From positions 153,553-217,552 of the forward strand of contig JAFDYT010000019.1 in NCBI GenBank assembly GCA_018266055.1: a stretch of 64,000 nt of DNA, in the 5' to 3' direction. The translations under genes were made by a program, and so were the position numbers. Shown in pieces: positions 1 to 64,000 of the stretch (the stretch's first letter is position 1; each line of letters begins with the position of its first letter). The notes under the pieces are model-generated. The model saw only the letters and a list, made by a program, of their open reading frames with translations. It was not told where the DNA came from and searched no databases. This DNA comes from Bacteroidota bacterium. Its GTDB lineage: Bacteria > Bacteroidota > Bacteroidia > Cytophagales > Cyclobacteriaceae.

Positions 1-884
1 AAAACAAACCTCGGGTATCCGTCATTCTTTTAAATATGAATCAGCCGGCACTGACTGTAGCGTGTGTTGAATCATTGCAAAGGTGTACTTATCCTAATCT
101 CGAAATTATTATTGTAGATCAAGCTTCGAAAGACAACTCAGTTGAGCTTCTTCGTCGTCAATTCCCTTCAGTAAACTTAATTGCAAGTAAAATCAATTTG
201 GGTTTTACGGGAGGTAATAACTTAGGAATGTTGAGCTCTACGGGCGATTATTTTTTTCTACTCAACAACGACACTGAAGTTGATCCTGGATTTCTTGAGC
301 CGCTTATTGATGCGCTTGAAGCAGATCCAAGTGCAGGAGCCGCTTCGCCGTTGATTCGATTTTATCAGGATAAAAATAAAATTCAATACGCCGGTGGACC
401 AGCCAAAATCGATTTGATACGCGGAAGGAATTCCTGGCGCGGATGGATGACGGATTATCCTGGAAACTTCAGAACCACCGAATCAACAACGGCGGCCCAC
501 GGCGCTGCTTTTATTATTAAAGTTAAAGCGGCGTCTGAGGTAGGGCTCCTTGATGATAATTTCTTCATTTATTTTGAAGAACTGGATTGGAGCCTTCGCC
601 TAACCAAAGGAGGATACAAGATTTTATTTGTGCCTGCATCAGAAGTCTTCCATAAGGAATCGATGACAATGCCTAAAGAACATCCTTTCCGCGTTCGTCA
701 AATGACGCGCAACAGGATTCTGCTCAGCCGCAAGCACCTCAACAAACTAGTATTTGGGATTAGCTTGGCTTACGCTTCGTTGATTTCCTTTCCGCGAAAC
801 TGCATGCGTTATGTCATGTCGCGGAACAAAGAGTTGCTTAAGGCTTACACAAAGGGTTTCTATCAAGGTCTGATCAATCAATAA
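1..884 (+). CDS. Family 2 glycosyltransferase (5' end outside window)
   Basis: GT-A fold glycosyltransferase, probably adding a sugar to a lipid-linked surface polysaccharide. The reading frame is open to the left edge (first whole codon at base 3), and translation before the ATG at 36 gives PRVSVILLN, the usual first beta strand of GT2 enzymes. The ATG at 36 is therefore internal and the real start lies outside the window. Visible family features are the nucleotide-binding strand, INLGFTGGNN, and the acidic metal/donor motif NNDTEVD. The downstream EELDWSLR resembles the ED-type acceptor/catalytic motif of rhamnosyltransferase-like GT2s. The C-terminal ~60 residues are basic and probably lie at the membrane surface. 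It ends 7 bases before the nucleotide-sugar enzyme, suggesting one polysaccharide operon. Sugar specificity cannot be read from sequence. Confidence 0.9.
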   Translation, partial: NKPRVSVILLNMNQPALTVACVESLQRCTYPNLEIIIVDQASKDNSVELLRRQFPSVNLIASKINLGFTGGNNLGMLSSTGDYFFLLNNDTEVDPGFLEPLIDALEADPSAGAASPLIRFYQDKNKIQYAGGPAKIDLIRGRNSWRGWMTDYPGNFRTTESTTAAHGAAFIIKVKAASEVGLLDDNFFIYFEELDWSLRLTKGGYKILFVPASEVFHKESMTMPKEHPFRVRQMTRNRILLSRKHLNKLVFGISLAYASLISFPRNCMRYVMSRNKELLKAYTKGFYQGLINQ

Positions 885-891
885 TTGAATT

Positions 892-1869
892 ATGAAAAGA
901 ATATTAATTACAGGAGGAGCCGGTTTTTTAGGCTCACACCTTTGCGATCGTTTTATCAAAGACGGCTATCATGTCATCGCGATGGATAATCTGATTACGG
1001 GCAGCCTAAAAAATATTGAGCATCTCTTCAAACTTCCTCAATTTGAGTTCTACCATCATGACGTTTCTAAGTTCGTGCATGTGCCAGGGCCTTTGGATTA
1101 TATTCTGCACTTTGCCTCACCGGCCAGCCCGATTGACTACCTGAAAATACCAATTCAAACATTGAAGGTAGGCTCACTGGGTACGCACAATTTGTTAGGC
1201 CTAGCGCTTGAAAAAAACGCTCGTATAGTGGTTGCCTCAACTTCCGAAATTTATGGCGACCCTTTAGTACACCCGCAAACCGAGGAGTATTATGGGAATG
1301 TCAATACAATTGGCCCACGGGGTGTGTACGATGAAGCCAAGCGATTTCAGGAAGCGATAACAATGGCGTACCATACGTATCATAAAGTGAATACGGGTAT
1401 TGTACGAATATTTAATACCTACGGACCTCGTATGCGTCTCAACGACGGCCGCGTGTTACCAGCCTTTGTCGGTCAGGCGCTTCGTGGCGAAAACCTTACT
1501 GTTTTTGGTGATGGCTCCCAAACCAGGTCGTTTTGTTATGTGGATGATTTGGTAGAGGGAATTACCAGACTCTTGTTGTCGGACTACCACCAGCCAGTAA
1601 ACATGGGAAATCCCGCAGAGATCACAATACTTCAGTTTGCTCAGGAGATTATAAAGTTGACACATACAGATCAAAAGATTGTTTTCAAACCGCTTCCGAA
1701 GGACGATCCAAAGCAACGGCAACCTGATATTTCCAGAGCTAAAGAGTTATTCGGATGGGAACCAAAAGTATCTCGACAAGATGGGTTGAAAATTACTTAT
1801 CAGTACTTTACCTCGTTATCGCCGTCTGACTGGAATGAAAATCATCGCGAATTCAAAAAAGCAGTATAG
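892..1869 (+). CDS. UDP-glucuronate decarboxylase-like NAD-dependent epimerase/dehydratase
   Basis: Extended short-chain dehydrogenase (325 aa) that should make a nucleotide sugar, most likely UDP-xylose from UDP-glucuronate. The N-terminal Rossmann motif GGAGFLG lies at residues 8-14. The TSE segment around residue 118 and Y146-x3-K150 (YDEAK) form the catalytic set. NTYGPRM and the [18 protein letters not shown] block are typical of UXS-type decarboxylases and related dTDP-glucose dehydratases. The ATG follows the glycosyltransferase by 7 bases, so the two are probably co-transcribed and supply one glycan. Length matches the family. A 4,6-dehydratase or epimerase role is the main alternative; the UXS reading rests on overall motif resemblance. 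Confidence 0.85.
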
Positions 1870-2055
1870 TCTTTTTAGCCTGACCTCAAGTAAATTTTCA
1901 TAAGGTTATCCCTAAATGAATGGCGAAATTTGGGCTGATTCGGTATTTTTCCGCTGATTCAGGGGAAATTATTACCTGCCCGGCTAGGCATCTGTTTTGA
2001 AATTACTTATTTTAGAGATGACAGTTCTAGGGTTTCTAATTGATAAACAAAGACT

Positions 2056-2727
2056 ATGAATAAGACGGAGCGAATTAAAGTAGTATTAGTAGATGATCAT
2101 ACATTAGTCAGGGATTCCATTGCGTTAATGCTTCAACAAATTGATGATATTCAAATCGTCGGTTCCGTATCGAGTGGAGAAGAGATCGTAAATAAGTTTA
2201 GGGCATTCAATCCAGATGTAATCATCATGGATATTATGATGAAAGGCATGACGGGTATAGAAGCAACTCGTTGGCTAAAAGAGAGAAGCAGTACGATCAA
2301 AATTATTTTGTTGTCGTCTGAAATCAAAAAGGAGTTTGTCACTGCGGGAATTCAGGCTGGCATTGATGGATACCTGCCTAAGGACATAGAAAAAGATAAT
2401 TTGATTGATGCCATTCATACTGTAATGAAGGGTGAGAAATACTTTAATCAGGCTATCACTACCCTTGTATTTGAAGATTTTTACAAGAAGGAAAAAACCC
2501 ACCACCACGCCGAGAAACAGCTTGTTCTTACTGACCTCTCCAAACGTGAACTGGAGGTACTTGCGTTAATCGCGAATGGTAAAAGCAATAAGGAAGTAGC
2601 CGATGAGCTTTTTATAAGCATCAAAACAGTGGATACTCACAAAATGCATATTCTTGACAAATTAGGCCTGAAAAATACAGCCGAGTTGGTGAAGTATGCC
2701 ATTAAGAACAACCTGATCTCTCTTTAG
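2056..2727 (+). CDS. NarL/FixJ-type response regulator (REC + LuxR HTH)
   Basis: Two-component transcription regulator, 223 aa. The N-terminal receiver has the acidic pair in VDDH (residues 13-14), phospho-acceptor D59 in IIMDIMM and the conserved lysine K109 in YLPKD. After a linker near residues 130-150 comes a GerE/LuxR helix-turn-helix (LSKRELEVLALIANGKSNKEVADEL, then SIKTVDTHK). It stands alone on the plus strand with ~190 bp non-coding sequence on each side, so its kinase is not fixed by operon structure; the kinase at 3755 is the nearest candidate. Targets are unknown. Confidence 0.92.
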   Translation: MNKTERIKVVLVDDHTLVRDSIALMLQQIDDIQIVGSVSSGEEIVNKFRAFNPDVIIMDIMMKGMTGIEATRWLKERSSTIKIILLSSEIKKEFVTAGIQAGIDGYLPKDIEKDNLIDAIHTVMKGEKYFNQAITTLVFEDFYKKEKTHHHAEKQLVLTDLSKRELEVLALIANGKSNKEVADELFISIKTVDTHKMHILDKLGLKNTAELVKYAIKNNLISL

Positions 2728-2969
2728 GTTTGTCAAATCCCTGAAGGAAACTCTTACCACTCAGAAAAACCCTGACTCCTCGTTAGGGTGATTACCTTAT
2801 CCGGCTTAGTGCATAAACCCTCTTTGTACATTTTCTATTTATCAAAAAGCCCAATTCTGGTCTCTTTTTACACTTTTTGATGAGATAATTCTGATTTTTT
2901 GGAATCCTCCTATTCTGATTGCTGAAGGGATTCTTTGGTGCATGTTTGACTCAACAAAACCAAAGAATT

Positions 2970-3752
2970 ATGTCACAAGCAAGAATGAATGAGAACGGGA
3001 TCAAAGGGATGATCATTCTCGCCATGTTTATCGTGTTGAGCTTAAAGTCATGCATGCTCCGCGCACAATCCTTTTCCAGAGAAGCCATTGACCGCAAAAT
3101 ATACCAGCGCGTGAGAGCCTGGGAAGATAGCGTGAAGAAGGCGAAGCCTCATCAAAAGCCAATCTATCTTGGTGGTGAACTTTCCCTTGCTTTTCCACAG
3201 TCTGACCTGAAGAGTAAAATCAGTCAGCTCAACGGACTTCGCATGAGCTACATCGGTACCAACCTGGCCGGTGTGATGGGCAACGCCATTGGCAAACTGA
3301 AAGCACAAGCCGGACTCTATTATTCAGAGCCTTCGGTACCCTACACGATGACCATGTTGCAAGGCGGCCTTTCAGCCAGCGTGTATCCGCTGCGGTTGAA
3401 GAACAGAACCTATCATCGCTTTGAGCCTTATCTGCAGGCGGGCGTGTCGTATCAGCAAACCAAATATTTCGGTACGTATTTATTGTCAGACGCAGGAGCA
3501 CAAGCTACTCCATACAACTACAGCACCACCGAACAACCACTGCTGGGCAGAACAGGATATACCCAGATGAACATGGCTGCCGGCGTGGAGTATCAACTGG
3601 AAAACAACAACGACCTATTCATCCATCTGTTTGCCGAAGTAGGATACGGTGCAGGCATTAATGCCACAGCGTCGAACCGAAACTTCGCAGGCACTACAGT
3701 GGCCAATCCGATGTGGATATCGGTAGGTATCAATTTTGGGATCATCAAATAA
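2970..3752 (+). CDS. Predicted outer-membrane beta-barrel-like protein
   Basis: Secreted protein of 260 aa from the ATG at 2970; an upstream in-frame start at 2919 would add a non-signal-like stretch, and ATG 2985 is also possible. A hydrophobic segment (MIILAMFIVLSLKSC) ending in RAQ looks like a type I signal peptide. The mature part alternates short amphipathic strands with aromatic girdle residues (GGELSLAF, RMSYIGTN, AQAGLYYS, GLSASVYPL, FEPYLQAGVSY, GVEYQL, HLFAEVGYG, ISVGINFG), a pattern expected of an 8-10 strand barrel. Two bases separate it from the following histidine kinase, so both are probably on one transcript. No specific family is recognised. Confidence 0.65.
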   Translation: MSQARMNENGIKGMIILAMFIVLSLKSCMLRAQSFSREAIDRKIYQRVRAWEDSVKKAKPHQKPIYLGGELSLAFPQSDLKSKISQLNGLRMSYIGTNLAGVMGNAIGKLKAQAGLYYSEPSVPYTMTMLQGGLSASVYPLRLKNRTYHRFEPYLQAGVSYQQTKYFGTYLLSDAGAQATPYNYSTTEQPLLGRTGYTQMNMAAGVEYQLENNNDLFIHLFAEVGYGAGINATASNRNFAGTTVANPMWISVGINFGIIK

Positions 3753-3754
3753 CA

Positions 3755-4480
3755 ATGAGTATGAAAACGACTGCCGAAGTAGCCACTCAGGAACTGGACA
3801 AAGCCAAATCGATTATCGATCAGTTCATCAACAGTTGCTCGCACAATCTCAAAAGCCCGCTCACTTCCATTGAAGGCCTGGTGATGATCGCAGAATACTG
3901 TTCTGATCGTGATGAGATTAAGCAATGCCTTGAATTGATTCATCATTGCGCAGTAAACATGCAGGAGATGATCAAGAGTTTGGAGGATTACACCATCAAC
4001 TTGCAACGTGAGTTAAACCATGAGGAAATATTCGCCACAGATCTTGTCGATAAAATATTAAAAGAATACGCCCAACATATTGAAGAAAACAATATTGCAT
4101 TCTCTACAAGCATCTCACAACCCTTCAATTGGATATCTGATCGTCAATGCAACTACCTCATCCTTAAAAATCTGGTGGATAATGCTATTCAGTTTTCAGA
4201 TCCCACAAAGGAAAACAAGAAAGTGAACGTAACTGTAGGTGTGCAGGTAGACCAGGTCAATATGGAAGTTTCTGATAATGGAATTGGAATTGCTGAGGAC
4301 GAAATCGAAAAAGTATTCGAGCCCTTTCATAGAAGCTCCTCGCACTCCAAAGGAAATGGGCTTGGGTTGTTCCTTGTAAAAGGAATTGTAAACAAGTTAA
4401 AGGCTTCTATCTCAGTAAAATCAAAGGAAAAAGTAGGTACATCTTTTAGTCTTTCACTCCCTAACCATCAACTTATATGA
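3755..4480 (+). CDS. Soluble sensor histidine kinase
   Basis: Cytoplasmic kinase of 241 aa with no membrane segment or recognisable sensor domain. The start at 3755 lies 2 bases after the preceding stop; an in-frame ATG at 3713 lies inside the preceding gene and is unlikely. H30 in CSHNLKSPLTS is the phospho-acceptor. The ATPase shows the N box (LKNLVDNAIQFS), G1 box (DNGIGIAEDE), F region and G2 box (GNGLGLFLVKGI). The small size suggests it senses through a partner. It overlaps the next gene by 4 bases (ATGA), so translation is coupled to a secreted protein. Confidence 0.9.
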   Translation: MSMKTTAEVATQELDKAKSIIDQFINSCSHNLKSPLTSIEGLVMIAEYCSDRDEIKQCLELIHHCAVNMQEMIKSLEDYTINLQRELNHEEIFATDLVDKILKEYAQHIEENNIAFSTSISQPFNWISDRQCNYLILKNLVDNAIQFSDPTKENKKVNVTVGVQVDQVNMEVSDNGIGIAEDEIEKVFEPFHRSSSHSKGNGLGLFLVKGIVNKLKASISVKSKEKVGTSFSLSLPNHQLI

Positions 4481-4908
4481 AAAAAATAATTCTACTCATT
4501 CTTGAAGTTACCTTCTTTGCGGTGGTCGCCAATGCTCAGCATATCTCATTAGTGCCAACAGTAGAGAAAACAGTAGCTGGAAACCAGTATGGATCATTAC
4601 TGGTATTTCAAACCAAGCGATTGTGGAGCATAGGCGGCTTCTATCAAAGTTCCGTCACCCGGACTAGTGAGGGCATTCAGACAAGTAATCCCTTTTATGG
4701 TGTTTCTATCAGCGCTCCTCTGGTTCGTTCAGGAAAAATAAATCTGCTCGCCAATGGCAGGGTAGGAGTAGTGAATGAAGATTTTCTTGTGGTAGTGCCA
4801 GGGCTTGAAACAGAAGTAAAGATTAGCCGATCTATTAGCGTCTCCTCGCTAATGAGTATACGGATGAGCTATCCGTCAGCCGCCTTACGAATTGCTATTA
4901 AAATTTAA
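4477..4908 (+). CDS. Small secreted protein of unknown function
   Basis: 143 aa with a clear N-terminal signal peptide (KKIILLILEVTFFAVVANA then Q). The mature part has short beta-type segments (YGSLLVFQTKRLWSIGGFYQS, GVSISAPL, INLLANGRVGVV, ISVSSLMSIRMSYPSAALRIAIKI) that could form a small barrel or a periplasmic beta domain. Translation is probably coupled to the kinase through the ATGA overlap at 4477-4480. Family not recognised. Confidence 0.7.
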   Translation: MKKIILLILEVTFFAVVANAQHISLVPTVEKTVAGNQYGSLLVFQTKRLWSIGGFYQSSVTRTSEGIQTSNPFYGVSISAPLVRSGKINLLANGRVGVVNEDFLVVVPGLETEVKISRSISVSSLMSIRMSYPSAALRIAIKI

Positions 4909-4920
4909 ACTACACGAGCC

Positions 4921-5562
4921 ATGGAAAACGAATATAACATCATGAACGAGATTTACTTCGAAAGAATAAAGCATTCGAGGATCATGAGTTGGATGCTCTT
5001 CATAGCAAATCTGATCCTTGTTCCAATGGTTGTGTTAATGCTCTGGGGCTGCGAACCTGCGGTAGAGCCTACGCGCGAGTTTATCATCCGCAAAGGAGAC
5101 CACTATGCTTCACCCACATTGTCAGAGAGCTTGCAAAGCCGCAAACTTGTGTTCGAAGCTAAATTTAATGAGAGTGCAGTTTATGATTTTGGAAGTGATG
5201 CTTTGCAGAGCAACAAAAACAAGTTAATGGGCTTTTGCGATAGCAACTCTCTGCCGCATCAAAACAGCGCACGATTTGCCTGGCAATGGTACAACAATCG
5301 TCTTGAGATTTATGCCTACTGCTATTTTAAGGGCGAGCGTCAAGAGCAATTCATTGGCGTGGTGCCTATCAACGAGTACAGCCATTATGAACTGGAACTT
5401 AGCAATGACCATTACATCTTTAAGCTGAATGATCAGGCACCTGTGCTGATGAAGAGGGCCAATACAAATGAGGTGGGCACCTACTTTAAGTTATGGCCTT
5501 ACTTTGGCGGACACATTGCTGCACCTCATGACGTGACTATTGACATTAAAACTATTTACTAA
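4921..5562 (+). CDS. Putative lipoprotein, LamG-like beta-sandwich possible
   Basis: Up to 213 aa; possible starts are 4921, 4945 and 4984. The last would place a standard signal right at the N terminus (MSWMLFIANLILVPMVVLMLWGC). LWGC is an acceptable lipobox, so the protein may be a lipidated envelope protein. The mature part is rich in aromatic beta strands (FEAKFNESAVYDF, FAWQWYNNRLEIYAYCYF, HYELELSNDHYIFKLND, TYFKLWPYFGGHIAAPHDVTIDIKTIY), a pattern seen in concanavalin-like/LamG folds, though no motif proves this. It is 12 bases downstream of the preceding gene in the same run of envelope genes. Confidence 0.6.
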   Translation: MENEYNIMNEIYFERIKHSRIMSWMLFIANLILVPMVVLMLWGCEPAVEPTREFIIRKGDHYASPTLSESLQSRKLVFEAKFNESAVYDFGSDALQSNKNKLMGFCDSNSLPHQNSARFAWQWYNNRLEIYAYCYFKGERQEQFIGVVPINEYSHYELELSNDHYIFKLNDQAPVLMKRANTNEVGTYFKLWPYFGGHIAAPHDVTIDIKTIY

Positions 5563-5581
5563 ACAAACAAAACTATACCTT

Positions 5582-6415
5582 ATGAAAACAAATGTTCACT
5601 CGAATGTAAATGCAACCAAATGGGTGTTGTACTTACTGGTTACTTTCCTTACACTGTTATTGGTTGGCAGAGTAAACGCGCAACGAAATTTAAGTGGTCC
5701 TTCTAATCTTTATATTGGGATTGAAGGAACACTAAGTACCCGCAACTTTCATATCAACAGCGACCTCGCGAATCTCAAAGGAATCAATACAACCCAGACT
5801 GGTCAAACTATTGGTATTGTAGGTGGAGGAAACCTCTTTATGTCTCGCGTATCTATCGGTTCGTTCCATGCTCAAAGCAACGATAACTCTCCGTTGAAGT
5901 TGAGCACCATTGAAGTGGGTACTAACTTTTTCCCTTTTCAGGCCATGAAAGAAAAACCAAGATTTTTTGAGCCATACCTTGTGGCTACAATAGATCAAAG
6001 TAGTGTAAAATCTACAGGAACATTTACGCCTGTAAATTTGGGTTCAAGCTCTTCTGGCACTGGATGTGGTTGCCCCGGAAATCCTGGTTCAGGGTCGAGC
6101 AGCGGAAGCGGTATTTTGCCTGATCCTGACCAACCTGGAGTGACTGCAACACCCGTGTCCGAAGCTTATTCGGGTAAGATAATTACACGGCGAGTAAACT
6201 TCGGTGTAGGTTTACGGTTCCATGCGGTTCAGGGAAATCACTTCTTAAATCTTTTCGCTGAGGTAAGGAAGGGCCTCTCAATAGGCACTGAGACAACTTC
6301 AGTAGCATTGGGTAACACATCCTCTTCTGGTCAGTTGGCTGTTAATTTTGGGTTAGCCATCGGCCTTACTAAATCGAGAAACGGAGCTTTCTTTATGCAT
6401 GCACGAAGAAAATAA
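5582..6415 (+). CDS. Outer-membrane beta-barrel-like protein with Gly/Ser/Cys loop
   Basis: 277 aa from the ATG at 5582 (an in-frame start at 5540 overlaps the previous gene and lacks a signal). Signal peptide: WVLYLLVTFLTLLLVGRVNAQ. The barrel-like part (IGIEGTLSTRNF, IGIVGGGNLF, LSTIEVGTNFFPF, EPYLVATI, RRVNFGVGLRFHAV, LNLFAEVRKGLSIG, LAVNFGLAIGL) is interrupted near residues 155-190 by a low-complexity loop with TGCGCPGNPG and SGSSSGSG, probably a surface loop. It resembles the barrel gene at 2970 in style. A strong hairpin follows the stop, closing this plus-strand run. Confidence 0.65.
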   Translation: MKTNVHSNVNATKWVLYLLVTFLTLLLVGRVNAQRNLSGPSNLYIGIEGTLSTRNFHINSDLANLKGINTTQTGQTIGIVGGGNLFMSRVSIGSFHAQSNDNSPLKLSTIEVGTNFFPFQAMKEKPRFFEPYLVATIDQSSVKSTGTFTPVNLGSSSSGTGCGCPGNPGSGSSSGSGILPDPDQPGVTATPVSEAYSGKIITRRVNFGVGLRFHAVQGNHFLNLFAEVRKGLSIGTETTSVALGNTSSSGQLAVNFGLAIGLTKSRNGAFFMHARRK

Positions 6416-6424
6416 AATTATAGT

Positions 6425-6455
6425 GTAGCCCTGGGAAAGCCCCGGGGCTACTTTT
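6425..6455 (+). terminator. Rho-independent terminator
   Basis: GTAGCCC-T-GGG pairs with CCC-C-GGGGCTAC around a short AAAG loop and is followed by TTTT, 10 bases after the stop at 6415. It lies between convergent genes and may also act on the minus-strand gene ending at 6464. Confidence 0.75.
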
Positions 6456-6463
6456 ATGTAGAT

Positions 6464-7627
6464 CTACTTCCAAAAAACTGGTTTGGCAGTAACCCCGCCG
6501 TGAAGTCGGCAATCAACACAAAAGGCTGTTGATTTTTTATATCCTAACAATCGATCATCAAGCGGGCTATACACCGCTGTAGTCAACAACTCAACACCGG
6601 AAAAACTTGCAAGATCAGCGATAGGTAAAAATGTTTCTTCACAGTCGCCGTATACTGTGAGAGCCACGGCCGAGGAATTGTAAGGTAGCTGAAGTGGAGA
6701 AATAAAAAGTCTTTTGGTTTGTACAGTCGATCCTCCGAAAAAACCTATCACAGGCTCTTCTTTGTCAGAAACAGAATACATATTCGAGATGCTTCTCGAT
6801 GGCTGCGGGCCGAAGATTGTTCCCACGTTTTCATTGTTCTTTTGTAGCTCGCTCCAATATTCGAATGCTTCTTTTGTGATGGCGTATTGTTGTACCAAAA
6901 TGCTGTAACCAATCCCAAATTTTTCTGAAGTTAAAGGAACCGACTGAATCAGGTAGTCATTCACCTTGTCTTCAGACAACTGCGTGGTTGAGTTTACCAA
7001 CACCTGAGTAGACGGGGTATCCTTCCAGCATGAATATACCAGCTCTGATGGGCTGCGAACACGAACTTTACCATTCTCAAAAAGGAAGTTGGAATAAAAT
7101 GCAGAGTGATACTCCCATGTTTCTAGAAAATTCCAGAAGTAATAATGCGTTTGATTTTTTTCATCGTGAGTATTAAGATAAATATTCAAAAACTTTCCTT
7201 CGATTCGCCAGTGCAAAGAATCAATGGGAGGTGTAATTTTAAGTTTAACAAAATCAGATCGATAGCTTTTATTAAATCGTGTCGTGATTTTAAGTTGATA
7301 TTTTAAGGCCGTGTCCAGCGTGAGATTGCCAGAATAAATACCTCCTAAAGATCCAACTAATGGGTAACTTTTTCCACCAATATCGACAACCTCAACGTTG
7401 GCTTCCTCTTCCGTCATCACACGGTCTGCTGAGTCAAGGGCCTGAGTACGGCTCAGACGGACAGTGCTCGTCGCTCCAATCGGATTTATAAAACCTTCGA
7501 CAACCAGATACCCTTCGGGAGCTGCCAATCGTGGCGTTGCGTAAGGATCGAGGCAACCAGACCAGAGGCAAACCCAAACAGGGACCATCACTGTCTGAAT
7601 AAATTTCTTACGAAATTGATATTTCAT
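6464..7627 (-). CDS. DUF4249 family lipoprotein
   Basis: 387 aa. N-terminal signal with lipobox-like WSGC (VWVCLWSGCLDPY). The early segment EGYLVVEGFINPIGATSTVRLSRT and the C-terminal signature FCVDCRLHGG followed by KPVFW match the DUF4249 family as I know it. Members usually sit beside a TonB-dependent receptor with a carboxypeptidase-like plug; none is present here, which makes this copy an orphan. It presumably sits in the outer membrane or periplasm. Molecular function is unknown. Confidence 0.82.
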   Translation of the reverse strand: MKYQFRKKFIQTVMVPVWVCLWSGCLDPYATPRLAAPEGYLVVEGFINPIGATSTVRLSRTQALDSADRVMTEEEANVEVVDIGGKSYPLVGSLGGIYSGNLTLDTALKYQLKITTRFNKSYRSDFVKLKITPPIDSLHWRIEGKFLNIYLNTHDEKNQTHYYFWNFLETWEYHSAFYSNFLFENGKVRVRSPSELVYSCWKDTPSTQVLVNSTTQLSEDKVNDYLIQSVPLTSEKFGIGYSILVQQYAITKEAFEYWSELQKNNENVGTIFGPQPSRSISNMYSVSDKEEPVIGFFGGSTVQTKRLFISPLQLPYNSSAVALTVYGDCEETFLPIADLASFSGVELLTTAVYSPLDDRLLGYKKSTAFCVDCRLHGGVTAKPVFWK

Positions 7628-7771
7628 TTATCATTAAAACTGAAACGAGTTTAGTATTTAATGATAGCTTTTAAAGCTAAAATGCTGTGAATATCAATAT
7701 CCATTATTTGGAAGGGTAATTTCACATTGTAGCAGCAAATATCTAACTATCTAGAAGTTTGGTGGTAAATA

Positions 7772-7802
7772 AGATCTGCTAATAAGCAGTGGCAGCAGGT
7801 CT
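7772..7802 (-). terminator. Possible hairpin downstream of the heme operon
   Basis: AGATCTGC pairs with GCAGGTCT (one G-T pair), with an inner CTGC/GCAG stem, directly after the hemJ stop. There is no strong U tract on the minus strand, so termination here is uncertain. Confidence 0.3.
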
Positions 7803-7805
7803 AAA

Positions 7806-8330
7806 CTATTGCCTCCTAAAACGGCGATAAATCCTTATCGCTAAGACTAAAAATAGTGCAAACACAATTAGCCCAGTTAGGCCCCAGACCAGACTCATTC
7901 CTTCTTTCACTGATACCAACATGACAATGGCAACCAGGAAGAGCGTAGCTACTTCATTCCAAATGCGTAATGCATTGGAGGAATATGCGAAGATATTTCG
8001 TCGTTGTTGAAGATAGATCACATGAATGGATGCATGATATAACAACAAGGCAGCCACTAAAACAAGTTTTAGCATTAACCACACTGGAATACTTCCGTAG
8101 AGAACCAACATCCACGATCCGAAAATCAATGTGAGCACACACGAAGGCCAGGTTATCCCGAGCCATAAGCGTTGTATCATAATGCCGAACTGTTGCTGAA
8201 GAATGATTCGCTCAGACTCTGGTTTGTCACAGGCTTCCCGGTTGTAGATGAACAATCGAACTATATAGAATAGGCCTGCGAACCAGGTGACCACAAAGAT
8301 GATATGCAATGCCTTTACGTAGAAATACAT
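7806..8330 (-). CDS. hemJ: Protoporphyrinogen IX oxidase HemJ
   Basis: Integral membrane protein (174 aa, 4-5 TM helices) of the HemJ/CopD-like family, which oxidises protoporphyrinogen IX to protoporphyrin IX using bound heme. The N terminus KALHIIFVVTWFAGLFYIVRLF is characteristic; conserved H9 and K88 (MLKLVLVA) are expected to be essential. FGIMIQRLWLGITWP matches the family's second helix. It is the last gene of the heme operon, 3 bases after hemH, and supplies the oxidation step between HemN and HemH. No hemG or hemY is present in the window, which supports the assignment. Confidence 0.9.
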   Translation of the reverse strand: MYFYVKALHIIFVVTWFAGLFYIVRLFIYNREACDKPESERIILQQQFGIMIQRLWLGITWPSCVLTLIFGSWMLVLYGSIPVWLMLKLVLVAALLLYHASIHVIYLQQRRNIFAYSSNALRIWNEVATLFLVAIVMLVSVKEGMSLVWGLTGLIVFALFLVLAIRIYRRFRRQ

Positions 8331-8333
8331 TCC

Positions 8334-9401
8334 CTACTGATTAGACAGTTTCCACTCCATTTCCACTTCATTTAGCTCTCTTGTAAAATTTTCGGCAACT
8401 AGACTTGCCAGCGCTGAAACCCAATCGGAATTATTATTAAGACAAGGCACGACGAGAAATTCTTCACCGCCATTTTTTAGAAATATTTCTTTGCCTTCGA
8501 CTTGAATTTCTTCAAGCGTTTCGAGGCAATCGCTCACAAACGCCGGGCAGGCTACTACTAATCGCTTTATGCCTTGCTTAGGAAATTGAGTTAGTTGTTC
8601 CGCTGTGTATGGTTTTAGCCATGCATCAGCACCGAGTCGTGACTGAAAGGAAGTACTGAACGTTCCTTTTTTTAGGTCAAGTTTCTCTGCAACCATTTGG
8701 GTTGTAGTAAATACCTGATGCCTATAGCAAGTTTGATGTGCCTCGCTACTTTCTGAACAACAATTTTCCCTAGTCAGACATATCGATTTGGTCGGGTCTG
8801 ATTTTCGGACGTGCCTTTCGGGAATACCATGATAGCTAAATAAAACGTGGTCATACGATTTGGCTAAGTGTGGTTTCAGGCTATTGGCCAGGGCAGAAAT
8901 ATACAGTGGGTGATTGTAGAATGGGGGCAAAACCCTTAGCCTAAAAGGATACCTTTTTTTTGTAAAAGCGGTTTGCACATGCGCCACAGCTGTTTCGTAG
9001 CTACTCATTGCATAATGAGGATAAAGTGGCACCAGCACTATTTCTTTGAGATCAGGATTTTCGTTTGCTAATTTTTCGATAGCCACTTCTGGTGAAGGGT
9101 TGCCATAGCGCATGCAAAGTCCTACTGGTAACTTGGTTCTCTGTGCCAGATCATTTTGCAGTAACTTTGATAAGTGAATTAGAGGAGAGCCGTTTTCCGT
9201 CCAGATGCTTTTGTATTTAAGTGCGCTTTTGGGCGATCGGAAAGGCACAATGATTCCCCTTACCAATAGCAACCTGGCCAGATAGGGGATATCTATCACA
9301 CGCTCATCCATCAAAAACTCACCAAGGTATTTCTTCAGATCTTTAACTTCATAAGAATCTGGTGAACCAAGATTTGTCAACAGTACTGCTTTCTTCGTCA
9401 T
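8334..9401 (-). CDS. hemH: Ferrochelatase
   Basis: Inserts Fe2+ into the porphyrin, giving protoheme. From the ATG at 9401 it is 355 aa; a TTG at 9407 would overlap the hemN stop and is less likely. Recognition: TNLGSPDS at the N terminus, the catalytic histidine in FSYHGIPERH (H191), and the acidic cluster DCLETLEEI near the C terminus. C208, C214, C215 and C225 follow the active-site histidine in ICLTRENCC and QTCYRHQ. Such Cys clusters hold a [2Fe-2S] centre in some bacterial ferrochelatases; whether they do so here is open. It lies 2 bases after hemN and before hemJ. Confidence 0.95.
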   Translation of the reverse strand: MTKKAVLLTNLGSPDSYEVKDLKKYLGEFLMDERVIDIPYLARLLLVRGIIVPFRSPKSALKYKSIWTENGSPLIHLSKLLQNDLAQRTKLPVGLCMRYGNPSPEVAIEKLANENPDLKEIVLVPLYPHYAMSSYETAVAHVQTAFTKKRYPFRLRVLPPFYNHPLYISALANSLKPHLAKSYDHVLFSYHGIPERHVRKSDPTKSICLTRENCCSESSEAHQTCYRHQVFTTTQMVAEKLDLKKGTFSTSFQSRLGADAWLKPYTAEQLTQFPKQGIKRLVVACPAFVSDCLETLEEIQVEGKEIFLKNGGEEFLVVPCLNNNSDWVSALASLVAENFTRELNEVEMEWKLSNQ

Positions 9402-9403
9402 GA

Positions 9404-10768
9404 TCAAATGGCTTTACTGAAAATAGCGTTTGCATTATTTTTGCGCCACAACCGCGCATCAAGGGCGGAACAAATGTTGCGGATAAACGTACCGCCCTGC
9501 GCAGTCACCTCAATCAACCCGTCCTCAAACTTTACTAAACCATCGTTGCTAAGATTGATCATCTTGGCAACAATTGATTCGTAAAATGACTTCTCCAGCT
9601 TTTGCTCGTCAATTCTGGTTTGGTTTGTACAGATTAGCTCTAGAATTTTTTTTCGCAAGTAGATGTCTTCCTCGTTAAGCTTATGCCCCGTAATGATTGG
9701 GAGTTGTTCATTTTCGATTTTCTCTTCGTAAGCCTCTACTTCTTTTTCGTTTTGCATGAAGGCACCCCACGCATCGCTGATCGAAGAGGCACCGAGTCCG
9801 ATGATCAACTTGTTTTGTGTGGTCGTATATCCCATAAAATTGCGATGCATTTTTCCAGCTTGTGCTGCCAACCGGAGTTTGTCGCTGGTGAGCGCAAAGT
9901 GATCCATACCGATGGCATAATATCCTTGCTTTAGCAAAAGAGCTCTGCCTGTGGAATACATCTTCAATTTGTCGGATGCTGCAGGTAAATCAACTTCCGA
10001 ATACCGCCGTTGTCCTTTGCTCTTCCATGGCACATGAGCATACGAATAGAAGGCAATTCTATCTGGCAGTAATTGATTGATCCTATCAATAGTATACTCG
10101 ATATGGTTTACTGTTTGGTGCGGAAGTCCGTAAACAAGGTCAACGTTGATGCTGTCATACCCGAGCTCACGAGCCCAGTCGACAACCTCTTTTGTTTTTT
10201 CATATGACTGAAGACGGTTGATCATGTATTGAACCTTAGGGTCAAAATCCTGAACGCCAAGGCTAATTCGTTTAAATCCAACCTTTCGCAAAGCGTCGAG
10301 ATGAGCCCGCGTAGTATAGTTGGGATGTACCTCTACACTAAATTCATGTCCATCGGCAATGTTACAACCATCGGTAAGACCTGACACCAGCCGGGTAAGA
10401 TTTTCAGGACTGAAGAAAGTTGGTGTTCCCCCTCCAAGATGAATCTCGCGGATAGTAGGCTGGGTACTTAGAATCTCCAGGTATAACTTCCACTCCTTTA
10501 AAACAGTTTGAATGTACTTGTCTTCTACGCTATGGTTTTTGGTGATTCGCTTATTGCAAGCGCAAAAGGTGCATAGATTTTCGCAGAAGGGGAGATGTAC
10601 GTAAATGCAGAGCTCTCCATTTTCATTGACAAAAGTATCTCTGACTGATTGCTTCCATAGTTCGAACGTGAGAGTCTCAGCCTCCCAATACGGCACCGTC
10701 GGATAGCTCGTATACCGGGGAGTTGACTTGTCGTATTTTGTAAGTAAGGAAAGTATCGTGTTGCTCAT
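9404..10768 (-). CDS. hemN: Oxygen-independent coproporphyrinogen III oxidase
   Basis: Radical SAM enzyme converting coproporphyrinogen III to protoporphyrinogen IX without O2. The [4Fe-4S]/SAM motif is C62-x3-C66-x2-C69 in FCENLCTFC, followed by C71. The E. coli-type HemN features HLGGGTPTFF and SVEVHPNYTT are present, with GLGASSISD in the C-terminal half. At 454 aa it is full length for true HemN rather than the shorter HemW. It lies between hemL and hemH. No hemF is seen, so this window supports only the anaerobic route. Confidence 0.95.
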   Translation of the reverse strand: MSNTILSLLTKYDKSTPRYTSYPTVPYWEAETLTFELWKQSVRDTFVNENGELCIYVHLPFCENLCTFCACNKRITKNHSVEDKYIQTVLKEWKLYLEILSTQPTIREIHLGGGTPTFFSPENLTRLVSGLTDGCNIADGHEFSVEVHPNYTTRAHLDALRKVGFKRISLGVQDFDPKVQYMINRLQSYEKTKEVVDWARELGYDSINVDLVYGLPHQTVNHIEYTIDRINQLLPDRIAFYSYAHVPWKSKGQRRYSEVDLPAASDKLKMYSTGRALLLKQGYYAIGMDHFALTSDKLRLAAQAGKMHRNFMGYTTTQNKLIIGLGASSISDAWGAFMQNEKEVEAYEEKIENEQLPIITGHKLNEEDIYLRKKILELICTNQTRIDEQKLEKSFYESIVAKMINLSNDGLVKFEDGLIEVTAQGGTFIRNICSALDARLWRKNNANAIFSKAI

Positions 10769-10777
10769 GCTTTGTTT

Positions 10778-12061
10778 CTAAGCTTCAAATTCTTCAACAG
10801 CGGCCAGTGTCTGATGGATATCATCCACAGACAATGCATTGCTAATAAACCAACTTTCAAAGGCCGATGGGGGTAGGTACACACCCCTCTGCAGAAGATG
10901 ATGAAAGAACCGATTAAACAATTCCCCGTCACAAGCCTTTGCACTTTCAAAATCTCTAACCACACCTGCACCAAAATGTACGCTCAACATACTTCCTACC
11001 TGGTTTATGGTGTGGGCTATTCCTTTTCTCTTAAGAATTTCTGAAAGCCCTTCACAGAGCAACTTACTTTTCTCGTTAAGTGCCGTGTATAAATCTGGGG
11101 TGTTATTTAATTCATTCAGCAGTGTATAGCCGGCAATCATGGCAATGGGGTTTCCACTTAATGTTCCTGCTTGATATACATTACCAAGTGGAGCAATCCT
11201 TTCCATAATTTCCTTTTTGCCCCCGAATGCGCCAACAGGCATTCCTCCACCGATTATTTTTCCGTAGGTAACAAGGTCTGCTTCAATTCTATAGAGTTCT
11301 TGCGCTCCTCCTCGTGTCAATCGAAAGCCAGTTATTACTTCATCTAAAATGAAAATGATTCCTTGCTGTGTGCATAACTCACGAAGCCCTTGTAAAAAAC
11401 CTGGGGCAGGTGGAATGCATCCCATGTTTCCACCAACAGGTTCAATAATTATAGCGGCGATTTCCTTTCCATACTGCCGTACTACCTTCTGAACTTCCTC
11501 TAGATTATTATACGGCACCGTGATGGTATCCTGAGCTACGTAACTTTGTACGCCTGGAACTGACTGGATATCTAAAGTAGCCAACCCACTTCCTGCTTTG
11601 ACCAAGAATGCGTCGGCATGACCATGGTAGCATCCTTCAAATTTTATAATCTTATTTCTTCCGGTAAATCCTCTGGCTAATCGGATGGCGCTCATACAAG
11701 CTTCAGTACCGCTATTTACCATTCGGATCAGATCTACATTAGGCACCATTTTTTTGATGAGCTCTGCCATTTCAATTTCCAATTCAGTTGGCGCACCAAA
11801 CGAAGTGGAGTCGGCAGCTTTAGCCTGGATTGCCTGCACAACCGGAGGATGCGCATGGCCCAGTATCATTGGTCCCCATGAATTGATATAATCAATGTAG
11901 CGGTTACCATCTTCGTCGTATAAATAAGCTCCCTTTGCTCGTTTGATAAAGAGAGGATGTCCTCCTACACTTTTAAAAGCACGGACCGGGGAGTTCACTC
12001 CTCCAGGAATATGATGCTGTGCGCGTTCAAATAAGGCTTGGCTAGTTTTGTAACTCCGCAT
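10778..12061 (-). CDS. hemL: Glutamate-1-semialdehyde 2,1-aminomutase
   Basis: PLP enzyme (427 aa) converting glutamate-1-semialdehyde to 5-aminolevulinate. N-terminal HIPGGVNSPVRAFKSVGG, EGCYHGHADAFLVKAGSG, ILDEVITGFR and the PLP lysine K268 in YGKIIGGGMPVGAFGG are diagnostic. It follows hemB by 3 bases. With hemA it shows the organism uses the C5 pathway rather than ALA synthase. Length matches the family. Confidence 0.97.
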   Translation of the reverse strand: MRSYKTSQALFERAQHHIPGGVNSPVRAFKSVGGHPLFIKRAKGAYLYDEDGNRYIDYINSWGPMILGHAHPPVVQAIQAKAADSTSFGAPTELEIEMAELIKKMVPNVDLIRMVNSGTEACMSAIRLARGFTGRNKIIKFEGCYHGHADAFLVKAGSGLATLDIQSVPGVQSYVAQDTITVPYNNLEEVQKVVRQYGKEIAAIIIEPVGGNMGCIPPAPGFLQGLRELCTQQGIIFILDEVITGFRLTRGGAQELYRIEADLVTYGKIIGGGMPVGAFGGKKEIMERIAPLGNVYQAGTLSGNPIAMIAGYTLLNELNNTPDLYTALNEKSKLLCEGLSEILKRKGIAHTINQVGSMLSVHFGAGVVRDFESAKACDGELFNRFFHHLLQRGVYLPPSAFESWFISNALSVDDIHQTLAAVEEFEA

Positions 12062-12064
12062 AAT

Positions 12065-13042
12065 CTATTTAGTTCGGGTGAGAAGTTGAGCTGCCGCTTT
12101 GGCGAAATACGTGGCGATAAGGTCAGCACCTGCTCTTTTGATGGAGGTTAAAACTTCCATCATGGCCTGTTCTTCGTTGAGGTAGCCTGCCTTCGCTGCC
12201 GCTTTTATCATTGAGTATTCACCGCTGACGTGATACGCGCTTACAGGCAAGTGAACCGAGTTTTTTGTTTCGCGAATCACATCAAGGTAAGCATGAGCTG
12301 GCTTCACCATAATAATATCTGCACCTTCATTCACATCCATCAACACTTCTTTCAAAGCTTCATGGCGGTTGCTTGGATCCATTTGATAAGTTTTTTTGTC
12401 ACCGAAACCAGGTGCGCTATCAAGCGCATCCCGGAAAGGGCCATAGAAACATGACGCGTATTTTGCCGCATAGCTCATGATGCCCGTTCGATGAAACCCT
12501 TCCTTTTCCAGCGCCTCCCGGATGGCAGCAATTCGACCATCCATCATGTCGCTTGGGGCCACAAAATCGGCACCTGCTCTCGCGTGACTGACGCTCATGC
12601 GTGCAAGCACTTCCACAGTTTTATCATTCACAATTTGATCACCCTCCACAATGCCATCATGCCCGTAAGAGGAGTAAGGGTCCAGAGCTACATCTGTCAT
12701 TACGACCAAGTCAGGCAAGGCTTTTTTTATGGCCCTAATGCTCCGGTGCATCAGCCCTTGTTCGTTAACGGCTTCTTTTCCTTCGTTGTCCTTCAAAGCA
12801 TCAGGAACCTTTACGAAAAGCAAAGCACATCGAATTCCAAGTTTATAGCATTCTTGCAATTCCTTTACGGCCAGGTCTAGTGAATACCTATAGAAATCAG
12901 GCATAGAAGAAATCTCCTCCTTTTTATTTTCGCCTTCAGTAATAAATACTGGCAAAATAAAATCGGAGGGATGTAATCTCGTTTCCTTCACCAGTTCTCG
13001 CACTCCGGAAGATTGGCGGAGTATTCTATTTCTTCTATTCAT
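12065..13042 (-). CDS. hemB: Porphobilinogen synthase (5-aminolevulinate dehydratase), Zn-independent type
   Basis: Condenses two 5-aminolevulinates to porphobilinogen. Schiff-base lysines are K194 (SYAAKYASCFYGPF) and K247 (IMVKPAHAYLD). The metal-site loop reads DVALDPYSSYGHDG (residues 117-130): the three cysteines of the zinc-type enzymes are A119, D121 and D129 here, so this is the Asp-rich type, usually dependent on Mg2+/monovalent ions. 325 aa is full length. The start overlaps the hemE stop by one base (TAATG). Confidence 0.96.
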   Translation of the reverse strand: MNRRNRILRQSSGVRELVKETRLHPSDFILPVFITEGENKKEEISSMPDFYRYSLDLAVKELQECYKLGIRCALLFVKVPDALKDNEGKEAVNEQGLMHRSIRAIKKALPDLVVMTDVALDPYSSYGHDGIVEGDQIVNDKTVEVLARMSVSHARAGADFVAPSDMMDGRIAAIREALEKEGFHRTGIMSYAAKYASCFYGPFRDALDSAPGFGDKKTYQMDPSNRHEALKEVLMDVNEGADIIMVKPAHAYLDVIRETKNSVHLPVSAYHVSGEYSMIKAAAKAGYLNEEQAMMEVLTSIKRAGADLIATYFAKAAAQLLTRTK

Positions 13043-14076
13043 TAGTTGCTCTCTTTATATTCCTTCACTACATCTACAAATGCTTTTGCATGATCTACTG
13101 GAATATTGGGTAAGATGCCATGGCCTAAATTGGCGATGTAGCCTTGCACTCCAAACCGGCGGATCATTTGAGTTACTTCTTTTTTTATTTCGGTTACTGA
13201 CATACCTAATTTGCTTGGATCGAAATTGCCTTGTAATGCTACCCGCTTACCAGCTTCATGGCGTGCCGTTTCAGGCAAAACTCCCCAATCAATTCCTATT
13301 CCCGAGACAGATTTTTGATGCGATAAAGAAGATAAGGCGTAACTGCTTCCTTTTGGGAAAAGAATGACTGGTGCAAGTGGCGCCAGTGCGTCTGCAATTT
13401 CAACAAGATAAGGAGCGGCAAAACGATCGAAATCGTCCGGGCTCAGCAATCCACTCCAGCTGTCGAAAACCTGTATAACATCGGCACCAGCTCGCACTTG
13501 CTCTTTCAAGTATGAAATTGTAGCCCTTGTAATCTTACTAAGCAATGCCTTGGCAAGTTCAGGATTTGTAAAACAAAATGCCTTTGCCTTTTCAAAGCCT
13601 TTGCTTCCTTTACCTTCCACCATGTAACACAGCAACGTAAAAGGAGCTCCGGCAAAACCGATCAAAGGAACTTGATCATTCAATTCACGTTTCGTCAACG
13701 AAATAGCGCTGAATACATAGTGAAGTTTTTCTACGATTGCATTTTCATTGAGTAGGTCAATATCTTTCTGGGTGCTGATGGTGTGGGGCAGGAGAGGACC
13801 TTTTCCTTCCTCCATTAAAACAGTCATTCCTAACGCCTGAGGGATCACAAGAATGTCAGAAAAAATAATAGCTGCGTCTACACCAACTCTATGAATAGGT
13901 TGAAGTGTGATTTCGCACGCAAGCTCCGGAGTTTGGACTCTGGTGAAAAAATCATACTTACTTTTCAGAACCTGATATTCGGGCAGATATCTTCCCGCTT
14001 GTCTCATCATCCAAACCGGTGGGCGGGTTACACTTTCTCTGCGTAGCGCTTTAAGTAATAAATCGTTTTTTAACAT
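13042..14076 (-). CDS. hemE: Uroporphyrinogen decarboxylase
   Basis: Decarboxylates uroporphyrinogen III to coproporphyrinogen III (344 aa, cytoplasmic TIM barrel). The N-terminal signature RPPVWMMRQAGRYLPEY includes the substrate-binding arginines R25 and R29; the catalytic aspartate is D74 in IIFSDIL. GFAGAPFTLLCYMVEG and the C-terminal NLGHGILPNIPV are also present. It overlaps hemD by 7 bases upstream and hemB by 1 base downstream, pointing to strong translational coupling. Confidence 0.97.
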   Translation of the reverse strand: MLKNDLLLKALRRESVTRPPVWMMRQAGRYLPEYQVLKSKYDFFTRVQTPELACEITLQPIHRVGVDAAIIFSDILVIPQALGMTVLMEEGKGPLLPHTISTQKDIDLLNENAIVEKLHYVFSAISLTKRELNDQVPLIGFAGAPFTLLCYMVEGKGSKGFEKAKAFCFTNPELAKALLSKITRATISYLKEQVRAGADVIQVFDSWSGLLSPDDFDRFAAPYLVEIADALAPLAPVILFPKGSSYALSSLSHQKSVSGIGIDWGVLPETARHEAGKRVALQGNFDPSKLGMSVTEIKKEVTQMIRRFGVQGYIANLGHGILPNIPVDHAKAFVDVVKEYKESN

Positions 14077-14762
14077 GTTACTTTATAGAAGTCGTGGATT
14101 AAACTGATAATAGATTTCTGTGTAGGCTTTTCCGCAACACAAATTGTAGTGAAGCCTGAATCGCGCGCACATGCGGCTGTTGTGTGTCCTATGCAAAATG
14201 CCACACAGTCTTTATTAGAATTAGCTGATAAAAAACTTTTAATAGCGCTTGGGCTAAAAAAAATTACGCCCTGATAAGCGTTTTTTATTACTACAGGATT
14301 TGTGCTTGTTTTATAGGCTGCAATTTCGTGAACTCGCACTCCGTGGCTTCTGAGCTTGGTGGGCAGTTCGTCTCTGCGAATATCGCTACACACAAAATTG
14401 ATAGAAGTAATTGAACGATCCTTAAGGATTTCGTCGGCAAGGAGGGAAGCATTTTCTGCACTCGAAATTATCGGTAGCCTTTCCCGCAAGGCAGCACCGC
14501 ATGTAGCATTGGCCAAACAAAAGACGGGGAAATTTTCTTTTAAAAGATTTAGCTGATCAAGAATCTTTATCCAGGCAAGCACGCCCGTTTCACTGGAAAT
14601 GGCTACCATTGGAAATAGTTCCTGATGATTAAGCTTGATGGGCAAATCAATTTTAGTAGAAATAAAATCGTGTTGAGTCAGTTGAATCCCCAAGGAAGAC
14701 AATTGATCAGCACTTTCCGGTGTAAGTACTTTTGTGGAAACTATATGAAGGTCAGTCTTCAA
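14070..14762 (-). CDS. hemD: Uroporphyrinogen-III synthase
   Basis: Cyclises hydroxymethylbilane with ring D inversion. The family is weakly conserved; the assignment rests on length (230 aa), the position between hemC and hemE, and the features ISTKIDLPIK, FFSPSAIKSFLSAN and FCIGHTTAACARDSGFTTICVAEKPT (the typical IG.TTA...G......A..PT block). The best start is a TTG at 14762 overlapping hemC by 11 bases; no in-frame ATG exists near the N terminus and a stop lies ~20 bases upstream. Confidence 0.88.
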   Translation of the reverse strand: MKTDLHIVSTKVLTPESADQLSSLGIQLTQHDFISTKIDLPIKLNHQELFPMVAISSETGVLAWIKILDQLNLLKENFPVFCLANATCGAALRERLPIISSAENASLLADEILKDRSITSINFVCSDIRRDELPTKLRSHGVRVHEIAAYKTSTNPVVIKNAYQGVIFFSPSAIKSFLSANSNKDCVAFCIGHTTAACARDSGFTTICVAEKPTQKSIISLIHDFYKVTC

Positions 14763-15678
14763 AATTCGGGCGAAATGTTTTTATAATTTTATTAGCGCCT
14801 AATTCAAGAATCTTTTGTGCCGCTATTTTTCCAACATCTTTGGCTTGATCAAGATTCAAGGTGAGCTCGACTTCACATTTGTCTTTAGCATCAAGAGAAA
14901 ATACATTGCCTCTAAAGGAGATGCGGTTATGATCAATTGTTGCCAATGCGGCAATGGGTACGGAACACCCACCGTGAAGGGCTGCAAGAAAATCTCGCTC
15001 CGCTGAAATGCACAATTCTGTCCATGTGTGATTGATCGAAGAACAGATAGTTCTTGCGAAAGCATCGTCTTCGCGGCATACCACGCCAATAGCACCCTGC
15101 GAGGGCGAAGGCAGCATCCAATCCAGAGTAATAAATTGGTGGGTAGAGACAGCTAAACGTTCGAGTGCCGCTTGCGCGAAAAGAGCTCCGTTCCATCCAG
15201 AATGATCAAGTTTAGACAAACGTGTCTGTATGTTTCCTCTGAGGTTTTCAGTGCGATGATGCGGATATCGATGCAGCCATTGTGACTTCCGGCGCATACT
15301 GCTCGTACCGATTACACACTCTTTGTCCAGCTCAATAGTTTTTCCTTTTGGCAAGACTAGACAATCAAATGGAGTTCCGCGCTCAAGCAACGCTGAAAGA
15401 CTAAGTCCTTGCGCTAGTCGGGTCGGAATATCCTTCGAAGAATGAACAGCCACATCAATCTTGTCCTGCAGTAGAGCACTATCAAGTGATTTGGTAAAAA
15501 TTCCCTGAATGCCCATTTCATAAAGAGGAGTTACGAGATCCACGTCTCCATCCGATGTAATTTGAATAATTTCAGAATGAAACCCCTGATCCTTAAATTT
15601 TTTCTGCACAGTTCGTGCCTGGTACATCGCCAGTGAACTTTCACGTGAGCCAATTCGTATCGACTTAGTCACTTTCAT
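14752..15678 (-). CDS. hemC: Porphobilinogen deaminase (hydroxymethylbilane synthase)
   Basis: Polymerises four porphobilinogens to hydroxymethylbilane on a covalent dipyrromethane cofactor. Start at the ATG 15678 (308 aa), which overlaps the hemA TGA by one base; a TTG one codon upstream is less likely. Seen: RIGSRESSLAMYQA, catalytic D83 in HSSKDIPTRL, GTSSMRRKSQW, NLRGNIQTRL, and the cofactor cysteine C238 in LHGGCSVPIAA. Length matches the family. Confidence 0.97.
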   Translation of the reverse strand: MKVTKSIRIGSRESSLAMYQARTVQKKFKDQGFHSEIIQITSDGDVDLVTPLYEMGIQGIFTKSLDSALLQDKIDVAVHSSKDIPTRLAQGLSLSALLERGTPFDCLVLPKGKTIELDKECVIGTSSMRRKSQWLHRYPHHRTENLRGNIQTRLSKLDHSGWNGALFAQAALERLAVSTHQFITLDWMLPSPSQGAIGVVCREDDAFARTICSSINHTWTELCISAERDFLAALHGGCSVPIAALATIDHNRISFRGNVFSLDAKDKCEVELTLNLDQAKDVGKIAAQKILELGANKIIKTFRPNFED

Positions 15679-16862
15679 CAATCTTGGCCGATGAGTTCAT
15701 TCACTGTTTCAATCACAGAGCAACCTTTGTAGCCTGCAGTTTTGATTTGCTTGATCAATCCGGAGAATTTTTTATCTATTCGATCAGAAGTTAAACTTTG
15801 GGGAGCGATTCTGGCAACTTTTTCCTTATAGCTCAGCAAAACATCTCTATGCAGATAAATAGTCTGCCATTCCATCAATCGCTGAATGTATTCTTCCAAA
15901 ATACTTTCGGCTTTTGGAATTTCTGTTTGTCGTTGCGCAATCAGTGTATTGTGGAAAGAAGAAATTTCATCCAACGAAAAAAGTCGTACACCAGAAATTC
16001 TTTTGATAGACGGATCTATAACCTGTGGCACACTTAAATCCAGGAACAACCTTTTTCCATCTGGTACATTATCGTGGCGAATCAGATAACCATTCGCCTG
16101 AGCTGTAGTAAGAACTGTGTTAAATGATTGAAGCTGTTGGGGAAATGATTCGAACGGTATTACTTCTGCTCCGATTTCCGCGGCCAGCGATTGCGCATGA
16201 GTTAGGGTACGATTGGTGACAGCGATAGCTCGTGTTGGAAAATATTCGCGGAGATTTCTAGCCACAGCTTGACCCATTTCTCCTGTGCCAATAATTAATA
16301 TTTTTCCGTTTTGATCAGGTTCGTTAGCTAAGATTAATTCTGAGGCTGCATAGCTAACTGAATATTTGCCGTGACTGAGATTCGTTTTTACCTTAACCTC
16401 TTTTGAAGCATGAAAAGCAAAGGAGGTAATGCGGTCAGTGAGCGTACCAGTTAATCCGTACTGTCGTGACACCTGTATTGCCTTTTTTACCTGGCCTACA
16501 ATTTCATAATCGCCAATAATTTGTGAATTAAGGCCACAAACCACTTTGAAGAAGTGTGAGATCGCATCTCTGCTGAATTCGAAATAGAAGTACTCTCCAA
16601 TTTGTTTCTCGGAAATCGAAAGTTGATCGCACACTAACTCCTTGAGTAACGACATCGGCGCACAGGCATAAAACTCAGTGCGATTACAGGTTGAAAGGAC
16701 GAAGAAATCCTTTAGCCCCAGGTTCAATGCCCGGGCATAGACTTCTGCGGTAGAATCTCCATTGAGCGCAAAGTGACTTCTTGTTTGGATATCAGCCTTG
16801 GTAAAGTTGGTGCCGATCAACGTCCAATTAGTTAAGTGATGATATTGTATATGCGAAGTCAT
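15678..16862 (-). CDS. hemA: Glutamyl-tRNA reductase
   Basis: First committed step of C5 heme synthesis: NADPH-dependent reduction of Glu-tRNA(Glu). From the ATG at 16862 it is 394 aa; a TTG at 16880 would add six residues. The nucleophilic cysteine is C59 in VLSTCNRTEFY. The NADPH domain shows ILIIGTGEMGQAVARNL, followed by VTNRTLTHAQSLA, and a C-terminal dimerisation helix region. It is the promoter-proximal gene of the operon and thus a likely point of control; I saw no clear promoter or riboswitch upstream. Confidence 0.96.
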   Translation of the reverse strand: MTSHIQYHHLTNWTLIGTNFTKADIQTRSHFALNGDSTAEVYARALNLGLKDFFVLSTCNRTEFYACAPMSLLKELVCDQLSISEKQIGEYFYFEFSRDAISHFFKVVCGLNSQIIGDYEIVGQVKKAIQVSRQYGLTGTLTDRITSFAFHASKEVKVKTNLSHGKYSVSYAASELILANEPDQNGKILIIGTGEMGQAVARNLREYFPTRAIAVTNRTLTHAQSLAAEIGAEVIPFESFPQQLQSFNTVLTTAQANGYLIRHDNVPDGKRLFLDLSVPQVIDPSIKRISGVRLFSLDEISSFHNTLIAQRQTEIPKAESILEEYIQRLMEWQTIYLHRDVLLSYKEKVARIAPQSLTSDRIDKKFSGLIKQIKTAGYKGCSVIETVNELIGQD

Positions 16863-17269
16863 TTCCTTTTGATCTCGCAAATTTCTTGTTGTCCGCTTTA
16901 AGAAAATACCGCAATCCGTATCATTAATGACTCTAAATGGTTTATTTTCTTTGAATAACTAATGTTCATCATATCGCCTTTTGAGGAACGTCAGCATTCT
17001 TGAATTTTCACTTGGAGTAGGGAAGGGTTTCCCCATGATTAGAAGTAAAAATCAAAATTCAAAATGACGATTCCACTTAGAATTTTAGAGGTTCAGAAAG
17101 GGGCGACTAAAGCTCCAACTAACGATTAGAAAACAAATCACTGTTGATTAGCAAACAGTTGAGCGTCTAACCACTTCTAAAATCTTCATTTTTAGCTCAA
17201 AAACAAGGTTTTCAGTTTTGGCTCGCCCTTTGAGTAAGGGTTTGGCATAACAATAAAAACTTAAAACCT
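16863..17269. other. Intergenic region between hemA and a small lipoprotein gene
   Basis: About 400 bases upstream of both the minus-strand heme operon and the plus-strand small gene, so promoters for both are expected. It is AT-rich. CCCTT-TGAGT-AAGGG just before the small gene can form a short hairpin. I find no convincing TAnnTTTG box, RNA gene or ORF. Confidence 0.5.
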
Positions 17270-17434
17270 ATGAGTAAGTATTTGATTATTTTCCTGGCTG
17301 TGATGTTAGTTTCTTGTGGCACAGTTTCTCTTTGCCCTTCTTATGGTACCTACAATAAGTCAACCGACTATGGTCAAAAGAAGCAGAAGAAATTTCATGC
17401 AAAAAGTAGAATGTCTGTTCCCTTTCGATTCTAA
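17270..17434 (+). CDS. Small predicted lipoprotein (54 aa)
   Basis: Short ORF starting at the ATG 17270. It begins with MSKYLIIFLAVMLVSCG, a compact lipoprotein signal with lipobox VSC, followed by TVSLCPSYGTYN and a basic tail (QKKQKKFHAKSR) ending in PFRF. Small Bacteroidota lipoproteins with a CP-x-YG segment after the lipid cysteine occur widely, but no function is known to me. It is isolated between hemA and cheR. The good signal sequence argues that it is real; expression is unproven. Confidence 0.6.
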   Translation: MSKYLIIFLAVMLVSCGTVSLCPSYGTYNKSTDYGQKKQKKFHAKSRMSVPFRF

Positions 17435-17796
17435 ACTATTTTTCCTTCGGGTCCCCTTGGTCTGATTGTTTAGTTGTATTGAAGGCAAACCTTGGTATCG
17501 CTGCAGAATTTTGCAGGTCCATACGGAAACCTGCAAACCCATTGGTTAGAAATGCTTGAGCTTGATGATTTTTATTTATGAAATTTAAATCTCGCCAGGT
17601 TTTCTGAAGACCAAGTCAATATGCCAAAAATCACCGAAAGCGTTTTATTTAACCAATACTCCAATGGATCTCATGAAATTATGATCAACTACCTGATTAA
17701 GATCAGCAAAATTCACAAAGGGCTGGAGTGTCCCTCATATTGGGTAACAGAGCGCACTTAACATAATATAAATTATATAACGTTGTGCGTATTCTG
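17435..17796. other. Intergenic region downstream of the chemotaxis operon
   Basis: Mostly AT-rich non-coding sequence between the small lipoprotein gene and the 3' end of cheR. It contains a 46-codon plus-strand ORF (17621-17761, starting MPKITESVLFNQYSN) with no signal, domain or clear translation signals; I do not call it a gene. Confidence 0.4.
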
Positions 17797-18636
17797 TCAT
17801 ATTTTAACAAAAATCTTCGCGTCCATATCTAGTACTTTAAATTTGTTCGGATCAATCAGCGGCAAGACTGCATCATAAAAACCGATGATAAACAAGCCGC
17901 CCGGATTAAGTGAGTCGTAGAATTTGTTGAACAGTTTTTTCTTGGCCTCATTATCGAAGTAGATCATCACATTTCGACAGAATATAATATCAAACTTTCT
18001 TACAAACGGCCCGGTAATTAAATTGTGATGTTCAAACCGGACATGGCGGATAAGCCTGGCCTCAAACTGAACATTTCCATCTTTTACCTTGTAATATTTG
18101 CTCAGTGAATTCGAGGCATTAAACTGTTGATAGTTTTTTGCGTATTCCTCAATTTTCAATTCATTGTATTCGCCCATTTGAGCGATCGCCATGGCCTGAT
18201 TACTTATATCTGAAGCAACCGCCTCGACAGGCCTCGCATAGAATACTTCATTTAATACAATGCCCATGGTATAAACTTCTTCACCGGTGGAACAACCCGC
18301 ATGCCAAATCGCAAGTCTTTCCTTTACTGCCAATTCGGTAGCAAGTAGTTTACTTAATTTTTTCCACAGGATTGGATCACGAAACATAGAGGTAAGCCCT
18401 ACGCTGATTTCATCCATAAATGGATAGATGAACGAATGATCTTTCAGAATTTTTATCCAAAGCTCATGTACTGCTCTTAGCTGAAAAATATGTAGCGCTC
18501 TAATTACCCTACGTTTTAATGATTTCGGTTCATAACAACTGAAATCAATGCCGTGTCTTTGATGAATAGCGTCGGTAAGCGACTTCAGCTCTTCGTCGGA
18601 AATATCAACAGCATCTGAGGTAGTCTTTGTTTCCAA
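17797..18636 (-). CDS. cheR: Chemotaxis protein methyltransferase CheR
   Basis: SAM-dependent methylation of glutamates on chemoreceptors (279 aa). An N-terminal helical domain (residues ~12-90, with EPKSLKRRVIRAL) precedes the methyltransferase domain with the SAM motif IWHAGCSTGEEVYTM and the later FDIIFCRNVMIYFD. The only plausible start is TTG at 18636, just after the upstream TAA; there is no in-frame ATG before residue 70 and a stop lies a few codons upstream. It is the last gene of the chemotaxis operon and acts against CheB. Confidence 0.93.
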   Translation of the reverse strand: METKTTSDAVDISDEELKSLTDAIHQRHGIDFSCYEPKSLKRRVIRALHIFQLRAVHELWIKILKDHSFIYPFMDEISVGLTSMFRDPILWKKLSKLLATELAVKERLAIWHAGCSTGEEVYTMGIVLNEVFYARPVEAVASDISNQAMAIAQMGEYNELKIEEYAKNYQQFNASNSLSKYYKVKDGNVQFEARLIRHVRFEHHNLITGPFVRKFDIIFCRNVMIYFDNEAKKKLFNKFYDSLNPGGLFIIGFYDAVLPLIDPNKFKVLDMDAKIFVKI

Positions 18637-18637
18637 A

Positions 18638-20344
18638 TTATAGTTCGTTGCGCAAAACTAGGAGACCCTTTTTGCTATTGTTGCTGGTGTTTATTTTTAT
18701 AAAAGTAGAGTTGTGCTTCTTCACCATCCCGTTCTTATTTTTCAATTCGAGCGCAAATGTTCCCGCACGTTCTTCGCTTCGGGCAAGGTATTCTTGTATC
18801 TGATGAAAGGATCCATTCAAGAAAAAATCCTTCATGGCAGATCGCTTTAGTTCAATTCTTTTGATTCCCATTTCACTCAGAAAAAGATCATTGGCCGACT
18901 TGAATGTCATGTCCGGATTAATTTCGGCCACCGGGAAGCAATGTTTAATAGCCGCAATGGTTTCCTGAAGTTCAATCGTCTTTTCCTTTTCCTGGGTATT
19001 GAACAGCGAGACCAGCATTATTTTAGTCGGCTTACCGTCATCTCCATTTATCGGTGTAAAATTTCCAGACATCCAGATGTGTTGACGCTGCTTGTTCAGA
19101 ATTCGAAACTCGCCCGAAAAAGTCTGGCCCGAGGCTATGCTGCCCCACATGGTTTCAAATTGTCTTCGGTCGAGACCTTCTTCCACCAGCGTTTCCATAT
19201 ATCCTTTTCCCTGAATGTCGGAAAGCGCATATCCGGCAATGCCCAAAAACACCGGATTGGCATTGATAATTTGTCCGTTCAAATCCAGCTCAAGCGTAGA
19301 AAGCGTTGAGAGTATCGCCTCCATCTCTTCTTGCTTTCGCTTCATTAACTGTTGGGTTATCTGAAGCTTATCAACGTTCTGTTGAATTTCATTCTCTCTT
19401 GATTTCAGATCATCCGTCATTTTTCGCGACTGTTCCAAAAGACGCTCTGTGTTGATGTGATTTTGTACAGACCGAATGGTATTCCCGATAACTTCTCCTG
19501 CCTTTCTAAAATAATTGATATGCGTTGGCGTAAAAGGATGGAAAGAAGCGATTTCCATAGCTCCGTATATTGCTCCTTCAGCAAGTAAGGGAACAACACA
19601 AACGGCGCACGGACTCCCCTGCCCTAACCCTGATGAAATTGTAATATAACCTTTTGGCAGGTTGGCAAGATGCATCACTTCCTTTTCGTAAAACACTTGG
19701 CCTATCATTCCCTCGCCAATACCGAACCTTAGCTTTGTGGAGGAACGTTTATCGAAAGCATAGCCTGCAGCTAATTCGAAGTAGGTATCACCTTCTTCTT
19801 CTTTCAGCAAATAAATAGTACCCAGTTTCGCCTGTACATAATTTACAGATCGCGCAACCGCATTCTCCAAGTAATGCGACAGATCATTATCCGAATGCTT
19901 CAACTCCGCCATAGCAGCAGCTCCCATCGCTACCCAATTGCTCCCTTTTTCATGGCTAAGAAGTGTGCTGACTTTGCGATGAACGGCATCCAAAGAAACA
20001 CGCAATTCAGGATCGGAAATTTCTTTCACGACAATTTCAAAATCATCATCGCCAACATTTTTGATCTTATCAAAAGCGAGATAAAGTTCATTTATTCGTT
20101 CCTTTGTCTGGTTGATCTTCTGTAACGCTAATTCTTCTGAATGATTTCCGGCAGGGCCATGGCCCAACCATAAGAACATTTCGCTCAGAAACTTATTACG
20201 TTGCGCATATAAACTTAGTATGAACAAGAGATTAACAATCAATGCCAGGTTGGACCAATTCCAAAGACCATTCGCGCGGCTACTCAATCCCAGTAGAAAG
20301 ACAGAGAACAATAAGGCTAACCAAAAAATAAACTTGCTTTTCAT
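18638..20344 (-). CDS. Membrane-anchored GAF/PAS signalling protein
   Basis: 568 aa. Two N-terminal TM helices (residues ~5-25 and ~30-48) are followed by a helical linker, a GAF domain (~145-300, ending YGAMEIASF), a coiled coil (~300-345), a PAS domain (~345-455, with ANPVFLGIAGYALSDIQGKGY) and a weaker second PAS-like segment (~460-560). There is no histidine-kinase, cyclase or methyl-accepting module, so it must act through a partner, possibly the Che proteins it is encoded with. It is paralogous to the broken gene at 40308-42215, sharing the GAF region (ITSGLGEGTP versus ISSGLGQGSP). Confidence 0.8.
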   Translation of the reverse strand: MKSKFIFWLALLFSVFLLGLSSRANGLWNWSNLALIVNLLFILSLYAQRNKFLSEMFLWLGHGPAGNHSEELALQKINQTKERINELYLAFDKIKNVGDDDFEIVVKEISDPELRVSLDAVHRKVSTLLSHEKGSNWVAMGAAAMAELKHSDNDLSHYLENAVARSVNYVQAKLGTIYLLKEEEGDTYFELAAGYAFDKRSSTKLRFGIGEGMIGQVFYEKEVMHLANLPKGYITISSGLGQGSPCAVCVVPLLAEGAIYGAMEIASFHPFTPTHINYFRKAGEVIGNTIRSVQNHINTERLLEQSRKMTDDLKSRENEIQQNVDKLQITQQLMKRKQEEMEAILSTLSTLELDLNGQIINANPVFLGIAGYALSDIQGKGYMETLVEEGLDRRQFETMWGSIASGQTFSGEFRILNKQRQHIWMSGNFTPINGDDGKPTKIMLVSLFNTQEKEKTIELQETIAAIKHCFPVAEINPDMTFKSANDLFLSEMGIKRIELKRSAMKDFFLNGSFHQIQEYLARSEERAGTFALELKNKNGMVKKHNSTFIKINTSNNSKKGLLVLRNEL

Positions 20345-20353
20345 TTTAAAAGG

Positions 20354-20947
20354 TCAGGCCTGCTTCTTGATTCTTTTCATTGTGGAGCAATCCAGCACCC
20401 AAACAAAAAGGGGTGTGATGGATGGATGATCGCTGAATGAAAAATAAATGGAATTAATATAGACTAGGTCTGTCGCCTCGCAAAAATCATCGGCTATGAT
20501 ATCTTCAGTATTGCAACTGGTTCTCCCGATAAGATTGGGAACATCTCCGTACATTTTAACACCGAGTTCATTCGATAACTTTGTAATCACCGCAGCAGAA
20601 ATGATGTTGTCCACCTCCTTGACAAACTCTTCTTTCAGGCTAACCGATTGATTCCTACTTTCAGGGATTCTTTGCGTAAGAAGGTCCAATTCCCTTTCGG
20701 AAAGGAACAGATAACTTTTTCCAGACCAATCTCCGAAAAGTTCGGTGGTTAATAAAATTGACGGCTCTTTGCTGTGCTGATAGTTTTCATTGGTAAGGTA
20801 GCCTGATGCAAGGGGACAGGTTCCATAATGAAAATTATTAAAGTATATTTTATTGCCGGTCAATTTGGCAAGTGAAGCTGTAGCATTTGAAAATCCTGAC
20901 TCAAAGGCTTCACGCAGTTCTCTTTCAAGAGTATCCATTTTTTCCAT
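20354..20947 (-). CDS. CheC/CheX-like CheY-P phosphatase candidate
   Basis: 197 aa between cheA and the GAF/PAS gene. It contains the CheC-family catalytic arrangement: E107-x3-E111-x2-N114-x22-P137 (KEEFVKEVDNIISAAV to GDVP), close to the D/S-x3-E-x2-N-x22-P signature of CheC/CheX phosphatases. A first, degenerate half may be ESGFSNATASLAKL near residues 16-28. The likely role is dephosphorylation of the operon's CheY. The motif is seen directly; enzymatic activity is inferred. Spacing to cheA is 7 bases. Confidence 0.7.
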   Translation of the reverse strand: MEKMDTLERELREAFESGFSNATASLAKLTGNKIYFNNFHYGTCPLASGYLTNENYQHSKEPSILLTTELFGDWSGKSYLFLSERELDLLTQRIPESRNQSVSLKEEFVKEVDNIISAAVITKLSNELGVKMYGDVPNLIGRTSCNTEDIIADDFCEATDLVYINSIYFSFSDHPSITPLFVWVLDCSTMKRIKKQA

Positions 20948-20954
20948 AGCTCAC

Positions 20955-22715
20955 TCAGGCATTAATTGTTTTACTGGTTTGATTGTTCAGAATACTATTG
21001 ATAATCCCGGGTATGCTCAGTGAAAGGCATACATTCCCGTTTCCTAGAATTGTAACACCACTTAAAAATGGAATTGAATCGTAAGGCTTTTTTAAAGGCT
21101 TTTCAACGATCTCTTTCTGCTGCAGAAGTTTATCAACCACAAAACCTATCCGCTTGCCATTGAAAAATACCACCACGATTTCCAATTTCTGCTCTTGGTG
21201 GAGTTGATCAAATTTTTGATAGCGTTTTTTCTTAGGCTCAGTATGTGTAGCAAACAGATCGGCAAGAAAAACCACATGAATCGTATGACCAAGATGGACG
21301 GCAATCAACCCATTTGCCGCTTTGTGAATCTCCGATTTATAAATAGAAATTACCGACTCAGTGTAGGAAAGCGGAATAGCATAGGTTTGATTTTCCAGAT
21401 CGAACAGCAGTGTTGACTTCACTGCCATAGAAGAAGGCAAACTAAGTGTAAAAATACTTCCTTCGCCGATCATGGAATCAACATTCACCGTGCCACCAAT
21501 GGAATCAAGAGCTTTCTTGACAACGTCCATCCCTACTCCTCTTCCCGAAATTGCGGTCACATGATCCATCGTGGAGAATCCAGGCTCGAAAATCAGTCCT
21601 ATCAAATCCCGATCACTCATCTGGTTGGCATCGGCGGCAGAGATGACACCTTTTTCAATTGCCTTTGCTTTTATTTTGGCAGGGTCTATTCCTGCGCCGT
21701 CGTCTTTAATTTTAATGATCACATTATCCGATTCACTGGAAGCCGATAAGGTTACTGTTCCTTCCTCGGGCTTTCCTTTCGTTTTTCTTTGATCCGGTTT
21801 TTCAACGCCATGACCAACTGAGTTTCGTATTAGGTGAATCAATGAATCGCTGATTACCTGCAGGACGTTGCGATCGATTTCTGTTTCCGTGCCTTCCAGC
21901 TTCAATTTTACCACTTTACTTTCTTTGTTCGCTGCATCACGTACAATCCTGTGAAACTTGTTGAATAGAAATCCAACTTGCACCAATCTCACGTCCATCA
22001 CCGAATATTGCAAATCCGAGGAAATCCTGTTGAGTCGTGAGTATTCATTGGAAGAATGGCCGCTGGCTGTATTGGCGATGATACGATCTCGCTCAATCAC
22101 CAGTTCACCGACCAGGTTTAACAGGTTGTCGAGCTTCTTTACCGGAACCTGAACGAGATCTGAAAAAGTAACATTGGTTGACTCAACTTCATGCTCTGCT
22201 TCGTTGTTGACTTCGGGTTCGGGAGTTTCCTCGGTGCCCAAAGTAGTTATCTGCTCATTTTCTTTGGAAGCAACTACATTGCCAGGCTGGGTCTTTGCTG
22301 CGGAAGAATCCTTATCCGCCGAAGGTTTTGCATTCTTGATTACAATTTCAAGTTTGGTTTTTATCCCACGGTATTTTACATCCCGGGGAGTTTTGATCGC
22401 TTCAATCAATTCACCAAGTACGTCGGCAGCTTTGAATACAGAAGTGAAAATTTCATTTCCGAGCAAGATCCTACCTTCGCGAACCTCGCCAAAGAAATCC
22501 TCCATGACATGAGCCATCTCAGCTATTTTATCAAAGCCCATCCCTGTGGCATTTCCTTTCAACGTGTGTGTGATTCGAAACAAAGCCTGAACAGAACTTG
22601 CGTCGTGAACATTCTTTTCAACTACTGTAAGTAGTCGGTTGATTTCGGTATAGTTTTCAAGCGCTTCCGCCAAAAATATCTCGCGGTATTCCTGATCTTT
22701 GTTTTCGTTGCTCAT
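20955..22715 (-). CDS. cheA: Chemotaxis histidine kinase CheA
   Basis: 586 aa. P1/HPt domain with phospho-acceptor H50 in RITHTLKGNATGMGF, then a low-complexity linker (~140-190) in place of a clear P2 domain. Next come the dimerisation domain (VPVKKLDNLLNLVGELVIERD), the ATPase with HLIRNSVGHGVE, IKDDGAGIDP and ISGRGVGMDVVK, and a C-terminal CheW-like P5 domain. It transfers phosphate to CheY and CheB. Its ATG overlaps the cheB stop (ATGA at 22712-22715). Confidence 0.95.
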   Translation of the reverse strand: MSNENKDQEYREIFLAEALENYTEINRLLTVVEKNVHDASSVQALFRITHTLKGNATGMGFDKIAEMAHVMEDFFGEVREGRILLGNEIFTSVFKAADVLGELIEAIKTPRDVKYRGIKTKLEIVIKNAKPSADKDSSAAKTQPGNVVASKENEQITTLGTEETPEPEVNNEAEHEVESTNVTFSDLVQVPVKKLDNLLNLVGELVIERDRIIANTASGHSSNEYSRLNRISSDLQYSVMDVRLVQVGFLFNKFHRIVRDAANKESKVVKLKLEGTETEIDRNVLQVISDSLIHLIRNSVGHGVEKPDQRKTKGKPEEGTVTLSASSESDNVIIKIKDDGAGIDPAKIKAKAIEKGVISAADANQMSDRDLIGLIFEPGFSTMDHVTAISGRGVGMDVVKKALDSIGGTVNVDSMIGEGSIFTLSLPSSMAVKSTLLFDLENQTYAIPLSYTESVISIYKSEIHKAANGLIAVHLGHTIHVVFLADLFATHTEPKKKRYQKFDQLHQEQKLEIVVVFFNGKRIGFVVDKLLQQKEIVEKPLKKPYDSIPFLSGVTILGNGNVCLSLSIPGIINSILNNQTSKTINA

Positions 22716-23740
22716 AATGCTGTGACGATAAAATTTGGAATTTCATGTAATGCAACCTGATGCATGGATGCGCCTGTTTCAAAGGCTACTTTGGGCATTC
22801 CATAAACAACAGAAGATACTTCATCTTGAGAAATCGTAAGACCTCCCGCATCCTTTATTTTGCGTAGCCCTTCCGCCCCATCTTTCCCCATACCCGTGAG
22901 GATTACCCCGATGGCTCGTTGGCCGAACGCGAATGCGACTGATTCAAAAACACAGTCTATAGAAGGGTGATTAAATTCTTTGTACGGTTCGAGGGTGTAC
23001 TTCGCGACGATGGCAGCGCCAACACGACTAACCTGAAGGTTGGCTGTGCCCGGTGAAAAATAAATGTGATTGGGTAGTAATGCCTCGCCATTTCTTACCA
23101 CATTTATAGAAAGTCCTGTTGTTTCAGCAAGGCGCAGTGCAAAAGATTCAATAAACCGCTCAGGCATGTGCTGTGCGATGATCACCGGCACTGCCAGATT
23201 TTTAGGAAGGTGATTGATAATATGTTCCACTGCATTGGGGCCACCCGTAGAAGCACCGATGGCAATGATGTCATAGTTTACACGGGTATCAAACGAGTGA
23301 ACAAATGTGTTTCTCCCTTTTGTAATTTGCCGGAGTTTGACGTAGTCAGTAAGGGAAGCCTCTCTGACCATGTGCATCAGCGGTGGATACCCTTCTGCGA
23401 CCTGCTGTTCCTGTGGTTTATCAACAAAGTCAAAAGCACCTTCCTTTAGAGCATCGAATATCTTGGGATCGGTCCGGTCGAGTGAACTCAGAAGGATAAT
23501 AGGCAACGGCATGTCTTTCATGAGATGCTGAACCACAAAGAGTCCGTCAAACTGAGGCATAATCATATCAGTGATCACCACATCAGGCTTCAGCAACTTT
23601 ACTTTGTCCACACCATCCAGCCCATTGGTCGCGGTCGCGACTAACTCAATCTGATCGTCCTTTCTCAATAGGTCTGACAAAAGTATTCGCATGAATCCTG
23701 AATCCTCGATCAGCAAGGTTTTGATTTTAGCCCGCTCCAT
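22712..23740 (-). CDS. cheB: Chemotaxis response regulator methylesterase CheB
   Basis: 342 aa. N-terminal receiver with phospho-acceptor D58 (VVITDMIMP) and the conserved lysine in FVDKP. The C-terminal methylesterase domain has the catalytic triad S164 (IGASTGGP), H191 (AQHMPERF) and D287 (LTGMGKDGAEGL). It demethylates or deamidates the receptor after CheA-dependent phosphorylation, opposing CheR. It lies between cheY and cheA and overlaps cheA by 4 bases. Confidence 0.96.
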   Translation of the reverse strand: MERAKIKTLLIEDSGFMRILLSDLLRKDDQIELVATATNGLDGVDKVKLLKPDVVITDMIMPQFDGLFVVQHLMKDMPLPIILLSSLDRTDPKIFDALKEGAFDFVDKPQEQQVAEGYPPLMHMVREASLTDYVKLRQITKGRNTFVHSFDTRVNYDIIAIGASTGGPNAVEHIINHLPKNLAVPVIIAQHMPERFIESFALRLAETTGLSINVVRNGEALLPNHIYFSPGTANLQVSRVGAAIVAKYTLEPYKEFNHPSIDCVFESVAFAFGQRAIGVILTGMGKDGAEGLRKIKDAGGLTISQDEVSSVVYGMPKVAFETGASMHQVALHEIPNFIVTAL

Positions 23741-23761
23741 ATTCGATGCGCTATAAAAAAA

Positions 23762-24118
23762 CTATAGCTTACTGATTTCCTGGATTAGCTGATCTGAAGT
23801 AAATGGTTTAACGATGTAGGCTTTGGCACCAAGCGTTAATCCTTCTTGGATCACCGACTCCTGCCCTACCGCGCTAATCATGATTACTTTTGACGCTAAT
23901 CCTTCCTGTGTATAAACTTTGAGGATATCGGTTCCAATCATGTCGGGTAGTATATTGTCGAGCGTGATAACATCGGGTTGAAGTTCAAAGGCCATGTCAA
24001 TCGCCTCTTCACCATTGGAGGCCTGACCTACTACTTTCCATCCCGCTTGCTCAAGTGCATCCTTAATTACCGTCCTCATGTACAAGGAATCATCAACGAC
24101 TAATACATTCTTTGACAT
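23762..24118 (-). CDS. cheY: CheY-like single-domain response regulator
   Basis: 118 aa stand-alone receiver: VVDDS acidic pocket (D9, D10), phospho-acceptor D54 in ITLDNILPDM, and lysine in IVKPFTSDQL. The position between cheD and cheB makes it the likely output regulator of this pathway. In a bacterium without flagellar genes in view, the target may be gliding, pili or another process; the sequence does not say. Confidence 0.92.
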   Translation of the reverse strand: MSKNVLVVDDSLYMRTVIKDALEQAGWKVVGQASNGEEAIDMAFELQPDVITLDNILPDMIGTDILKVYTQEGLASKVIMISAVGQESVIQEGLTLGAKAYIVKPFTSDQLIQEISKL

Positions 24119-24129
24119 TGCTAATAAAT

Positions 24130-24597
24130 TTAAATTCTATATTTTTTTTGTTCAGACGTTGAAATCAATACCTCGCCGGTATCGCTGTAAAACCGGGCCG
24201 TGCGAGATACTTTGCCTCCTACATCTTTAGCGGCCACAAAAATTTTTCGCTCCACTAATTCTTTCATCACCGCTTCTTCATTTTGTGATCCCACACTTTC
24301 GGTTGATTCATAGATCTGTGCGCCTCCTGTGACTTTTGCCCGGAGGCTGCTCAGGTCACTTCCTTGATATTCCAAAGAAGCGAGCAATTCATCGATCAGT
24401 TTTTTCGCTCCCAGGAAGTCAGCATTTCCCAACGGCTTGGGCAACGGAATATGCGCTCCTCCCGATAGCCCTTTTACGCGGTCCGTAACAAACAGCCCAA
24501 TGCATGACCCCAAACCATAACATGTGTAAATGACCGGATTAGACGTCACGTGCGTATCATTGATGCCAAGGACGACATTTCTATGCTGCAACTTCAT
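24130..24597 (-). CDS. cheD: Chemoreceptor glutamine deamidase CheD
   Basis: 155 aa from the ATG at 24597, which overlaps the 3' end of cheW by 17 bases; a GTG at 24630 would lie deeper inside cheW. Catalytic C32 (YGLGSCIGL) and H49 (GGAHIPLP) match the CheD family, as does the late segment VTGGAQIYES. CheD deamidates receptor glutamines and in other bacteria partners with CheC, consistent with the CheC-like gene in this operon. Confidence 0.92.
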   Translation of the reverse strand: MKLQHRNVVLGINDTHVTSNPVIYTCYGLGSCIGLFVTDRVKGLSGGAHIPLPKPLGNADFLGAKKLIDELLASLEYQGSDLSSLRAKVTGGAQIYESTESVGSQNEEAVMKELVERKIFVAAKDVGGKVSRTARFYSDTGEVLISTSEQKKYRI

Positions 24598-25099
24598 CTT
24601 GCTTCTTAAAAAGTTGACCTTCTTGTTCACTTATGACTTTGAAAATATCAATCATGATGATCAATTGTTTTTCCAGTTTTACGATACCAACGATGTACGA
24701 TTGCTCCGCCTGCTGATCGCCGGTAAAGATCGAATTCTCTATGCTAGAAGTAGATATCGAAAGTGTATTGGGCACCTCGCGAACAAGAATTCCCATTTTA
24801 TACTCGTCACTTTCGATCACGAGCGTATAGTTGTTTCCTTTAAAATCAGCATCGGTATTTCTTACCAATCCGAATTTCTCTTCGAGATCAAGGATGGCAA
24901 TCACGTTTCCCCGGATGTTTGCTACGCCTTTCACATAAGCAGGAGTCTGAGGCATGCGGGTCACTGTCGGTGTGATTACTACTTCCTTGATCTGATCAAT
25001 CGAAAGACCATATTCTTCCTGACCCAGTTTAAAAACAACGATCTGTTGATTGCGCGCCAGGGTTTGTCCTGCCGCTGTACTATGATTTACTTCGCTCAT
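24581..25099 (-). CDS. cheW: Chemotaxis coupling protein CheW
   Basis: 172 aa SH3-like scaffold linking receptor and CheA. Seen: KLGQEEYGLSIDQIKEVV, the receptor/CheA contact region PAYVKGVANIRGNVIAILDLEEKFGL and a C-terminal VGIVKLEKQLIIMIDI. It sits directly downstream of the chemoreceptor gene, as expected for a pathway-specific adaptor. Confidence 0.94.
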   Translation of the reverse strand: MSEVNHSTAAGQTLARNQQIVVFKLGQEEYGLSIDQIKEVVITPTVTRMPQTPAYVKGVANIRGNVIAILDLEEKFGLVRNTDADFKGNNYTLVIESDEYKMGILVREVPNTLSISTSSIENSIFTGDQQAEQSYIVGIVKLEKQLIIMIDIFKVISEQEGQLFKKQDEVAA

Positions 25100-25128
25100 A
25101 CTTTTCAGGTTTAGTTGTCAACGAAGAA

Positions 25129-27360
25129 TTATTTTTTCAATTTGAACTGAGTCGCTCCGGCCTGAAGTTCAGCTGCCACCGCGGAGAGTTCATCACCGGC
25201 TTTTGCTATCTCCATCATGCCGTTGTTCATTTGCTGACTCGAACTAGCTACCTGTTGTGTTCCGGCTGCTGTTTCTTCAGAGACCACTACAATTTGTTCA
25301 ATGTTCTTCACCACGCTACCGATGGAATCTTTCTGCGTGGACGTAGCCAATTGAATTTCCTTCGAGGCGCTAAAAGTTTCCTCACTTGACTTCGCAATTT
25401 CCTGGAATATTTTCTCCGCCTCGATGCTGGATTTATTTCCCTCTTTTACGCTCGCCTCCATCGTATCGATCGCTTTTCCTGCTGCGGTGGTATCCTTTTG
25501 CACATCACCAATTATTTTTTCAATTTCCACCGCCGACTTTCTTGAATCTTCCGCCAGCTTGCGGATCTCTTCGGCCACTACCGCGAAACCTCTTCCTGCG
25601 TCTCCTGCACGGGCCGCTTCAATCGCCGCGTTAAGCGCCAACAGATTCGTCTGACTTGCGATGTCCGTAATCACGTTCAGTGTTCTACCAATCTCCTCGG
25701 TACGTTGCGTTAATATTCCGATGGATTTTGAAGTTTGTGTTGCGGAAGTTTTTATCTCATCCATGTTTTCTACCAACACTTTTACTGTTTTCATTCCCTG
25801 ATTGGAGCTTTCCAATCCACGCTCAGCAGCCTTGTTAATCACGTTTGCCTTTTTCTCCATTTCATTGGCAGAGGCCATCACATGGTTCACGAGTTTAGAT
25901 GACTCATCCGTCTTTTGGGCCTGGTCTTGCGCACCTTTCGCCATCTGCGCAATTGCAGTAGCTACTTCGGTAGTATTGCGTTTCATGTCATCTACTTTTT
26001 TCTGCAGCAAGTCCGACGACTTGGCCACCACTTCGGACCCCTGGCTGATGTTACTCATCACAGAGTTAAGGTTTTCAAGCGCTTTGTTGATTTCAGCGGT
26101 GAGTCCTTCATTATCAACAGACGTATCACACCGTAAGCTTAGATCGCCGTTGGCCATCGCCTTGATGACACGGATTACCTCGGTCATATCAAGAGCATAC
26201 TTTACCACTTTAAAGGGCTTGCCGTTCAAATCCATAATGGGATTGTACGACGCCTGAATGTAAACTTCCTTCCCGCGTTTATCAATGCGGGTAAAGGTTC
26301 CCACAAAGAATTCGCCATTATTTAGTTTTCTCCAGAACTCTGCGTATTCATTGCCTCGTGCATAAGAGGGATCCACAAACATCCGGTGGTGCTTTCCTTT
26401 TACTTCGTTGAGCGAGTATCCGCCAAGAGCCGAAAGAAAGTTGTCATTCGCATCAATGATTGTACCGTCCATATTAAACTCGATGACCGCATTTGATTTG
26501 CCTATGGCATTCAATTGTCCTTCGTAATCGGCGTTTTTGAGTTTCTGTGCAGTCACATCGGTAGCAAATTTTACCACCTTAAATGGCCGACCATTCATAT
26601 CAAAAATAGGATTGTAACTGGCCTGAATCCAGACTTCCTTTCCACCCTTGCCAATGCGCTTGAATTCGTCGGCTACAAATTCGCCGCGGTTAAGCTTTGC
26701 CCAAAATTCTTTGTAGGCTGCGCTTTGTCCATAGCCGGTTTCTACAAAAAGGTTATGATGCTTTCCTTTTACTTCCGGCAAGGAATAACCCAGCGCACTT
26801 AAAAAATTGTCATTGGCCTCGATGATCGTTCCGTCCATGTTAAACGAAATGACCGCTTGCGATTTACCAATCGCATCTACCTGGCCCTGAAAGTCAGCAT
26901 TCCTTAGTTTTTGAGCGGTTACATCAGTGGCAAACTTCACTACTTTAAAGGGTTTGCCTTTCGCATCAAGAATAGGATTGTAGGTCGCTTGGATCCAAAC
27001 TTCTCTGCCTCCTTTGCCAATGCGCTTAAACTCATCGGCTACAAATTCGCCACGGTTAAGTTTCGTCCAGAAGTCAGCGTACGCACTGCTGCGGGCGTAA
27101 CTATCTTCTACAAAAATACGGTGATGCTTACCCTTCACCTCTTCCAAGGTGTAGCCGCCGAGTGCATTCAAAAAATTGTCGTTTGCATGAATGACTGTAC
27201 CATCCATGGTAAAAGAAATCACCGCTTGGGATTTGTTGATGGCGTCGATCTCGCCTTGCATTTCCTGGAGGGCTATCTTTGCTTTTGAATTTTCTGATGA
27301 ATGGTTTTCGTCTTTACCATTCTGCTTTCGTTTTGGCTGGGCAATTTCTAGTGTTTCCAT
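25129..27360 (-). CDS. Soluble chemoreceptor (MCP) with three tandem PAS domains
   Basis: 743 aa, no TM segments. Three closely similar PAS/PAC repeats (residues ~45-165, ~166-288, ~289-410), each with MDGT(V/I)I.ANDNFL.ALG and a PAC end GK/RPFKVVK(F/Y)A.D(V/M)T, precede a short HAMP-like segment ([11 protein letters not shown]). The MCP signalling helices follow, with the hairpin tip [33 protein letters not shown]. The layout resembles soluble PAS receptors such as BdlA/Aer2-type proteins, so the signal is probably a cytoplasmic small molecule, redox state or gas. Ligand is unknown; no PAS cofactor residue is obvious. It precedes cheW and is surely the receptor of this pathway. Confidence 0.93.
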
Positions 27361-27395
27361 AAGGTGGTTTATAAGGGTTTTTAAATCAAGATTTT

Positions 27396-27785
27396 TTATA
27401 AAACAGATTTATATTGAAAGTCTTTCAGGTGATTATTGAATTCTACGAGCGTCTTTATCGGGTGCATTCTGAAAAAGTCAATCACATCGGGTTGGTAATT
27501 CAATTGCTTTGCAATACGCTTGGCCAGTAAAACTTCTGCCGGATGAAAATGATTGTCCGCGGCAATGAGTCGCAGTACCCAAAAAAGCAACTCTGCCCTT
27601 TCTTCTATTCCCCCTATCTCATCATAATCAATGGGTACCAGCTGATGCTCTTGAAGATAAGACTCTTTCAAACCATTCTCAGTAAGGATTTCTACCAGAA
27701 TATTCCTTTCTGATTGAGCAAACCTTCCATCCACATGGGCCAGGTGCAACAGAAGATTTATCTTTTTTACCAATAAGCTGTTCAT
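27396..27785 (-). CDS. TerB-like helical protein
   Basis: 129 aa all-helical protein with two repeats typical of the TerB fold: [20 protein letters not shown] and [26 protein letters not shown], each with an acidic (D-G/D-N) loop that binds metal in TerB. It is the first gene of the chemotaxis operon, 35 bases before the receptor, with a possible promoter just upstream. Its link to chemotaxis is unclear. Confidence 0.6.
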
Positions 27786-27814
27786 AATCTTATTTCTTAA
27801 TGATTGCTACATTC

Positions 27815-27822
27815 CAAAAGTA
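27815..27822 (-). promoter_or_regulatory. Candidate -7 box (TACTTTTG) for the chemotaxis operon
   Basis: TAnnTTTG is the Bacteroidota -7 consensus; on the minus strand this site reads TACTTTTG, 30 bases before the ATG at 27785. A convincing -33 TTG box is not visible, so confidence is limited. Confidence 0.4.
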
Positions 27823-27953
27823 GTGCGTCGCTAATCATTTTACCTTGTGCTTTATTCCTTAGAAGATGATCAATAAAATACATAGTTTAACATCCGTATT
27901 TTTACCTAAGGTATTTTCTTTACTACATACACGGCAGTGCTTATGCTTTTCTA

Positions 27954-29054
27954 TCATGGTGCCGGCAAATTATTTTTCCAGTCAGGAATGGCCGCCACGA
28001 TGGATGTACCTACACCAAAGTCGGATTGTACTTCAATGCTTCCTTTAACTTTTACGAGTGCCTCCTGCACCAGGTATAGACCCAAGCCTGCTCCTTTCGA
28101 AGAGGCGGTGGCACGGTAAAACATTTGAAAAATACGCGTCACAAATTCGCGTTCAATACCAATTCCGTTATCAACGATCTCGATTTTGGTCTGATGATTA
28201 AGGTTAATCACCTTTACTGAAACAAAGGATTTCGGTTTGCGCAAATCCGCGTAGTCATACACATTTTTCAAAATCTGATATAGAATTGTGTTCACCGAAA
28301 CATAATCTGAATGAATTATGGCGTTACCAACAAACACTTGCCTGTATTGCACCCGATCGTAATTAGGATGCGTATTCAACTCGTTCTTTATTTCCAATAA
28401 CATACCCCGTAAATCAACTTCATCGCACGATATGGGCTCATTCGTAATTTTTAGGAAGTCAACTAGTTTCTTGACGTGCGACTCTAACCGACCAAGCGTA
28501 GATTTCATCAATGTAATGTACTCGCTATGTTGCGTGGAGGAATCCATCTTCATAATAGAAACCAATCCTAACATGGTGCTGATTGGAGCACGCAAATCAT
28601 GCGATGCGCTATACACAAAGCGATCCAATTCGCTATGTACTTTCTCCAGCAGGTGGGTTTTCTCAGCCAGCTTATGTTCTTTCTCTACCTCCGAGGAGAT
28701 GTCCACGATCACTTCGTCATACACCAACTCACCATTGATGACTAACTCAACACTCGTTAGCCGCCCCCAAAAATTGGTACGATCACAACGATGAAAAAGG
28801 ATACGTTCATTTTGAATTTTCCCATAGGCTCTCAACTTCATCTTGACATGGTAGTACGAATCAGAATCAGCGAATATTTGCCGCCGGGGCAAGGCATGCG
28901 CCTCGTCCATGGATTCAATTTGAAATGCAGTTAGGGCTTCCTCATTCATATAAGAAAACCCCTTGTCGGTACTCCTCAAAATAAGGACGGGTAGAATGTT
29001 CCTTACTGAATCAATGATCGCAAGTTCCAATTTTTCCGTCATGATGTTAGGCAT
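27954..29054 (-). CDS. PAS sensor histidine kinase
   Basis: 366 aa, cytoplasmic. A PAS-like sensor fills residues ~8-120 and a helix leads to the HisKA domain with phospho-acceptor H152 in SASHDLRAPISTMLG. The ATPase has the N box (LYQILKNVYDYADL), G1 (VDNGIGIERE), F region (IFQMFYRA) and G2 (GAGLGLYLVQ). It is transcribed divergently from the receiver-fusion gene at 29195, a possible partner, and lies next to the chemotaxis operon in the same orientation with ~170 bases between. Confidence 0.88.
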   Translation of the reverse strand: MPNIMTEKLELAIIDSVRNILPVLILRSTDKGFSYMNEEALTAFQIESMDEAHALPRRQIFADSDSYYHVKMKLRAYGKIQNERILFHRCDRTNFWGRLTSVELVINGELVYDEVIVDISSEVEKEHKLAEKTHLLEKVHSELDRFVYSASHDLRAPISTMLGLVSIMKMDSSTQHSEYITLMKSTLGRLESHVKKLVDFLKITNEPISCDEVDLRGMLLEIKNELNTHPNYDRVQYRQVFVGNAIIHSDYVSVNTILYQILKNVYDYADLRKPKSFVSVKVINLNHQTKIEIVDNGIGIEREFVTRIFQMFYRATASSKGAGLGLYLVQEALVKVKGSIEVQSDFGVGTSIVAAIPDWKNNLPAP

Positions 29055-29194
29055 ATCACAAAGGTGCCTAATCCCTGATTTGAATGAAATACAACTTACT
29101 ACTAACAGGAACCTAAGTAATTCTACTGATATCCCACTAAAGTGAATTCGGAGTCGGTCATTCGACTACTTTAAATGGTTTAATTTGAAATAAC

Positions 29195-29998
29195 ATGATG
29201 GGTGATTTTGATTTAGCTGAGACGTGCAATTCGTTGATCCGGTCTCTGGAAAAGGAATTAGGGTCTAAAAGTATTTTGCGATTGAGTTTGGATGTCCAAC
29301 TTCCTAACCGGATTATTGGAGACCAGGAAGGCTTACGTAGTTCCATTGTTCAAATCTGTGAATTTCTTACTAGCCACCTCATCAATGGGCTTGTGGATAT
29401 TGAAATTGTTAAGACCGGACAACACAACGGGAGTATTACACTCACGGTGGAAGTGCGCGGCTCTGATTCTTCAAATGAAGAAAAAAGGGCTATGAAAGCC
29501 TTGTCGGAAATGAATATGAACTGGCTTTCAACGATGCCGTACAAAACATCGTTTTCGATTCATCATGAATTCTATCATTTCTCCTTTCGAATGACCTTTG
29601 ATCGGGTCAAAAAGGAAGAAAAAGAACCTCGTCCTCGTTTCGCGGATGCAAAAATTCTAATTGCTGAAGACAACGAAACTAACGCAATGGTTTTTACCTC
29701 CTTCCTCGAAGACTGGGGGTGTGAAGTCACGGTCGTTGCCAATGGTGAAGAAGCTATTTCAAAAATAAATCAACAGGTTTTTGACCTTGTGCTGATGGAC
29801 ATCTACATGCCTAAGATGAATGGCACAGCATCCACACGACTTATCCGACAGGTAAACAAAACAATTCCAATCATTATCCTTACGGCTTCGTCTCTTGAAT
29901 TGGATATCAACGAATGCTTCTCGGCCGGAGCCAACGACTTTCTCCTGAAACCCATTAGTAGCAGTCAACTGAGATCGGTTATTGAAAAGTATTTGTGA
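29195..29998 (+). CDS. Receiver protein with degenerate kinase-ATPase-like N terminus
   Basis: 267 aa. The C-terminal ~115 residues are a standard receiver: IAEDNETNAM, phospho-acceptor D202 (VLMDIYMPKMNG) and K252 (LLKPIS). The N-terminal ~140 residues resemble the ATPase half of a hybrid kinase (LPNRIIGDQEGLRSSIVQI for the usual LP...GD..RLRQIL), but there is no phospho-acceptor histidine, the N box asparagine is missing (CEFLTSHLING) and no DxGxG or GxGLGL glycine motif is present. It is probably a kinase-dead regulator derived from a hybrid kinase. It lies 15 bases before the next kinase gene, so the two may form a pathway. Confidence 0.75.
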   Translation: MMGDFDLAETCNSLIRSLEKELGSKSILRLSLDVQLPNRIIGDQEGLRSSIVQICEFLTSHLINGLVDIEIVKTGQHNGSITLTVEVRGSDSSNEEKRAMKALSEMNMNWLSTMPYKTSFSIHHEFYHFSFRMTFDRVKKEEKEPRPRFADAKILIAEDNETNAMVFTSFLEDWGCEVTVVANGEEAISKINQQVFDLVLMDIYMPKMNGTASTRLIRQVNKTIPIIILTASSLELDINECFSAGANDFLLKPISSSQLRSVIEKYL

Positions 29999-30013
29999 GT
30001 TAATACAAAGCGA

Positions 30014-32761
30014 ATGAACCGGTTAAACCGCCTTATCGAGTCCGTGCACAAATCGCTCATCCACAGCGATGCAGGTGAACTTGAGTTTGAGCGTGCGCGG
30101 CAAAACCTTACCATTACTTTAATTACGTTTATCACCGGCCTAATTTATGGCATTTCCTTTTTGCCATCTGGCCAATATCTGCTTGCGTTGATCTGCATTA
30201 TTAATTCCCTTTTAGTATTGCTTATTCCTATTGGTTTTAAATTTTTCTCCGCACGGCAGAACAATATTTTGTTTCATTTCTTTGGGTTGGCCTTTTTAAG
30301 TTTTAACATTTTCGGTAGCGGCAACCACTACAGCATTGGCATACTTCTTTGGATAATCCTGGTCATTAATTTAGCCTTTTCATTGCTGGATCGAAATGCA
30401 GCAGTTGCCTTTGGCTTAATAGCATTAATCATGCTTATCGTCCGGCAAATCCTGGTCGATTCGCCAGTCCATTTACCTTATGTTATCCCACAAGAAATTA
30501 TCGATTCACCGCGAGCCATTGATATTGCTATTCCCGGACTGATCAATCTATTCATTATTTATTCTACCTACGGCCTGTATGAGAAATCCTTATCCTTACT
30601 TCAGCACTCCAACCAAAACGTTAACCTTCTCAACAAAGAACTTTTCAAAAGCAAGTTAGCCTACTGGACCATCGTTGAAAAAAGTCCCGGGTTCATCTTT
30701 ACTCATACACTATCGGGCAAGATTCTGTTTGTGAATTCCGCCTTAGAAAAACAAATTAACGCCTCTATTAGTCAACTTATCCACAAACCCATTCAAGTAC
30801 TTCTTCCCAACATCTCCTGTGATTACATCGAAAAGTACCTTCATAGTTTAAATCAAGCGGGCCACTGCGAAGGTTTCTTTAAGATCGGCGATGAATGTAA
30901 TCCTCAATACTATTCATATCGGAGCACCTTATTCTCTGACGATACAGGTGATCGTGTGGTCATCTGTTTTGCAGAAGACTCCACCGAGAAAGAAGCCAAC
31001 CGGCTAAAAGTAATAAAGAGGGAAGAAGAACTAGAGGCTACCATATCTTCTTTGAACGACGCCGTCATTTTGATTAATAATCAGAACCGTATTTTTAGGT
31101 GCTGGTCTACACTAAGTTTTCTTCCTCAGCCTGAAGCATGCCTCGGGAAGACAATTAATGATGCCTTCGGGACGCCACTTCAGGATCAATTCGAATTCTT
31201 TATTGAATCCTTTCACCGATCTAGGAAAAACAATACGCAAGAAGTAATACAAATTCCAGCCTACTTCACGGAAGAAAAAAAATGGCTGCGATTCAAAATC
31301 TCACCGGTGAATGGACAGGAACTTAATATCGCTGCTTCAATCTATATTTCTGATATCACTGAAGAGCATCTGGAAGAAGTCAGTTCAAGAATAAGGCTTG
31401 AAAAACTACAACGCTACCAGACTTGCCTTAGCAGGTTGTCGCACTCCGATCTTGTCTCCAATGTCAATCTCAACCAAAGTATTGCGCTGATTTTGAAAGA
31501 AGCAGCCGAAGCAATGAATGTACAGATCGCAAAGTACTGGGAAATTGATCAAAACCTAGCATCTATGGATTGCAAGATGATTTGGATGAATCATACCCTT
31601 CGTTATCCCAACACCACTATTCGTCCGGCGCAGGAGGGAATACTGAACTACTTTTCCCCCCTTAGAAACGGGAAGCCTGTTTATTCCAACGATGTCCATC
31701 GCGATATCGGAGAAACAAAATTTTGCCGAAACACCCTAACACCACTCCACGTTAAGTCATTTCTTCTTACGCCTATTTTCATGCACGGCCAATTGCACGG
31801 AGGACTATGCGTAGATACCATCGACGAGAAAGTAACGTGGGACGAACAGGACATTTCCTTTGCCGAGTCTATCGTCACCATTATGTCATTAACCATCGAA
31901 GCGGATGTGAGAAAGAAAGCCACCGAAAAATTAAAAGAGTACTCTCAGCAGACGCTGGAGTATTCGCGGCAACTTCAGATCACCAACAGCGAGATGGTCA
32001 CAGTAATGGAAAACCTGGCGGAGGCACGAAAGAAAGCCGAAGAATCGGAGCGGTTGAAGTCGATGTTTCTTGCCAACATGTCTCACGAAATCAGGACTCC
32101 CATGAATGCCATCATGGGCTTTTCTGAATTGCTGGAGAGCCCACGAACGAGCGAATCAAAAAGAAAAGAGTTTACGCGGTTGATACGCGTTCATTCGCAG
32201 GATTTGCTGGCGATACTAAACGACGTGCTCGATTATTCAAAACTTGAATCAGGCCAGGCATCCCTTATTGAAATAGAAGGCAACATTGATGAATTAATTG
32301 AGCGGCTCATCAATGGCATGCGGGCCGAGACGCATTACCTCAATCATAAGGAAGTCGTTCTTCAAAACTCGAACCAGCTTTCCCCGGAAAGAAACTTTAT
32401 TAAAGCTGATTTTATAAGGTTGTTTCAGGTATTGAACAACCTGTTAACCAATGCCGTGAAGTTTACTGACTACGGCAAGGTGAGCATAGGGTGCAAAGAC
32501 GAAGTCGATCATCTTCTTTTCTTTGTGTCGGATACGGGAATAGGAATACCAAAAAACAAAAAGGAGATTATTTTCGAATCCTTCCGGCAAGCCGACGATT
32601 GGGTTCATCAGAAGCATGGAGGCTCAGGCTTGGGACTAGCCATCTGCAAGGGAAATGTAGAGATGTGGGGAGGAAAAATCTGGGTAGAATCTGAAATAAA
32701 CGTAGGCAGTACTTTCTATTTCACGCTTCCGATCCGGAAGAAAAACCGCAGACTCTCGTAG
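30014..32761 (+). CDS. Membrane sensor histidine kinase (6TM-PAS-PAS-GAF-HisKA-HATPase)
   Basis: 915 aa. About six TM helices (residues ~28-190) are followed by a PAS domain (~215-330), a second PAS (~340-455), a GAF domain (~470-640, ending HGGLCVDTI), a coiled coil and the kinase core. Phospho-acceptor is H691 in MFLANMSHEIRTPMNAIMGF. The ATPase has LFQVLNNLLTNAVKFT, VSDTGIGIPK and GGSGLGLAICKG. There is no attached receiver; the receiver fusion encoded 15 bases upstream is the obvious candidate phospho-acceptor. Ligands are unknown. Confidence 0.9.
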   Translation: MNRLNRLIESVHKSLIHSDAGELEFERARQNLTITLITFITGLIYGISFLPSGQYLLALICIINSLLVLLIPIGFKFFSARQNNILFHFFGLAFLSFNIFGSGNHYSIGILLWIILVINLAFSLLDRNAAVAFGLIALIMLIVRQILVDSPVHLPYVIPQEIIDSPRAIDIAIPGLINLFIIYSTYGLYEKSLSLLQHSNQNVNLLNKELFKSKLAYWTIVEKSPGFIFTHTLSGKILFVNSALEKQINASISQLIHKPIQVLLPNISCDYIEKYLHSLNQAGHCEGFFKIGDECNPQYYSYRSTLFSDDTGDRVVICFAEDSTEKEANRLKVIKREEELEATISSLNDAVILINNQNRIFRCWSTLSFLPQPEACLGKTINDAFGTPLQDQFEFFIESFHRSRKNNTQEVIQIPAYFTEEKKWLRFKISPVNGQELNIAASIYISDITEEHLEEVSSRIRLEKLQRYQTCLSRLSHSDLVSNVNLNQSIALILKEAAEAMNVQIAKYWEIDQNLASMDCKMIWMNHTLRYPNTTIRPAQEGILNYFSPLRNGKPVYSNDVHRDIGETKFCRNTLTPLHVKSFLLTPIFMHGQLHGGLCVDTIDEKVTWDEQDISFAESIVTIMSLTIEADVRKKATEKLKEYSQQTLEYSRQLQITNSEMVTVMENLAEARKKAEESERLKSMFLANMSHEIRTPMNAIMGFSELLESPRTSESKRKEFTRLIRVHSQDLLAILNDVLDYSKLESGQASLIEIEGNIDELIERLINGMRAETHYLNHKEVVLQNSNQLSPERNFIKADFIRLFQVLNNLLTNAVKFTDYGKVSIGCKDEVDHLLFFVSDTGIGIPKNKKEIIFESFRQADDWVHQKHGGSGLGLAICKGNVEMWGGKIWVESEINVGSTFYFTLPIRKKNRRLS

Positions 32762-33003
32762 TATCGGCAATCGTCTGCTCGACCAAAAAGAATTTATTAA
32801 AAGTCAAAATGTGTCTTGCCAAACTGACAACACTGCAGAGGATTGAATCCACTAGACTCTGCGTACTCCAAATTACACATAACCTAACTTTCCGACTCCG
32901 TCTCCCACATCGTCAACGTTAGCTTTCCGGACACAGAGAGTTTATTTAAGTTTTAGCGAGAAGCTAAATTGTTAGTGCAGCGGGCGTTTCGGCTACCCAC
33001 GCG

Positions 33004-33633
33004 TCAGAACTGAATCTTCTGCTCAATTATCTTTTTAATAAGCTCAGTGGTGTTTTTCAAATTGAACTTGTTCAACACGTTGGCTCTGTGGGTTTCTACG
33101 GTGCGTGGACTCACATCCAGCTTGTCGGCGATTTCCTTACTAGAGTAACCTTCCATCAGAAAGCTGATGATTTCCTTTTCCTTGTTGGTAAGAAAAGGAA
33201 GGCCTCCTTTCGGGCGGTTGTACACATTGTTAATCAGAAGACTCGATATTTCAAGCGAAAAGAACCTCTCACCCCTAATTACTTTTTGAACTCCTTTTAA
33301 TAGTTCATTGGGTTCAACGTCTTTGTGAATGTATCCATCCACCTCGGCTTCCAGCGCGTTCACAATATAAAACTCTTCCTTATGTGCGCTAAGGATGATT
33401 ACTTTCAGCGCCGGGTTTACATTCTTTATGTATTTTGCTACATCCAAACCGCTTTCGTCGCCCAGAGAAATATCCACAAATATAATATCAGCCGAGAGGG
33501 TTGGCACCAGAGGTTTTAACTGAGCGAAGGATTTGTACTCGCCTGTAATTTCAATCTCCGGATCCATTTTTAAAATCGCGATTAGACCCATGCGAAACAA
33601 GGTGTGGTCGTCCAAAAGTACTATCCTGGTCAT
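33004..33633 (-). CDS. NarL/FixJ-type response regulator
   Basis: 209 aa from the ATG at 33633 (a TTG at 33651 is possible). Receiver with LLDDHTLFR, D54 in IIFVDISLGDESG and K in YIHKDVEP, followed by a LuxR HTH (LTNKEKEIISFLMEGYSSKEIADKL, then SPRTVETHR). It is divergent from the lipoprotein/hybrid kinase modules that start 246 bases away and is the best-placed transcriptional output for them. Confidence 0.92.
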   Translation of the reverse strand: MTRIVLLDDHTLFRMGLIAILKMDPEIEITGEYKSFAQLKPLVPTLSADIIFVDISLGDESGLDVAKYIKNVNPALKVIILSAHKEEFYIVNALEAEVDGYIHKDVEPNELLKGVQKVIRGERFFSLEISSLLINNVYNRPKGGLPFLTNKEKEIISFLMEGYSSKEIADKLDVSPRTVETHRANVLNKFNLKNTTELIKKIIEQKIQF

Positions 33634-33878
33634 AGGTGGTTTAGATCCCAATTTATACTAATTTTTCACACCGCAAACAATTTATGTTCGGCTTCGTCTA
33701 TGAAATCCTTAAAATGGTTGGGAACCAGCCATCCAAGGCGGGATTTAAATACTTCTTACGTTTAAGGAGGAAGGGTTCTAACCTTAAAAAACAAAAAGAA
33801 TTACTTGTCTTTTTTAGACTTAAACGAGTTCTTTCCCTTATAAATCGATAAGTTTAGAGAAGCAATTTAAATGAATCA

Positions 33879-34439
33879 ATGCCTACTATGAACGCGAAGG
33901 AATGGAGTAAGCGCATATTGATTTTTCTGATCGTATTCAGTTGCCAAACTTGCACTAACAAAAAGGCTGATTCAGAATCAAAGACAAAGGAAGCTTTTGT
34001 ATTTTTTTCAAGTACGGAAGGGAAAGATCGCTTTACTATTGAACTAATTGGCAACAAAGCGATTACAAGCAGTTTTAGAATAAGGATTTACAACCCCGCT
34101 GGAGCTAAAATTTACGAATACAATTGGGCTGCAGGCATTTCATTTATAATCGAAGAGAGCCGAATCAACGAGCGGAAAATGGTGAGAAAAAAAATCCTGT
34201 CATTTTATGATAACTTCTTTAACAAAAATAACTTCTGTAAAATCTCAGACATGAAAATTACCGGACTCTTTCAGTCAAGTGATTCGGCGGTAATGAAAAA
34301 TATATTAAAGGATTACAATAGTCAGGTCTTTATTATGGGGATCCAGGACTTTTGTCTTAGCTACTCACAAAAAAATCAGAAAGTATTGACGTTTAAAGCT
34401 ATGAGGAAAACGACGTTAAAAAAACACAGTCTCCTTTGA
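33879..34439 (+). CDS. Lipoprotein of a kinase-coupled pair, copy 1
   Basis: 186 aa from ATG 33879 (ATG 33888 also possible). Basic N terminus, hydrophobic stretch ILIFLIVFSC and a lipobox-like FSC or QTC. The mature domain (EAFVFFSSTEGKDRFTIELIG, SFRIRIYNPAGAKIYEYNW, SDMKITGLFQSSDS, GIQDFCLSYSQK) aligns throughout with the protein at 36437: both share FxF/NFS...KD.F..E..G, SD(M/L)KITGL and (V/I)QD(Y/F)C(L/I).(Y/F)S.K. No known family is recognised. Its TGA overlaps the following kinase ATG by one base (TGATG), so it is probably a periplasm-facing input protein for that kinase. Confidence 0.75.
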   Translation: MPTMNAKEWSKRILIFLIVFSCQTCTNKKADSESKTKEAFVFFSSTEGKDRFTIELIGNKAITSSFRIRIYNPAGAKIYEYNWAAGISFIIEESRINERKMVRKKILSFYDNFFNKNNFCKISDMKITGLFQSSDSAVMKNILKDYNSQVFIMGIQDFCLSYSQKNQKVLTFKAMRKTTLKKHSLL

Positions 34440-36313
34440 TGAAAAAACGGGTTAAAAACGTATTTCAAAGAATTATAAATCTGTGTTCAGAGAAAATAGT
34501 CTCCCTTCCGATACCATCCCTGTTATACAGTATCGCCGGTCTATCCATCGCAAACATAGCGTTTACCATAATTTCTAATTCCATTATTGACGATAGTTTG
34601 TTGCAAACGAAAATAGCAGAGCATGTACTATTTGAACTGGAGTATGGAAATGAAAGAACAATGCGGCATGTTGATGTTACGATGAGAGGTTTTGCTATTG
34701 TCCCAGACGAAAAGTACCTGTACAGAAGTCATGAATTCCTTGTAATCGATCAAGAGAATAACTTCAAAAGGCTGGACAGTTTGCTTAGACTGCAGGGTTA
34801 CAATAACAAGGAAGGCCAGTTATATCTCGAGCAATATAAAGCTGATTTAAGGAGGTTTGTTTCTTATCATGGCAGAATGATTTCTTATTTGAAACGTGGA
34901 GAGAGAGCCAGATTTGAAGAGGAATTCAAAAAAGATGTTGGAGCTAATTTTTGGCCACGTTTTTCAAACGCATTGTCAACAATTTCCGAATTTGAATACG
35001 ATATAACTGAAAACGCAACCAATAGATACAAGTTCTTCTCTTCCTTTATAATCTATTATCAGTTTTTCTCTTTCGTATTTATTTGCTTTGTCCTGGTTCT
35101 CGTGTTCAGAAGAATAATGATCAACAGATCGATTGACAAGTTTAACGAGAAGCAAAAGATGATCGAAGAGTTAAATAAAGCGAAGGAAAACATGTTATCT
35201 CTGATGAGCCATGAAATCCGAACGCCTCTCAATTCCATGATTGGTCTCTCCCACGTGTTGAGCAAACGAAATCCACGCCCTGACCAAATGGAAATCATCA
35301 ACACACTCGAAGCTTCCGGAGATCACTTAATTCACATTGTCAACGATATCCTCGATTATAATAAAATCCATGCCAAGGGCATAAATCTCGATGTAAGTCC
35401 TTTTGAGTTGTCCGTAATTCTGAAACAGATTCATTCGATGTTTATGCGAATGGCTGAGGATCGAAATTTGTATTTTACCGTACAGATAGATAGTGCAATA
35501 CCCATCAAGCTTTTAGGAGACCCTACCCGGCTGGTGCAAATATTAAGTAATCTGGTAAGTAATGGATTAAAGTTCACCTCAGCGGGAGGTGTCCGTGTAA
35601 ACGCCCAATTAATTAGCTCCGAAGGATCGACGGCCTTGGTGGAGTTTGTGGTGCAGGATACAGGCATAGGTATCAATGAGAGTGAAATGGAGAATATATT
35701 CCTTCCGTTTAGACAGGAAAAGAATATCCACGGAAAATTCGGAGGCACCGGACTTGGTCTGACTATTGTAAAAAGTATTGTTGAGCTAATGGGTGGAGAG
35801 ATAAACGTGAGCAGTTCAAAGAGCAAGGGCTCCACATTTAAGGCAAGTATTCCTTTCAAACTTCCATCCGGAAACACACAAGAACCGGCGAATGATTCGG
35901 AATCAGCCGGGATAGCTAATACCTTCTTATTGAAGAACAAGAAAGTGCTTTATGTGGAGGATGTTGAGTCAAATTGGTTTTTGGTAAACAACATATTGAC
36001 GGACTATTCGATAGCGTGTGAAAATGCCGAAAACGGGTCTAAGACATTAGACTATGTTTCTCGCACGAGATACGATTTAATACTGCTCGACGTACAACTA
36101 CCGGACATCAGTGGCTTCGATATAGCGCGGTCAATCCGAGGCAACCTTGACTCTAAGAACAAAACGACCCCGATTATCCTTTTCTCAGCTTTCACCACTT
36201 TGAGAGAAGAAGAACTTAAAGCGTGCGGAGCAAACGATTTTTTGGGCAAACCGTTCAGACAGGATACGTTAATCCAAAAAATGGCGGAGTTGATCAGAAA
36301 CGGAAATAAATAA
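34439..36313 (+). CDS. Hybrid histidine kinase, copy 1 (CHASE3-like sensor, HisKA, HATPase, REC)
   Basis: 624 aa. TM1 (~20-45) and TM2 (~200-225) flank a periplasmic helical domain with MRHVDVTMRGFAIVPDEKYLY, like a CHASE3 four-helix bundle. Phospho-acceptor H258 in MSHEIRTPLNSMIGLSH; ATPase with LVQILSNLVSNGLKFT, VQDTGIGINE and FGGTGLGLTIVK; C-terminal receiver with D551 (LILLDVQLPD). It is translationally coupled to the preceding lipoprotein. The receiver needs an HPt partner; the HPt-like gene at 38866 is the nearest candidate. Copy 2 at 36994 has the same architecture with its acceptor at the same residue number. Confidence 0.92.
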   Translation: MKKRVKNVFQRIINLCSEKIVSLPIPSLLYSIAGLSIANIAFTIISNSIIDDSLLQTKIAEHVLFELEYGNERTMRHVDVTMRGFAIVPDEKYLYRSHEFLVIDQENNFKRLDSLLRLQGYNNKEGQLYLEQYKADLRRFVSYHGRMISYLKRGERARFEEEFKKDVGANFWPRFSNALSTISEFEYDITENATNRYKFFSSFIIYYQFFSFVFICFVLVLVFRRIMINRSIDKFNEKQKMIEELNKAKENMLSLMSHEIRTPLNSMIGLSHVLSKRNPRPDQMEIINTLEASGDHLIHIVNDILDYNKIHAKGINLDVSPFELSVILKQIHSMFMRMAEDRNLYFTVQIDSAIPIKLLGDPTRLVQILSNLVSNGLKFTSAGGVRVNAQLISSEGSTALVEFVVQDTGIGINESEMENIFLPFRQEKNIHGKFGGTGLGLTIVKSIVELMGGEINVSSSKSKGSTFKASIPFKLPSGNTQEPANDSESAGIANTFLLKNKKVLYVEDVESNWFLVNNILTDYSIACENAENGSKTLDYVSRTRYDLILLDVQLPDISGFDIARSIRGNLDSKNKTTPIILFSAFTTLREEELKACGANDFLGKPFRQDTLIQKMAELIRNGNK

Positions 36314-36436
36314 TGTATCGCCAGTGCACCAAGTAGGATTTTTTTTGAACAAATATTTCATACCAAAAACAGTTTTATCTTCAGCTTTCAACTGTGTATA
36401 TTTAATAGCATTGTACCAGAAAACTTGAATTTCATC

Positions 36437-36994
36437 ATGTTTTTTAAAAAGATCTATCTGTATTTATTTCTGCTATTTTTTGTATCGCTTTGCCCCGGAT
36501 GCGAAAGTAAAAGAATCGGATCGAACGAAAGGCTGTATAAAAGGGAAGCTTACATTAATTTTTCAAATAAGCAGAGTAAGGATCATTTCGTGCTAGAATT
36601 TTTAGGCACAGAGGTATTATTCGGCAGCACAAGGCTAAGGATATTTTCATCCACCGGAGATACCCTATATAATTTCACATGGGAGGTAAGCAATTATTTT
36701 TGGAAAGAAGACAGCCGTTATCTGGACGAGTCACAACGGATTCAAAAATTTTGGAATATTTTCGATCACACCTTAGACGAATCAAGCTTTAGCCCCATGT
36801 CTGACCTAAAGATCACCGGGCTCATCTATTCTACTGACGAAGACTTTGCCAGGGATATTACGAGCGATTCAACGAATGTTGGCCTGCTCTTGAACGTGCA
36901 GGATTATTGCATTGCTTTCTCCAAAAAATACAATAAGGCGATTCGCCTTAGGGCTATCCGAAAGAGCATTTTAAAAAAATATAATCTCCTTTGA
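36437..36994 (+). CDS. Lipoprotein of a kinase-coupled pair, copy 2
   Basis: 185 aa from ATG 36437; a TTG at 36425 is also in frame. Signal with very hydrophobic YLYLFLLFFVSL and CPGC at the lipidation site. Same domain as the protein at 33879: YINFSNKQSKDHFVLEFLG, TRLRIFSSTGDTLYNFTW, SDLKITGLIYSTDE, LNVQDYCIAFSKKYNKAIRLRAIRKSILKK. TGATG overlap with the next kinase again implies coupling. It is divergent enough from copy 1 to suggest a different ligand or an old duplication. Confidence 0.75.
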   Translation: MFFKKIYLYLFLLFFVSLCPGCESKRIGSNERLYKREAYINFSNKQSKDHFVLEFLGTEVLFGSTRLRIFSSTGDTLYNFTWEVSNYFWKEDSRYLDESQRIQKFWNIFDHTLDESSFSPMSDLKITGLIYSTDEDFARDITSDSTNVGLLLNVQDYCIAFSKKYNKAIRLRAIRKSILKKYNLL

Positions 36995-38859
36995 TGGACT
37001 TGCACGCACCCACCATACGCAAAGGAATAACCAGCAAGTTCCTTGATTATCTAGACAAAATACCAATAAATGTTTTATTGTACAGCATCATACTTCTCAT
37101 CTTAATCAATGTTATTGGTTCCATTATTTCTAGAGTTATCATGGAAAATAGCATCAAGCAAACCCGAATTGCAGAACATGCTGTTTTTGAAATTGATTAT
37201 GCTCACGATTGGACGGTACGCCACGTTGATGTCTCCATGAGGGGCTTTGCCATAATTCAGGACGAAAGCTACTTGTACCGAAGCAACGAATTCATTCGTA
37301 TTGACCTGGAGAATAATTTCAAGAGATTGGATAGCCTGCTGCAGCTTCAGGGATACAACGACTCTGAAGGTCTAAAGGCAATAGAAAAATATAAGGCCAC
37401 AATGAGAAACTTTGTTATTTATCACGGAGAAATGATTAAGCTTCTCAAAGCGGGCAAACGAGAGGAGTTTTTAAAGGAGTTCCGAAAAGATATAGGTGCG
37501 TATTTCTGGCCGATCTATTCTGCTGCGATGGAGGCGGTGTACAAGTTTGAATCGAATCTTACAAGATCTGCCAATGAAAGATATCGCTTTTTTTCGGCTG
37601 GGGTAGTTTACTTGCAGGTTTTTACTTTTCTTATCAGTTCTTCGGTTGTCTTACTCGTCTTTCAAAAATTAGAAAAGAAGAAGGTAATGGAGAAACTTCT
37701 TGAAGAGCGAAAACTTTTCGACGAAAGGAATAAAATAAAGGAGACTATGCTTTCGATGATGAGCCATGAAATCCGCACGCCTCTTAATTCTATGATTGGT
37801 CTTACCCATGTATTGGGCAAGCGAGATCCTCGGCCCGACCAAAAGGAAATCATCAATACACTTGAAGCTTCCGGAGATCACTTAATTCACATCGTCAACG
37901 ATATTCTCGATTACAATAAAATACAGGCCAACCGGCTAGGGCTAGAGTTATCGCCTTTTAATCTTTCGGATATTCTTCGACAGATTCATTCCATGTTTTT
38001 CAGAATGGCCGATGAAAAAAATATCTCTTTTTCGGTTCAGGTAGATAGCGGTATGCCTTTGAATATTACCGGCGACAGTACCAGACTTATTCAAATCCTC
38101 AGTAATCTGATCGGCAATGCCATGAAATTTACCTCTTCCGGCAGCGTGAATCTGCACGTACGTCCAATTCAAATCACCAATCATTCGGTAAAAGCTGAAT
38201 TTGTAGTTGCAGATACCGGCATAGGTATCTCGTCGGATATCATTGACACCATCTTTCAACCATTCTCTCAGGAAAAAGATATTCACCGAAAATACGGCGG
38301 CACTGGACTGGGGCTTGTCATAGTAAAAAATTTAGTGGAATTGATGGAAGGAAAAGTAACCGTGAATAGTGTTTATGGAAAGGGGGCCACATTTACGGCA
38401 ACTATTCCTTTTGAAATTAGTCAGGATAATTCAGGCAACATAATCACATCTGAAAATCTAAAAGATGCCAAACACTCGCTGAGAGGAAAAAAAATTCTTT
38501 ACATTGAAGATGTAGAGTCCAATCGTTTCCTTATCAACAGCCTGTTTGAAGATTACTCGGTCGAATGCCACAATGCCGAAAATGCAAAAGAAGCATTGGA
38601 TTGCATTCAGAAAACAAAATTTGATTTGATTTTATTAGACATACAGTTACCTGACTTGAATGGATTCAAAGTGGCCAACTCCATCCGAACGGACCAGCAA
38701 TCCAAAAACAAAGAGACTCCTATCATCCTCTTCTCTGCTTTCACCAACATACTTGAAAGTGACGTCAGGGAATGTCGTGCCAATGATTTTATTAACAAGC
38801 CATTTAAGCCGGAAGAATTGATCTCCAAAATGCAAAAAGCAATTCTGAAAGACATCTGA
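36994..38859 (+). CDS. Hybrid histidine kinase, copy 2
   Basis: 621 aa with the same layout as copy 1: TM1, CHASE3-like periplasmic bundle (VRHVDVSMRGFAIIQDESYLY), TM2 (~200-222), HisKA with H258 (MSHEIRTPLNSMIGLTH), ATPase (LIQILSNLIGNAMKFT, VADTGIGISS, YGGTGLGLVIVK) and receiver with D549 (LILLDIQLPDLNG). The kinase core is much more conserved between copies than the sensor. The start is the ATG overlapping the lipoprotein stop. It converges on the HPt-like gene, 6 bases away. Confidence 0.92.
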   Translation: MDLHAPTIRKGITSKFLDYLDKIPINVLLYSIILLILINVIGSIISRVIMENSIKQTRIAEHAVFEIDYAHDWTVRHVDVSMRGFAIIQDESYLYRSNEFIRIDLENNFKRLDSLLQLQGYNDSEGLKAIEKYKATMRNFVIYHGEMIKLLKAGKREEFLKEFRKDIGAYFWPIYSAAMEAVYKFESNLTRSANERYRFFSAGVVYLQVFTFLISSSVVLLVFQKLEKKKVMEKLLEERKLFDERNKIKETMLSMMSHEIRTPLNSMIGLTHVLGKRDPRPDQKEIINTLEASGDHLIHIVNDILDYNKIQANRLGLELSPFNLSDILRQIHSMFFRMADEKNISFSVQVDSGMPLNITGDSTRLIQILSNLIGNAMKFTSSGSVNLHVRPIQITNHSVKAEFVVADTGIGISSDIIDTIFQPFSQEKDIHRKYGGTGLGLVIVKNLVELMEGKVTVNSVYGKGATFTATIPFEISQDNSGNIITSENLKDAKHSLRGKKILYIEDVESNRFLINSLFEDYSVECHNAENAKEALDCIQKTKFDLILLDIQLPDLNGFKVANSIRTDQQSKNKETPIILFSAFTNILESDVRECRANDFINKPFKPEELISKMQKAILKDI

Positions 38860-38865
38860 TCGTTT

Positions 38866-39174
38866 TTAATGCAAGAAGCGATAGATCGTGGAGAGATGAG
38901 ATTTTAACTCCCTGTTTAATTCTGATAGTGAATCGTCATACCCTTCGAAGACTCTGTATTTTTCAAACAAGGCGTACAGTTCGGCGTACTTCAGGTTGGA
39001 AACGATCGGGCTCATCTTATGTAGTTCAGCCCTCATCGATTTAATGTCTCGCTTTTTGTCGGCAGCAAAAAAAGCATTTTCCATCTTTTTGAAGTCACTG
39101 ACGATTAGCCGTCTTATCTCTACTAATTTATCAGGCTTATTACGAAAAATCTGTTCGTAGAATTCAAATGACAT
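38866..39174 (-). CDS. HPt-like phosphotransfer protein
   Basis: 102 aa helical protein. RAELHKMSPIVSNLKYAELYALFEKY matches the HPt core (HxLKxxxxNLG..xL), with H52 as the candidate phospho-acceptor; P56 and V58 replace more common residues. It probably relays phosphate from the receivers of the two neighbouring hybrid kinases to a DNA-binding regulator such as the one at 33004. It is encoded on the opposite strand, converging on copy 2 with 6 bases between. Confidence 0.7.
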   Translation of the reverse strand: MSFEFYEQIFRNKPDKLVEIRRLIVSDFKKMENAFFAADKKRDIKSMRAELHKMSPIVSNLKYAELYALFEKYRVFEGYDDSLSELNRELKSHLSTIYRFLH

Positions 39175-39742
39175 TATTTTTCCAAAAGATAAATATCGGT
39201 GGCATTAAATTAGGCAAATTTCAATTATTGTCAGCGACCAATTTTATCATTAAAACAGGTTAGGTGAACCCCGGCAGTTCCACGATTTTTTTGATACATC
39301 TTTATGTTCCAATGTTGGAATGGCGATTCAGATCACACCATATAAAACACCGTAGAATTTCTCACGAGTAATCGAGGGATATGTGGCAGGGTTGGGTATA
39401 GCTAGACATTGATTGTCAATAGTACGCGAGCTAACAGACTTGAGGATCAGCCACTTCCAGAAGACCAAATCAATTCACTCATATCACTCCGTATATTCAA
39501 GTATTTTGCCACAACCGAAGTTCGCGGAAGTTTGTAGACAGATTTCATAGCGCTTATCAACTAAGAATGGACGAAATTGGTTGAATTACCGTAGCGCTTA
39601 CACAGTCACCTAATGTTTAATGAGCACTTGATGTCTGATCAAAAAGCATGAACATTTTTTGTTATATTTAACTAGGCCACGGTCAACCCGTTTACCAAAC
39701 GGGCCCCTGCCCCATTAAGGGATTGGCTTTAATTATTAAATA
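39175..39742. other. Non-coding region between HPt gene and XRE regulator
   Basis: About 570 bases without a supported ORF or RNA gene. The only distinct structure I see is the inverted repeat at 39687-39703, just before the XRE gene. Confidence 0.5.
39687..39703. promoter_or_regulatory. Perfect inverted repeat upstream of the XRE gene
   Basis: CCCGTTT-ACC-AAACGGG, 7-bp perfect arms, 39 bases before the start at 39743. It could be an autoregulatory operator for the XRE protein or a 5'-UTR hairpin. It lacks a following U tract. Confidence 0.4.
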
Positions 39743-40039
39743 ATGTTCAACAAAAGATTCAAATCGCTTCAGGAGGCAAAAGGATGGACCTTGATGGAGA
39801 CGGCTCGTAAGATCGGCGTTCATGTGGATACCATCCATACATACCGTACAGTAGCCACTCCCAAATTCAAACACCTGACTAACATTGCAAAGGCATTCGG
39901 CGTATCGCTGGAGTATCTGATTACCGGCAAGGACAGTAATCCTAAAAACCTGAATGATTTTAGCTCATTCAAAAAATTCTATGCCTCCTTGTCGCCGACC
40001 GAACGATCAAAGATTAAGAAGTGGGTTGAAAAAAAGTAA
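39743..40039 (+). CDS. XRE-family helix-turn-helix regulator
   Basis: 98 aa. Residues ~5-60 form an HTH_3/XRE domain (FKSLQEAKGWTLMETARKIGVHVDTIHTYRT, then LTNIAKAFGVSLEYLITGK), close to Cro/C1-type regulators that end in a Y-L-x-T/L-G segment. The tail (LSPTERSKIKKWVEKK) is helical. It is a stand-alone gene with no adjacent toxin, kinase or phage gene, so its target is unknown; the inverted repeat upstream suggests autoregulation. Confidence 0.85.
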   Translation: MFNKRFKSLQEAKGWTLMETARKIGVHVDTIHTYRTVATPKFKHLTNIAKAFGVSLEYLITGKDSNPKNLNDFSSFKKFYASLSPTERSKIKKWVEKK

Positions 40040-40214
40040 GCGCAGCCCTGCGTTTTACAGCTAGATTCTAAGGTGCTGAATCGAATTGCCATATCCTTTC
40101 TTGTTTTTAAGATAGAGAGCTTGGATATGGCCTGAAATTCTATTTTCAAAAATATCTACTGCTCCCTGGGTGAGTAGGTGCGATTCCCCAACCATACAAA
40201 TTCTTCAGTAAAAT

Positions 40215-40260
40215 CCACTGATTAATGTCATTTACATGCCTGTTTCTAGTTAATCAGCGG
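40215..40260. promoter_or_regulatory. Interrupted inverted repeat upstream of the GAF/PAS gene
   Basis: CCACTGATTAA (40215-40225) and TTAATCAGCGG (40250-40260) match at 10 of 11 positions as inverted arms around a 24-base spacer, ending 48 bases before the ATG at 40308. It may be a bipartite operator or a stem-loop. Confidence 0.4.
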
Positions 40261-40307
40261 AAAAACAAGGGTGCCTAACTTCATAGAAATTTACTTAACT
40301 CATTTCT

Positions 40308-42215
40308 ATGGAGACTGAAAAGAAGCTCACGCGAATTGGCATCTTGCTAGGCTCGTTTGTTCCCCTCGCCTCAACGTTCATGGACTTTTACTGGAGCGAC
40401 CTCACTCCTACCTTATCCAACCTGATCCTGATCTACCAACGCGACCATCTGCTCTGGATTATCCTTACTACCCCCGTAGCCATCGGCGGTGTATTTTTCT
40501 TCTTTGCCAAAAAGGTTAAAAAGCATGAAGATGAACTCATTGCCGATCGTAACCAGAATGCAGAAGAGCTCAATACGCTGGAAAAGTTCATCTTCGATAT
40601 TTAATCCGGAGATTTTACTGAACATCATTACCATTTTAATGATCAGCGCCTTGAGGGGATCCTTGACTCGCTTAAAAGCAAGCTGGTGCGCCAGAAGGAA
40701 GAAGATGAAAAAGCCCGCTGGATTGCTGAAGGCCATGCGCGAATGGGTGAAGTATTACGTCGTTCAGCAGACTTGGTGACGCTCTCCGATGACGTCATCA
40801 AAAACCTGGTCAAGATTACCGGAGCCAACCAGGGCTCGGTATTTATCGCCAACGATCAAAACCCCAAAGATGTATTTCTTGAACTGACTGCCTGCTATGC
40901 TTACGACCGAAAGAAACACGAGCGGAAAACCATATATCCCGGAAATGGACAGGTTGGTCAATGTTTCCTGGAACGCGACACTATAGTACTCACACAAGTA
41001 CCCAATCATTACGTGAAGATTACCTCAGGCCTTGGCGAAGGAACGCCCTCATTTATCGTAATCATACCCATCAAAACCAACGACACAATCGAAGGAGTAA
41101 TGGAGATTGCGTCCTTTCGTATAATGCCCGACTATCATGTAGCATTTCTGGAAAAGGTATGCCAGGGATTTGCCGCCGTCATCCGAGCTGTCAAAGTAAA
41201 CGAAGCCACCCGAGCGCTACTCGAAACATCGCAGAACCAAACCGAAGAACTGAGGGCTCAGGAAGAAGAAATGCGACAAAATATGGAAGAACTTGCCGCC
41301 ACACAGGAAGCCATGGAGCGGAAGACAATCGAGGCAGATGAACACAGCCATATGCTGAAAGCCATCTTCGACTCATCGGCCGACGCCATTTTGACAACCG
41401 ACGAACAAGGCATTATCGATACGCACAATAAAGCGGCGATGGCCATGTTTCAATATTCTGGCGAAGAACTGGCTGGAACTACGATGACCCGGCTGCTGGC
41501 CGAAGTAGAACACGGCGAGTTTAGCCATCAGGCCGAAGCTACGCTGGGGCAACTCGTCACCACAGAAGGACTGAAAAAAGACGGCACCCGGTTTCCTATC
41601 GAATGGATGGTCAACGAAGCGTACGTGGGTGACCGTAGAATCTTCACTTGCATCATTCACGACATCACGCACCGCGCCAAAGCCGAAAGTCTCAAACAGG
41701 CACAGTTGGAAGCCTTCAAAATGCAGGAAGAAGAATTGCGCCTCAACAAGGAAGAACTCTATGCGTCGCGTCAGATAAAAGAACGGTTTGACAATCGGGA
41801 AACTTTGCTGGACTTAACATCAATCCTTTCGGAGACAGATTTAAGAGGCGTAATCACCTATGCCAATGCCAAATTCTGCGAAGTAGCCAAGTATAAGGCG
41901 GGCGAACTCATCGGCAAACCCCAGAGTATCGTGCGCCACCCCGATATGCCCAAAGAACTATTCCGGTTAATGTGGGAGACCATACGGCAAGGCCACGTGT
42001 TTTCAGGAATTATTAAAAACAAAGCTAAGGATGGCACCGCCTATTGGGTGGACGCTACGATCGTGCCGATCAAAGATCGCGACGGAAAGGTGATGAAGTA
42101 TATTGGCGCGAGGTATCACATCAAAAATGAGACAACGGCCCTCGAACAATATAACCGTCAGGCCGATCACTTCGGGTGGCCCCGATTACTAGGCCATGAA
42201 CTTGTTCCACTCTGA
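40308..42215 (+). pseudogene. GAF/PAS membrane signalling protein interrupted by an in-frame TAA
   Basis: One continuous frame of 635 codons, broken only by TAA at 40602-40604. The first 98 residues carry two TM helices (~10-30 and ~47-66) and the start of a coiled coil. Translation resumes after the stop without frame change (SGDFTEHHYHFND...) into a coiled coil, a GAF domain (ITSGLGEGTPSFIVIIP), another coiled coil, a PAS (DSSADAILTTDEQGII) and a second PAS (SETDLRGVITYANAKF). GAA or another one-base neighbour of TAA at codon 99 would restore the gene. A GTG at 40686 could start a soluble 509-aa fragment. It may be a recent nonsense mutation, a sequencing error or a split gene. Paralogue: 18638-20344. 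Confidence 0.82.
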
Positions 42216-42227
42216 CGGCAGCATCGC

Positions 42228-44432
42228 ATGAAAGCAGTAAAGCCATATTCGCTTCACCCTCAGGTGACTGAACTTATCAGCGAAAAATCTTTTTCTCTTT
42301 TGTGTCAGAATGATATTGTATCTATTGCCGACACGGATAGCCTAATTGTTTTTGCCAACGAAAACTTTGCCCGCATAAGTGGCTATTCGGTACACGAACT
42401 GGAAGGCGCCCCGCACAGCATCATCAACTCAGGTCATCATCCGCACTCCTTTTGGCAAACGATGTGGAATACTATTACACGCGGCAGATCATGGAGGGCG
42501 CAGATCAAAAACAAAACCAAAGCAGGCCAATACTATTGGATCAATACACAGGTCACTCCCATCAAGGATGAGCATAATATCATCATAGCCTATATGGCGG
42601 TGGGCCACGATATCACGCACGAAAAACTGGAAGAGGTAAAAATCAAAGCCATCTACAACAACACCAAAGACAGTCATGTGTTGCTATCGCCCACAAGCGA
42701 AATCCTTTCCTTCAACCATAGTGCCTACAAGTTTTTTAAAAAAGTACATGGACTTGAAATGAAGGTTGGTGAATCCATTCATTCCTACTTGTCGCACGAA
42801 GATGACATCGAGTTTGAGCTTAATTTCAAACGTGCCCTGGCCGGCGAAGAAGTGCGCATTGAGCTTGAGTTTTCTTTGCGCGACGGCAGGAAACGGTGGT
42901 ATAAAATAGCTTATGCTCCTGTGTACGACGAATTTGATGTGCTCATCGGAGTAGCCAGAAACTGCGGTGACATCGACAAACGAAAACGTGCCGAAGAAAA
43001 CCTGACCAAAGAAAAGCGCCGACTGGTAGCCCTCGTCGAATCTATTCCCGACGCGATCTTTTTTAAAGACGGCGACGGCCGATGGCTCATTACCAACGAA
43101 ACCGCCAAGCGTCTGTTTAAACTGCACGACATCGACTGGTATGAAAAAACAGAGATGGAACTGGCAGCCCTCCATCCTGAGTTTCAGAAAGCCCACGAGA
43201 CTTGCCTTATCGACGACGAAAGAACATGGCAGTCGCGGCAACTTATGGTCTTCACTGAATTTGTAGTCGACGATCAGGGGCGCACGCGCGAATACGAAGT
43301 ACGAAAAATGCCAGTGTTCAAAGCCGATGGATCAAGAAAAGCCCTGGTGATTATCGGCACCGACGTGACCGAACGAAAACTTAACGAAGCGCAGCTGAAG
43401 ACCACCAAAAAAATGATGGAACAAATCATGCGGGTGGCCAAGATTGGCGGCTGGCAGGCTGACTTTGCCACCAATACGTTGAAGTGGACCGGACTGACGC
43501 GCGAACTGACTGAAGTGGATGAAGACTACATTCCCGAACTAGACACCGTACATCTGTTCTACAAAGAAGGAGAAAGCCGCGACAAGATCATGGCCGCTGT
43601 AGAGCACGCAAAAAATACCGGACAAGGTTTTGAAATTGAATTGGAAATGGTTTCTGCCAAAGGCCGGACTTTCTACACCAAAACCATTGCCGAGCCAAAA
43701 ATGGTGAATGGCGTATGCGAAAAAATCTACGGCTACTTTCAGGACATCACCGAACAGGTGGAACTAAGTCGGAAGAACAAACAGATTGAAATTAAATTCA
43801 GTCACCTGATCGAGAAAAGCGCGGACGCCATCATCTTGCAAGACGAACGTGGTATTGTGCAGTTCTTCTCGGCAGCGGCTAGAAAAATACTCGGCTACAC
43901 GTCAGAAGAAATCGTCGGGCAAAACCTGTCGATGATTTTTCATCCCGACGACGTGCAGGTAGCCATGCAAAACAGAAAGACCATTCGTGAAACTCCCGGT
44001 GGCTCCTTCCCTATTACTGTAAATCGGGTGAAGCATAAACAAGGGCACTATCTTTTTGTAGAAGGCACTGTGACCAATCTGATCCACGACGAAAATGTGA
44101 AAGCCATCGTAGTGAACTTCAGAGACGTGACCGAAAAGAAAGCTACGGCGGAGAAACTCACCGAAAAGAACAAGAACCTCGAAACCATCGCCTTCCTGTT
44201 TTCACACGAAGTGCGCGGGCCTGTTGCTACCATTTCAGGCCTGTCGAATATCTTTAACCGTGAAGACGCCACCGATCCGATCAACAAGGCAGTGCTTGAT
44301 AAAATCCAGATTCCAGTTCACCGCCTGGATGAAATCATTTCAAAAATAGTACAGATGACTAACGAGCTCGATATGACAGCAGCTCGTGACGAGAAGAGTT
44401 TTCTTTCTGATAGGCAAAGAAAGATAATGTAG
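42228..44432 (+). CDS. Five-PAS protein ending after a HisKA-like region (no ATPase domain)
   Basis: 734 aa, soluble. PAS/PAC units lie at roughly residues 25-130, 140-255, 265-385, 395-510 and 525-640, for example ADTDSLIVFANENFARISGY and SHLIEKSADAIILQDERG. A coiled coil follows, then a HisKA-type helix with H660 in FLFSHEVRGPVATISGL. The protein ends ~75 residues later, with no N, G1 or G2 box, so it cannot bind ATP like a normal kinase. It starts 12 bases after the broken GAF/PAS gene and is probably co-transcribed with it. It might be phosphorylated by, or dimerise with, another kinase, or be a truncated kinase. Confidence 0.82.
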   Translation: MKAVKPYSLHPQVTELISEKSFSLLCQNDIVSIADTDSLIVFANENFARISGYSVHELEGAPHSIINSGHHPHSFWQTMWNTITRGRSWRAQIKNKTKAGQYYWINTQVTPIKDEHNIIIAYMAVGHDITHEKLEEVKIKAIYNNTKDSHVLLSPTSEILSFNHSAYKFFKKVHGLEMKVGESIHSYLSHEDDIEFELNFKRALAGEEVRIELEFSLRDGRKRWYKIAYAPVYDEFDVLIGVARNCGDIDKRKRAEENLTKEKRRLVALVESIPDAIFFKDGDGRWLITNETAKRLFKLHDIDWYEKTEMELAALHPEFQKAHETCLIDDERTWQSRQLMVFTEFVVDDQGRTREYEVRKMPVFKADGSRKALVIIGTDVTERKLNEAQLKTTKKMMEQIMRVAKIGGWQADFATNTLKWTGLTRELTEVDEDYIPELDTVHLFYKEGESRDKIMAAVEHAKNTGQGFEIELEMVSAKGRTFYTKTIAEPKMVNGVCEKIYGYFQDITEQVELSRKNKQIEIKFSHLIEKSADAIILQDERGIVQFFSAAARKILGYTSEEIVGQNLSMIFHPDDVQVAMQNRKTIRETPGGSFPITVNRVKHKQGHYLFVEGTVTNLIHDENVKAIVVNFRDVTEKKATAEKLTEKNKNLETIAFLFSHEVRGPVATISGLSNIFNREDATDPINKAVLDKIQIPVHRLDEIISKIVQMTNELDMTAARDEKSFLSDRQRKIM

Positions 44433-44443
44433 AAAACGTGTCA

Positions 44444-44875
44444 CTACTCCAACGCCACAAACAATTCAGCCTGCAGCTTCCACTCGCCGTCTGTTTTTTT
44501 CCATTGTGCGCTGTAGCGTCCGCCTTTGCTGTAAGTATTAAACCCTTTCCACACGCCACTTTCCCAGGCCAGGTTAACGTTGTTTTTGCTGACAATAATC
44601 TCTGACGGAATGCGTTCAAAACTCGTTAGCGGAGCTTCTGCAAATATCTTCTTCCACGATGCCCGGCTGGCTTCCTTGCCCCGCTCCATTACCCCACTTC
44701 CGCGAGTGATTACGTAATCTTCCATACAGAATTTTACAATTCCGTCGGCGTCTTTTCGTGCAATCGCTTCATTGGAGCTCTGTCTTGCTTTGCGTATCAA
44801 TTCCTCTTCGTTTCCTGATTGAGCGAAGGCCAATTGAAAAGAGATTAAAAACATAATGGATAAAATGATTTTCAT
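44444..44875 (-). CDS. Secreted NTF2-like (SnoaL/DUF4440-type) protein
   Basis: 143 aa. Signal peptide KIILSIMFLISFQLAFAQ. The mature part has the NTF2-like order: helical N terminus (ELIRKARQSSNEAIARKDADGIVKFCMEDYVITRGSG), then strands NVNLAWESGVWKGF, GGRYSAQWKKTDGEWKLQAELFVAL. The end Y-x-x-x-W-x-K-x-D-G-x-W is typical of DUF4440/SnoaL_3. Ligand or catalytic role is unknown. It converges on the PAS gene with 11 bases between. Confidence 0.78.
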   Translation of the reverse strand: MKIILSIMFLISFQLAFAQSGNEEELIRKARQSSNEAIARKDADGIVKFCMEDYVITRGSGVMERGKEASRASWKKIFAEAPLTSFERIPSEIIVSKNNVNLAWESGVWKGFNTYSKGGRYSAQWKKTDGEWKLQAELFVALE

Positions 44876-45199
44876 GGTTATAGTTGTATTCGTGATCAGA
44901 CGACTCCTCTTTATCTCTTACTACTTTTCTTTGACGCTTTCTTTACAATCTTTATTATTTACTTCTTAGCGGTTGTATGGTAGTTTTCTTTTTGTCTGAT
45001 CGTTCGTTTAACGGAACAGAACTAATCTAACTGCTGGGTAAATTTAACACTTTAAGGTCGTTGAAGTAGCTCCATATTACAGTGTTTAACTGGGCCTGAA
45101 GTTAAGTCTTATCTAGTGCTACATTTTGATAATTTCTGCACATCTCAATTCTCGCCTACACTCCTATTCTTGCGGTGCGCCAGTGTGCGCGAAGACGTT
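44876..45199. other. Non-coding region upstream of the esterase gene
   Basis: AT-rich, with no supported ORF, RNA or repeat. It should hold promoters for the divergent NTF2-like and esterase genes, but no clear TAnnTTTG box was found. Confidence 0.45.
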
Positions 45200-46105
45200 A
45201 TGAAAAATTTCTTTTGGTTTCTTTCTTTTTGTGTACTCAGTATTACAGGGTATTGTCAGCCAACACACATTCCATTGTTTCCGAAAGGAGCGCCGGGGGC
45301 GCTGCCTGCGCCTGCGCACTACCATGAAGAGGTGGACAGCAATGGCTATGCGTATAGAGTGACGCAGCCGGAGTTGATCGCCTTTCTTCCCGAGAAAGGG
45401 AAAGCAACGGGTACGTCAGTGATCATCTGCCCTGGCGGTGGATACCAACTGATCGTTACTTCCGACGAAGGCACAGACGTCGCCAGGAAATTTGCTCAAT
45501 TCGGCATTGCCGCCTTTGTGTTGAAATACAGGATTCCTAACGATACGGTGATGAAGAATAAGTCGATGGCGCCGTTGCAAGATGCGCAGCAAGCGATGTT
45601 AACCGTACGTGAGAATGCACGCGAGTGGAATCTTAACCCGCAACGTGTGGGTATCGTGGGTCTCTCGGCTGGCGGGCACGTGGCTTCCACTGCAGGCACA
45701 CACTTCGACACGACGCTGGTAGTCAACACACATCATTCTTCTTTACGTCCCGACTTCATGGTATTGGTTTATCCGGTGATCACGATGAATACCGAGTGGG
45801 GTGCCCCGCGATCGCGCGGTAATTTGCTGGGCTCGCATCCTTCGACTTCGGCCATTAACTTTTTCAGTAGCGAACTACATGTGACACCAAGCACCCCCCC
45901 CACGTTCCTGCTTCATGCATCAGACGACAAGCGGATTACAGTACGAAACAGCCTCGTCTTTTATGAGGCACTGCGGAAGGCGGGAGTGAAAGCAGAAATG
46001 CATCTGTTACAGGATGGAGGACATGGCTTTGGCATAGACCACCCGACACGTAAAGATGAATGGATAAAACTATGCGTAGACTGGATGAGGATTAACGGAT
46101 TCTAA
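45200..46105 (+). CDS. Secreted alpha/beta-hydrolase (carbohydrate esterase-like)
   Basis: 301 aa from ATG 45200; an earlier in-frame start at 45116 lacks a signal. Signal peptide FFWFLSFCVLSITGYCQ. Features of the BD-FAE/acetyl-xylan-esterase-like lipase family: VIICPGGGYQ (oxyanion hole), nucleophile elbow GLSAGGHVAS, acidic residue in LLHASDDKRI and catalytic His in LQDGGHGFG. It probably removes acetyl groups from polysaccharides in the periplasm or outside the cell. Substrate cannot be fixed; no polysaccharide-utilisation genes are adjacent. Confidence 0.85.
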   Translation: MKNFFWFLSFCVLSITGYCQPTHIPLFPKGAPGALPAPAHYHEEVDSNGYAYRVTQPELIAFLPEKGKATGTSVIICPGGGYQLIVTSDEGTDVARKFAQFGIAAFVLKYRIPNDTVMKNKSMAPLQDAQQAMLTVRENAREWNLNPQRVGIVGLSAGGHVASTAGTHFDTTLVVNTHHSSLRPDFMVLVYPVITMNTEWGAPRSRGNLLGSHPSTSAINFFSSELHVTPSTPPTFLLHASDDKRITVRNSLVFYEALRKAGVKAEMHLLQDGGHGFGIDHPTRKDEWIKLCVDWMRINGF

Positions 46106-46140
46106 AGAATGTAAACTTTACGTCTTGTGTCTTAAGTCGT

Positions 46141-46578
46141 CTACCCCAAAGCCATAATCAACTCAGTCTCAAGATTACTTTCTTCTTTGGTCCAGTGGCC
46201 GTAGATCTCTAGGTATGGAGGCACCACGCGGTATCCCTGACGATCCAACTCGTCCGTCATGCGCTGGCCCGATTGCTTAATCAAACTGTAGCTTCCCTTG
46301 TGTTTGAAGTAAGCGTACTTCTCTAACGTGATCGTTATTTTCTCCAGCCCAAAGAGATCACCTATCGGGTCTTCCAGTTCCACACCGGCAAAGACCGTGT
46401 CGTTGGCGCCATATAGCCAGATGTTTTTCCCTTTGTTTTTAATTGTATTAGTGCGAACAATCTCCCACATCTTGCCGCTTAACGCAAAGGCTTTGGCTAC
46501 ATAGTCTTTGTTTGACGCTACACCTTGCAGACCGTACACGTCGCGCTGAAATCGTTCGGTAATGATTTGTATGTCCAT
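46141..46578 (-). CDS. GyrI-like small-molecule-binding protein
   Basis: 145 aa with the effector-binding domain found in GyrI/SbmC and at the C terminus of AraC/MerR regulators: two strand-helix-strand units (FQRDVYGLQGVASNKDYVAKAFALSGKMWEIV and KITITLEKYAYFKHKGSYSLIKQSGQRM) and the end VVPPYLEIYGHW, with a conserved E near the ligand pocket. There is no DNA-binding domain. It may bind a hydrophobic ligand or drug. It lies just downstream of the AraC/TPR gene on the same strand. Confidence 0.78.
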   Translation of the reverse strand: MDIQIITERFQRDVYGLQGVASNKDYVAKAFALSGKMWEIVRTNTIKNKGKNIWLYGANDTVFAGVELEDPIGDLFGLEKITITLEKYAYFKHKGSYSLIKQSGQRMTDELDRQGYRVVPPYLEIYGHWTKEESNLETELIMALG

Positions 46579-46620
46579 TGTCTTAGCGAAGATAGCCTTT
46601 TGAAACAGTTTGACCCAAAT

Positions 46621-46920
46621 TCAACGAAGTGCAATCCCCTGTTCTCTCAATGTGTCTGCCCACGCTAAAACGCCACATGAACCAATCTTGCTCATGCTAT
46701 CCGCTTTCAGTACTAAATTATCTGTTTCAATATTCAAACCTGCCTTGAGAAGAATCTTTTTATGGTCAGACGACAATTCAATGTGCTGGCAGGTAAACTG
46801 CTCTTTTGGATTTGGTTTCTCGACCGCTGATGGTGAAGCGTTTTGTCCGTAAGTAACTATGTAAAGTATGAGGCACCGCTGAGAACAAACAAGAGGCAGA
46901 TGAATGCATGCGTGTGGCGT
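46621..46920 (-). pseudogene. Possible remnant of a small secreted protein gene, no start codon
   Basis: The minus frame ending with the TGA at 46621 is open for more than 280 bases and reads like protein (VTYGQNASPSAVEKPNPKE, then FTCQHIELSSDHKKILLKAG, ending ADTLREQGIALR). No ATG, GTG or TTG precedes this segment within the open frame. A signal-peptide-like stretch (AFICLLFVLSGASYFT) lies just upstream in another frame, suggesting a frameshifted gene. It directly follows the AraC/TPR gene. Chance openness cannot be excluded. Confidence 0.35.
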
Positions 46921-46927
46921 AAAGAAT

Positions 46928-48985
46928 TCAGCGTAGCAACCTGTTTTCGTCGAGTACTACTTTGAGTCGATCGTGCTCTTTCCAGAACTTCGACTTCACT
47001 TCATCGAAATATTTTTTGTATTCCGCATTAGCGACGATACGCTCCAGGATCGGATCCTTGTCGAGAAAAAGAATGATCCAGTACTGCACGTTGTCCTGAG
47101 TGGCAAAAATCTTCATTTGTTCGGTAGCCTTTTGCGTATCGCCGAGGTAGGCGTAGTAGGCGCTGAGGCCAAGGCTGCCATAGATGGACTTGTCGGCATC
47201 GAGGAACGCCTTATAGTCGGTGACAAGTTCGTCCGACTCTTTCTTCAACCCACGCTGCGCCAGCACGTAGGCGATCACCAGGTTTTCGTGGCGATACACA
47301 TCGAGTTTCTGCGCTTTGCGAATGCGCAGGAATCGCTTGTAATAGTCGTAGGCTCCTTTGTAGTCGCGCAGGTAGTAGGAAATCTTACCGATGTCTTGCA
47401 AAATGTCGAAGCGTGTGGTGTCTTTGTTAAACTCGGTGATTAACTCATTGCGCGCCTGCACACCGTCGCCAGTCTTTGCAAAGCGAACAAAGGCACGCAC
47501 GTATTTCGAAAACGGATTGTTCGGACTATAATCTAAAGACTTGTCAAGATACTTTAAGGACTCATCCACAAATCCATTTTGAACCAAGGCATTGCCAAGG
47601 CGCAGGTACGTGTAGCTTGTGGTGGTAGAGTCGGTGGAGGCTGCATTCAATTGAAGTCCACGCAGCGCATACTGCAAATATTTGCCCGTGTCAGGAATGT
47701 ACAGGGCGTAGAAGTCGGTAAGGAAGCTTATGACAGTTGATGAATTGGGATTGTATTCGAGCGCCTTTTCCAGGTAGGGCACTGCGGTGGCATACTCTTT
47801 CTTCGAAAGAAACGACACGGCCTTGGCAAGCAGGCTCTCTTCCAGTTTAGGATCTTGCAGAAGGGCCTGATCAGCGTACCGATCGATCTCGTCAACGTAT
47901 TTTTTGTCGGTATGAAAGAGATCGAGGGAATAAAAAGACATCGCTACTTCGGCGTAAGCCAGCGCAAAGCGCGGATCGCGGGCGATGGCTTCTTTAAAAT
48001 AGCCAATGGCGTTGTGCAGGTTGCTCGCCTTACCGATCGCCTGCTGATCTCTACCCTTTAAAAAGTAGTCGTAGGCGACAAGGTCAGTGGTCGGTTTCTT
48101 CTGAATACGCTTCTCTTCTTCCGGGGTGATGATCAGACTGATCTCATCGGCAATGCTGTTGGCAATCTCCTGTTGCAGTTGAAAGATGTCTTTACTTTCG
48201 CGTTTGTATTCATTAGCCCAGATGTGACGATCGGTCGCGGCATCAATCAATTGAATATGAAGCAATATCTGATCACCGATTTTCTGGCCGCTGCCTTCCA
48301 AAAAATAGCTCACCTGAAGTTCTCTGGCAATCTCGGGTACGGACTTGTTGGAGTTTCTATATTTTTCGGCCGATGTGCGGCTGATGACGCGCAGGTCTTT
48401 AATCTTCTGAAGATTACTCATCGTCGATTCCATCAAACCGTTGATGAGGTACACATTCGATGAGTCGTTGCTTTCGTTTTTAAACGGCAACACCACAATT
48501 GATTTCTCACGGACTACATTCACATGAAACAGGCCTACGCGAAGGACGTACAGGACTATCCCAATTACGACAACGACAAGGGCCACTCCTATCGCCCAAT
48601 AGTTCCTTCTGCCTGCAGTGCTCGTCACAGGAATTGGTTCTTCCTCGCGACGCTTTCCGGCTTCACCCGGCGGATAACCATAATATTCACGAAAGCATTT
48701 GATGAAATACGACGTACTGTTGAAACCCACTTCATGCGCCACTTCCGAAACATTGAGCGACGAGGTGCGCAGCAATTCCATCGCACGGCCAAGACGAACC
48801 TGATTGATGAGCTGACTTACCGAGAGGTTGCTTTCCTTTTTCACTTTACGGAGCAGATTAGAACGGCTCATGTGAAGTGCATCGGCAAGCTCAGAAACCC
48901 CAAATTGCTCATTGGCCATATTCTGGCCGATGATGCTTTTCACGTCATTGAGAAAATCACTGCTATTGGAAGGGCTTTCGGCCAT
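46928..48985 (-). CDS. AraC-type HTH / TPR membrane regulator
   Basis: 685 aa. Unusually for AraC proteins the HTH lies at the N terminus (residues ~12-110: MSRSNLLRKVKKESNLSVSQLINQVRLGRAMELLR, SEVAHEVGFNSTSYFIKCFREYYG). One TM helix (~132-152) follows, then a FlgO/TolB-like domain (~165-270: LINGLMESTMSNLQKI, LEGSGQKIGDQILLHIQLIDAATDRHIWA) and about eight TPR-like helices to the C terminus. This one-component layout is common in Bacteroidota: DNA binding inside, sensing across the membrane. It is divergent from the ankyrin lipoprotein gene, 225 bases away. The inducer is unknown. Confidence 0.88.
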   Translation of the reverse strand: MAESPSNSSDFLNDVKSIIGQNMANEQFGVSELADALHMSRSNLLRKVKKESNLSVSQLINQVRLGRAMELLRTSSLNVSEVAHEVGFNSTSYFIKCFREYYGYPPGEAGKRREEEPIPVTSTAGRRNYWAIGVALVVVVIGIVLYVLRVGLFHVNVVREKSIVVLPFKNESNDSSNVYLINGLMESTMSNLQKIKDLRVISRTSAEKYRNSNKSVPEIARELQVSYFLEGSGQKIGDQILLHIQLIDAATDRHIWANEYKRESKDIFQLQQEIANSIADEISLIITPEEEKRIQKKPTTDLVAYDYFLKGRDQQAIGKASNLHNAIGYFKEAIARDPRFALAYAEVAMSFYSLDLFHTDKKYVDEIDRYADQALLQDPKLEESLLAKAVSFLSKKEYATAVPYLEKALEYNPNSSTVISFLTDFYALYIPDTGKYLQYALRGLQLNAASTDSTTTSYTYLRLGNALVQNGFVDESLKYLDKSLDYSPNNPFSKYVRAFVRFAKTGDGVQARNELITEFNKDTTRFDILQDIGKISYYLRDYKGAYDYYKRFLRIRKAQKLDVYRHENLVIAYVLAQRGLKKESDELVTDYKAFLDADKSIYGSLGLSAYYAYLGDTQKATEQMKIFATQDNVQYWIILFLDKDPILERIVANAEYKKYFDEVKSKFWKEHDRLKVVLDENRLLR

Positions 48986-49210
48986 AATTAGTCAATCCGA
49001 TTTCCGGTAAAAATACAGCTGCGCCCGACAGTAAAAAAGCGTAGGCACAATGCCCCGATGGGGAAGAAAAACGGCCTGATGCGTCATTATTTATACTCGT
49101 GCGCCATTGTTTATATCAATTTCCGCAAAGTTGATGCAATGTGGCGCAAACCTTCTTAGCCAGCCGCGGCGACACCCCCGTTCTTTGTGATCATCAAAAA
49201 CAAACTATTT

Positions 49211-49801
49211 ATGAAAACAAAAAACACAGGAGTATTGACCGTCGCTACCGCCTTCGCGCTGGCTACACTATTATTAACCACCGGCGCGTGCCAGCAAAAG
49301 AAGACCGACTCCAATGGCTCGGCAAAGTCTGGTACCGGCGTGAAGCCACCCCAGGTTGACATTCACACGGCCGTCGTCACCGGCAACCTTGATGCGGTGC
49401 GGCAACACATTGCTGCCGGCTCTGACATCAATACCAAAGATCCGTTTGGCGGATCAAGTCCGCTCATCAGTGCAGCCGTCTTTGGGAAGCCCGACATCGC
49501 CAAAGCATTGATTGATGCAGGCGCGGATCTGAATATGCAAAACAACGATGGTTCTACCGCATTGCATTGCGCTGCCTTCTTCTGCCGGCCGGAGATCGTA
49601 AAGATGTTGCTCGCCAAGCACGCCGACAAAACCATCCGCAACAAGTACAACGCAACTGCCTATGAGAATGTGAGCGGTTCCTTCACCGAGATGAAGCCGG
49701 CCTACGACATGATCTTGAATGCGCTCGCCCCCATGGGCCTCAAGCTCGATTATGCATACGTAGAAAAGACGCGCCCTGAAATTGCCGCCTTATTGAAATA
49801 A
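49211..49801 (+). CDS. Ankyrin-repeat lipoprotein
   Basis: 196 aa from ATG 49211 (an earlier in-frame start at 49187 is less likely). Lipoprotein signal with TTGAC lipobox, a polar linker, then at least three ankyrin repeats: VDIHTAVVTGNLDAVRQHIAAGSDINTKD, SPLISAAVFGKPDIAKALIDAGADLN and STALHCAAFFCRPEIVKMLLAKHADK. It presumably mediates protein contacts in the periplasm. It is 24 bases upstream of the acyltransferase gene and may be co-transcribed with it. Confidence 0.85.
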   Translation: MKTKNTGVLTVATAFALATLLLTTGACQQKKTDSNGSAKSGTGVKPPQVDIHTAVVTGNLDAVRQHIAAGSDINTKDPFGGSSPLISAAVFGKPDIAKALIDAGADLNMQNNDGSTALHCAAFFCRPEIVKMLLAKHADKTIRNKYNATAYENVSGSFTEMKPAYDMILNALAPMGLKLDYAYVEKTRPEIAALLK

Positions 49802-49825
49802 CTGATCGTGCAAAACAGTAACAAC

Positions 49826-50878
49826 ATGTTGACGACCGACCGGAGATTTGATATTGACTGGGTGCGGGTGATTGCAATCGGCTTGCTGGTGATCTACCAC
49901 ACGGCGATCGGCTTCCAGCCCTGGGGACGGATGATCGGATTCATTACCACCGAAGAGTCGTGGGTGCCGCTGTGGATACCCATGATGCTTCTGAATGTGT
50001 GGCGCATACCGTTGCTCTTCTTTGTGTCGGGCATGGGCGTGTACTTCGCTCTTCAACGCCGCAGCTGGAAGCAACTGATCGGCGAGCGTACGTTGCGGAT
50101 CTTTGTGCCGTATGTGTTTGGCATCTTTTGCATTGTACCCATTCATCTGCTGCTGCTGCGAAACTATTATCATATTGACCTGATTTATACCTACGACGCA
50201 GGGCATCTCTGGTTTCTTGGAAACATCTTTGTGTATGTGCTGATCTTTACACCGCTGTTTAGCTACCTGCGACGCAACGAAAACACGCCGCCTGTGCAGC
50301 GCCTGAAGAAGTTCATCGGCACGCCCCTGTTTTTGCTTGTGGTCATCGCGGCGTTTGTAGCCGAAGTGCTGATCGTAAAACCCATGCCCTACGAACTCTA
50401 TGCTACCACGCGGCACGGGTTTGTCATCGGCTTGCTTGCCTTCTTCTTTGGCTTTTGTTTTGTGCTTGGCGGCGATGGCTTTTCTACGCTGATTACGAAA
50501 GGACGTTGGCTGTTTCTTCTCGGCAGTGCCGCACTCTTTTTGTGGCGCCTCATGGGGCCGGCGCTGAACACTCCATCACCAATGTATATGGTGGCGGTAG
50601 AATCTTGCGGCTGGATCTTGTCGGTCCTGGCGTTTGCCCGGCTTTACCTTAATCACACGAACAAGGTGTTGCGTTACCTTACGCCGGCGGCATATCCCGT
50701 GTACCTGTTTCACATGATCTTTTTGTACCTCGGCGCTACCCTATTGTTTCCGTTGAAGATGCCAGCCGCGGTGCAGTATGTGCTCACGGTGTTGTTTACC
50801 CTCGGCGGATCGATAGCAGCCTATGAAGTGGTAAGACGGATAAAATGGATACGGGCTTTGTTTGGTATACCACTCTGA
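49826..50878 (+). CDS. Acyltransferase-3 family membrane protein (OpgC-like)
   Basis: 350 aa from ATG 49826; a GTG at 49808 is possible. About ten TM helices. The N terminus RFDIDWVRVIAIGLLVIYHTAIGF carries the family's conserved arginine and histidine, and FFVSGMGVYFAL matches the second conserved helix. Such proteins transfer acyl groups to membrane-associated sugars; some, like OpgC, modify glucans. The substrate here is unknown. GC content of this gene and its upstream neighbour appears higher than in the surrounding DNA. Confidence 0.85.
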   Translation: MLTTDRRFDIDWVRVIAIGLLVIYHTAIGFQPWGRMIGFITTEESWVPLWIPMMLLNVWRIPLLFFVSGMGVYFALQRRSWKQLIGERTLRIFVPYVFGIFCIVPIHLLLLRNYYHIDLIYTYDAGHLWFLGNIFVYVLIFTPLFSYLRRNENTPPVQRLKKFIGTPLFLLVVIAAFVAEVLIVKPMPYELYATTRHGFVIGLLAFFFGFCFVLGGDGFSTLITKGRWLFLLGSAALFLWRLMGPALNTPSPMYMVAVESCGWILSVLAFARLYLNHTNKVLRYLTPAAYPVYLFHMIFLYLGATLLFPLKMPAAVQYVLTVLFTLGGSIAAYEVVRRIKWIRALFGIPL

Positions 50879-50965
50879 GCCACAGGAATTCCGGTCCTGA
50901 AATTGAAAGAAATGATTCGACCCAGATAAGCTGGAGCAGCTGAAGAGGTAATAAAGTAATAAGCA

Positions 50966-51004
50966 AAGAAGGCTGATCCCACAAAAGGGGTTAGCCTTCT
51001 TTTA
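50966..51004 (+). terminator. Rho-independent terminator after the acyltransferase gene
   Basis: AAGAAGGCT-GATCCC pairs with GGGGTT-AGCCTTCTT around an ACAAAA loop and is followed by a TTTTA tract, 88 bases after the stop. Confidence 0.8.
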
Positions 51005-51174
51005 TTGTTTGGTCTTGGAGAAATGCTTCTTCATACCTAAAAAAGATTCGATAGTATTTTACGAGTAAGGAATTCTTGACGTAAATTACGTGGCGAAGCC
51101 TTGTCCATGACGATGGCATCGATTAATTAGGCTACATCACGTGTACTGATTCTTAAAACCTTAACTTAATTTGA

Positions 51175-53700
51175 ATGATTAAAACGTTTACGAAACACTG
51201 TCTTTTTGTTTGCTGCTTTTTTAGTTATTTCATCGGCTATTCGCAATGGACTCAGGCGAACGGGCCGTACGGCGGTAATTTTTATTCCGTGTATTCCAGC
51301 AACGGGAAATTATTCACCTCTTCTCCTTACCGATTATTTACTTCCACTGATAACGGCAGCAATTGGGCACTGAAGGCTTCCGACTACTCTTCCTTTTGCT
51401 ACTTGCTGAGCGGAACCTCCCTGTTGCGCGGAACCAACAATGGAGTTTATCTCTCCGCCGATAACGGCGATACCTGGACGCTCGCCCAAGGAATAACTCA
51501 AACAGTTTATTGCCTGGCGGTGAGCGGGACAAACCTCTTTGCGGGAACATTCGCAGGATTATATGTCTCCACCGACAACGGAAACAACTGGACGGCCACA
51601 AGTTTGCCCAACACACTGATTGTGCAGTCGCTGCTGGTGAGCGGCGGAAATATCTTTGCTGGCACAGGTCAAGGCGTTTATCTTTCAACGAATAACGGCT
51701 CTACCTGGACGGCTAAAACCACCGGCTTAAGCAATTTGTATGTCAGCTCGTTGGCGATCATCGGCAGCACTGTTTTTGCGGGTACAAGCGGTGGAGTGTT
51801 TATCTCTACCAATAATGGCACCAACTGGACTTCCTCAGGGTTGCCCACCTCTACCATTGTTAATTCGTTGGCGGTAAACGGAAGCAATGTTTTTGCCGGT
51901 ACTCGGCAAGGCGTGTTTCTTTCCTCCAATAATGGCACCAGCTGGACTGCCGCCAATACAGGCTTAACGGACAACATGATTACCTCACTTTATTTAACCG
52001 GAACAAATCTTTATGCCGCTACTTCCATTGGCATCTTTGTTTCCGGTGATAATGGATCAACCTGGAGCGCCATCAACAAAGGGTTACTGTCCGTTTCCAT
52101 CGATGAGATGATCGTGAGGGGGCCCACCGTGATCGCTGGGACCTTTGGTGCCGGTATCGTGTTGTCGACCGACAACGGTGTTACCTGGACCAACTCAAAT
52201 ACCGGACTAACCAGCACGTACAGCAAAACGATCCAGTCGCTTACCATGAATACGACAACCGTTTTTGCAGGCACTGCCGAAGGTGTCTTTCTCTCTACCG
52301 ACAACGGCAGTAGCTGGTCGGCCGCTAACACAGGGATAAGTACAATGAGCATTGCTGCCATTGCCACCGATGCCAATGGCAATTTATATGCCGGTACGGA
52401 TGCCGATATTTATGTATCTACCACCAACGGAAGCAGTTGGGTTAAAAAAAGTATTGGCGCACCGGTCACGCAAGTGCGCACGCTGACCACCACAGGAAAT
52501 AGTGTGTTTGCCGGAACCAATCAGGGGCTGTATGTTTCCACTAATGCAGGCACCACTTGGACAAGTGCCAACACAGGTTTGTCGGCTACCAACGTGTACA
52601 AACTTCTGGTCACTGGAAATTTAATTTTTGCCGGCACCGAGAATGGTGTTTTTAAATCTACCGATAACGGTGCGACGTGGACAGCCGCGAATACAGGAAT
52701 TACCAGTAAACCAATCAATGCGCTTATCCAAAGTGGAAGCTTGCTGATAGCGGGGTCTTCCAATTACGGCGTATTTATTTCCGGCGACAACGGTGCCAAC
52801 TGGATTCAGGTAAATACCGGTTTGCAGAACACGAATGTCATCTCACTGTTGGGCAACAGCACTTTTGTTTTTGCAGGAACCAATGGTACCGGAGTGTATA
52901 AACGCCCCTTGGCTGACTTTCAACCTACCATCACCAGTTTCACTCCAACATCGGGTGTTGTAGGTACTTCCGTAACGATCACCGGCACCAATTTTCAAAC
53001 CAATAGTGCCTACGACGTCGTCACGTTCAACGGAGTGCCTGCCACCATCACCGGCACTCCCACGCCTACAAGCATTACCGTAACAGTGCCTGCAAGCACC
53101 ACCACCGGCAAGATCTCCGTATCGATTGCCAATCAAACCGCCACCAGTTCCGCCGACTTTGTAGTCGTCGTACCTCCTACTATCAGCAGTTTTTCACCGA
53201 CTTCCGGACCGGCGGGAACCACCGTCACCATCACAGGTACCAACTTTGATCCGGTGGCAGCAAACAATGCAGTCACATTCAACGGTGTCACGGCGGAGGT
53301 TGTCGGAACCCCGACATCTACCACCATCACCACAAAAGTTCCAACCGGAGCTACGACAGGTTTAATCGGAATTACCGTAAACGGGATTACTGTGAAAAGC
53401 ACAGATGCCTTCACGGTGCAGGTAGTCACCGGCGACATTATCCTTCCGTCATCTGACCATGGTATCACACTCTATCCCAATCCAGCCGGCCACAGCGTGA
53501 CTATCAGCTTGAAAGCAATTGCGAATGGCAAACCAACCAGCATTCAGATCGTTGATGTGATGGGGCGCCACACTGCGGTACCTTTCGAAACGGCAGAACA
53601 AGACATCACTATCGATGTGGGACACTACGCTGCGGGAACGTACATTGTAAAAGCTGCCACCGCGGAAGGGAATTATCAATGTTTGTTTATCAAGTTATGA
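51175..53700 (+). CDS. T9SS cargo protein: BNR/photosystem-like repeats, two IPT/TIG domains, sorting domain
   Basis: 841 aa secreted protein. Signal peptide ends ...FFSYFIGYSQ. Residues ~25-580 hold 13 recognisable (S/T)xxNGxxW turns in ~43-45-residue repeats (for example VFAGTRQGVFLSSNNGTSW), a beta-propeller-like array of the BNR/sortilin type. Two IPT/TIG immunoglobulin-like domains follow (~584-660 and ~667-745, each starting with SFxPTSG and a V(T/V)ITGTNF strand). The end (~765-841: ITLYPNPAGHSVTISL, IQIVDVMGR, GTYIVKA, LFIKL) is a type A T9SS C-terminal sorting domain. It is likely exported through the outer membrane and attached or released. Function is unknown; adhesion or polymer binding is plausible. 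Confidence 0.9.
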   Translation: MIKTFTKHCLFVCCFFSYFIGYSQWTQANGPYGGNFYSVYSSNGKLFTSSPYRLFTSTDNGSNWALKASDYSSFCYLLSGTSLLRGTNNGVYLSADNGDTWTLAQGITQTVYCLAVSGTNLFAGTFAGLYVSTDNGNNWTATSLPNTLIVQSLLVSGGNIFAGTGQGVYLSTNNGSTWTAKTTGLSNLYVSSLAIIGSTVFAGTSGGVFISTNNGTNWTSSGLPTSTIVNSLAVNGSNVFAGTRQGVFLSSNNGTSWTAANTGLTDNMITSLYLTGTNLYAATSIGIFVSGDNGSTWSAINKGLLSVSIDEMIVRGPTVIAGTFGAGIVLSTDNGVTWTNSNTGLTSTYSKTIQSLTMNTTTVFAGTAEGVFLSTDNGSSWSAANTGISTMSIAAIATDANGNLYAGTDADIYVSTTNGSSWVKKSIGAPVTQVRTLTTTGNSVFAGTNQGLYVSTNAGTTWTSANTGLSATNVYKLLVTGNLIFAGTENGVFKSTDNGATWTAANTGITSKPINALIQSGSLLIAGSSNYGVFISGDNGANWIQVNTGLQNTNVISLLGNSTFVFAGTNGTGVYKRPLADFQPTITSFTPTSGVVGTSVTITGTNFQTNSAYDVVTFNGVPATITGTPTPTSITVTVPASTTTGKISVSIANQTATSSADFVVVVPPTISSFSPTSGPAGTTVTITGTNFDPVAANNAVTFNGVTAEVVGTPTSTTITTKVPTGATTGLIGITVNGITVKSTDAFTVQVVTGDIILPSSDHGITLYPNPAGHSVTISLKAIANGKPTSIQIVDVMGRHTAVPFETAEQDITIDVGHYAAGTYIVKAATAEGNYQCLFIKL

Positions 53701-54244
53701 TTATAGGGTAGGTTAAAACAAGTTGGCGCGCGTTTGCAACGCGTGCCTTATCGTACTTCAAGAAACCATTTAAGTTTCAATAAATAATACGTACCCCTAT
53801 TAGCAAGCGTTATAAACACGCGCTAGCTTAGGGTATAGAAACCGAATCGCTATCGTCAATATTTTAAGCACCAGCGGTGCGTCATGTGTATAGCAAATAA
53901 AGGAGAAAACAACCAAGCTCCATCGGAGCGGCATCAATCACCTTCAAAAATATATTCCGTTTTAAAATCAATTTCATATCGCTTCAATAGTTCACAAGTT
54001 GGCGCGCGTTTGCAACGCGTGCCTTATCGTACTTCAAGAAACCATTTAAGTTTCAATAAATAATACGTACCCCTATTAGCACGCGTTATAAACGCGCGCT
54101 AGCTTAGTGCATCCCTTTTAAGCACCAGCGGTGCGCCATGTTTATAGAAACCGAATTGCTATCGTCAATATTTTTTTAGCACCAGCGGTGCGTCATGTGT
54201 ATAGCAAATAAAGGAGAAAACAACCAAGCTCCATCGGAGCGGCA

Positions 54245-54703
54245 TCAATCACCTTCAAAAATATATTCTGGTTTGAAATCAATTTCATATCGCTTCAATA
54301 ATTCAACATATTCATCCCTAAACGTCCTTGTTTTATGATGTTCCTCCTGAGTTCGGATATAATTCATAATAGCATCCAATTGCGAGTGCCCCAGCGTGAA
54401 CGCTCCAAACCCCGTCTGCCATTCAAATTTACCTGCCACCCATTTCTTTTCGTTGATGAACCTTGACGAATTTGCTTTTATGTCTCGCACTATGTCCGAC
54501 AGCGTGGTATCTGGTCTTAAACCCACTAACAGGTGAATATGATCGGGCATCCCATTGATGGCGAGGAGCTTTTGGTTCTTGTTGGTGACAATTCCGGTGA
54601 TGTATTTATACAGTTCTTCTTTCCACCGATGACTAATCAGGTTTGCCCTGCCTTTTACGGCAAATACGACGTGGAAATACAATTGGGTGAAGGTATTGGC
54701 CAT
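54245..54703 (-). CDS. REP-associated tyrosine transposase (RAYT, IS200-like HUH/Y1)
   Basis: 152 aa, full length for the family. HUH pair H55-x-H57 in PDHIHLLVGL and the catalytic tyrosine Y115 in IMNYIRTQEEHH. The N terminus FTQLYFHVVFAVKGR and WQTGFGAFTLGHS match Bacteroidota TnpA-REP proteins. It is embedded in GC-rich REP hairpins that it presumably cleaves and spreads; the hairpin GCTCC-TAC-GGAGC lies 9 bases upstream of its start and GCTCC-ATC-GGAGC just after its stop. It is intact, so it may still be active. Confidence 0.9.
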   Translation of the reverse strand: MANTFTQLYFHVVFAVKGRANLISHRWKEELYKYITGIVTNKNQKLLAINGMPDHIHLLVGLRPDTTLSDIVRDIKANSSRFINEKKWVAGKFEWQTGFGAFTLGHSQLDAIMNYIRTQEEHHKTRTFRDEYVELLKRYEIDFKPEYIFEGD

Positions 54704-54993
54704 GTTATTCCGCTCCTACGGAGCTAGTTGTGTTTCTATTTTCGTTGCTATACACATGACGCTGCGATGCAGCTTCTGTAAGCAACCCTCAAAATACCTT
54801 TTTTCTAAAATACTTTGCTGGATGGCTTCGGCTTGGCAAGTATTATTGTCGCTCATTTGTCATCCCTTTTAAGCACCAACGGTGCGCCATGTGTATAGAA
54901 ACCGAATTGTTATCGTCAATATTTTAAGCACCAGCGGTGCGTCATGTGTATAGCAAACAAAGGAGAAACAACCAGCTCCATCGGAGCGGCATC

Positions 54994-55131
54994 CATCACC
55001 TTCAAAAATATATTCTGGTTTGAAATCAATTTCATATCGCTTCAATAATTTCACCGATGACTAATCAGGTTTGCCCTGCCTTTTACGGCAAATACGACGT
55101 GAAAATACAATTGGGTGAAGGTATTGGCCAT
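54994..55131 (-). pseudogene. Internally deleted RAYT copy
   Basis: 55050-55131 repeats the first ~80 bases of the transposase gene (start at the CAT before 55131) and 54994-55050 repeats its last ~55 bases. About 320 bases of the middle, including the HUH and tyrosine motifs, are missing. The stop codon of the 3' part is also changed (TCA to TCC on the plus strand). Flanking GCTCC-TAC-GGAGC and GCTGC-GAT-GCAGC hairpins are kept, so this is a MITE-like non-autonomous derivative. Confidence 0.8.
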
Positions 55132-55723
55132 GCTATTCCGCTCCTACGGAGCTGGTTGTGTTTTTATTTTCGTTGCTATACACATGACGCTGCGATGCAG
55201 CTTCTGTAAGCAACCCTCAAAATACCTTTTTTTCTAAAATACTTTGCTGGAGGGCTTCAGCTTGGTAAGAACTATTGTCGCTCATTTGTCATCCCTTTTA
55301 AGCACCAACGGTGCGCCATGTGTATAGCAAATAAGAGAGAAACAACCAAGCTCCATCGGAGCGGCATCAATCAACCTCAAAAATATATTCTGTTTTAAAA
55401 TCAATTTCATATCGCTTCAATAGTTCACAAGTTGGCGCGCGTTTGCAACGCGTGCCTTACCGTACTTCAAAAAACCATTTAAGTTTCAATAAATAATACG
55501 TACACATATTAGCACGCGTTATAAACGCGCTAGCTTAGGTGTATAGAAACCGAATTGTTATCGTCCATATTTTAAGCACCAGCGGTGCGCCATGTGTATA
55601 GCAAATAAGGGAGAAAACAACCAAGCTCCATCGGAGCGGCATCAATCACCTTCAAAAATATATTCTGGTTTGAAATCAATTTCATATCGCTTCAATAATT
55701 CAACATATTCATCCAATCCCGCC

Positions 55724-55748
55724 ATTGACGGTGTTCTTCACCGTCAAT
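55724..55748. repeat. Perfect 10-bp hairpin
   Basis: ATTGACGGTG-TTCTT-CACCGTCAAT, with no T tract. A related stretch (CGGTGAAGAACATC) about 90 bases downstream is partly complementary, so the 55724-55870 segment may fold as one structure. It marks the border between the REP cluster and the gene array; a diverged array repeat (ACGACCAACGATAACAAAAG) follows at ~55845-55870. Confidence 0.5.
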
Positions 55749-55884
55749 CAGTTCGAACTCTAAAAATTTAAACCTTGTCTACGAAAACCTTTCAACACCT
55801 GACATGCCGACTACGTGTCGGTGAAGAACATCGACTACGGGCAAGTCGGACGACCAACGATAACAAAAGTTGGCTGCCGTTGCA

Positions 55885-56337
55885 TTACGTAATCTTAAAT
55901 GTAAAAAAGTTAACCGGTCTAAAGTATCCAAATTGAGAGTCCGCCTTTTTTAATTCTCTATAAATTTCTCCCAGCAATTTACTTTGCCCCATATACTGCT
56001 CACTGCCTGCGTGACGCGACCCTAAGTAAATAATTCCCTTGTCATGATTAACAATAAGTTTAATTATGACTTCTATTCCCTCTCCTTTGTCAGTCAACTC
56101 GAAAAACGCTTTATAAAGTGGTGCGCCCTGTTCATCAGAAGCAATATCAAATAGGCTTTTTGTTTTTCGGATTTCCGCCCCACTGATTCTTTCCTTTAGG
56201 TCTTTAATGATCGACTCTTGTAGTCTGTCGTCCCATGCGTCAATAATTATTTTATTGACATTCTCAACATCGTCACGGTCATAGTATTTATGGTCAGCAA
56301 GGAAATTATTTAGATCTATAACTGTTTCCCGTGTCAT
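55885..56337 (-). CDS. Unrecognised protein in repeat-bounded array
   Basis: 150 aa from ATG 56337 (a TTG at 56358 is possible). Soluble, mixed alpha/beta: N-terminal helices (TRETVIDLNNFLADHKYY, NKIIIDAWDDRLQESIIKDLKERISG), then strands around AFFELTDKGEGIEVIIKLIVNHDKGIIYLGSR, and a C-terminal helix. No signal or known motif. It follows the membrane gene at 56377 by 39 bases and probably shares its transcript. Confidence 0.6.
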   Translation of the reverse strand: MTRETVIDLNNFLADHKYYDRDDVENVNKIIIDAWDDRLQESIIKDLKERISGAEIRKTKSLFDIASDEQGAPLYKAFFELTDKGEGIEVIIKLIVNHDKGIIYLGSRHAGSEQYMGQSKLLGEIYRELKKADSQFGYFRPVNFFTFKIT

Positions 56338-56376
56338 ATTTTTTTTTGCAATGCCCAATGTTGCTATCGTTTCCTT

Positions 56377-56709
56377 TTAGGATGGCCCTAAGATTCCTAA
56401 ACTCTCCAGTACTATGTAGACGACTAACCCACATAGTCCAATTACTAGGTTTGAAATAAATTTCGCGTTGTCGTTGTCCCACAGCTTCAATCTCAAAGTT
56501 TGAATCATTAGAATTGCGAACGGAATAAGAATAGGAAGATGTCTGACGGGAAAGAGTTGATAAACTCTGTCCGCTTTTTCCAGTCCAGCCTCGCTTTCCC
56601 CAAAGATTTCAAAAACCAAAATGAAAGCTGTTAGATATCTGATTATCCAAAGTCCAACGATAAGAATAGTCGAGAGAATTAAAGTCCTTATTATCACAGA
56701 GGTTTTCAT
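56377..56709 (-). CDS. Small membrane protein in repeat-bounded array
   Basis: 110 aa with three hydrophobic helices (LILSTILIVGLWIIRYLTAF, LPILIPFAILMIQTL, NLVIGLCGLVVYIVLESLGI). No family recognised. The ATG at 56709 is preceded by a sequence (GATGTTGGCTGCAATCTGC on the coding strand) partly shared with other array junctions. It is paired with the downstream gene at 55885. Confidence 0.6.
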   Translation of the reverse strand: MKTSVIIRTLILSTILIVGLWIIRYLTAFILVFEIFGESEAGLEKADRVYQLFPVRHLPILIPFAILMIQTLRLKLWDNDNAKFISNLVIGLCGLVVYIVLESLGILGPS

Positions 56710-56768
56710 TTGTTAGCAGATTGCAGCCAACATCTCGCTATCCGCAATATTGCCCATAACTTTATTGC

Positions 56769-56902
56769 TTCACCAAGTTAGTATTTTGAAACAGCATTAG
56801 CCAACGGACTTATTAATTTGCCAAACCTGAAATGATGTTTAGAAGAAGGATTGGTGGTCGGGAGACCACCAATAACAAAAGGAGACCACCAATAACAAGT
56901 GG
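56769..56902 (-). repeat. Array repeat R1
   Basis: About 134 bases. On the coding strand of the array it begins just after the stop of the gene at 56907 with two direct copies of TTGTTATTGGTGGTCTCC; the second forms a hairpin ATTGGTGGTC-TCCC-GACCACCAAT. A conserved ~85-base block follows (contains AAACATCATTTCAGG and CCGTTGGCTAATGC). Near-identical copies lie at 57621, 58410 and 58953. Confidence 0.85.
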
Positions 56903-56906
56903 TGCC

Positions 56907-57557
56907 CTACTTAATTCTTATTTCTTGAGTCCATTTCACTTTGTCCCTTTCGTCATTAGGTATATCTAAAGTTAAGTGAAGTATTTTGTCACCCTTGTCG
57001 TAGGTGTCGATGATATCATATTTCGCTAGTTCAAATCCGTAATACTCATTTGTTAAAATTCTTTTCTCTATAAAGGGTAAATAGCTATAGTTGCGGTAAA
57101 TTTCAATTCGAACCCCTCTGTTATCAGAAATTGCATTACCAAGTCCGGTTTCTTTATAAATCAATCCAGATTCAATTTCCTTCTCTACTCTTGGCTCAAA
57201 CTCAGCTGTTACAAATCCTATTCCCAACGCTCCAATTGTCCCCGAGAGGTAACCTAATCCAAAAACTAATGTCATGAGTATATACCCAAACACTTTTATA
57301 AATTTTGATTTGATTCTCACGATTCGCCAGAGGAAGAAACAGATTCCTAAATAATATAACGTCAGTAGTGTCCAGTCTATCTCAAGTGAAGTTGTTGAAA
57401 TATCAACAGCCAAGAAAATTGACGTTAAAGACAAGATTGTCAGTATTGCTAAACTTATTGCCTTTATTCTATTATTACGCTGTCCCCATCTGCTTATATA
57501 ATAAGTCAAGATTGGATATGTCCACAAAGCAATCAATGTTATTATCCAAGTAATCAT
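56907..57557 (-). CDS. Four-TM membrane protein in repeat-bounded array
   Basis: 216 aa. Four N-terminal TM helices (~1-22, ~32-52, ~60-80, ~88-115) and a soluble C-terminal domain of ~100 residues rich in beta strands (GVRIEIYRNYSYLPFIEKRIL, YDIIDTYDKGDKILHLTLDIP). No family recognised. It is a single-gene unit bounded by R1 downstream and R2 upstream. Confidence 0.6.
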   Translation of the reverse strand: MITWIITLIALWTYPILTYYISRWGQRNNRIKAISLAILTILSLTSIFLAVDISTTSLEIDWTLLTLYYLGICFFLWRIVRIKSKFIKVFGYILMTLVFGLGYLSGTIGALGIGFVTAEFEPRVEKEIESGLIYKETGLGNAISDNRGVRIEIYRNYSYLPFIEKRILTNEYYGFELAKYDIIDTYDKGDKILHLTLDIPNDERDKVKWTQEIRIK

Positions 57558-57620
57558 GTCTTATTAAGGTATTGCAGCTCACGGCTACATGCTCATATTG
57601 CATATAATCATCTACTGCCC

Positions 57621-57752
57621 CTCACCAAGTTAGTATTTTGAAACAGTATTAGCCAACGGACTTACCGGGTTGCAAAACCTGAAATGATGCTTTTAAGAAG
57701 GATTGGTGGTCGGGAGACCACCAATAACAAAAGGAGACAAACAATAACAAGT
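57621..57752 (-). repeat. Array repeat R2
   Basis: Same element as R1. The first of its two TTGTTATTG units is changed (TTTGTCTCC in place of GTGGTCTCC), while the hairpin unit ATTGGTGGTC-TCCC-GACCACCAAT is intact. It starts within a few bases of the stop of the gene at 57756. Confidence 0.85.
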
Positions 57753-57755
57753 GGG

Positions 57756-58391
57756 TCATTTCTTTATTACAGGGCCTGAGTACATTAACTCAATGGCAAA
57801 CCTGTCGCCCGGTAGTTTCTGTACTCTCTCTATTGTCAAAATGTTTTTTATAGTCGTATTGCCATATTGAATCCATTCCTTCAATTGTAATTGGTTCTCA
57901 CCTTTTTCCTTTAAGAAATTCTCTGTCGCTGATGTACCACCTAAAATATCGATAGGCTCATCAAGTCCATTTTCAATTTCTTTCATTAATTGGATTCCCT
58001 TAACAACCCAATAATTAATGTCTGTCGTATCTGCTTTAAATCTGCTAGTTTCAAATCTAAAAGTAAAAATATAGTATTCACAGTCCTCATGTGAACTAGT
58101 AATAGTCAAGTCGTCCCCGTTTTTAAGTTCAACAGTTTCTTTCCACTCACTTTTATCAAATGTCGCGTTGGGGTAAACTGATTTTTTAATTACTGATTTT
58201 GCAGTGCAGGTGTCCTCGTAGCTTTTGTAGGTAATGGTGTCAAGCTTGTTGTATTCCTTTTCAGGTGCCTGGTTGTCCCCAGTCTGAGTTGAGTCGGCCT
58301 TTACGTTGTCAGCTTGTTTGTTATTCGTCGATTGGGAGCAACTAATTAATGAAACCAATGTCAAAAGTGCCACGATTTGTTTTGGAGTCAT
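57756..58391 (-). CDS. Lipoprotein in repeat-bounded array
   Basis: 211 aa. Lipoprotein signal (QIVALLTLVSLISC, lipobox LISC) followed by a polar linker (SQSTNNKQADNVKADSTQ). The folded part has beta strands (VELKNGDDLTITSSHEDCEYYIFTF, WIQYGNTTIKNILTIERVQ, RFAIELMYSGPVI). No known family. Bounded by R2 downstream and R3 upstream. Confidence 0.65.
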   Translation of the reverse strand: MTPKQIVALLTLVSLISCSQSTNNKQADNVKADSTQTGDNQAPEKEYNKLDTITYKSYEDTCTAKSVIKKSVYPNATFDKSEWKETVELKNGDDLTITSSHEDCEYYIFTFRFETSRFKADTTDINYWVVKGIQLMKEIENGLDEPIDILGGTSATENFLKEKGENQLQLKEWIQYGNTTIKNILTIERVQKLPGDRFAIELMYSGPVIKK

Positions 58392-58409
58392 ATCATTAAT
58401 GCGGTTGCC

Positions 58410-58519
58410 TTCACCAAGTTAGTATTTTGAAACAGCATTAGCCAACGGACTTACCATGTTGCCAAACCTGAAATGATGTTTAGAAGAAGGATTGTTGGTC
58501 GGAGACCAACAATAACAAG
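58410..58519 (-). repeat. Array repeat R3 (short form)
   Basis: Same element with a single TTGTTATTG unit. Its hairpin is ATTGTTGGTC-TCC-GACCAACAAT: compared with R1, R2 and R4, the fifth base of the left arm and its partner in the right arm have both changed (G-C to T-A), so pairing is kept. About 50 bases separate it from the stop of the gene at 58572. Confidence 0.85.
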
Positions 58520-58571
58520 GGGAACGAAAGCTTGTCAGCGAATATTAAACTGTCCGCGTGAGTAACATTAC

Positions 58572-58847
58572 TTACTTCACTTCTTCTATTTCAATTATTT
58601 CTCCCTTCTCATTCGTTTTTACATTATACGTACTTTGTTTGGAAGGCCTTGTCAATAAAACACTCGCTATTATTAATATACCTATCCAGATTCCTAGTCC
58701 CAAAAAATATCGAACTGTCCCTTTTGTTGAATTACGTTCATCAATACGAACCATTTGGTTGTCAAATGGTCCCTTTAGTCCCTTAAACAACCAAATTGCA
58801 AATGCTCCAGTTGCTGTAAAAAGAAAATTTGAAATGGGATTTATCAT
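58572..58847 (-). CDS. Small membrane protein in repeat-bounded array
   Basis: 91 aa with two hydrophobic segments (NFLFTATGAFAIWLFKGL and YFLGLGIWIGILIIASVLL) separated by a basic/acidic loop. No family recognised. Bounded by R3 and R4. Confidence 0.5.
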   Translation of the reverse strand: MINPISNFLFTATGAFAIWLFKGLKGPFDNQMVRIDERNSTKGTVRYFLGLGIWIGILIIASVLLTRPSKQSTYNVKTNEKGEIIEIEEVK

Positions 58848-58952
58848 ATTCTTTAAAAACTAAATCATTGTCGTCTATATGTCACTGTCTACGGAGCTGG
58901 CGAATGGCCTACAACATCTCGCTATACGCAATATTGCCTATAACTTTCTTGC

Positions 58953-59083
58953 CTTACCAAGTTAGTATTTTGAAACAGCATTAGCCAACGGACTTACCAG
59001 TTAGCCAAACATGAAACGATGTTTAGAAGAAGGATTGGTGGTCGGGAGACCACCAATAACAGAAGGAGACCAACAATAACATG
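58953..59083 (-). repeat. Array repeat R4
   Basis: Same element as R1, with two TTGTTATTG units and the ATTGGTGGTC-TCCC-GACCACCAAT hairpin. It follows the stop of the three-TM gene of the graspetide operon. A further block upstream of the next gene (ACATCTCGCTATACGCAATATTGCC on the plus strand region 58912-58940) is shared with the R1 junction. Confidence 0.85.
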
Positions 59084-59097
59084 GGGTAGTCTAACAA

Positions 59098-59973
59098 TTA
59101 TGGATTAGCGCCCTGCTTTTTCTTATTTGTCGATGAGTGCATTTTCTTTATGATTTCATTAAGAGTATCTATTTGGGTTCGTTTTTGTTCTTCTATTGTT
59201 TCAATCTTATTCAGTACATCCATAACATCTTTTAGTCCTTCATTATTCAAGATCAAGCTTTTTTTAATTGACTCCGAAAATGTAGAATCAGAAAATGAAA
59301 TATTTACCTTATCTATTTCCTTTTTTGATCGATTAGTGCCGGAGAAAAATACTGCAAAAGCAATCACAGTGGTGAATATTCCAAGGGATAGTATATGACT
59401 TGATGCCTTGAGAATGTCGGTAGTATTGTCAGCAACTGTTTGATTAAAGACTGTGCAGTTAACAATTTCTGCTGTAATTTCAGATTTACTTTTCGGCTTT
59501 ATAGCTTCTGGATCATCAAAATCAATAATTGTATCTATAAAAATTGCCTTCTGAACTTTTACGCTAATGCATCTCAGAGATACTATCATCGCTATTACAA
59601 GTAGGCTTATAGATACTATCACGATCACATTTATGGTACCTTTTAACTCAGTACCCAAAAGAAAAAAATGAATCGCAGAGACCGCGGAAATGTACGTTAG
59701 CAGTTTGAAAGCCTTCTCTTCAAGATGTTGTATCCTCTCCTTGGATTCCTTATACATTTCCATCGAAGTATTGAAAAATCTATCGTCTGGATCCGTTTCA
59801 GGAAAATAGTCTTTTATTATTTTTTTCTCGGCCTCTTTAGGTTGTTTGTGAGGAAGAAGTCCATGCCAAACAATATTTATTGAGTTCACAAAGCTCTTTA
59901 ATACTTTCTTTATGCTAGTCTCCCTTTCTACCAAAGGACCAATATGTTTTCCTAGTTCACTCATAAAATTCAT
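59098..59973 (-). CDS. Three-TM membrane protein with C-terminal coiled coil, graspetide operon
   Basis: 291 aa. A soluble N-terminal ~75 residues are followed by a charged helix leading into TM1 (KAFKLLTYISAVSAIHFFLL), TM2 (TINVIVIVSISLLVIAMIVSL) and, after a ~75-residue cytoplasmic segment, TM3 (ILSLGIFTTVIAFAVFFSG). The tail (GLKDVMDVLNKIETIEEQKRTQIDTL) is coiled coil. The layout resembles small pore-type proteins of conflict systems (SLATT-like), but I cannot assign it firmly. Its ATG at 59973 lies 17 bases inside the ATP-grasp gene, so its role is tied to the ligase: export, immunity or effector. Confidence 0.65.
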   Translation of the reverse strand: MNFMSELGKHIGPLVERETSIKKVLKSFVNSINIVWHGLLPHKQPKEAEKKIIKDYFPETDPDDRFFNTSMEMYKESKERIQHLEEKAFKLLTYISAVSAIHFFLLGTELKGTINVIVIVSISLLVIAMIVSLRCISVKVQKAIFIDTIIDFDDPEAIKPKSKSEITAEIVNCTVFNQTVADNTTDILKASSHILSLGIFTTVIAFAVFFSGTNRSKKEIDKVNISFSDSTFSESIKKSLILNNEGLKDVMDVLNKIETIEEQKRTQIDTLNEIIKKMHSSTNKKKQGANP

Positions 59974-60907
59974 TTATCAAGGCATCTGAAATATTTAAAC
60001 CCAATTCCTTTTCAAGCCAAACCCACTCACCAACCGGGTTCACTTCAAGAAACACATAATCATCATTTGGAGTTTGAATTAAGTCAATTGCAGAATAGAC
60101 AAGGTCGAATGCATGATTGAGCTTAAGCAGGCATTGATTTACGTTTTCAGGCAAATTTATTACAGAGTATTTCTTTTGCACATCCGGCTTTCTCCAATCA
60201 ACTTCTTCACTCTCGACCTTATCAATTCTGACCACAAATACTTTATCTTTTACTATCGTTACTCTAATGTCTGCCTTATTTGAAATCATTTCTTGCAAGA
60301 AAACAGGTGTTTCGAATGTTTCATTTTGTTCATAGCTATCAAAATAGTTCTGGTCAATTACAGATGTGTAAATTGAATAGGTCACTTCGTCCAATACCTG
60401 AAGTCCATTCGAAACTGGTTTAATAATTGTCTTCGAATTAGCATGAAGAAATTCTTTCGCTCTTAAGGGAGAATTCGTAATTATAGATTTTGGTGTGGTA
60501 AATCCAATTTGGTTGGCAATTTTTAATTGAAACAACTTCCTCTCGGCAATGTGGGTAGCGAACATTGGATTAATCCATTTGGCTTTGTGACCTAATGACA
60601 AATAGAGACCCTCAAGAAAGTGCTTTCTTTCATTATTTAAGTATGATGAATCAGGATCATACTTGTCATTGTAAAATTTAGTTGGTGTTCTTTTAAAAAT
60701 TATGGTACGAACTGAATTCAAGTCATAGACGGATGTCCCGATGTTGCAAACATATTCTGTGTTAGGGCTAATCTGGAATTCAATTCTGTCGAGATCGTCT
60801 GAATTTAATCTTAAATAATTAGTTGATCGCGTCCTTAATTTAGAAATCAAATATTCCACACTGATATCGTCCCTATTGGTGACGAATAAGGTTTCAATCT
60901 TTATCAT
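59957..60907 (-). CDS. MvdC/MvdD-like ATP-grasp peptide ligase (graspetide synthetase)
   Basis: 316 aa, RimK-like ATP-grasp enzyme. An N-terminal pre-ATP-grasp domain (~1-100, with VRTIIFKRTPTKFYND) is followed by the ATP-grasp core: SKTIIKPVSNGLQ (ATP lysine), FLQEMISNKADIRVTIVKDKVFVVRID, AIDLIQTPNDDYVFLEVNPVGEWVWLE. E288 and N290 are the predicted Mg ligands. The ending F-L-E-V-N-P-x-G-x-W-x-W-L-E is typical of microviridin-type maturases. It should form side-chain ester or amide links between Thr/Ser/Lys and Asp/Glu of the precursor peptides encoded just upstream. Its ATG overlaps the stop of the nearest precursor (ATGA). Confidence 0.88.
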   Translation of the reverse strand: MIKIETLFVTNRDDISVEYLISKLRTRSTNYLRLNSDDLDRIEFQISPNTEYVCNIGTSVYDLNSVRTIIFKRTPTKFYNDKYDPDSSYLNNERKHFLEGLYLSLGHKAKWINPMFATHIAERKLFQLKIANQIGFTTPKSIITNSPLRAKEFLHANSKTIIKPVSNGLQVLDEVTYSIYTSVIDQNYFDSYEQNETFETPVFLQEMISNKADIRVTIVKDKVFVVRIDKVESEEVDWRKPDVQKKYSVINLPENVNQCLLKLNHAFDLVYSAIDLIQTPNDDYVFLEVNPVGEWVWLEKELGLNISDALINEFYE

Positions 60908-61095
60908 GATGATTCCGACATATCCGCTGCCTCTCTTGTTTTGGTGATTGTGGTGGCAGCAAGGGGGACTTCACTCATTATTGTCTTTACATTTTCTTCA
61001 TGAAAACCTTTATTAATAGAATGTTTTTTCAGGTTTGTCTCTGAAGGAGTTGATTCGGATTTTGTTCTGAAGTTAAGGATCGGATTCTTTGTCAT
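60904..61095 (-). CDS. Graspetide precursor peptide A (63 aa)
   Basis: Short hydrophilic peptide. Leader starts MTKNPILNFRTKSES; the middle KKHSINKGFHEENVKTI is shared with peptide B; C terminus SEVPLAATTITKTREAADMSESS. The C-terminal Thr/Ser-rich stretch followed by REAADMSE supplies donors (T, S) and acceptors (E, D, E) for ring formation, so I take this end as the core. The NPILNFR segment may play the role that PFFARFL plays in microviridin leaders. Stop overlaps the ligase start by 4 bases. Confidence 0.8.
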   Translation of the reverse strand: MTKNPILNFRTKSESTPSETNLKKHSINKGFHEENVKTIMSEVPLAATTITKTREAADMSESS

Positions 61096-61100
61096 AATTG

Positions 61101-61295
61101 TTATGAGTTTTCTGACATGTCAGCTGCTTCCCTTGACCTAGTGATTAGAGTAGCAGTTGATCGGTGTTCACTTGTGATAGATTTTACATTTTCTTCATGA
61201 AAGCCTTTGTCTATCGAATGTCTCTTCAAGTCAATAGGCGAGAGATTAGAGTCGGACTTTATTCTGAAATTGAGGATCGGATTCTTTGGCTTCAT
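61101..61295 (-). CDS. Graspetide precursor peptide B (64 aa)
   Basis: From ATG 61295 (an in-frame start at 61319 would lie inside the preceding gene). Closest to peptide A: KPKNPILNFRIKSDS, LKRHSIDKGFHEENVKSI, then SEHRSTATLITRSREAADMSENS. Differences cluster between the conserved SE and the REAADMSE end, as expected for diversified cores. It begins 1 base after the stop of peptide C and ends 5 bases before peptide A, so it is clearly part of one operon. Confidence 0.8.
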   Translation of the reverse strand: MKPKNPILNFRIKSDSNLSPIDLKRHSIDKGFHEENVKSITSEHRSTATLITRSREAADMSENS

Positions 61296-61296
61296 G

Positions 61297-61512
61297 TTAC
61301 GAGTTTTCTGAACTATCAACTGCTTCTCTTGATTCTGTTATTCGTGTAGCTAACGAATGAATTGTAGACTTTTCCGATTCTATTTTCATTTTTCCAGCAG
61401 CATTAATCCTACCTCCAATTTTTATATCATACTGAGAATCGTCACATGGCTTCGTGGCCTCTGATGATTTTCTAAAATCAAGTATTGGACTTTGCTTCTT
61501 TGGCATGGACAT
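61297..61512 (-). CDS. Graspetide precursor peptide C (71 aa)
   Basis: From ATG 61512 (or 61506). The most divergent member: MPKKQSPILDFRKSSEA at the N terminus, a different middle (CDDSQYDIKIGGRINAAGKM) and the C terminus IESEKSTIHSLATRITESREAVDSSENS. Conservation is confined to the PIL(N/D)FR leader element, an SE pair and the T(K/R)..REA(A/V)D.SE.S end, which marks those as the functional parts. It is the first precursor gene after the HEPN gene, with its own candidate promoter. Confidence 0.78.
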   Translation of the reverse strand: MSMPKKQSPILDFRKSSEATKPCDDSQYDIKIGGRINAAGKMKIESEKSTIHSLATRITESREAVDSSENS

Positions 61513-61534
61513 TTGAAATTTATTGTGGAGTATA

Positions 61535-61542
61535 CAAATATA
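61535..61542 (-). promoter_or_regulatory. Candidate -7 box (TATATTTG) for the precursor/ligase operon
   Basis: A perfect TAnnTTTG box on the minus strand, 22-30 bases before the start of peptide C, within the ~100-base gap after the HEPN gene. No clear -33 box is visible. If used, the precursors can be expressed independently of the ParA-HEPN pair. Confidence 0.45.
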
Positions 61543-61613
61543 CTTAAATCTGTTGTTTTTCAGCCTCACCACTATCGAATAAATACCTAAGTCTCCAGGC
61601 TGAATCAAGGTAG

Positions 61614-62219
61614 CTATTTTACTTTCTTGTCAATAGCTCTGACCAATTTTACCAAGAATTCCCTCACATCTTTTACGGTTTTCTTGTCGATTAGTGTCTT
61701 TCCATTTGTTATAGGGTTAATATCGGCTTCATGAGCTATTTTATTTCGCCTATGTACAATAAGCCCCAGTTCTTTGACAATGTCTTCTTTATCTATCTTT
61801 AAGTCCTTGGATATTGCTTTCCAAATAGATTTTACAGAAATAAGTGACAAAGCTCTTTCAACACTACTTGGAGCCTGATAAGAATGCTTCGAAGTAATTT
61901 TTCTAATTTCATTGTCAAGTAGCTGTACTCGAACAACCTTGTCAGAGGTCGATAGCAGAAGATTGACTGACTTTAGAGAAATATGAAATCTATCAAATTC
62001 TGAATTCGTTTTGTTTTTTCCTTCAAATATTTCCAGCATCCCATCTCTAACCAAGTCATGAACATAATAGTCGAAAGCGCTTACCAATAGAACGTATTCG
62101 GCACGTAGAATTTCGGAAATATCCATTGCGGGAACTTGCTGCTCGAAATAAGAATGAATGCCATCTATTGTGTCGATACTCTCAATATTCTTTAAGAATT
62201 GTTTAAGAGGTGCCTTCAT
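61614..62219 (-). CDS. HEPN domain protein (RiboL-PSP-HEPN-like, RX4H)
   Basis: 201 aa all-helical. The early helix ILRAEYVLLVSAFDYYVHDLVRDG and the late motif LIVHRRNKIAHEADIN, with R158-x4-H163, match HEPN proteins of the RiboL-PSP group; R-x4-6-H is the catalytic pair of HEPN RNases. It is therefore a candidate RNase toxin or RNA-sensing component. Its ATG overlaps the ParA-like gene's stop (ATGA), so the two are a fixed pair, and the graspetide genes follow on the same strand. Confidence 0.82.
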   Translation of the reverse strand: MKAPLKQFLKNIESIDTIDGIHSYFEQQVPAMDISEILRAEYVLLVSAFDYYVHDLVRDGMLEIFEGKNKTNSEFDRFHISLKSVNLLLSTSDKVVRVQLLDNEIRKITSKHSYQAPSSVERALSLISVKSIWKAISKDLKIDKEDIVKELGLIVHRRNKIAHEADINPITNGKTLIDKKTVKDVREFLVKLVRAIDKKVK

Positions 62220-63262
62220 GAAGTTAATGTAATTATTTTTTCTGCCATGTTCTCAAAAAGAATTTTAAACCAATTTAAAGTTCTTTTTTGGCCTGCTCCA
62301 GAGAGTTTAGACCGTATTGGGTCTAGTTCGTAAATTGGTAAACCTAATCGGTTAGAGATAGCTATCAATTTATTGAAATTTGATATTTCTCCTATACAAT
62401 ACTTATCAATGGGTCTTTGACTTTTTAGGTTCCTACTAAGTTTTTCTGATGAATCATATTTACTATCCTGCAATATCATTCCCTCTTTTGCCAGACTGGG
62501 GACTAAGTCAGATTCAATACAACCGGCAATTTTATTCATCATCATTTCAAATGAATATGAGGGTCTTCCTTCACTTAGATTAAAATCATTTATTGTATAA
62601 CCAAGGAATTTGGGAGTGCTGTTTGGTAGTGGATATTCAGCGTCCGCAAATATTGGTCTTGCTGACTTTGCCCATTTCTCCCAACTAGGCAAAACTCTCG
62701 ATAGTGATTTTACCGCCATGTATGAAAACAAGTCAGGAGACGTTGGTACAATAAAGTAATCTGATGAGACAAATAAGTCCTGATTTATGGCACTTAAGCT
62801 TGGGTTAAGGTCGATAAGTACGTACTCTGCATTATATTTCTTTGCAGTTTTTTCAATCAAGTAATTAAATGCGCCCGGAAGGTTCTTAAGCGTCCCTAAT
62901 GCATTAGATAGTTGAAATGAGACACCAAGAGAAACTTCGTATTCAGTTAAGTCAAGATGTCCAGGCAATAAAAAGAGATAAGGATTTCTTCTGACTGTAA
63001 TACAACTTACTGATTCAATCAACTTTGGTTTTGCTTTGAATGCTGGTTCTAACGCATCCTTTATGTTATTAGTGTCACCTGCCTCAAAGTGCCTTTCATA
63101 TTCATTTTGCCCAATTGAATATAATGTCAAATTACATTGTGAATCTGCGTCTACTAATAAAGTTCTCTTTCCTTTTCGAGCCAACATCCAGCCGAGATTG
63201 AATGCTGTCGTAGTTTTACTTACGCCGCCCTTGTGATTGAATACAGCAATTTTTTTTATCAT
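62216..63262 (-). CDS. ParA-like ATPase paired with HEPN protein
   Basis: 348 aa SIMIBI ATPase. Deviant Walker A KGGVSKTT at residues 11-18 with signature lysine K11, VDADSQCNLT (switch I region) and YVLIDLNPSLSAINQ (Walker B/switch II). The C-terminal ~150 residues carry DFNLSEGRPSYSFEMMMNKI and a tail unlike plasmid ParA. No parB or parS partner is seen; instead it overlaps a HEPN gene, a pairing seen in accessory islands. It may control or sense for the HEPN protein rather than segregate DNA. Confidence 0.85.
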   Translation of the reverse strand: MIKKIAVFNHKGGVSKTTTAFNLGWMLARKGKRTLLVDADSQCNLTLYSIGQNEYERHFEAGDTNNIKDALEPAFKAKPKLIESVSCITVRRNPYLFLLPGHLDLTEYEVSLGVSFQLSNALGTLKNLPGAFNYLIEKTAKKYNAEYVLIDLNPSLSAINQDLFVSSDYFIVPTSPDLFSYMAVKSLSRVLPSWEKWAKSARPIFADAEYPLPNSTPKFLGYTINDFNLSEGRPSYSFEMMMNKIAGCIESDLVPSLAKEGMILQDSKYDSSEKLSRNLKSQRPIDKYCIGEISNFNKLIAISNRLGLPIYELDPIRSKLSGAGQKRTLNWFKILFENMAEKIITLTS

Positions 63263-64000
63263 TTTTTAATTGTTTCAATTTATCCACTTTGTTAAAAGTG
63301 TAGTTATCAGCCTCATCTCTCCATATGCCATTTATTGCACTACCTCTCTATTACTCTCTCTAAAATACCTCTTTCTCCTCTTCTCTCCAACGCCACTTAG
63401 CATTCGGCGGGTTTGGGCGGGTAAGTGGTGGAGATGGGGTAGAATTCGGTTGGGTAGTTGGTAGTCCATAGTCGTTAGTCTTTAGACTTTAGTTGTTAGT
63501 CGACGGTGCATAACTGTCAGTGGTCTCTACTTCGTACTCCGACAATTAACTAATAGCAATTAACGGATAACAGTACCCCTTTTTCGTTATATATCGTTAG
63601 TCGTTTCGTTGTATTTCGTTAAAAATTTTTATTTCGTAAGCAAAATCGTTGATTTCAGCCCGTTTTAAGGGTTTCCTCGGTTGGCATAGTGATTGTAAAG
63701 TATGCCAACTGTATGCAAAGACTTACACTATATAATTCCTTCACTGATAAGACTACCCTGGCGTGTGGTTTTATAATGGCAGCACCGGTTATCGCGAACA
63801 CCGCGTCGGTCGTGACTAAGGCTGCACCTGTCGTAAGGAAGTCAGCGCCGTCTCAACCAAAGCACACGCTAAGTTTTTCATGGTCCACGCTGTCTTCGTC
63901 ATTGTGCCGCCGATTTGGTTACGGTAGCGGCGGTAATGGTCACGTTGGCGTCAGTGATAATTATAGCTGTGTCGAAGATCATCATTTCTGCGTCGAAATT
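63263..64000. other. Right-edge region without a firmly supported gene
   Basis: 63263-63400 should hold the promoter of the ParA-like gene. 63590-63650 is AT-rich with repeated CGTT words (TTTCGTTATATATCGTTAG, TCGTTTCGTTG, TTTCGTTAAAA). From the ATG at 63713 a plus-strand frame stays open to the window edge (96 codons: MQRLTLYNSFTDKTTLACGF..., Ala/Val/Thr/Ser-rich). The minus strand also has protein-like stretches (FDTAIIITDANVTITAATV; TTDAVFAITGAAI) in frames broken by stops. Either could be the edge of a gene or a decayed one; I call none. Confidence 0.4.

Follow-up and report, generated by a model that had tools for sequence, protein, structure and literature searches.

Five genes on the minus strand, at positions 59098–61512, form a compact operon in the window, by which we mean the whole 64,000-nucleotide stretch of DNA that was analysed. 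Three tandem precursor genes, encoding peptides of 71 aa (precursor 1, 61297–61512), 64 aa (precursor 2, 61101–61295) and 63 aa (precursor 3, 60904–61095), precede a gene for an ATP-grasp, graspetide synthetase-like ligase of 316 aa (59957–60907), which has FLEVNPVGEWVWLE close to its C terminus, and a gene for a three-transmembrane (3-TM) protein of 291 aa, P0005 (59098–59973). Intergenic gaps are 1 and 5 nt, the precursor and ligase genes overlap by 4 nt, and the ligase and TM genes overlap by 17 nt. An earlier note on this DNA had proposed the same three short ORFs, ligase and 3-TM protein, and all five were found where it placed them; its remark that no transporter or protease is present also held, as we saw no exporter or leader protease among the five genes. 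The source genome yielded a single ligase match and no second copy of the operon. On the gene strand, 30 nt 5′ of the first precursor ATG, lies a promoter-like TATATTTG (61535–61542, the final 8 bases of the interval given in the earlier note) that fits the Bacteroidota −7 motif, of consensus TAnnTTTG; this motif has 45 matches across both strands of the window. Further upstream are a HEPN protein and a ParA-like ATPase. We rejected this pair as part of the system: it is absent, by eye, from the ORF lists of the related loci L002 and L003, and the promoter-like site intervenes.

Each precursor carries a leader motif near its N terminus, PILDFR in precursor 1 and PILNFR in precursors 2 and 3, and a C-terminal core, ..ATRITESREAVDSSENS, ..TATLITRSREAADMSENS and ..ATTITKTREAADMSESS, respectively. 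Precursor 2 is a 70% DNA repeat of precursor 3. By eye there are two peptide types, ‘ITE..DSSEN’ (precursor 1) and ‘IT(K/R)..DM(S/T)E’ (precursors 2 and 3), and both are present in all three close loci. The earlier note had recognized shared PIL(N/D)FR and REA(A/V)D.SE.S-type motifs in these ORFs. Consistent with this, among 307 window ORFs of 40–120 aa just the three precursors match PIL.FR or the core pattern, and among 5875 ORFs of 40–130 aa from all loci collected, the matches are limited to precursors of L002, L003 and copies of the window locus. Because only precursors match in either set, the shared motifs cannot be attributed to chance. All seven distinct precursors from the three loci conserve P5, I6, L7, F9 and R10, within PIL[NDSC]F, and invariant T51, E55, D58 and E61 together with R54 (P0001 numbering), around a variable middle; the close-relative precursors keep the leader PIL.FR and the core [TS]xxTx[TS]RExxDx[ST]Ex[ST]. 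For comparison, the graspetide leader motif is defined as Phhx(1,2)h in PMC8939145. The window’s three precursors have no Pfam or NCBIfam match at E ≤ 1.

Against NCBIfam, the ligase matched TIGR04187 (3e-57), MvdC (2.1e-53) and MvdD (1e-45) best; RimK followed at a great distance (6e-15). This was the outcome of an HMM check that the earlier note had suggested for its proposal of a graspetide-type ligase. The match to the grasp-with-SPASM model was 7e-31, and the best PDB match was 7m4s, ‘AMdnB protein’ (3.9e-30). The enzyme thus falls in the MvdC/MvdD/SAV_5884 superfamily, at scores under every curated NCBIfam cutoff (best model, 194 of 350 bits). Its closest relatives, at 58–59% identity, are from Aquimarina and Arcicella; the Aquimarina locus retains the TM gene, and the Arcicella contig ends before that position. 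Both close loci have like precursors directly upstream of the ligase, and the graspetide reading thus withstands the sequence-based refutation that the earlier note had set, a RimK-type ligase with no precursors in homologous loci. We consider it very probable, from the ligase matches and the conserved precursors, that the window ligase is a graspetide ligase with these three precursors as its substrates.

The three close ligases form one branch with 100/100 support and a length of ~1.2. Given this branch and precursors that match no Pfam or NCBIfam family, the comparison supports a divergent graspetide lineage; published graspetide groups number 43. The earlier suggestion of a distinct class therefore stands as regards a separate lineage, but the lineage is not isolated and belongs to a larger set with a downstream TM protein. 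The core, which the earlier note had set apart from those of microviridin, plesiocin and thuringinin, resembles that of relatives in this set (ITKT.E..D..E in P0001 versus ITKT....E.DD).

Among known systems, the thuringinin and plesiocin graspetides share with the window a single MvdC/D-like ligase, a Phhx(1,2)h-type leader and Thr donors followed by Glu/Asp acceptors. They differ in having one multi-core precursor, whereas the window has several short single-core ones. The thuringinin core is TxxTxxxExxDxD, a string with no literature match in our search, compared with TxxTx[TS]RExxDxxE in the window. Microviridins, made by MvdC/MvdD, share the ligase superfamily and the general kind of leader motif; we rejected this assignment, as the precursors lack the PFFARFL leader and any microviridin Pfam match, and the operon has a single ligase and, among its five genes, no acetyltransferase or peptidase-transporter. 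Bacteroidota grasp-with-SPASM systems share an ATP-grasp ligase and were likewise rejected: no SPASM protein is among the five genes, and look-alike loci (by eye, among L103–L119) lie on a far ligase branch with no matching TM protein directly downstream.

The last gene of the operon links it to this larger set. P0005 has hydrophobic stretches at about 88–132 (two helices) and 194–212. Directly downstream of 21 of 61 related ligases (TM+) lies a TM protein that, by profile match, belongs to a single remote family, although 15 of the 21 proteins are themselves in the profile and L066, one of the remaining six, nearly duplicates profile member L068. The first TM proteins entered the profile by eye, on position and topology; L145, whose profile E of 2.6e-4 exceeds the 1e-4 limit, was assigned to TM+ manually, and L003 was uncounted, its contig ending. 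One branch of the tree sets the TM+ ligases apart (SH-aLRT 85; 84/78 in a careful tree), giving moderate support to the unity of this group, and on the careful tree TM presence requires one change, against a shuffled mean of about 18. The first tree omits L110, L134 and L136; the careful tree omits also L133, L077, L132, L118, L118_1, L124, L125 and L066, and adds L144–L147.

P0005 belongs to this graspetide-associated 3-TM family, as we define it here: its gene overlaps the ligase gene, and a pooled profile of 18 relatives, with the window excluded, matched the window TM pair at E 3.8e-7 over 178 columns. The single window sequence matched the family profile at 1.9e-5, compared with 0.05 or worse for 25 unrelated TM ORFs, some of them duplicates. 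With the window TM pair, only the window’s own genome was recovered out of 395 from the phylum, though some of these hold TM proteins assigned to the family; plasmid searches with P0005 and with the L065 TM protein gave no match; and a viral-contig scan with a narrow ligase alignment gave 0 of 85 confirmed. TM+ loci occur in genomes of the window’s phylum, on Pseudomonadota plasmids (15 loci were read, out of 83 and 92 records in which a ligase matched) and in a Leptospira phage. Precursor/ligase/TM cassettes are phage-borne as well: that of Leptospira phage LE1 (L128) has the same order of overlapping precursor, ligase (35% identity) and TM genes, but its single precursor contains three repeats, two TKT....E.DD and one TKT....E.DE. 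This recurrent coupling makes it likely, with good though slightly lesser confidence than for the ligase, that the TM protein is a functional partner of the peptide system.

The topology of the TM family is remotely like that of PycTM, the pore effector of Pycsar anti-phage systems. Visual inspection and the profile alignment show that both have, in this order, a soluble helix with a KA-like motif, a TM1–TM2 hairpin, a loop, a K..L..A helix and TM3. The pooled profile matched PycTM at E 1.3e-6 over 140 columns, compared with 4e-4 for DUF2721, 0.0033 for reversed DUF2721, 0.3 for DUF202 and 0.05 for reversed PycTM. PycTM, however, reached 3.5e-5, across 26 columns, against its own reversed sequence. 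E-values of this size can thus arise from nothing more than hydrophobic stretches, and we lowered our estimate of homology because of this control; the full-length register is a better argument than the E-values. The window TM pair alone matched PycTM at 0.0052, not separable from chance, L063 at 0.057, and the sub-family with ETGED precursors at 0.66, no match. PADLOC PycTM models matched 4 of 14 TM proteins (L121, 9.8e-5; L065, 0.004; L002, 0.038; window, 0.36) and not the other 10, while Pfam PycTM (PF18967) matched neither P0005 nor eight other TM proteins scanned; P0005 is thus no PF18967 member, and just the pooled family profile matches PycTM. Other weak matches were to a family of phage holins (L076, 0.0049) and, for L068, to Mmc1_C (0.0028) and SLATT_5 (0.23); SLATT_5, used as a comparison family, gave one weak match in 98 genomes. 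On balance we lean towards homology between the TM family and PycTM.

Defence genes are found beside part of the TM+ group. PADLOC defence matches at E ≤ 1e-50 lie beside four of eight TM+ loci of the window’s phylum (L063, L064, L065 and L066; four of nine with the window counted in) but beside none of 14 TM− graspetide loci (Fisher p 0.0096); at E ≤ 1e-30 the counts are 4 of 8 and 1 of 14 (p 0.039). Larger ORFs were hand-picked for this test, 20 proteins a side, the neighbours of L002 and L075 were outside the scan, and the set contains both L066 and L068, which have near-identical ligases. Annotated defence genes also lie near four of eight plasmid TM+ loci (L123, L124, L125 and L135). Mobile genes gather in islands whatever their function. 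The window’s own upstream neighbours have no strong PADLOC defence match: the HEPN protein has none, and the ParA-like ATPase a short generic one. No pyrimidine cyclase PycC is present among the operon’s five genes or these two neighbours, which separates the locus from Pycsar, where the TM protein is partnered by a cyclase rather than a peptide ligase. Our searches of the open-licence literature turned up no description of graspetides acting in defence against phages. RiPPs in general are tied to defence genes by co-expression in PMC11118758, and according to PMC8939145 all characterised graspetides are protease inhibitors, which counts against a defence reading. An anti-phage or abortive role is possible, at somewhat less than even chances.

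From these comparisons we propose that PILNFR is the motif by which the ligase binds the leader, and that the enzyme, powered by ATP, forms rings through ester (or amide) bonds between side chains, joining conserved Thr/Ser donors to the core Glu, Asp and Glu; each peptide would probably acquire as many as three rings. Two or more different peptides would result, including ‘ITE..DSSEN’ and ‘IT(K/R)..DM(S/T)E’. As no exporter or leader protease was seen in the operon, the peptides may stay inside the cell and act with the TM protein, which would be translationally coupled to the ligase and is a putative remote PycTM-like membrane effector. The pair would serve an intracellular conflict, most likely anti-phage defence, through membrane damage triggered or restrained by the peptide. 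Taken whole, a compact graspetide operon in which the peptides and a PycTM-like membrane protein act together in anti-phage-type conflict is a nearly even proposition. Rather unlikely is the more specific scheme in which a cyclised ribosomal peptide replaces the cyclic nucleotide of Pycsar/CBASS and opens a PycTM-like effector, or holds it shut until infection. If true, it would be a new kind of immune signalling, with two cyclised peptides as a two-part signal in the window’s lineage. A set of graspetide operons that carry a PycTM-like protein and occur in defence islands, phages and plasmids would offer such peptides a role open to direct testing, and modified peptides would then join the molecules that bacteria may use for infection-triggered suicide.

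The strongest competitor, which we regard as rather unlikely, is an exported graspetide, a protease inhibitor or bacteriocin, with the TM protein as dedicated exporter and a host protease removing the leader. The operon has no other visible transporter, and uncharacterised ‘cluster 18’ membrane proteins, for which transport was guessed, occur in thuringinin loci, mostly in those that lack known transporters, according to Makarova et al. 2022 (PMC8939145). However, the TM protein has three TM helices with no ATPase or known transporter family, a GG motif occurs in just one of the seven precursors, and export predicts neither the PycTM similarity nor the defence neighbours. A toxin directed at other bacteria, to which the TM protein would confer immunity, would suit the coupling of peptide, ligase and TM genes and their joint presence on plasmids and in a phage; we judge it improbable, since no export route was seen and we know of no reason for an immunity protein to resemble PycTM. 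Marginally less probable still is a biosynthetic partner, required by the ligase or anchoring it at the membrane, in the way that MirC serves rosaritide. Partner-dependent graspetide synthetases exist (PMC13097080), and TM presence follows the ligase branch with one change, but MirC reportedly combines an N-domain with a SurA-like domain and is no TM protein, and the PycTM similarity would be left unexplained. A RimK-type housekeeping ligase with an unrelated function, preceded by small ORFs that arose by accident, can scarcely be credited: RimK alone exceeds its Pfam cutoff, but the E-values of graspetide models are lower by about 40 orders of magnitude, which contradicts this reading, and the precursors are conserved across three loci.

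For enzymology, the window’s branch brings a core sequence that is new and, possibly, an arrangement of two peptides. The operon (59098–61512) has a GC content of 35.0%, compared with 42.7% for the window, and on account of this low GC was probably acquired horizontally.

The operon is a single run of five minus-strand genes at 59098-61512, encoding three precursors (71, 64 and 63 aa), an ATP-grasp ligase (P0004, 316 aa) and a membrane protein (P0005, 291 aa). All five genes claimed in the earlier note are present, and their packing is as tight as it described, with spacings in gene order of 1 nt and 5 nt and then overlaps of 4 nt and 17 nt. Among 307 window ORFs of 40-120 aa, only the three precursors match the leader or core pattern. 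A horizontal origin of the operon is suggested by its GC content, 35.0% versus 42.7% for the window.

An HMM search of the ligase, which the earlier note had proposed as a check, placed graspetide models at the top of NCBIfam (TIGR04187, 3e-57; MvdC, 2.1e-53; MvdD, 1.4e-45), followed by a grasp-with-SPASM model (7e-31), with RimK far behind (6e-15); each score lies under its curated cutoff. Microviridin-type ligases are among its PDB matches, and the source genome holds one match to the ligase. Conservation of K163, D275, DWR237-239, E288 and N290 in the alignments, residues to which we assign presumed roles, suggests an active enzyme. Judged by its sequence, the operon is of predicted graspetide type.

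A pattern-based scan of one genome per species (84,980 species) recovered two loci, L002 from an uncultured Aquimarina (ligase identity 59%) and L003 from an Arcicella MAG (58%), each with two precursors directly upstream of the ligase. L002 also has the TM gene, whose product is 42% identical to P0005; in L003 the contig edge falls just past the ligase. On the strength of these two relatives we assign the window to the phylum Bacteroidota. By eye, all three loci have a first precursor of the form ITE(T/S)RE..DSSEN and a second of the form IT(K/R)..RE..DM(S/T)E, the latter in two copies in the window. This division into two types is only a suggestion, because identity counts over the final 18 residues do not separate them cleanly.

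More distant ligases came from three overlapping genome samples (295 at family level, 395 at phylum level and 395 at class level), from plasmid collections in which 83 and 92 records matched and 15 loci were read, and from two matching phage records. The 55 loci read besides the window contain 61 ligases, 21-59% identical to P0004. Within 150 bp after the ligase, a protein matching a pooled TM profile is present in 21 of the 61 (TM+) and absent in 39 (TM-), and one ends at a contig edge. Fifteen of the 21 are themselves in the profile; for the six outside it (L066, L075, L125, L128, L129 and L135) match values run from 6e-6 to 4e-29, and L066 is almost a duplicate of a protein in the profile. 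Outside the close trio of the window, L002 and L003, TM+ ligases are 27-35% identical to P0004.

In the ligase tree, every TM+ row falls on one side of one branch, supported at SH-aLRT 85 in the first tree and 84/78 in a later, careful tree, on which TM+/TM- changes number 1 versus a shuffled mean of about 18. L071 and L102, neither of which has a TM protein that matches, adjoin the TM+ side. The close trio forms a fully supported, long branch (about 1.2) within the TM+ side; its placement there is not fixed in the careful tree, and only the first tree puts it beside L063 and Leptospira phage LE1, at a support of 80. Of the distinct graspetide class suggested earlier, what stands is a putative new divergent lineage among graspetides, which lies inside a wider TM+ ligase group. 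The unexpected part is that one graspetide-ligase branch appears tied to a TM protein remotely like PycTM, the Pycsar anti-phage pore effector (Pfam PF18967).

Profile comparison joins the TM sub-families by strong links (E 7.5e-13, 8.9e-8 and 1.5e-7) and a weak one (4.6e-3); the window pair taken singly gave 4e-4 to 0.09 against each of four other sub-families. A pooled profile of 18 relatives, with the window left out, aligned with the window pair across 178 columns (3.8e-7) and with PycTM, represented by 12 proteins from PF18967 loci, across 140 columns (1.3e-6), with TM1 to TM3 in register; controls gave 4.2e-4 (DUF2721), 0.0033 (reversed DUF2721), 0.32 (DUF202) and 0.05 (reversed PycTM), all single-comparison E-values. 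Counting against the likeness, a 26-column match at 3.5e-5 arises between PycTM and its reversed form. Compared alone with PycTM, the ETGED sub-family gave no match (0.66) and the window pair a weak one (0.0052). PADLOC PycTM models directly matched 4 of 14 TM proteins scanned (L121, 9.8e-5; L065, 0.004; L002, 0.038; P0005, 0.36), and Pfam PycTM matched none of nine. One account of PycTM describes a pore formed on cyclic-pyrimidine activation, with membrane integrity broken (PMC11224242). The association of graspetide loci with membrane proteins is as such partly known, because Makarova et al. 2022 (PMC8939145) described membrane proteins of uncharacterised function, which may or may not be of this family, from thuringinin loci and offered transport as a guess. 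Carter et al. 2026 (PMC13097080) extended the graspetide list to group 43, several groups having unmatched partner proteins.

Related loci on the TM+ branch occur on plasmids, in a phage and within defence islands. At PADLOC E<=1e-50, 5 of 20 neighbour proteins matched in 4 of 8 TM+ loci from the window's phylum: a type III restriction enzyme at L063 (2.6e-74), PD-T7-5 (2.9e-67) and PDC-S15 (9.6e-118) at L064, PDC-S31 at L065 (6.6e-102) and PD-Lambda-3_B at L066 (4.1e-85), with no match at this limit beside L068, L070, L076 or L100. TM- loci gave 0 of 20 proteins and 0 of 14 loci (best 3.6e-34, L117; Fisher p 0.0096 by locus, 0.024 by protein). Relaxing the limit to 1e-30 gave 4/8 versus 1/14 loci (p 0.039). 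A Bpu10I-type restriction enzyme adjoining L100 (Pfam 4.7e-66) was kept out of the count because the control loci had no Pfam scan. For plasmid loci, defence genes were taken from annotation, without a control set: SIR2 and an endonuclease/UvrD pair, which we infer to be Gabija-like, at L123; SIR2, a PIN nuclease and QatABCD at L124; AbiEi/AbiEii at L125; and ABC-three-component, AbiEi/AbiEii and RES at L135. Around L120 and L127 annotation shows nothing clearly defensive within 16 kb, around L121 nothing within 3.5 kb, and at L122 just two candidates, one AbiEi-like and one RelE-like. Directly upstream of the window operon, at 61614-63262 on the minus strand, two genes with a 4-nt overlap encode a RiboL-PSP-type HEPN protein (Pfam 2.9e-13; no PADLOC match) and a ParA-like ATPase (a generic PADLOC match of 38 residues). 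Neither is a known defence system, which counts against a defence reading. We hypothesize that the operon could function in defence and that its peptide might act as a signal.

Among 15 IMG/VR loci, the TM protein is present in five (L145 borderline) and absent in nine, and L153 ends at the ligase. The L143 ligase is the same as that of phage LE1, and the L144 ligase is 61% identical to it. By eye, the ten other loci comprise nine that resemble actinobacterial clusters, seven of them with a methyltransferase-like gene downstream, and L155, which belongs to a different type. The TM protein behind the L145 ligase (4966-5616, on a viral contig) has a PycTM-like ESADNRIN motif and matches the family profile at only 2.6e-4.

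Many relatives have a single longer precursor with several cores, as in L120 (ITKTNIQQESDDD), the phage LE1 cassette L128 (TKTFTQRESDDEE) and L100 (METETFTRTSGEPADSDND), whereas the window precursors have one core each and the genes are multiplied instead. The window core TITKTREAADMSESS and wider-group cores are alike in their ITKT start and later acidic residues. L123 and L135 have a short precursor of the MH(I/V)L...ETGEDQKG kind, and in some loci read (e.g. L122) none is evident by eye. Precursors that begin with an H(I/V)L-type sequence and end in ETGED(Q/I/N)KG form a sub-group (L123, L124, L125, L135, L066, L068, L075 and L076) that extends from members of the window's phylum to plasmids of Rhizobiales, and their operons carry this same TM family.

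Beside the operon, the 56377-59098 region holds four copies of a 176-nt repeat (56728-56903, 57580-57755, 58369-58544 and 58912-59087), each containing a 24-nt palindrome and lying past the 3' end of a single minus-strand gene or of the graspetide operon. The arrangement resembles a gene-cassette array; against the attC consensus, the repeats show no canonical cores except GTTAGAC beside the operon. The source genome has 26 matches to the repeat on 6 contigs, these four included, most of them partial. At 54000-55714, several direct- and inverted-repeat families surround an ORF (54245-54703) that by eye looks like a REP-associated transposase. At 33879-38859, a gene pair stands in two tandem copies, paralogous by eye; the first gene of the pair encodes 186/189 aa and the second 625/622 aa, the latter with the look of a hybrid sensor kinase.
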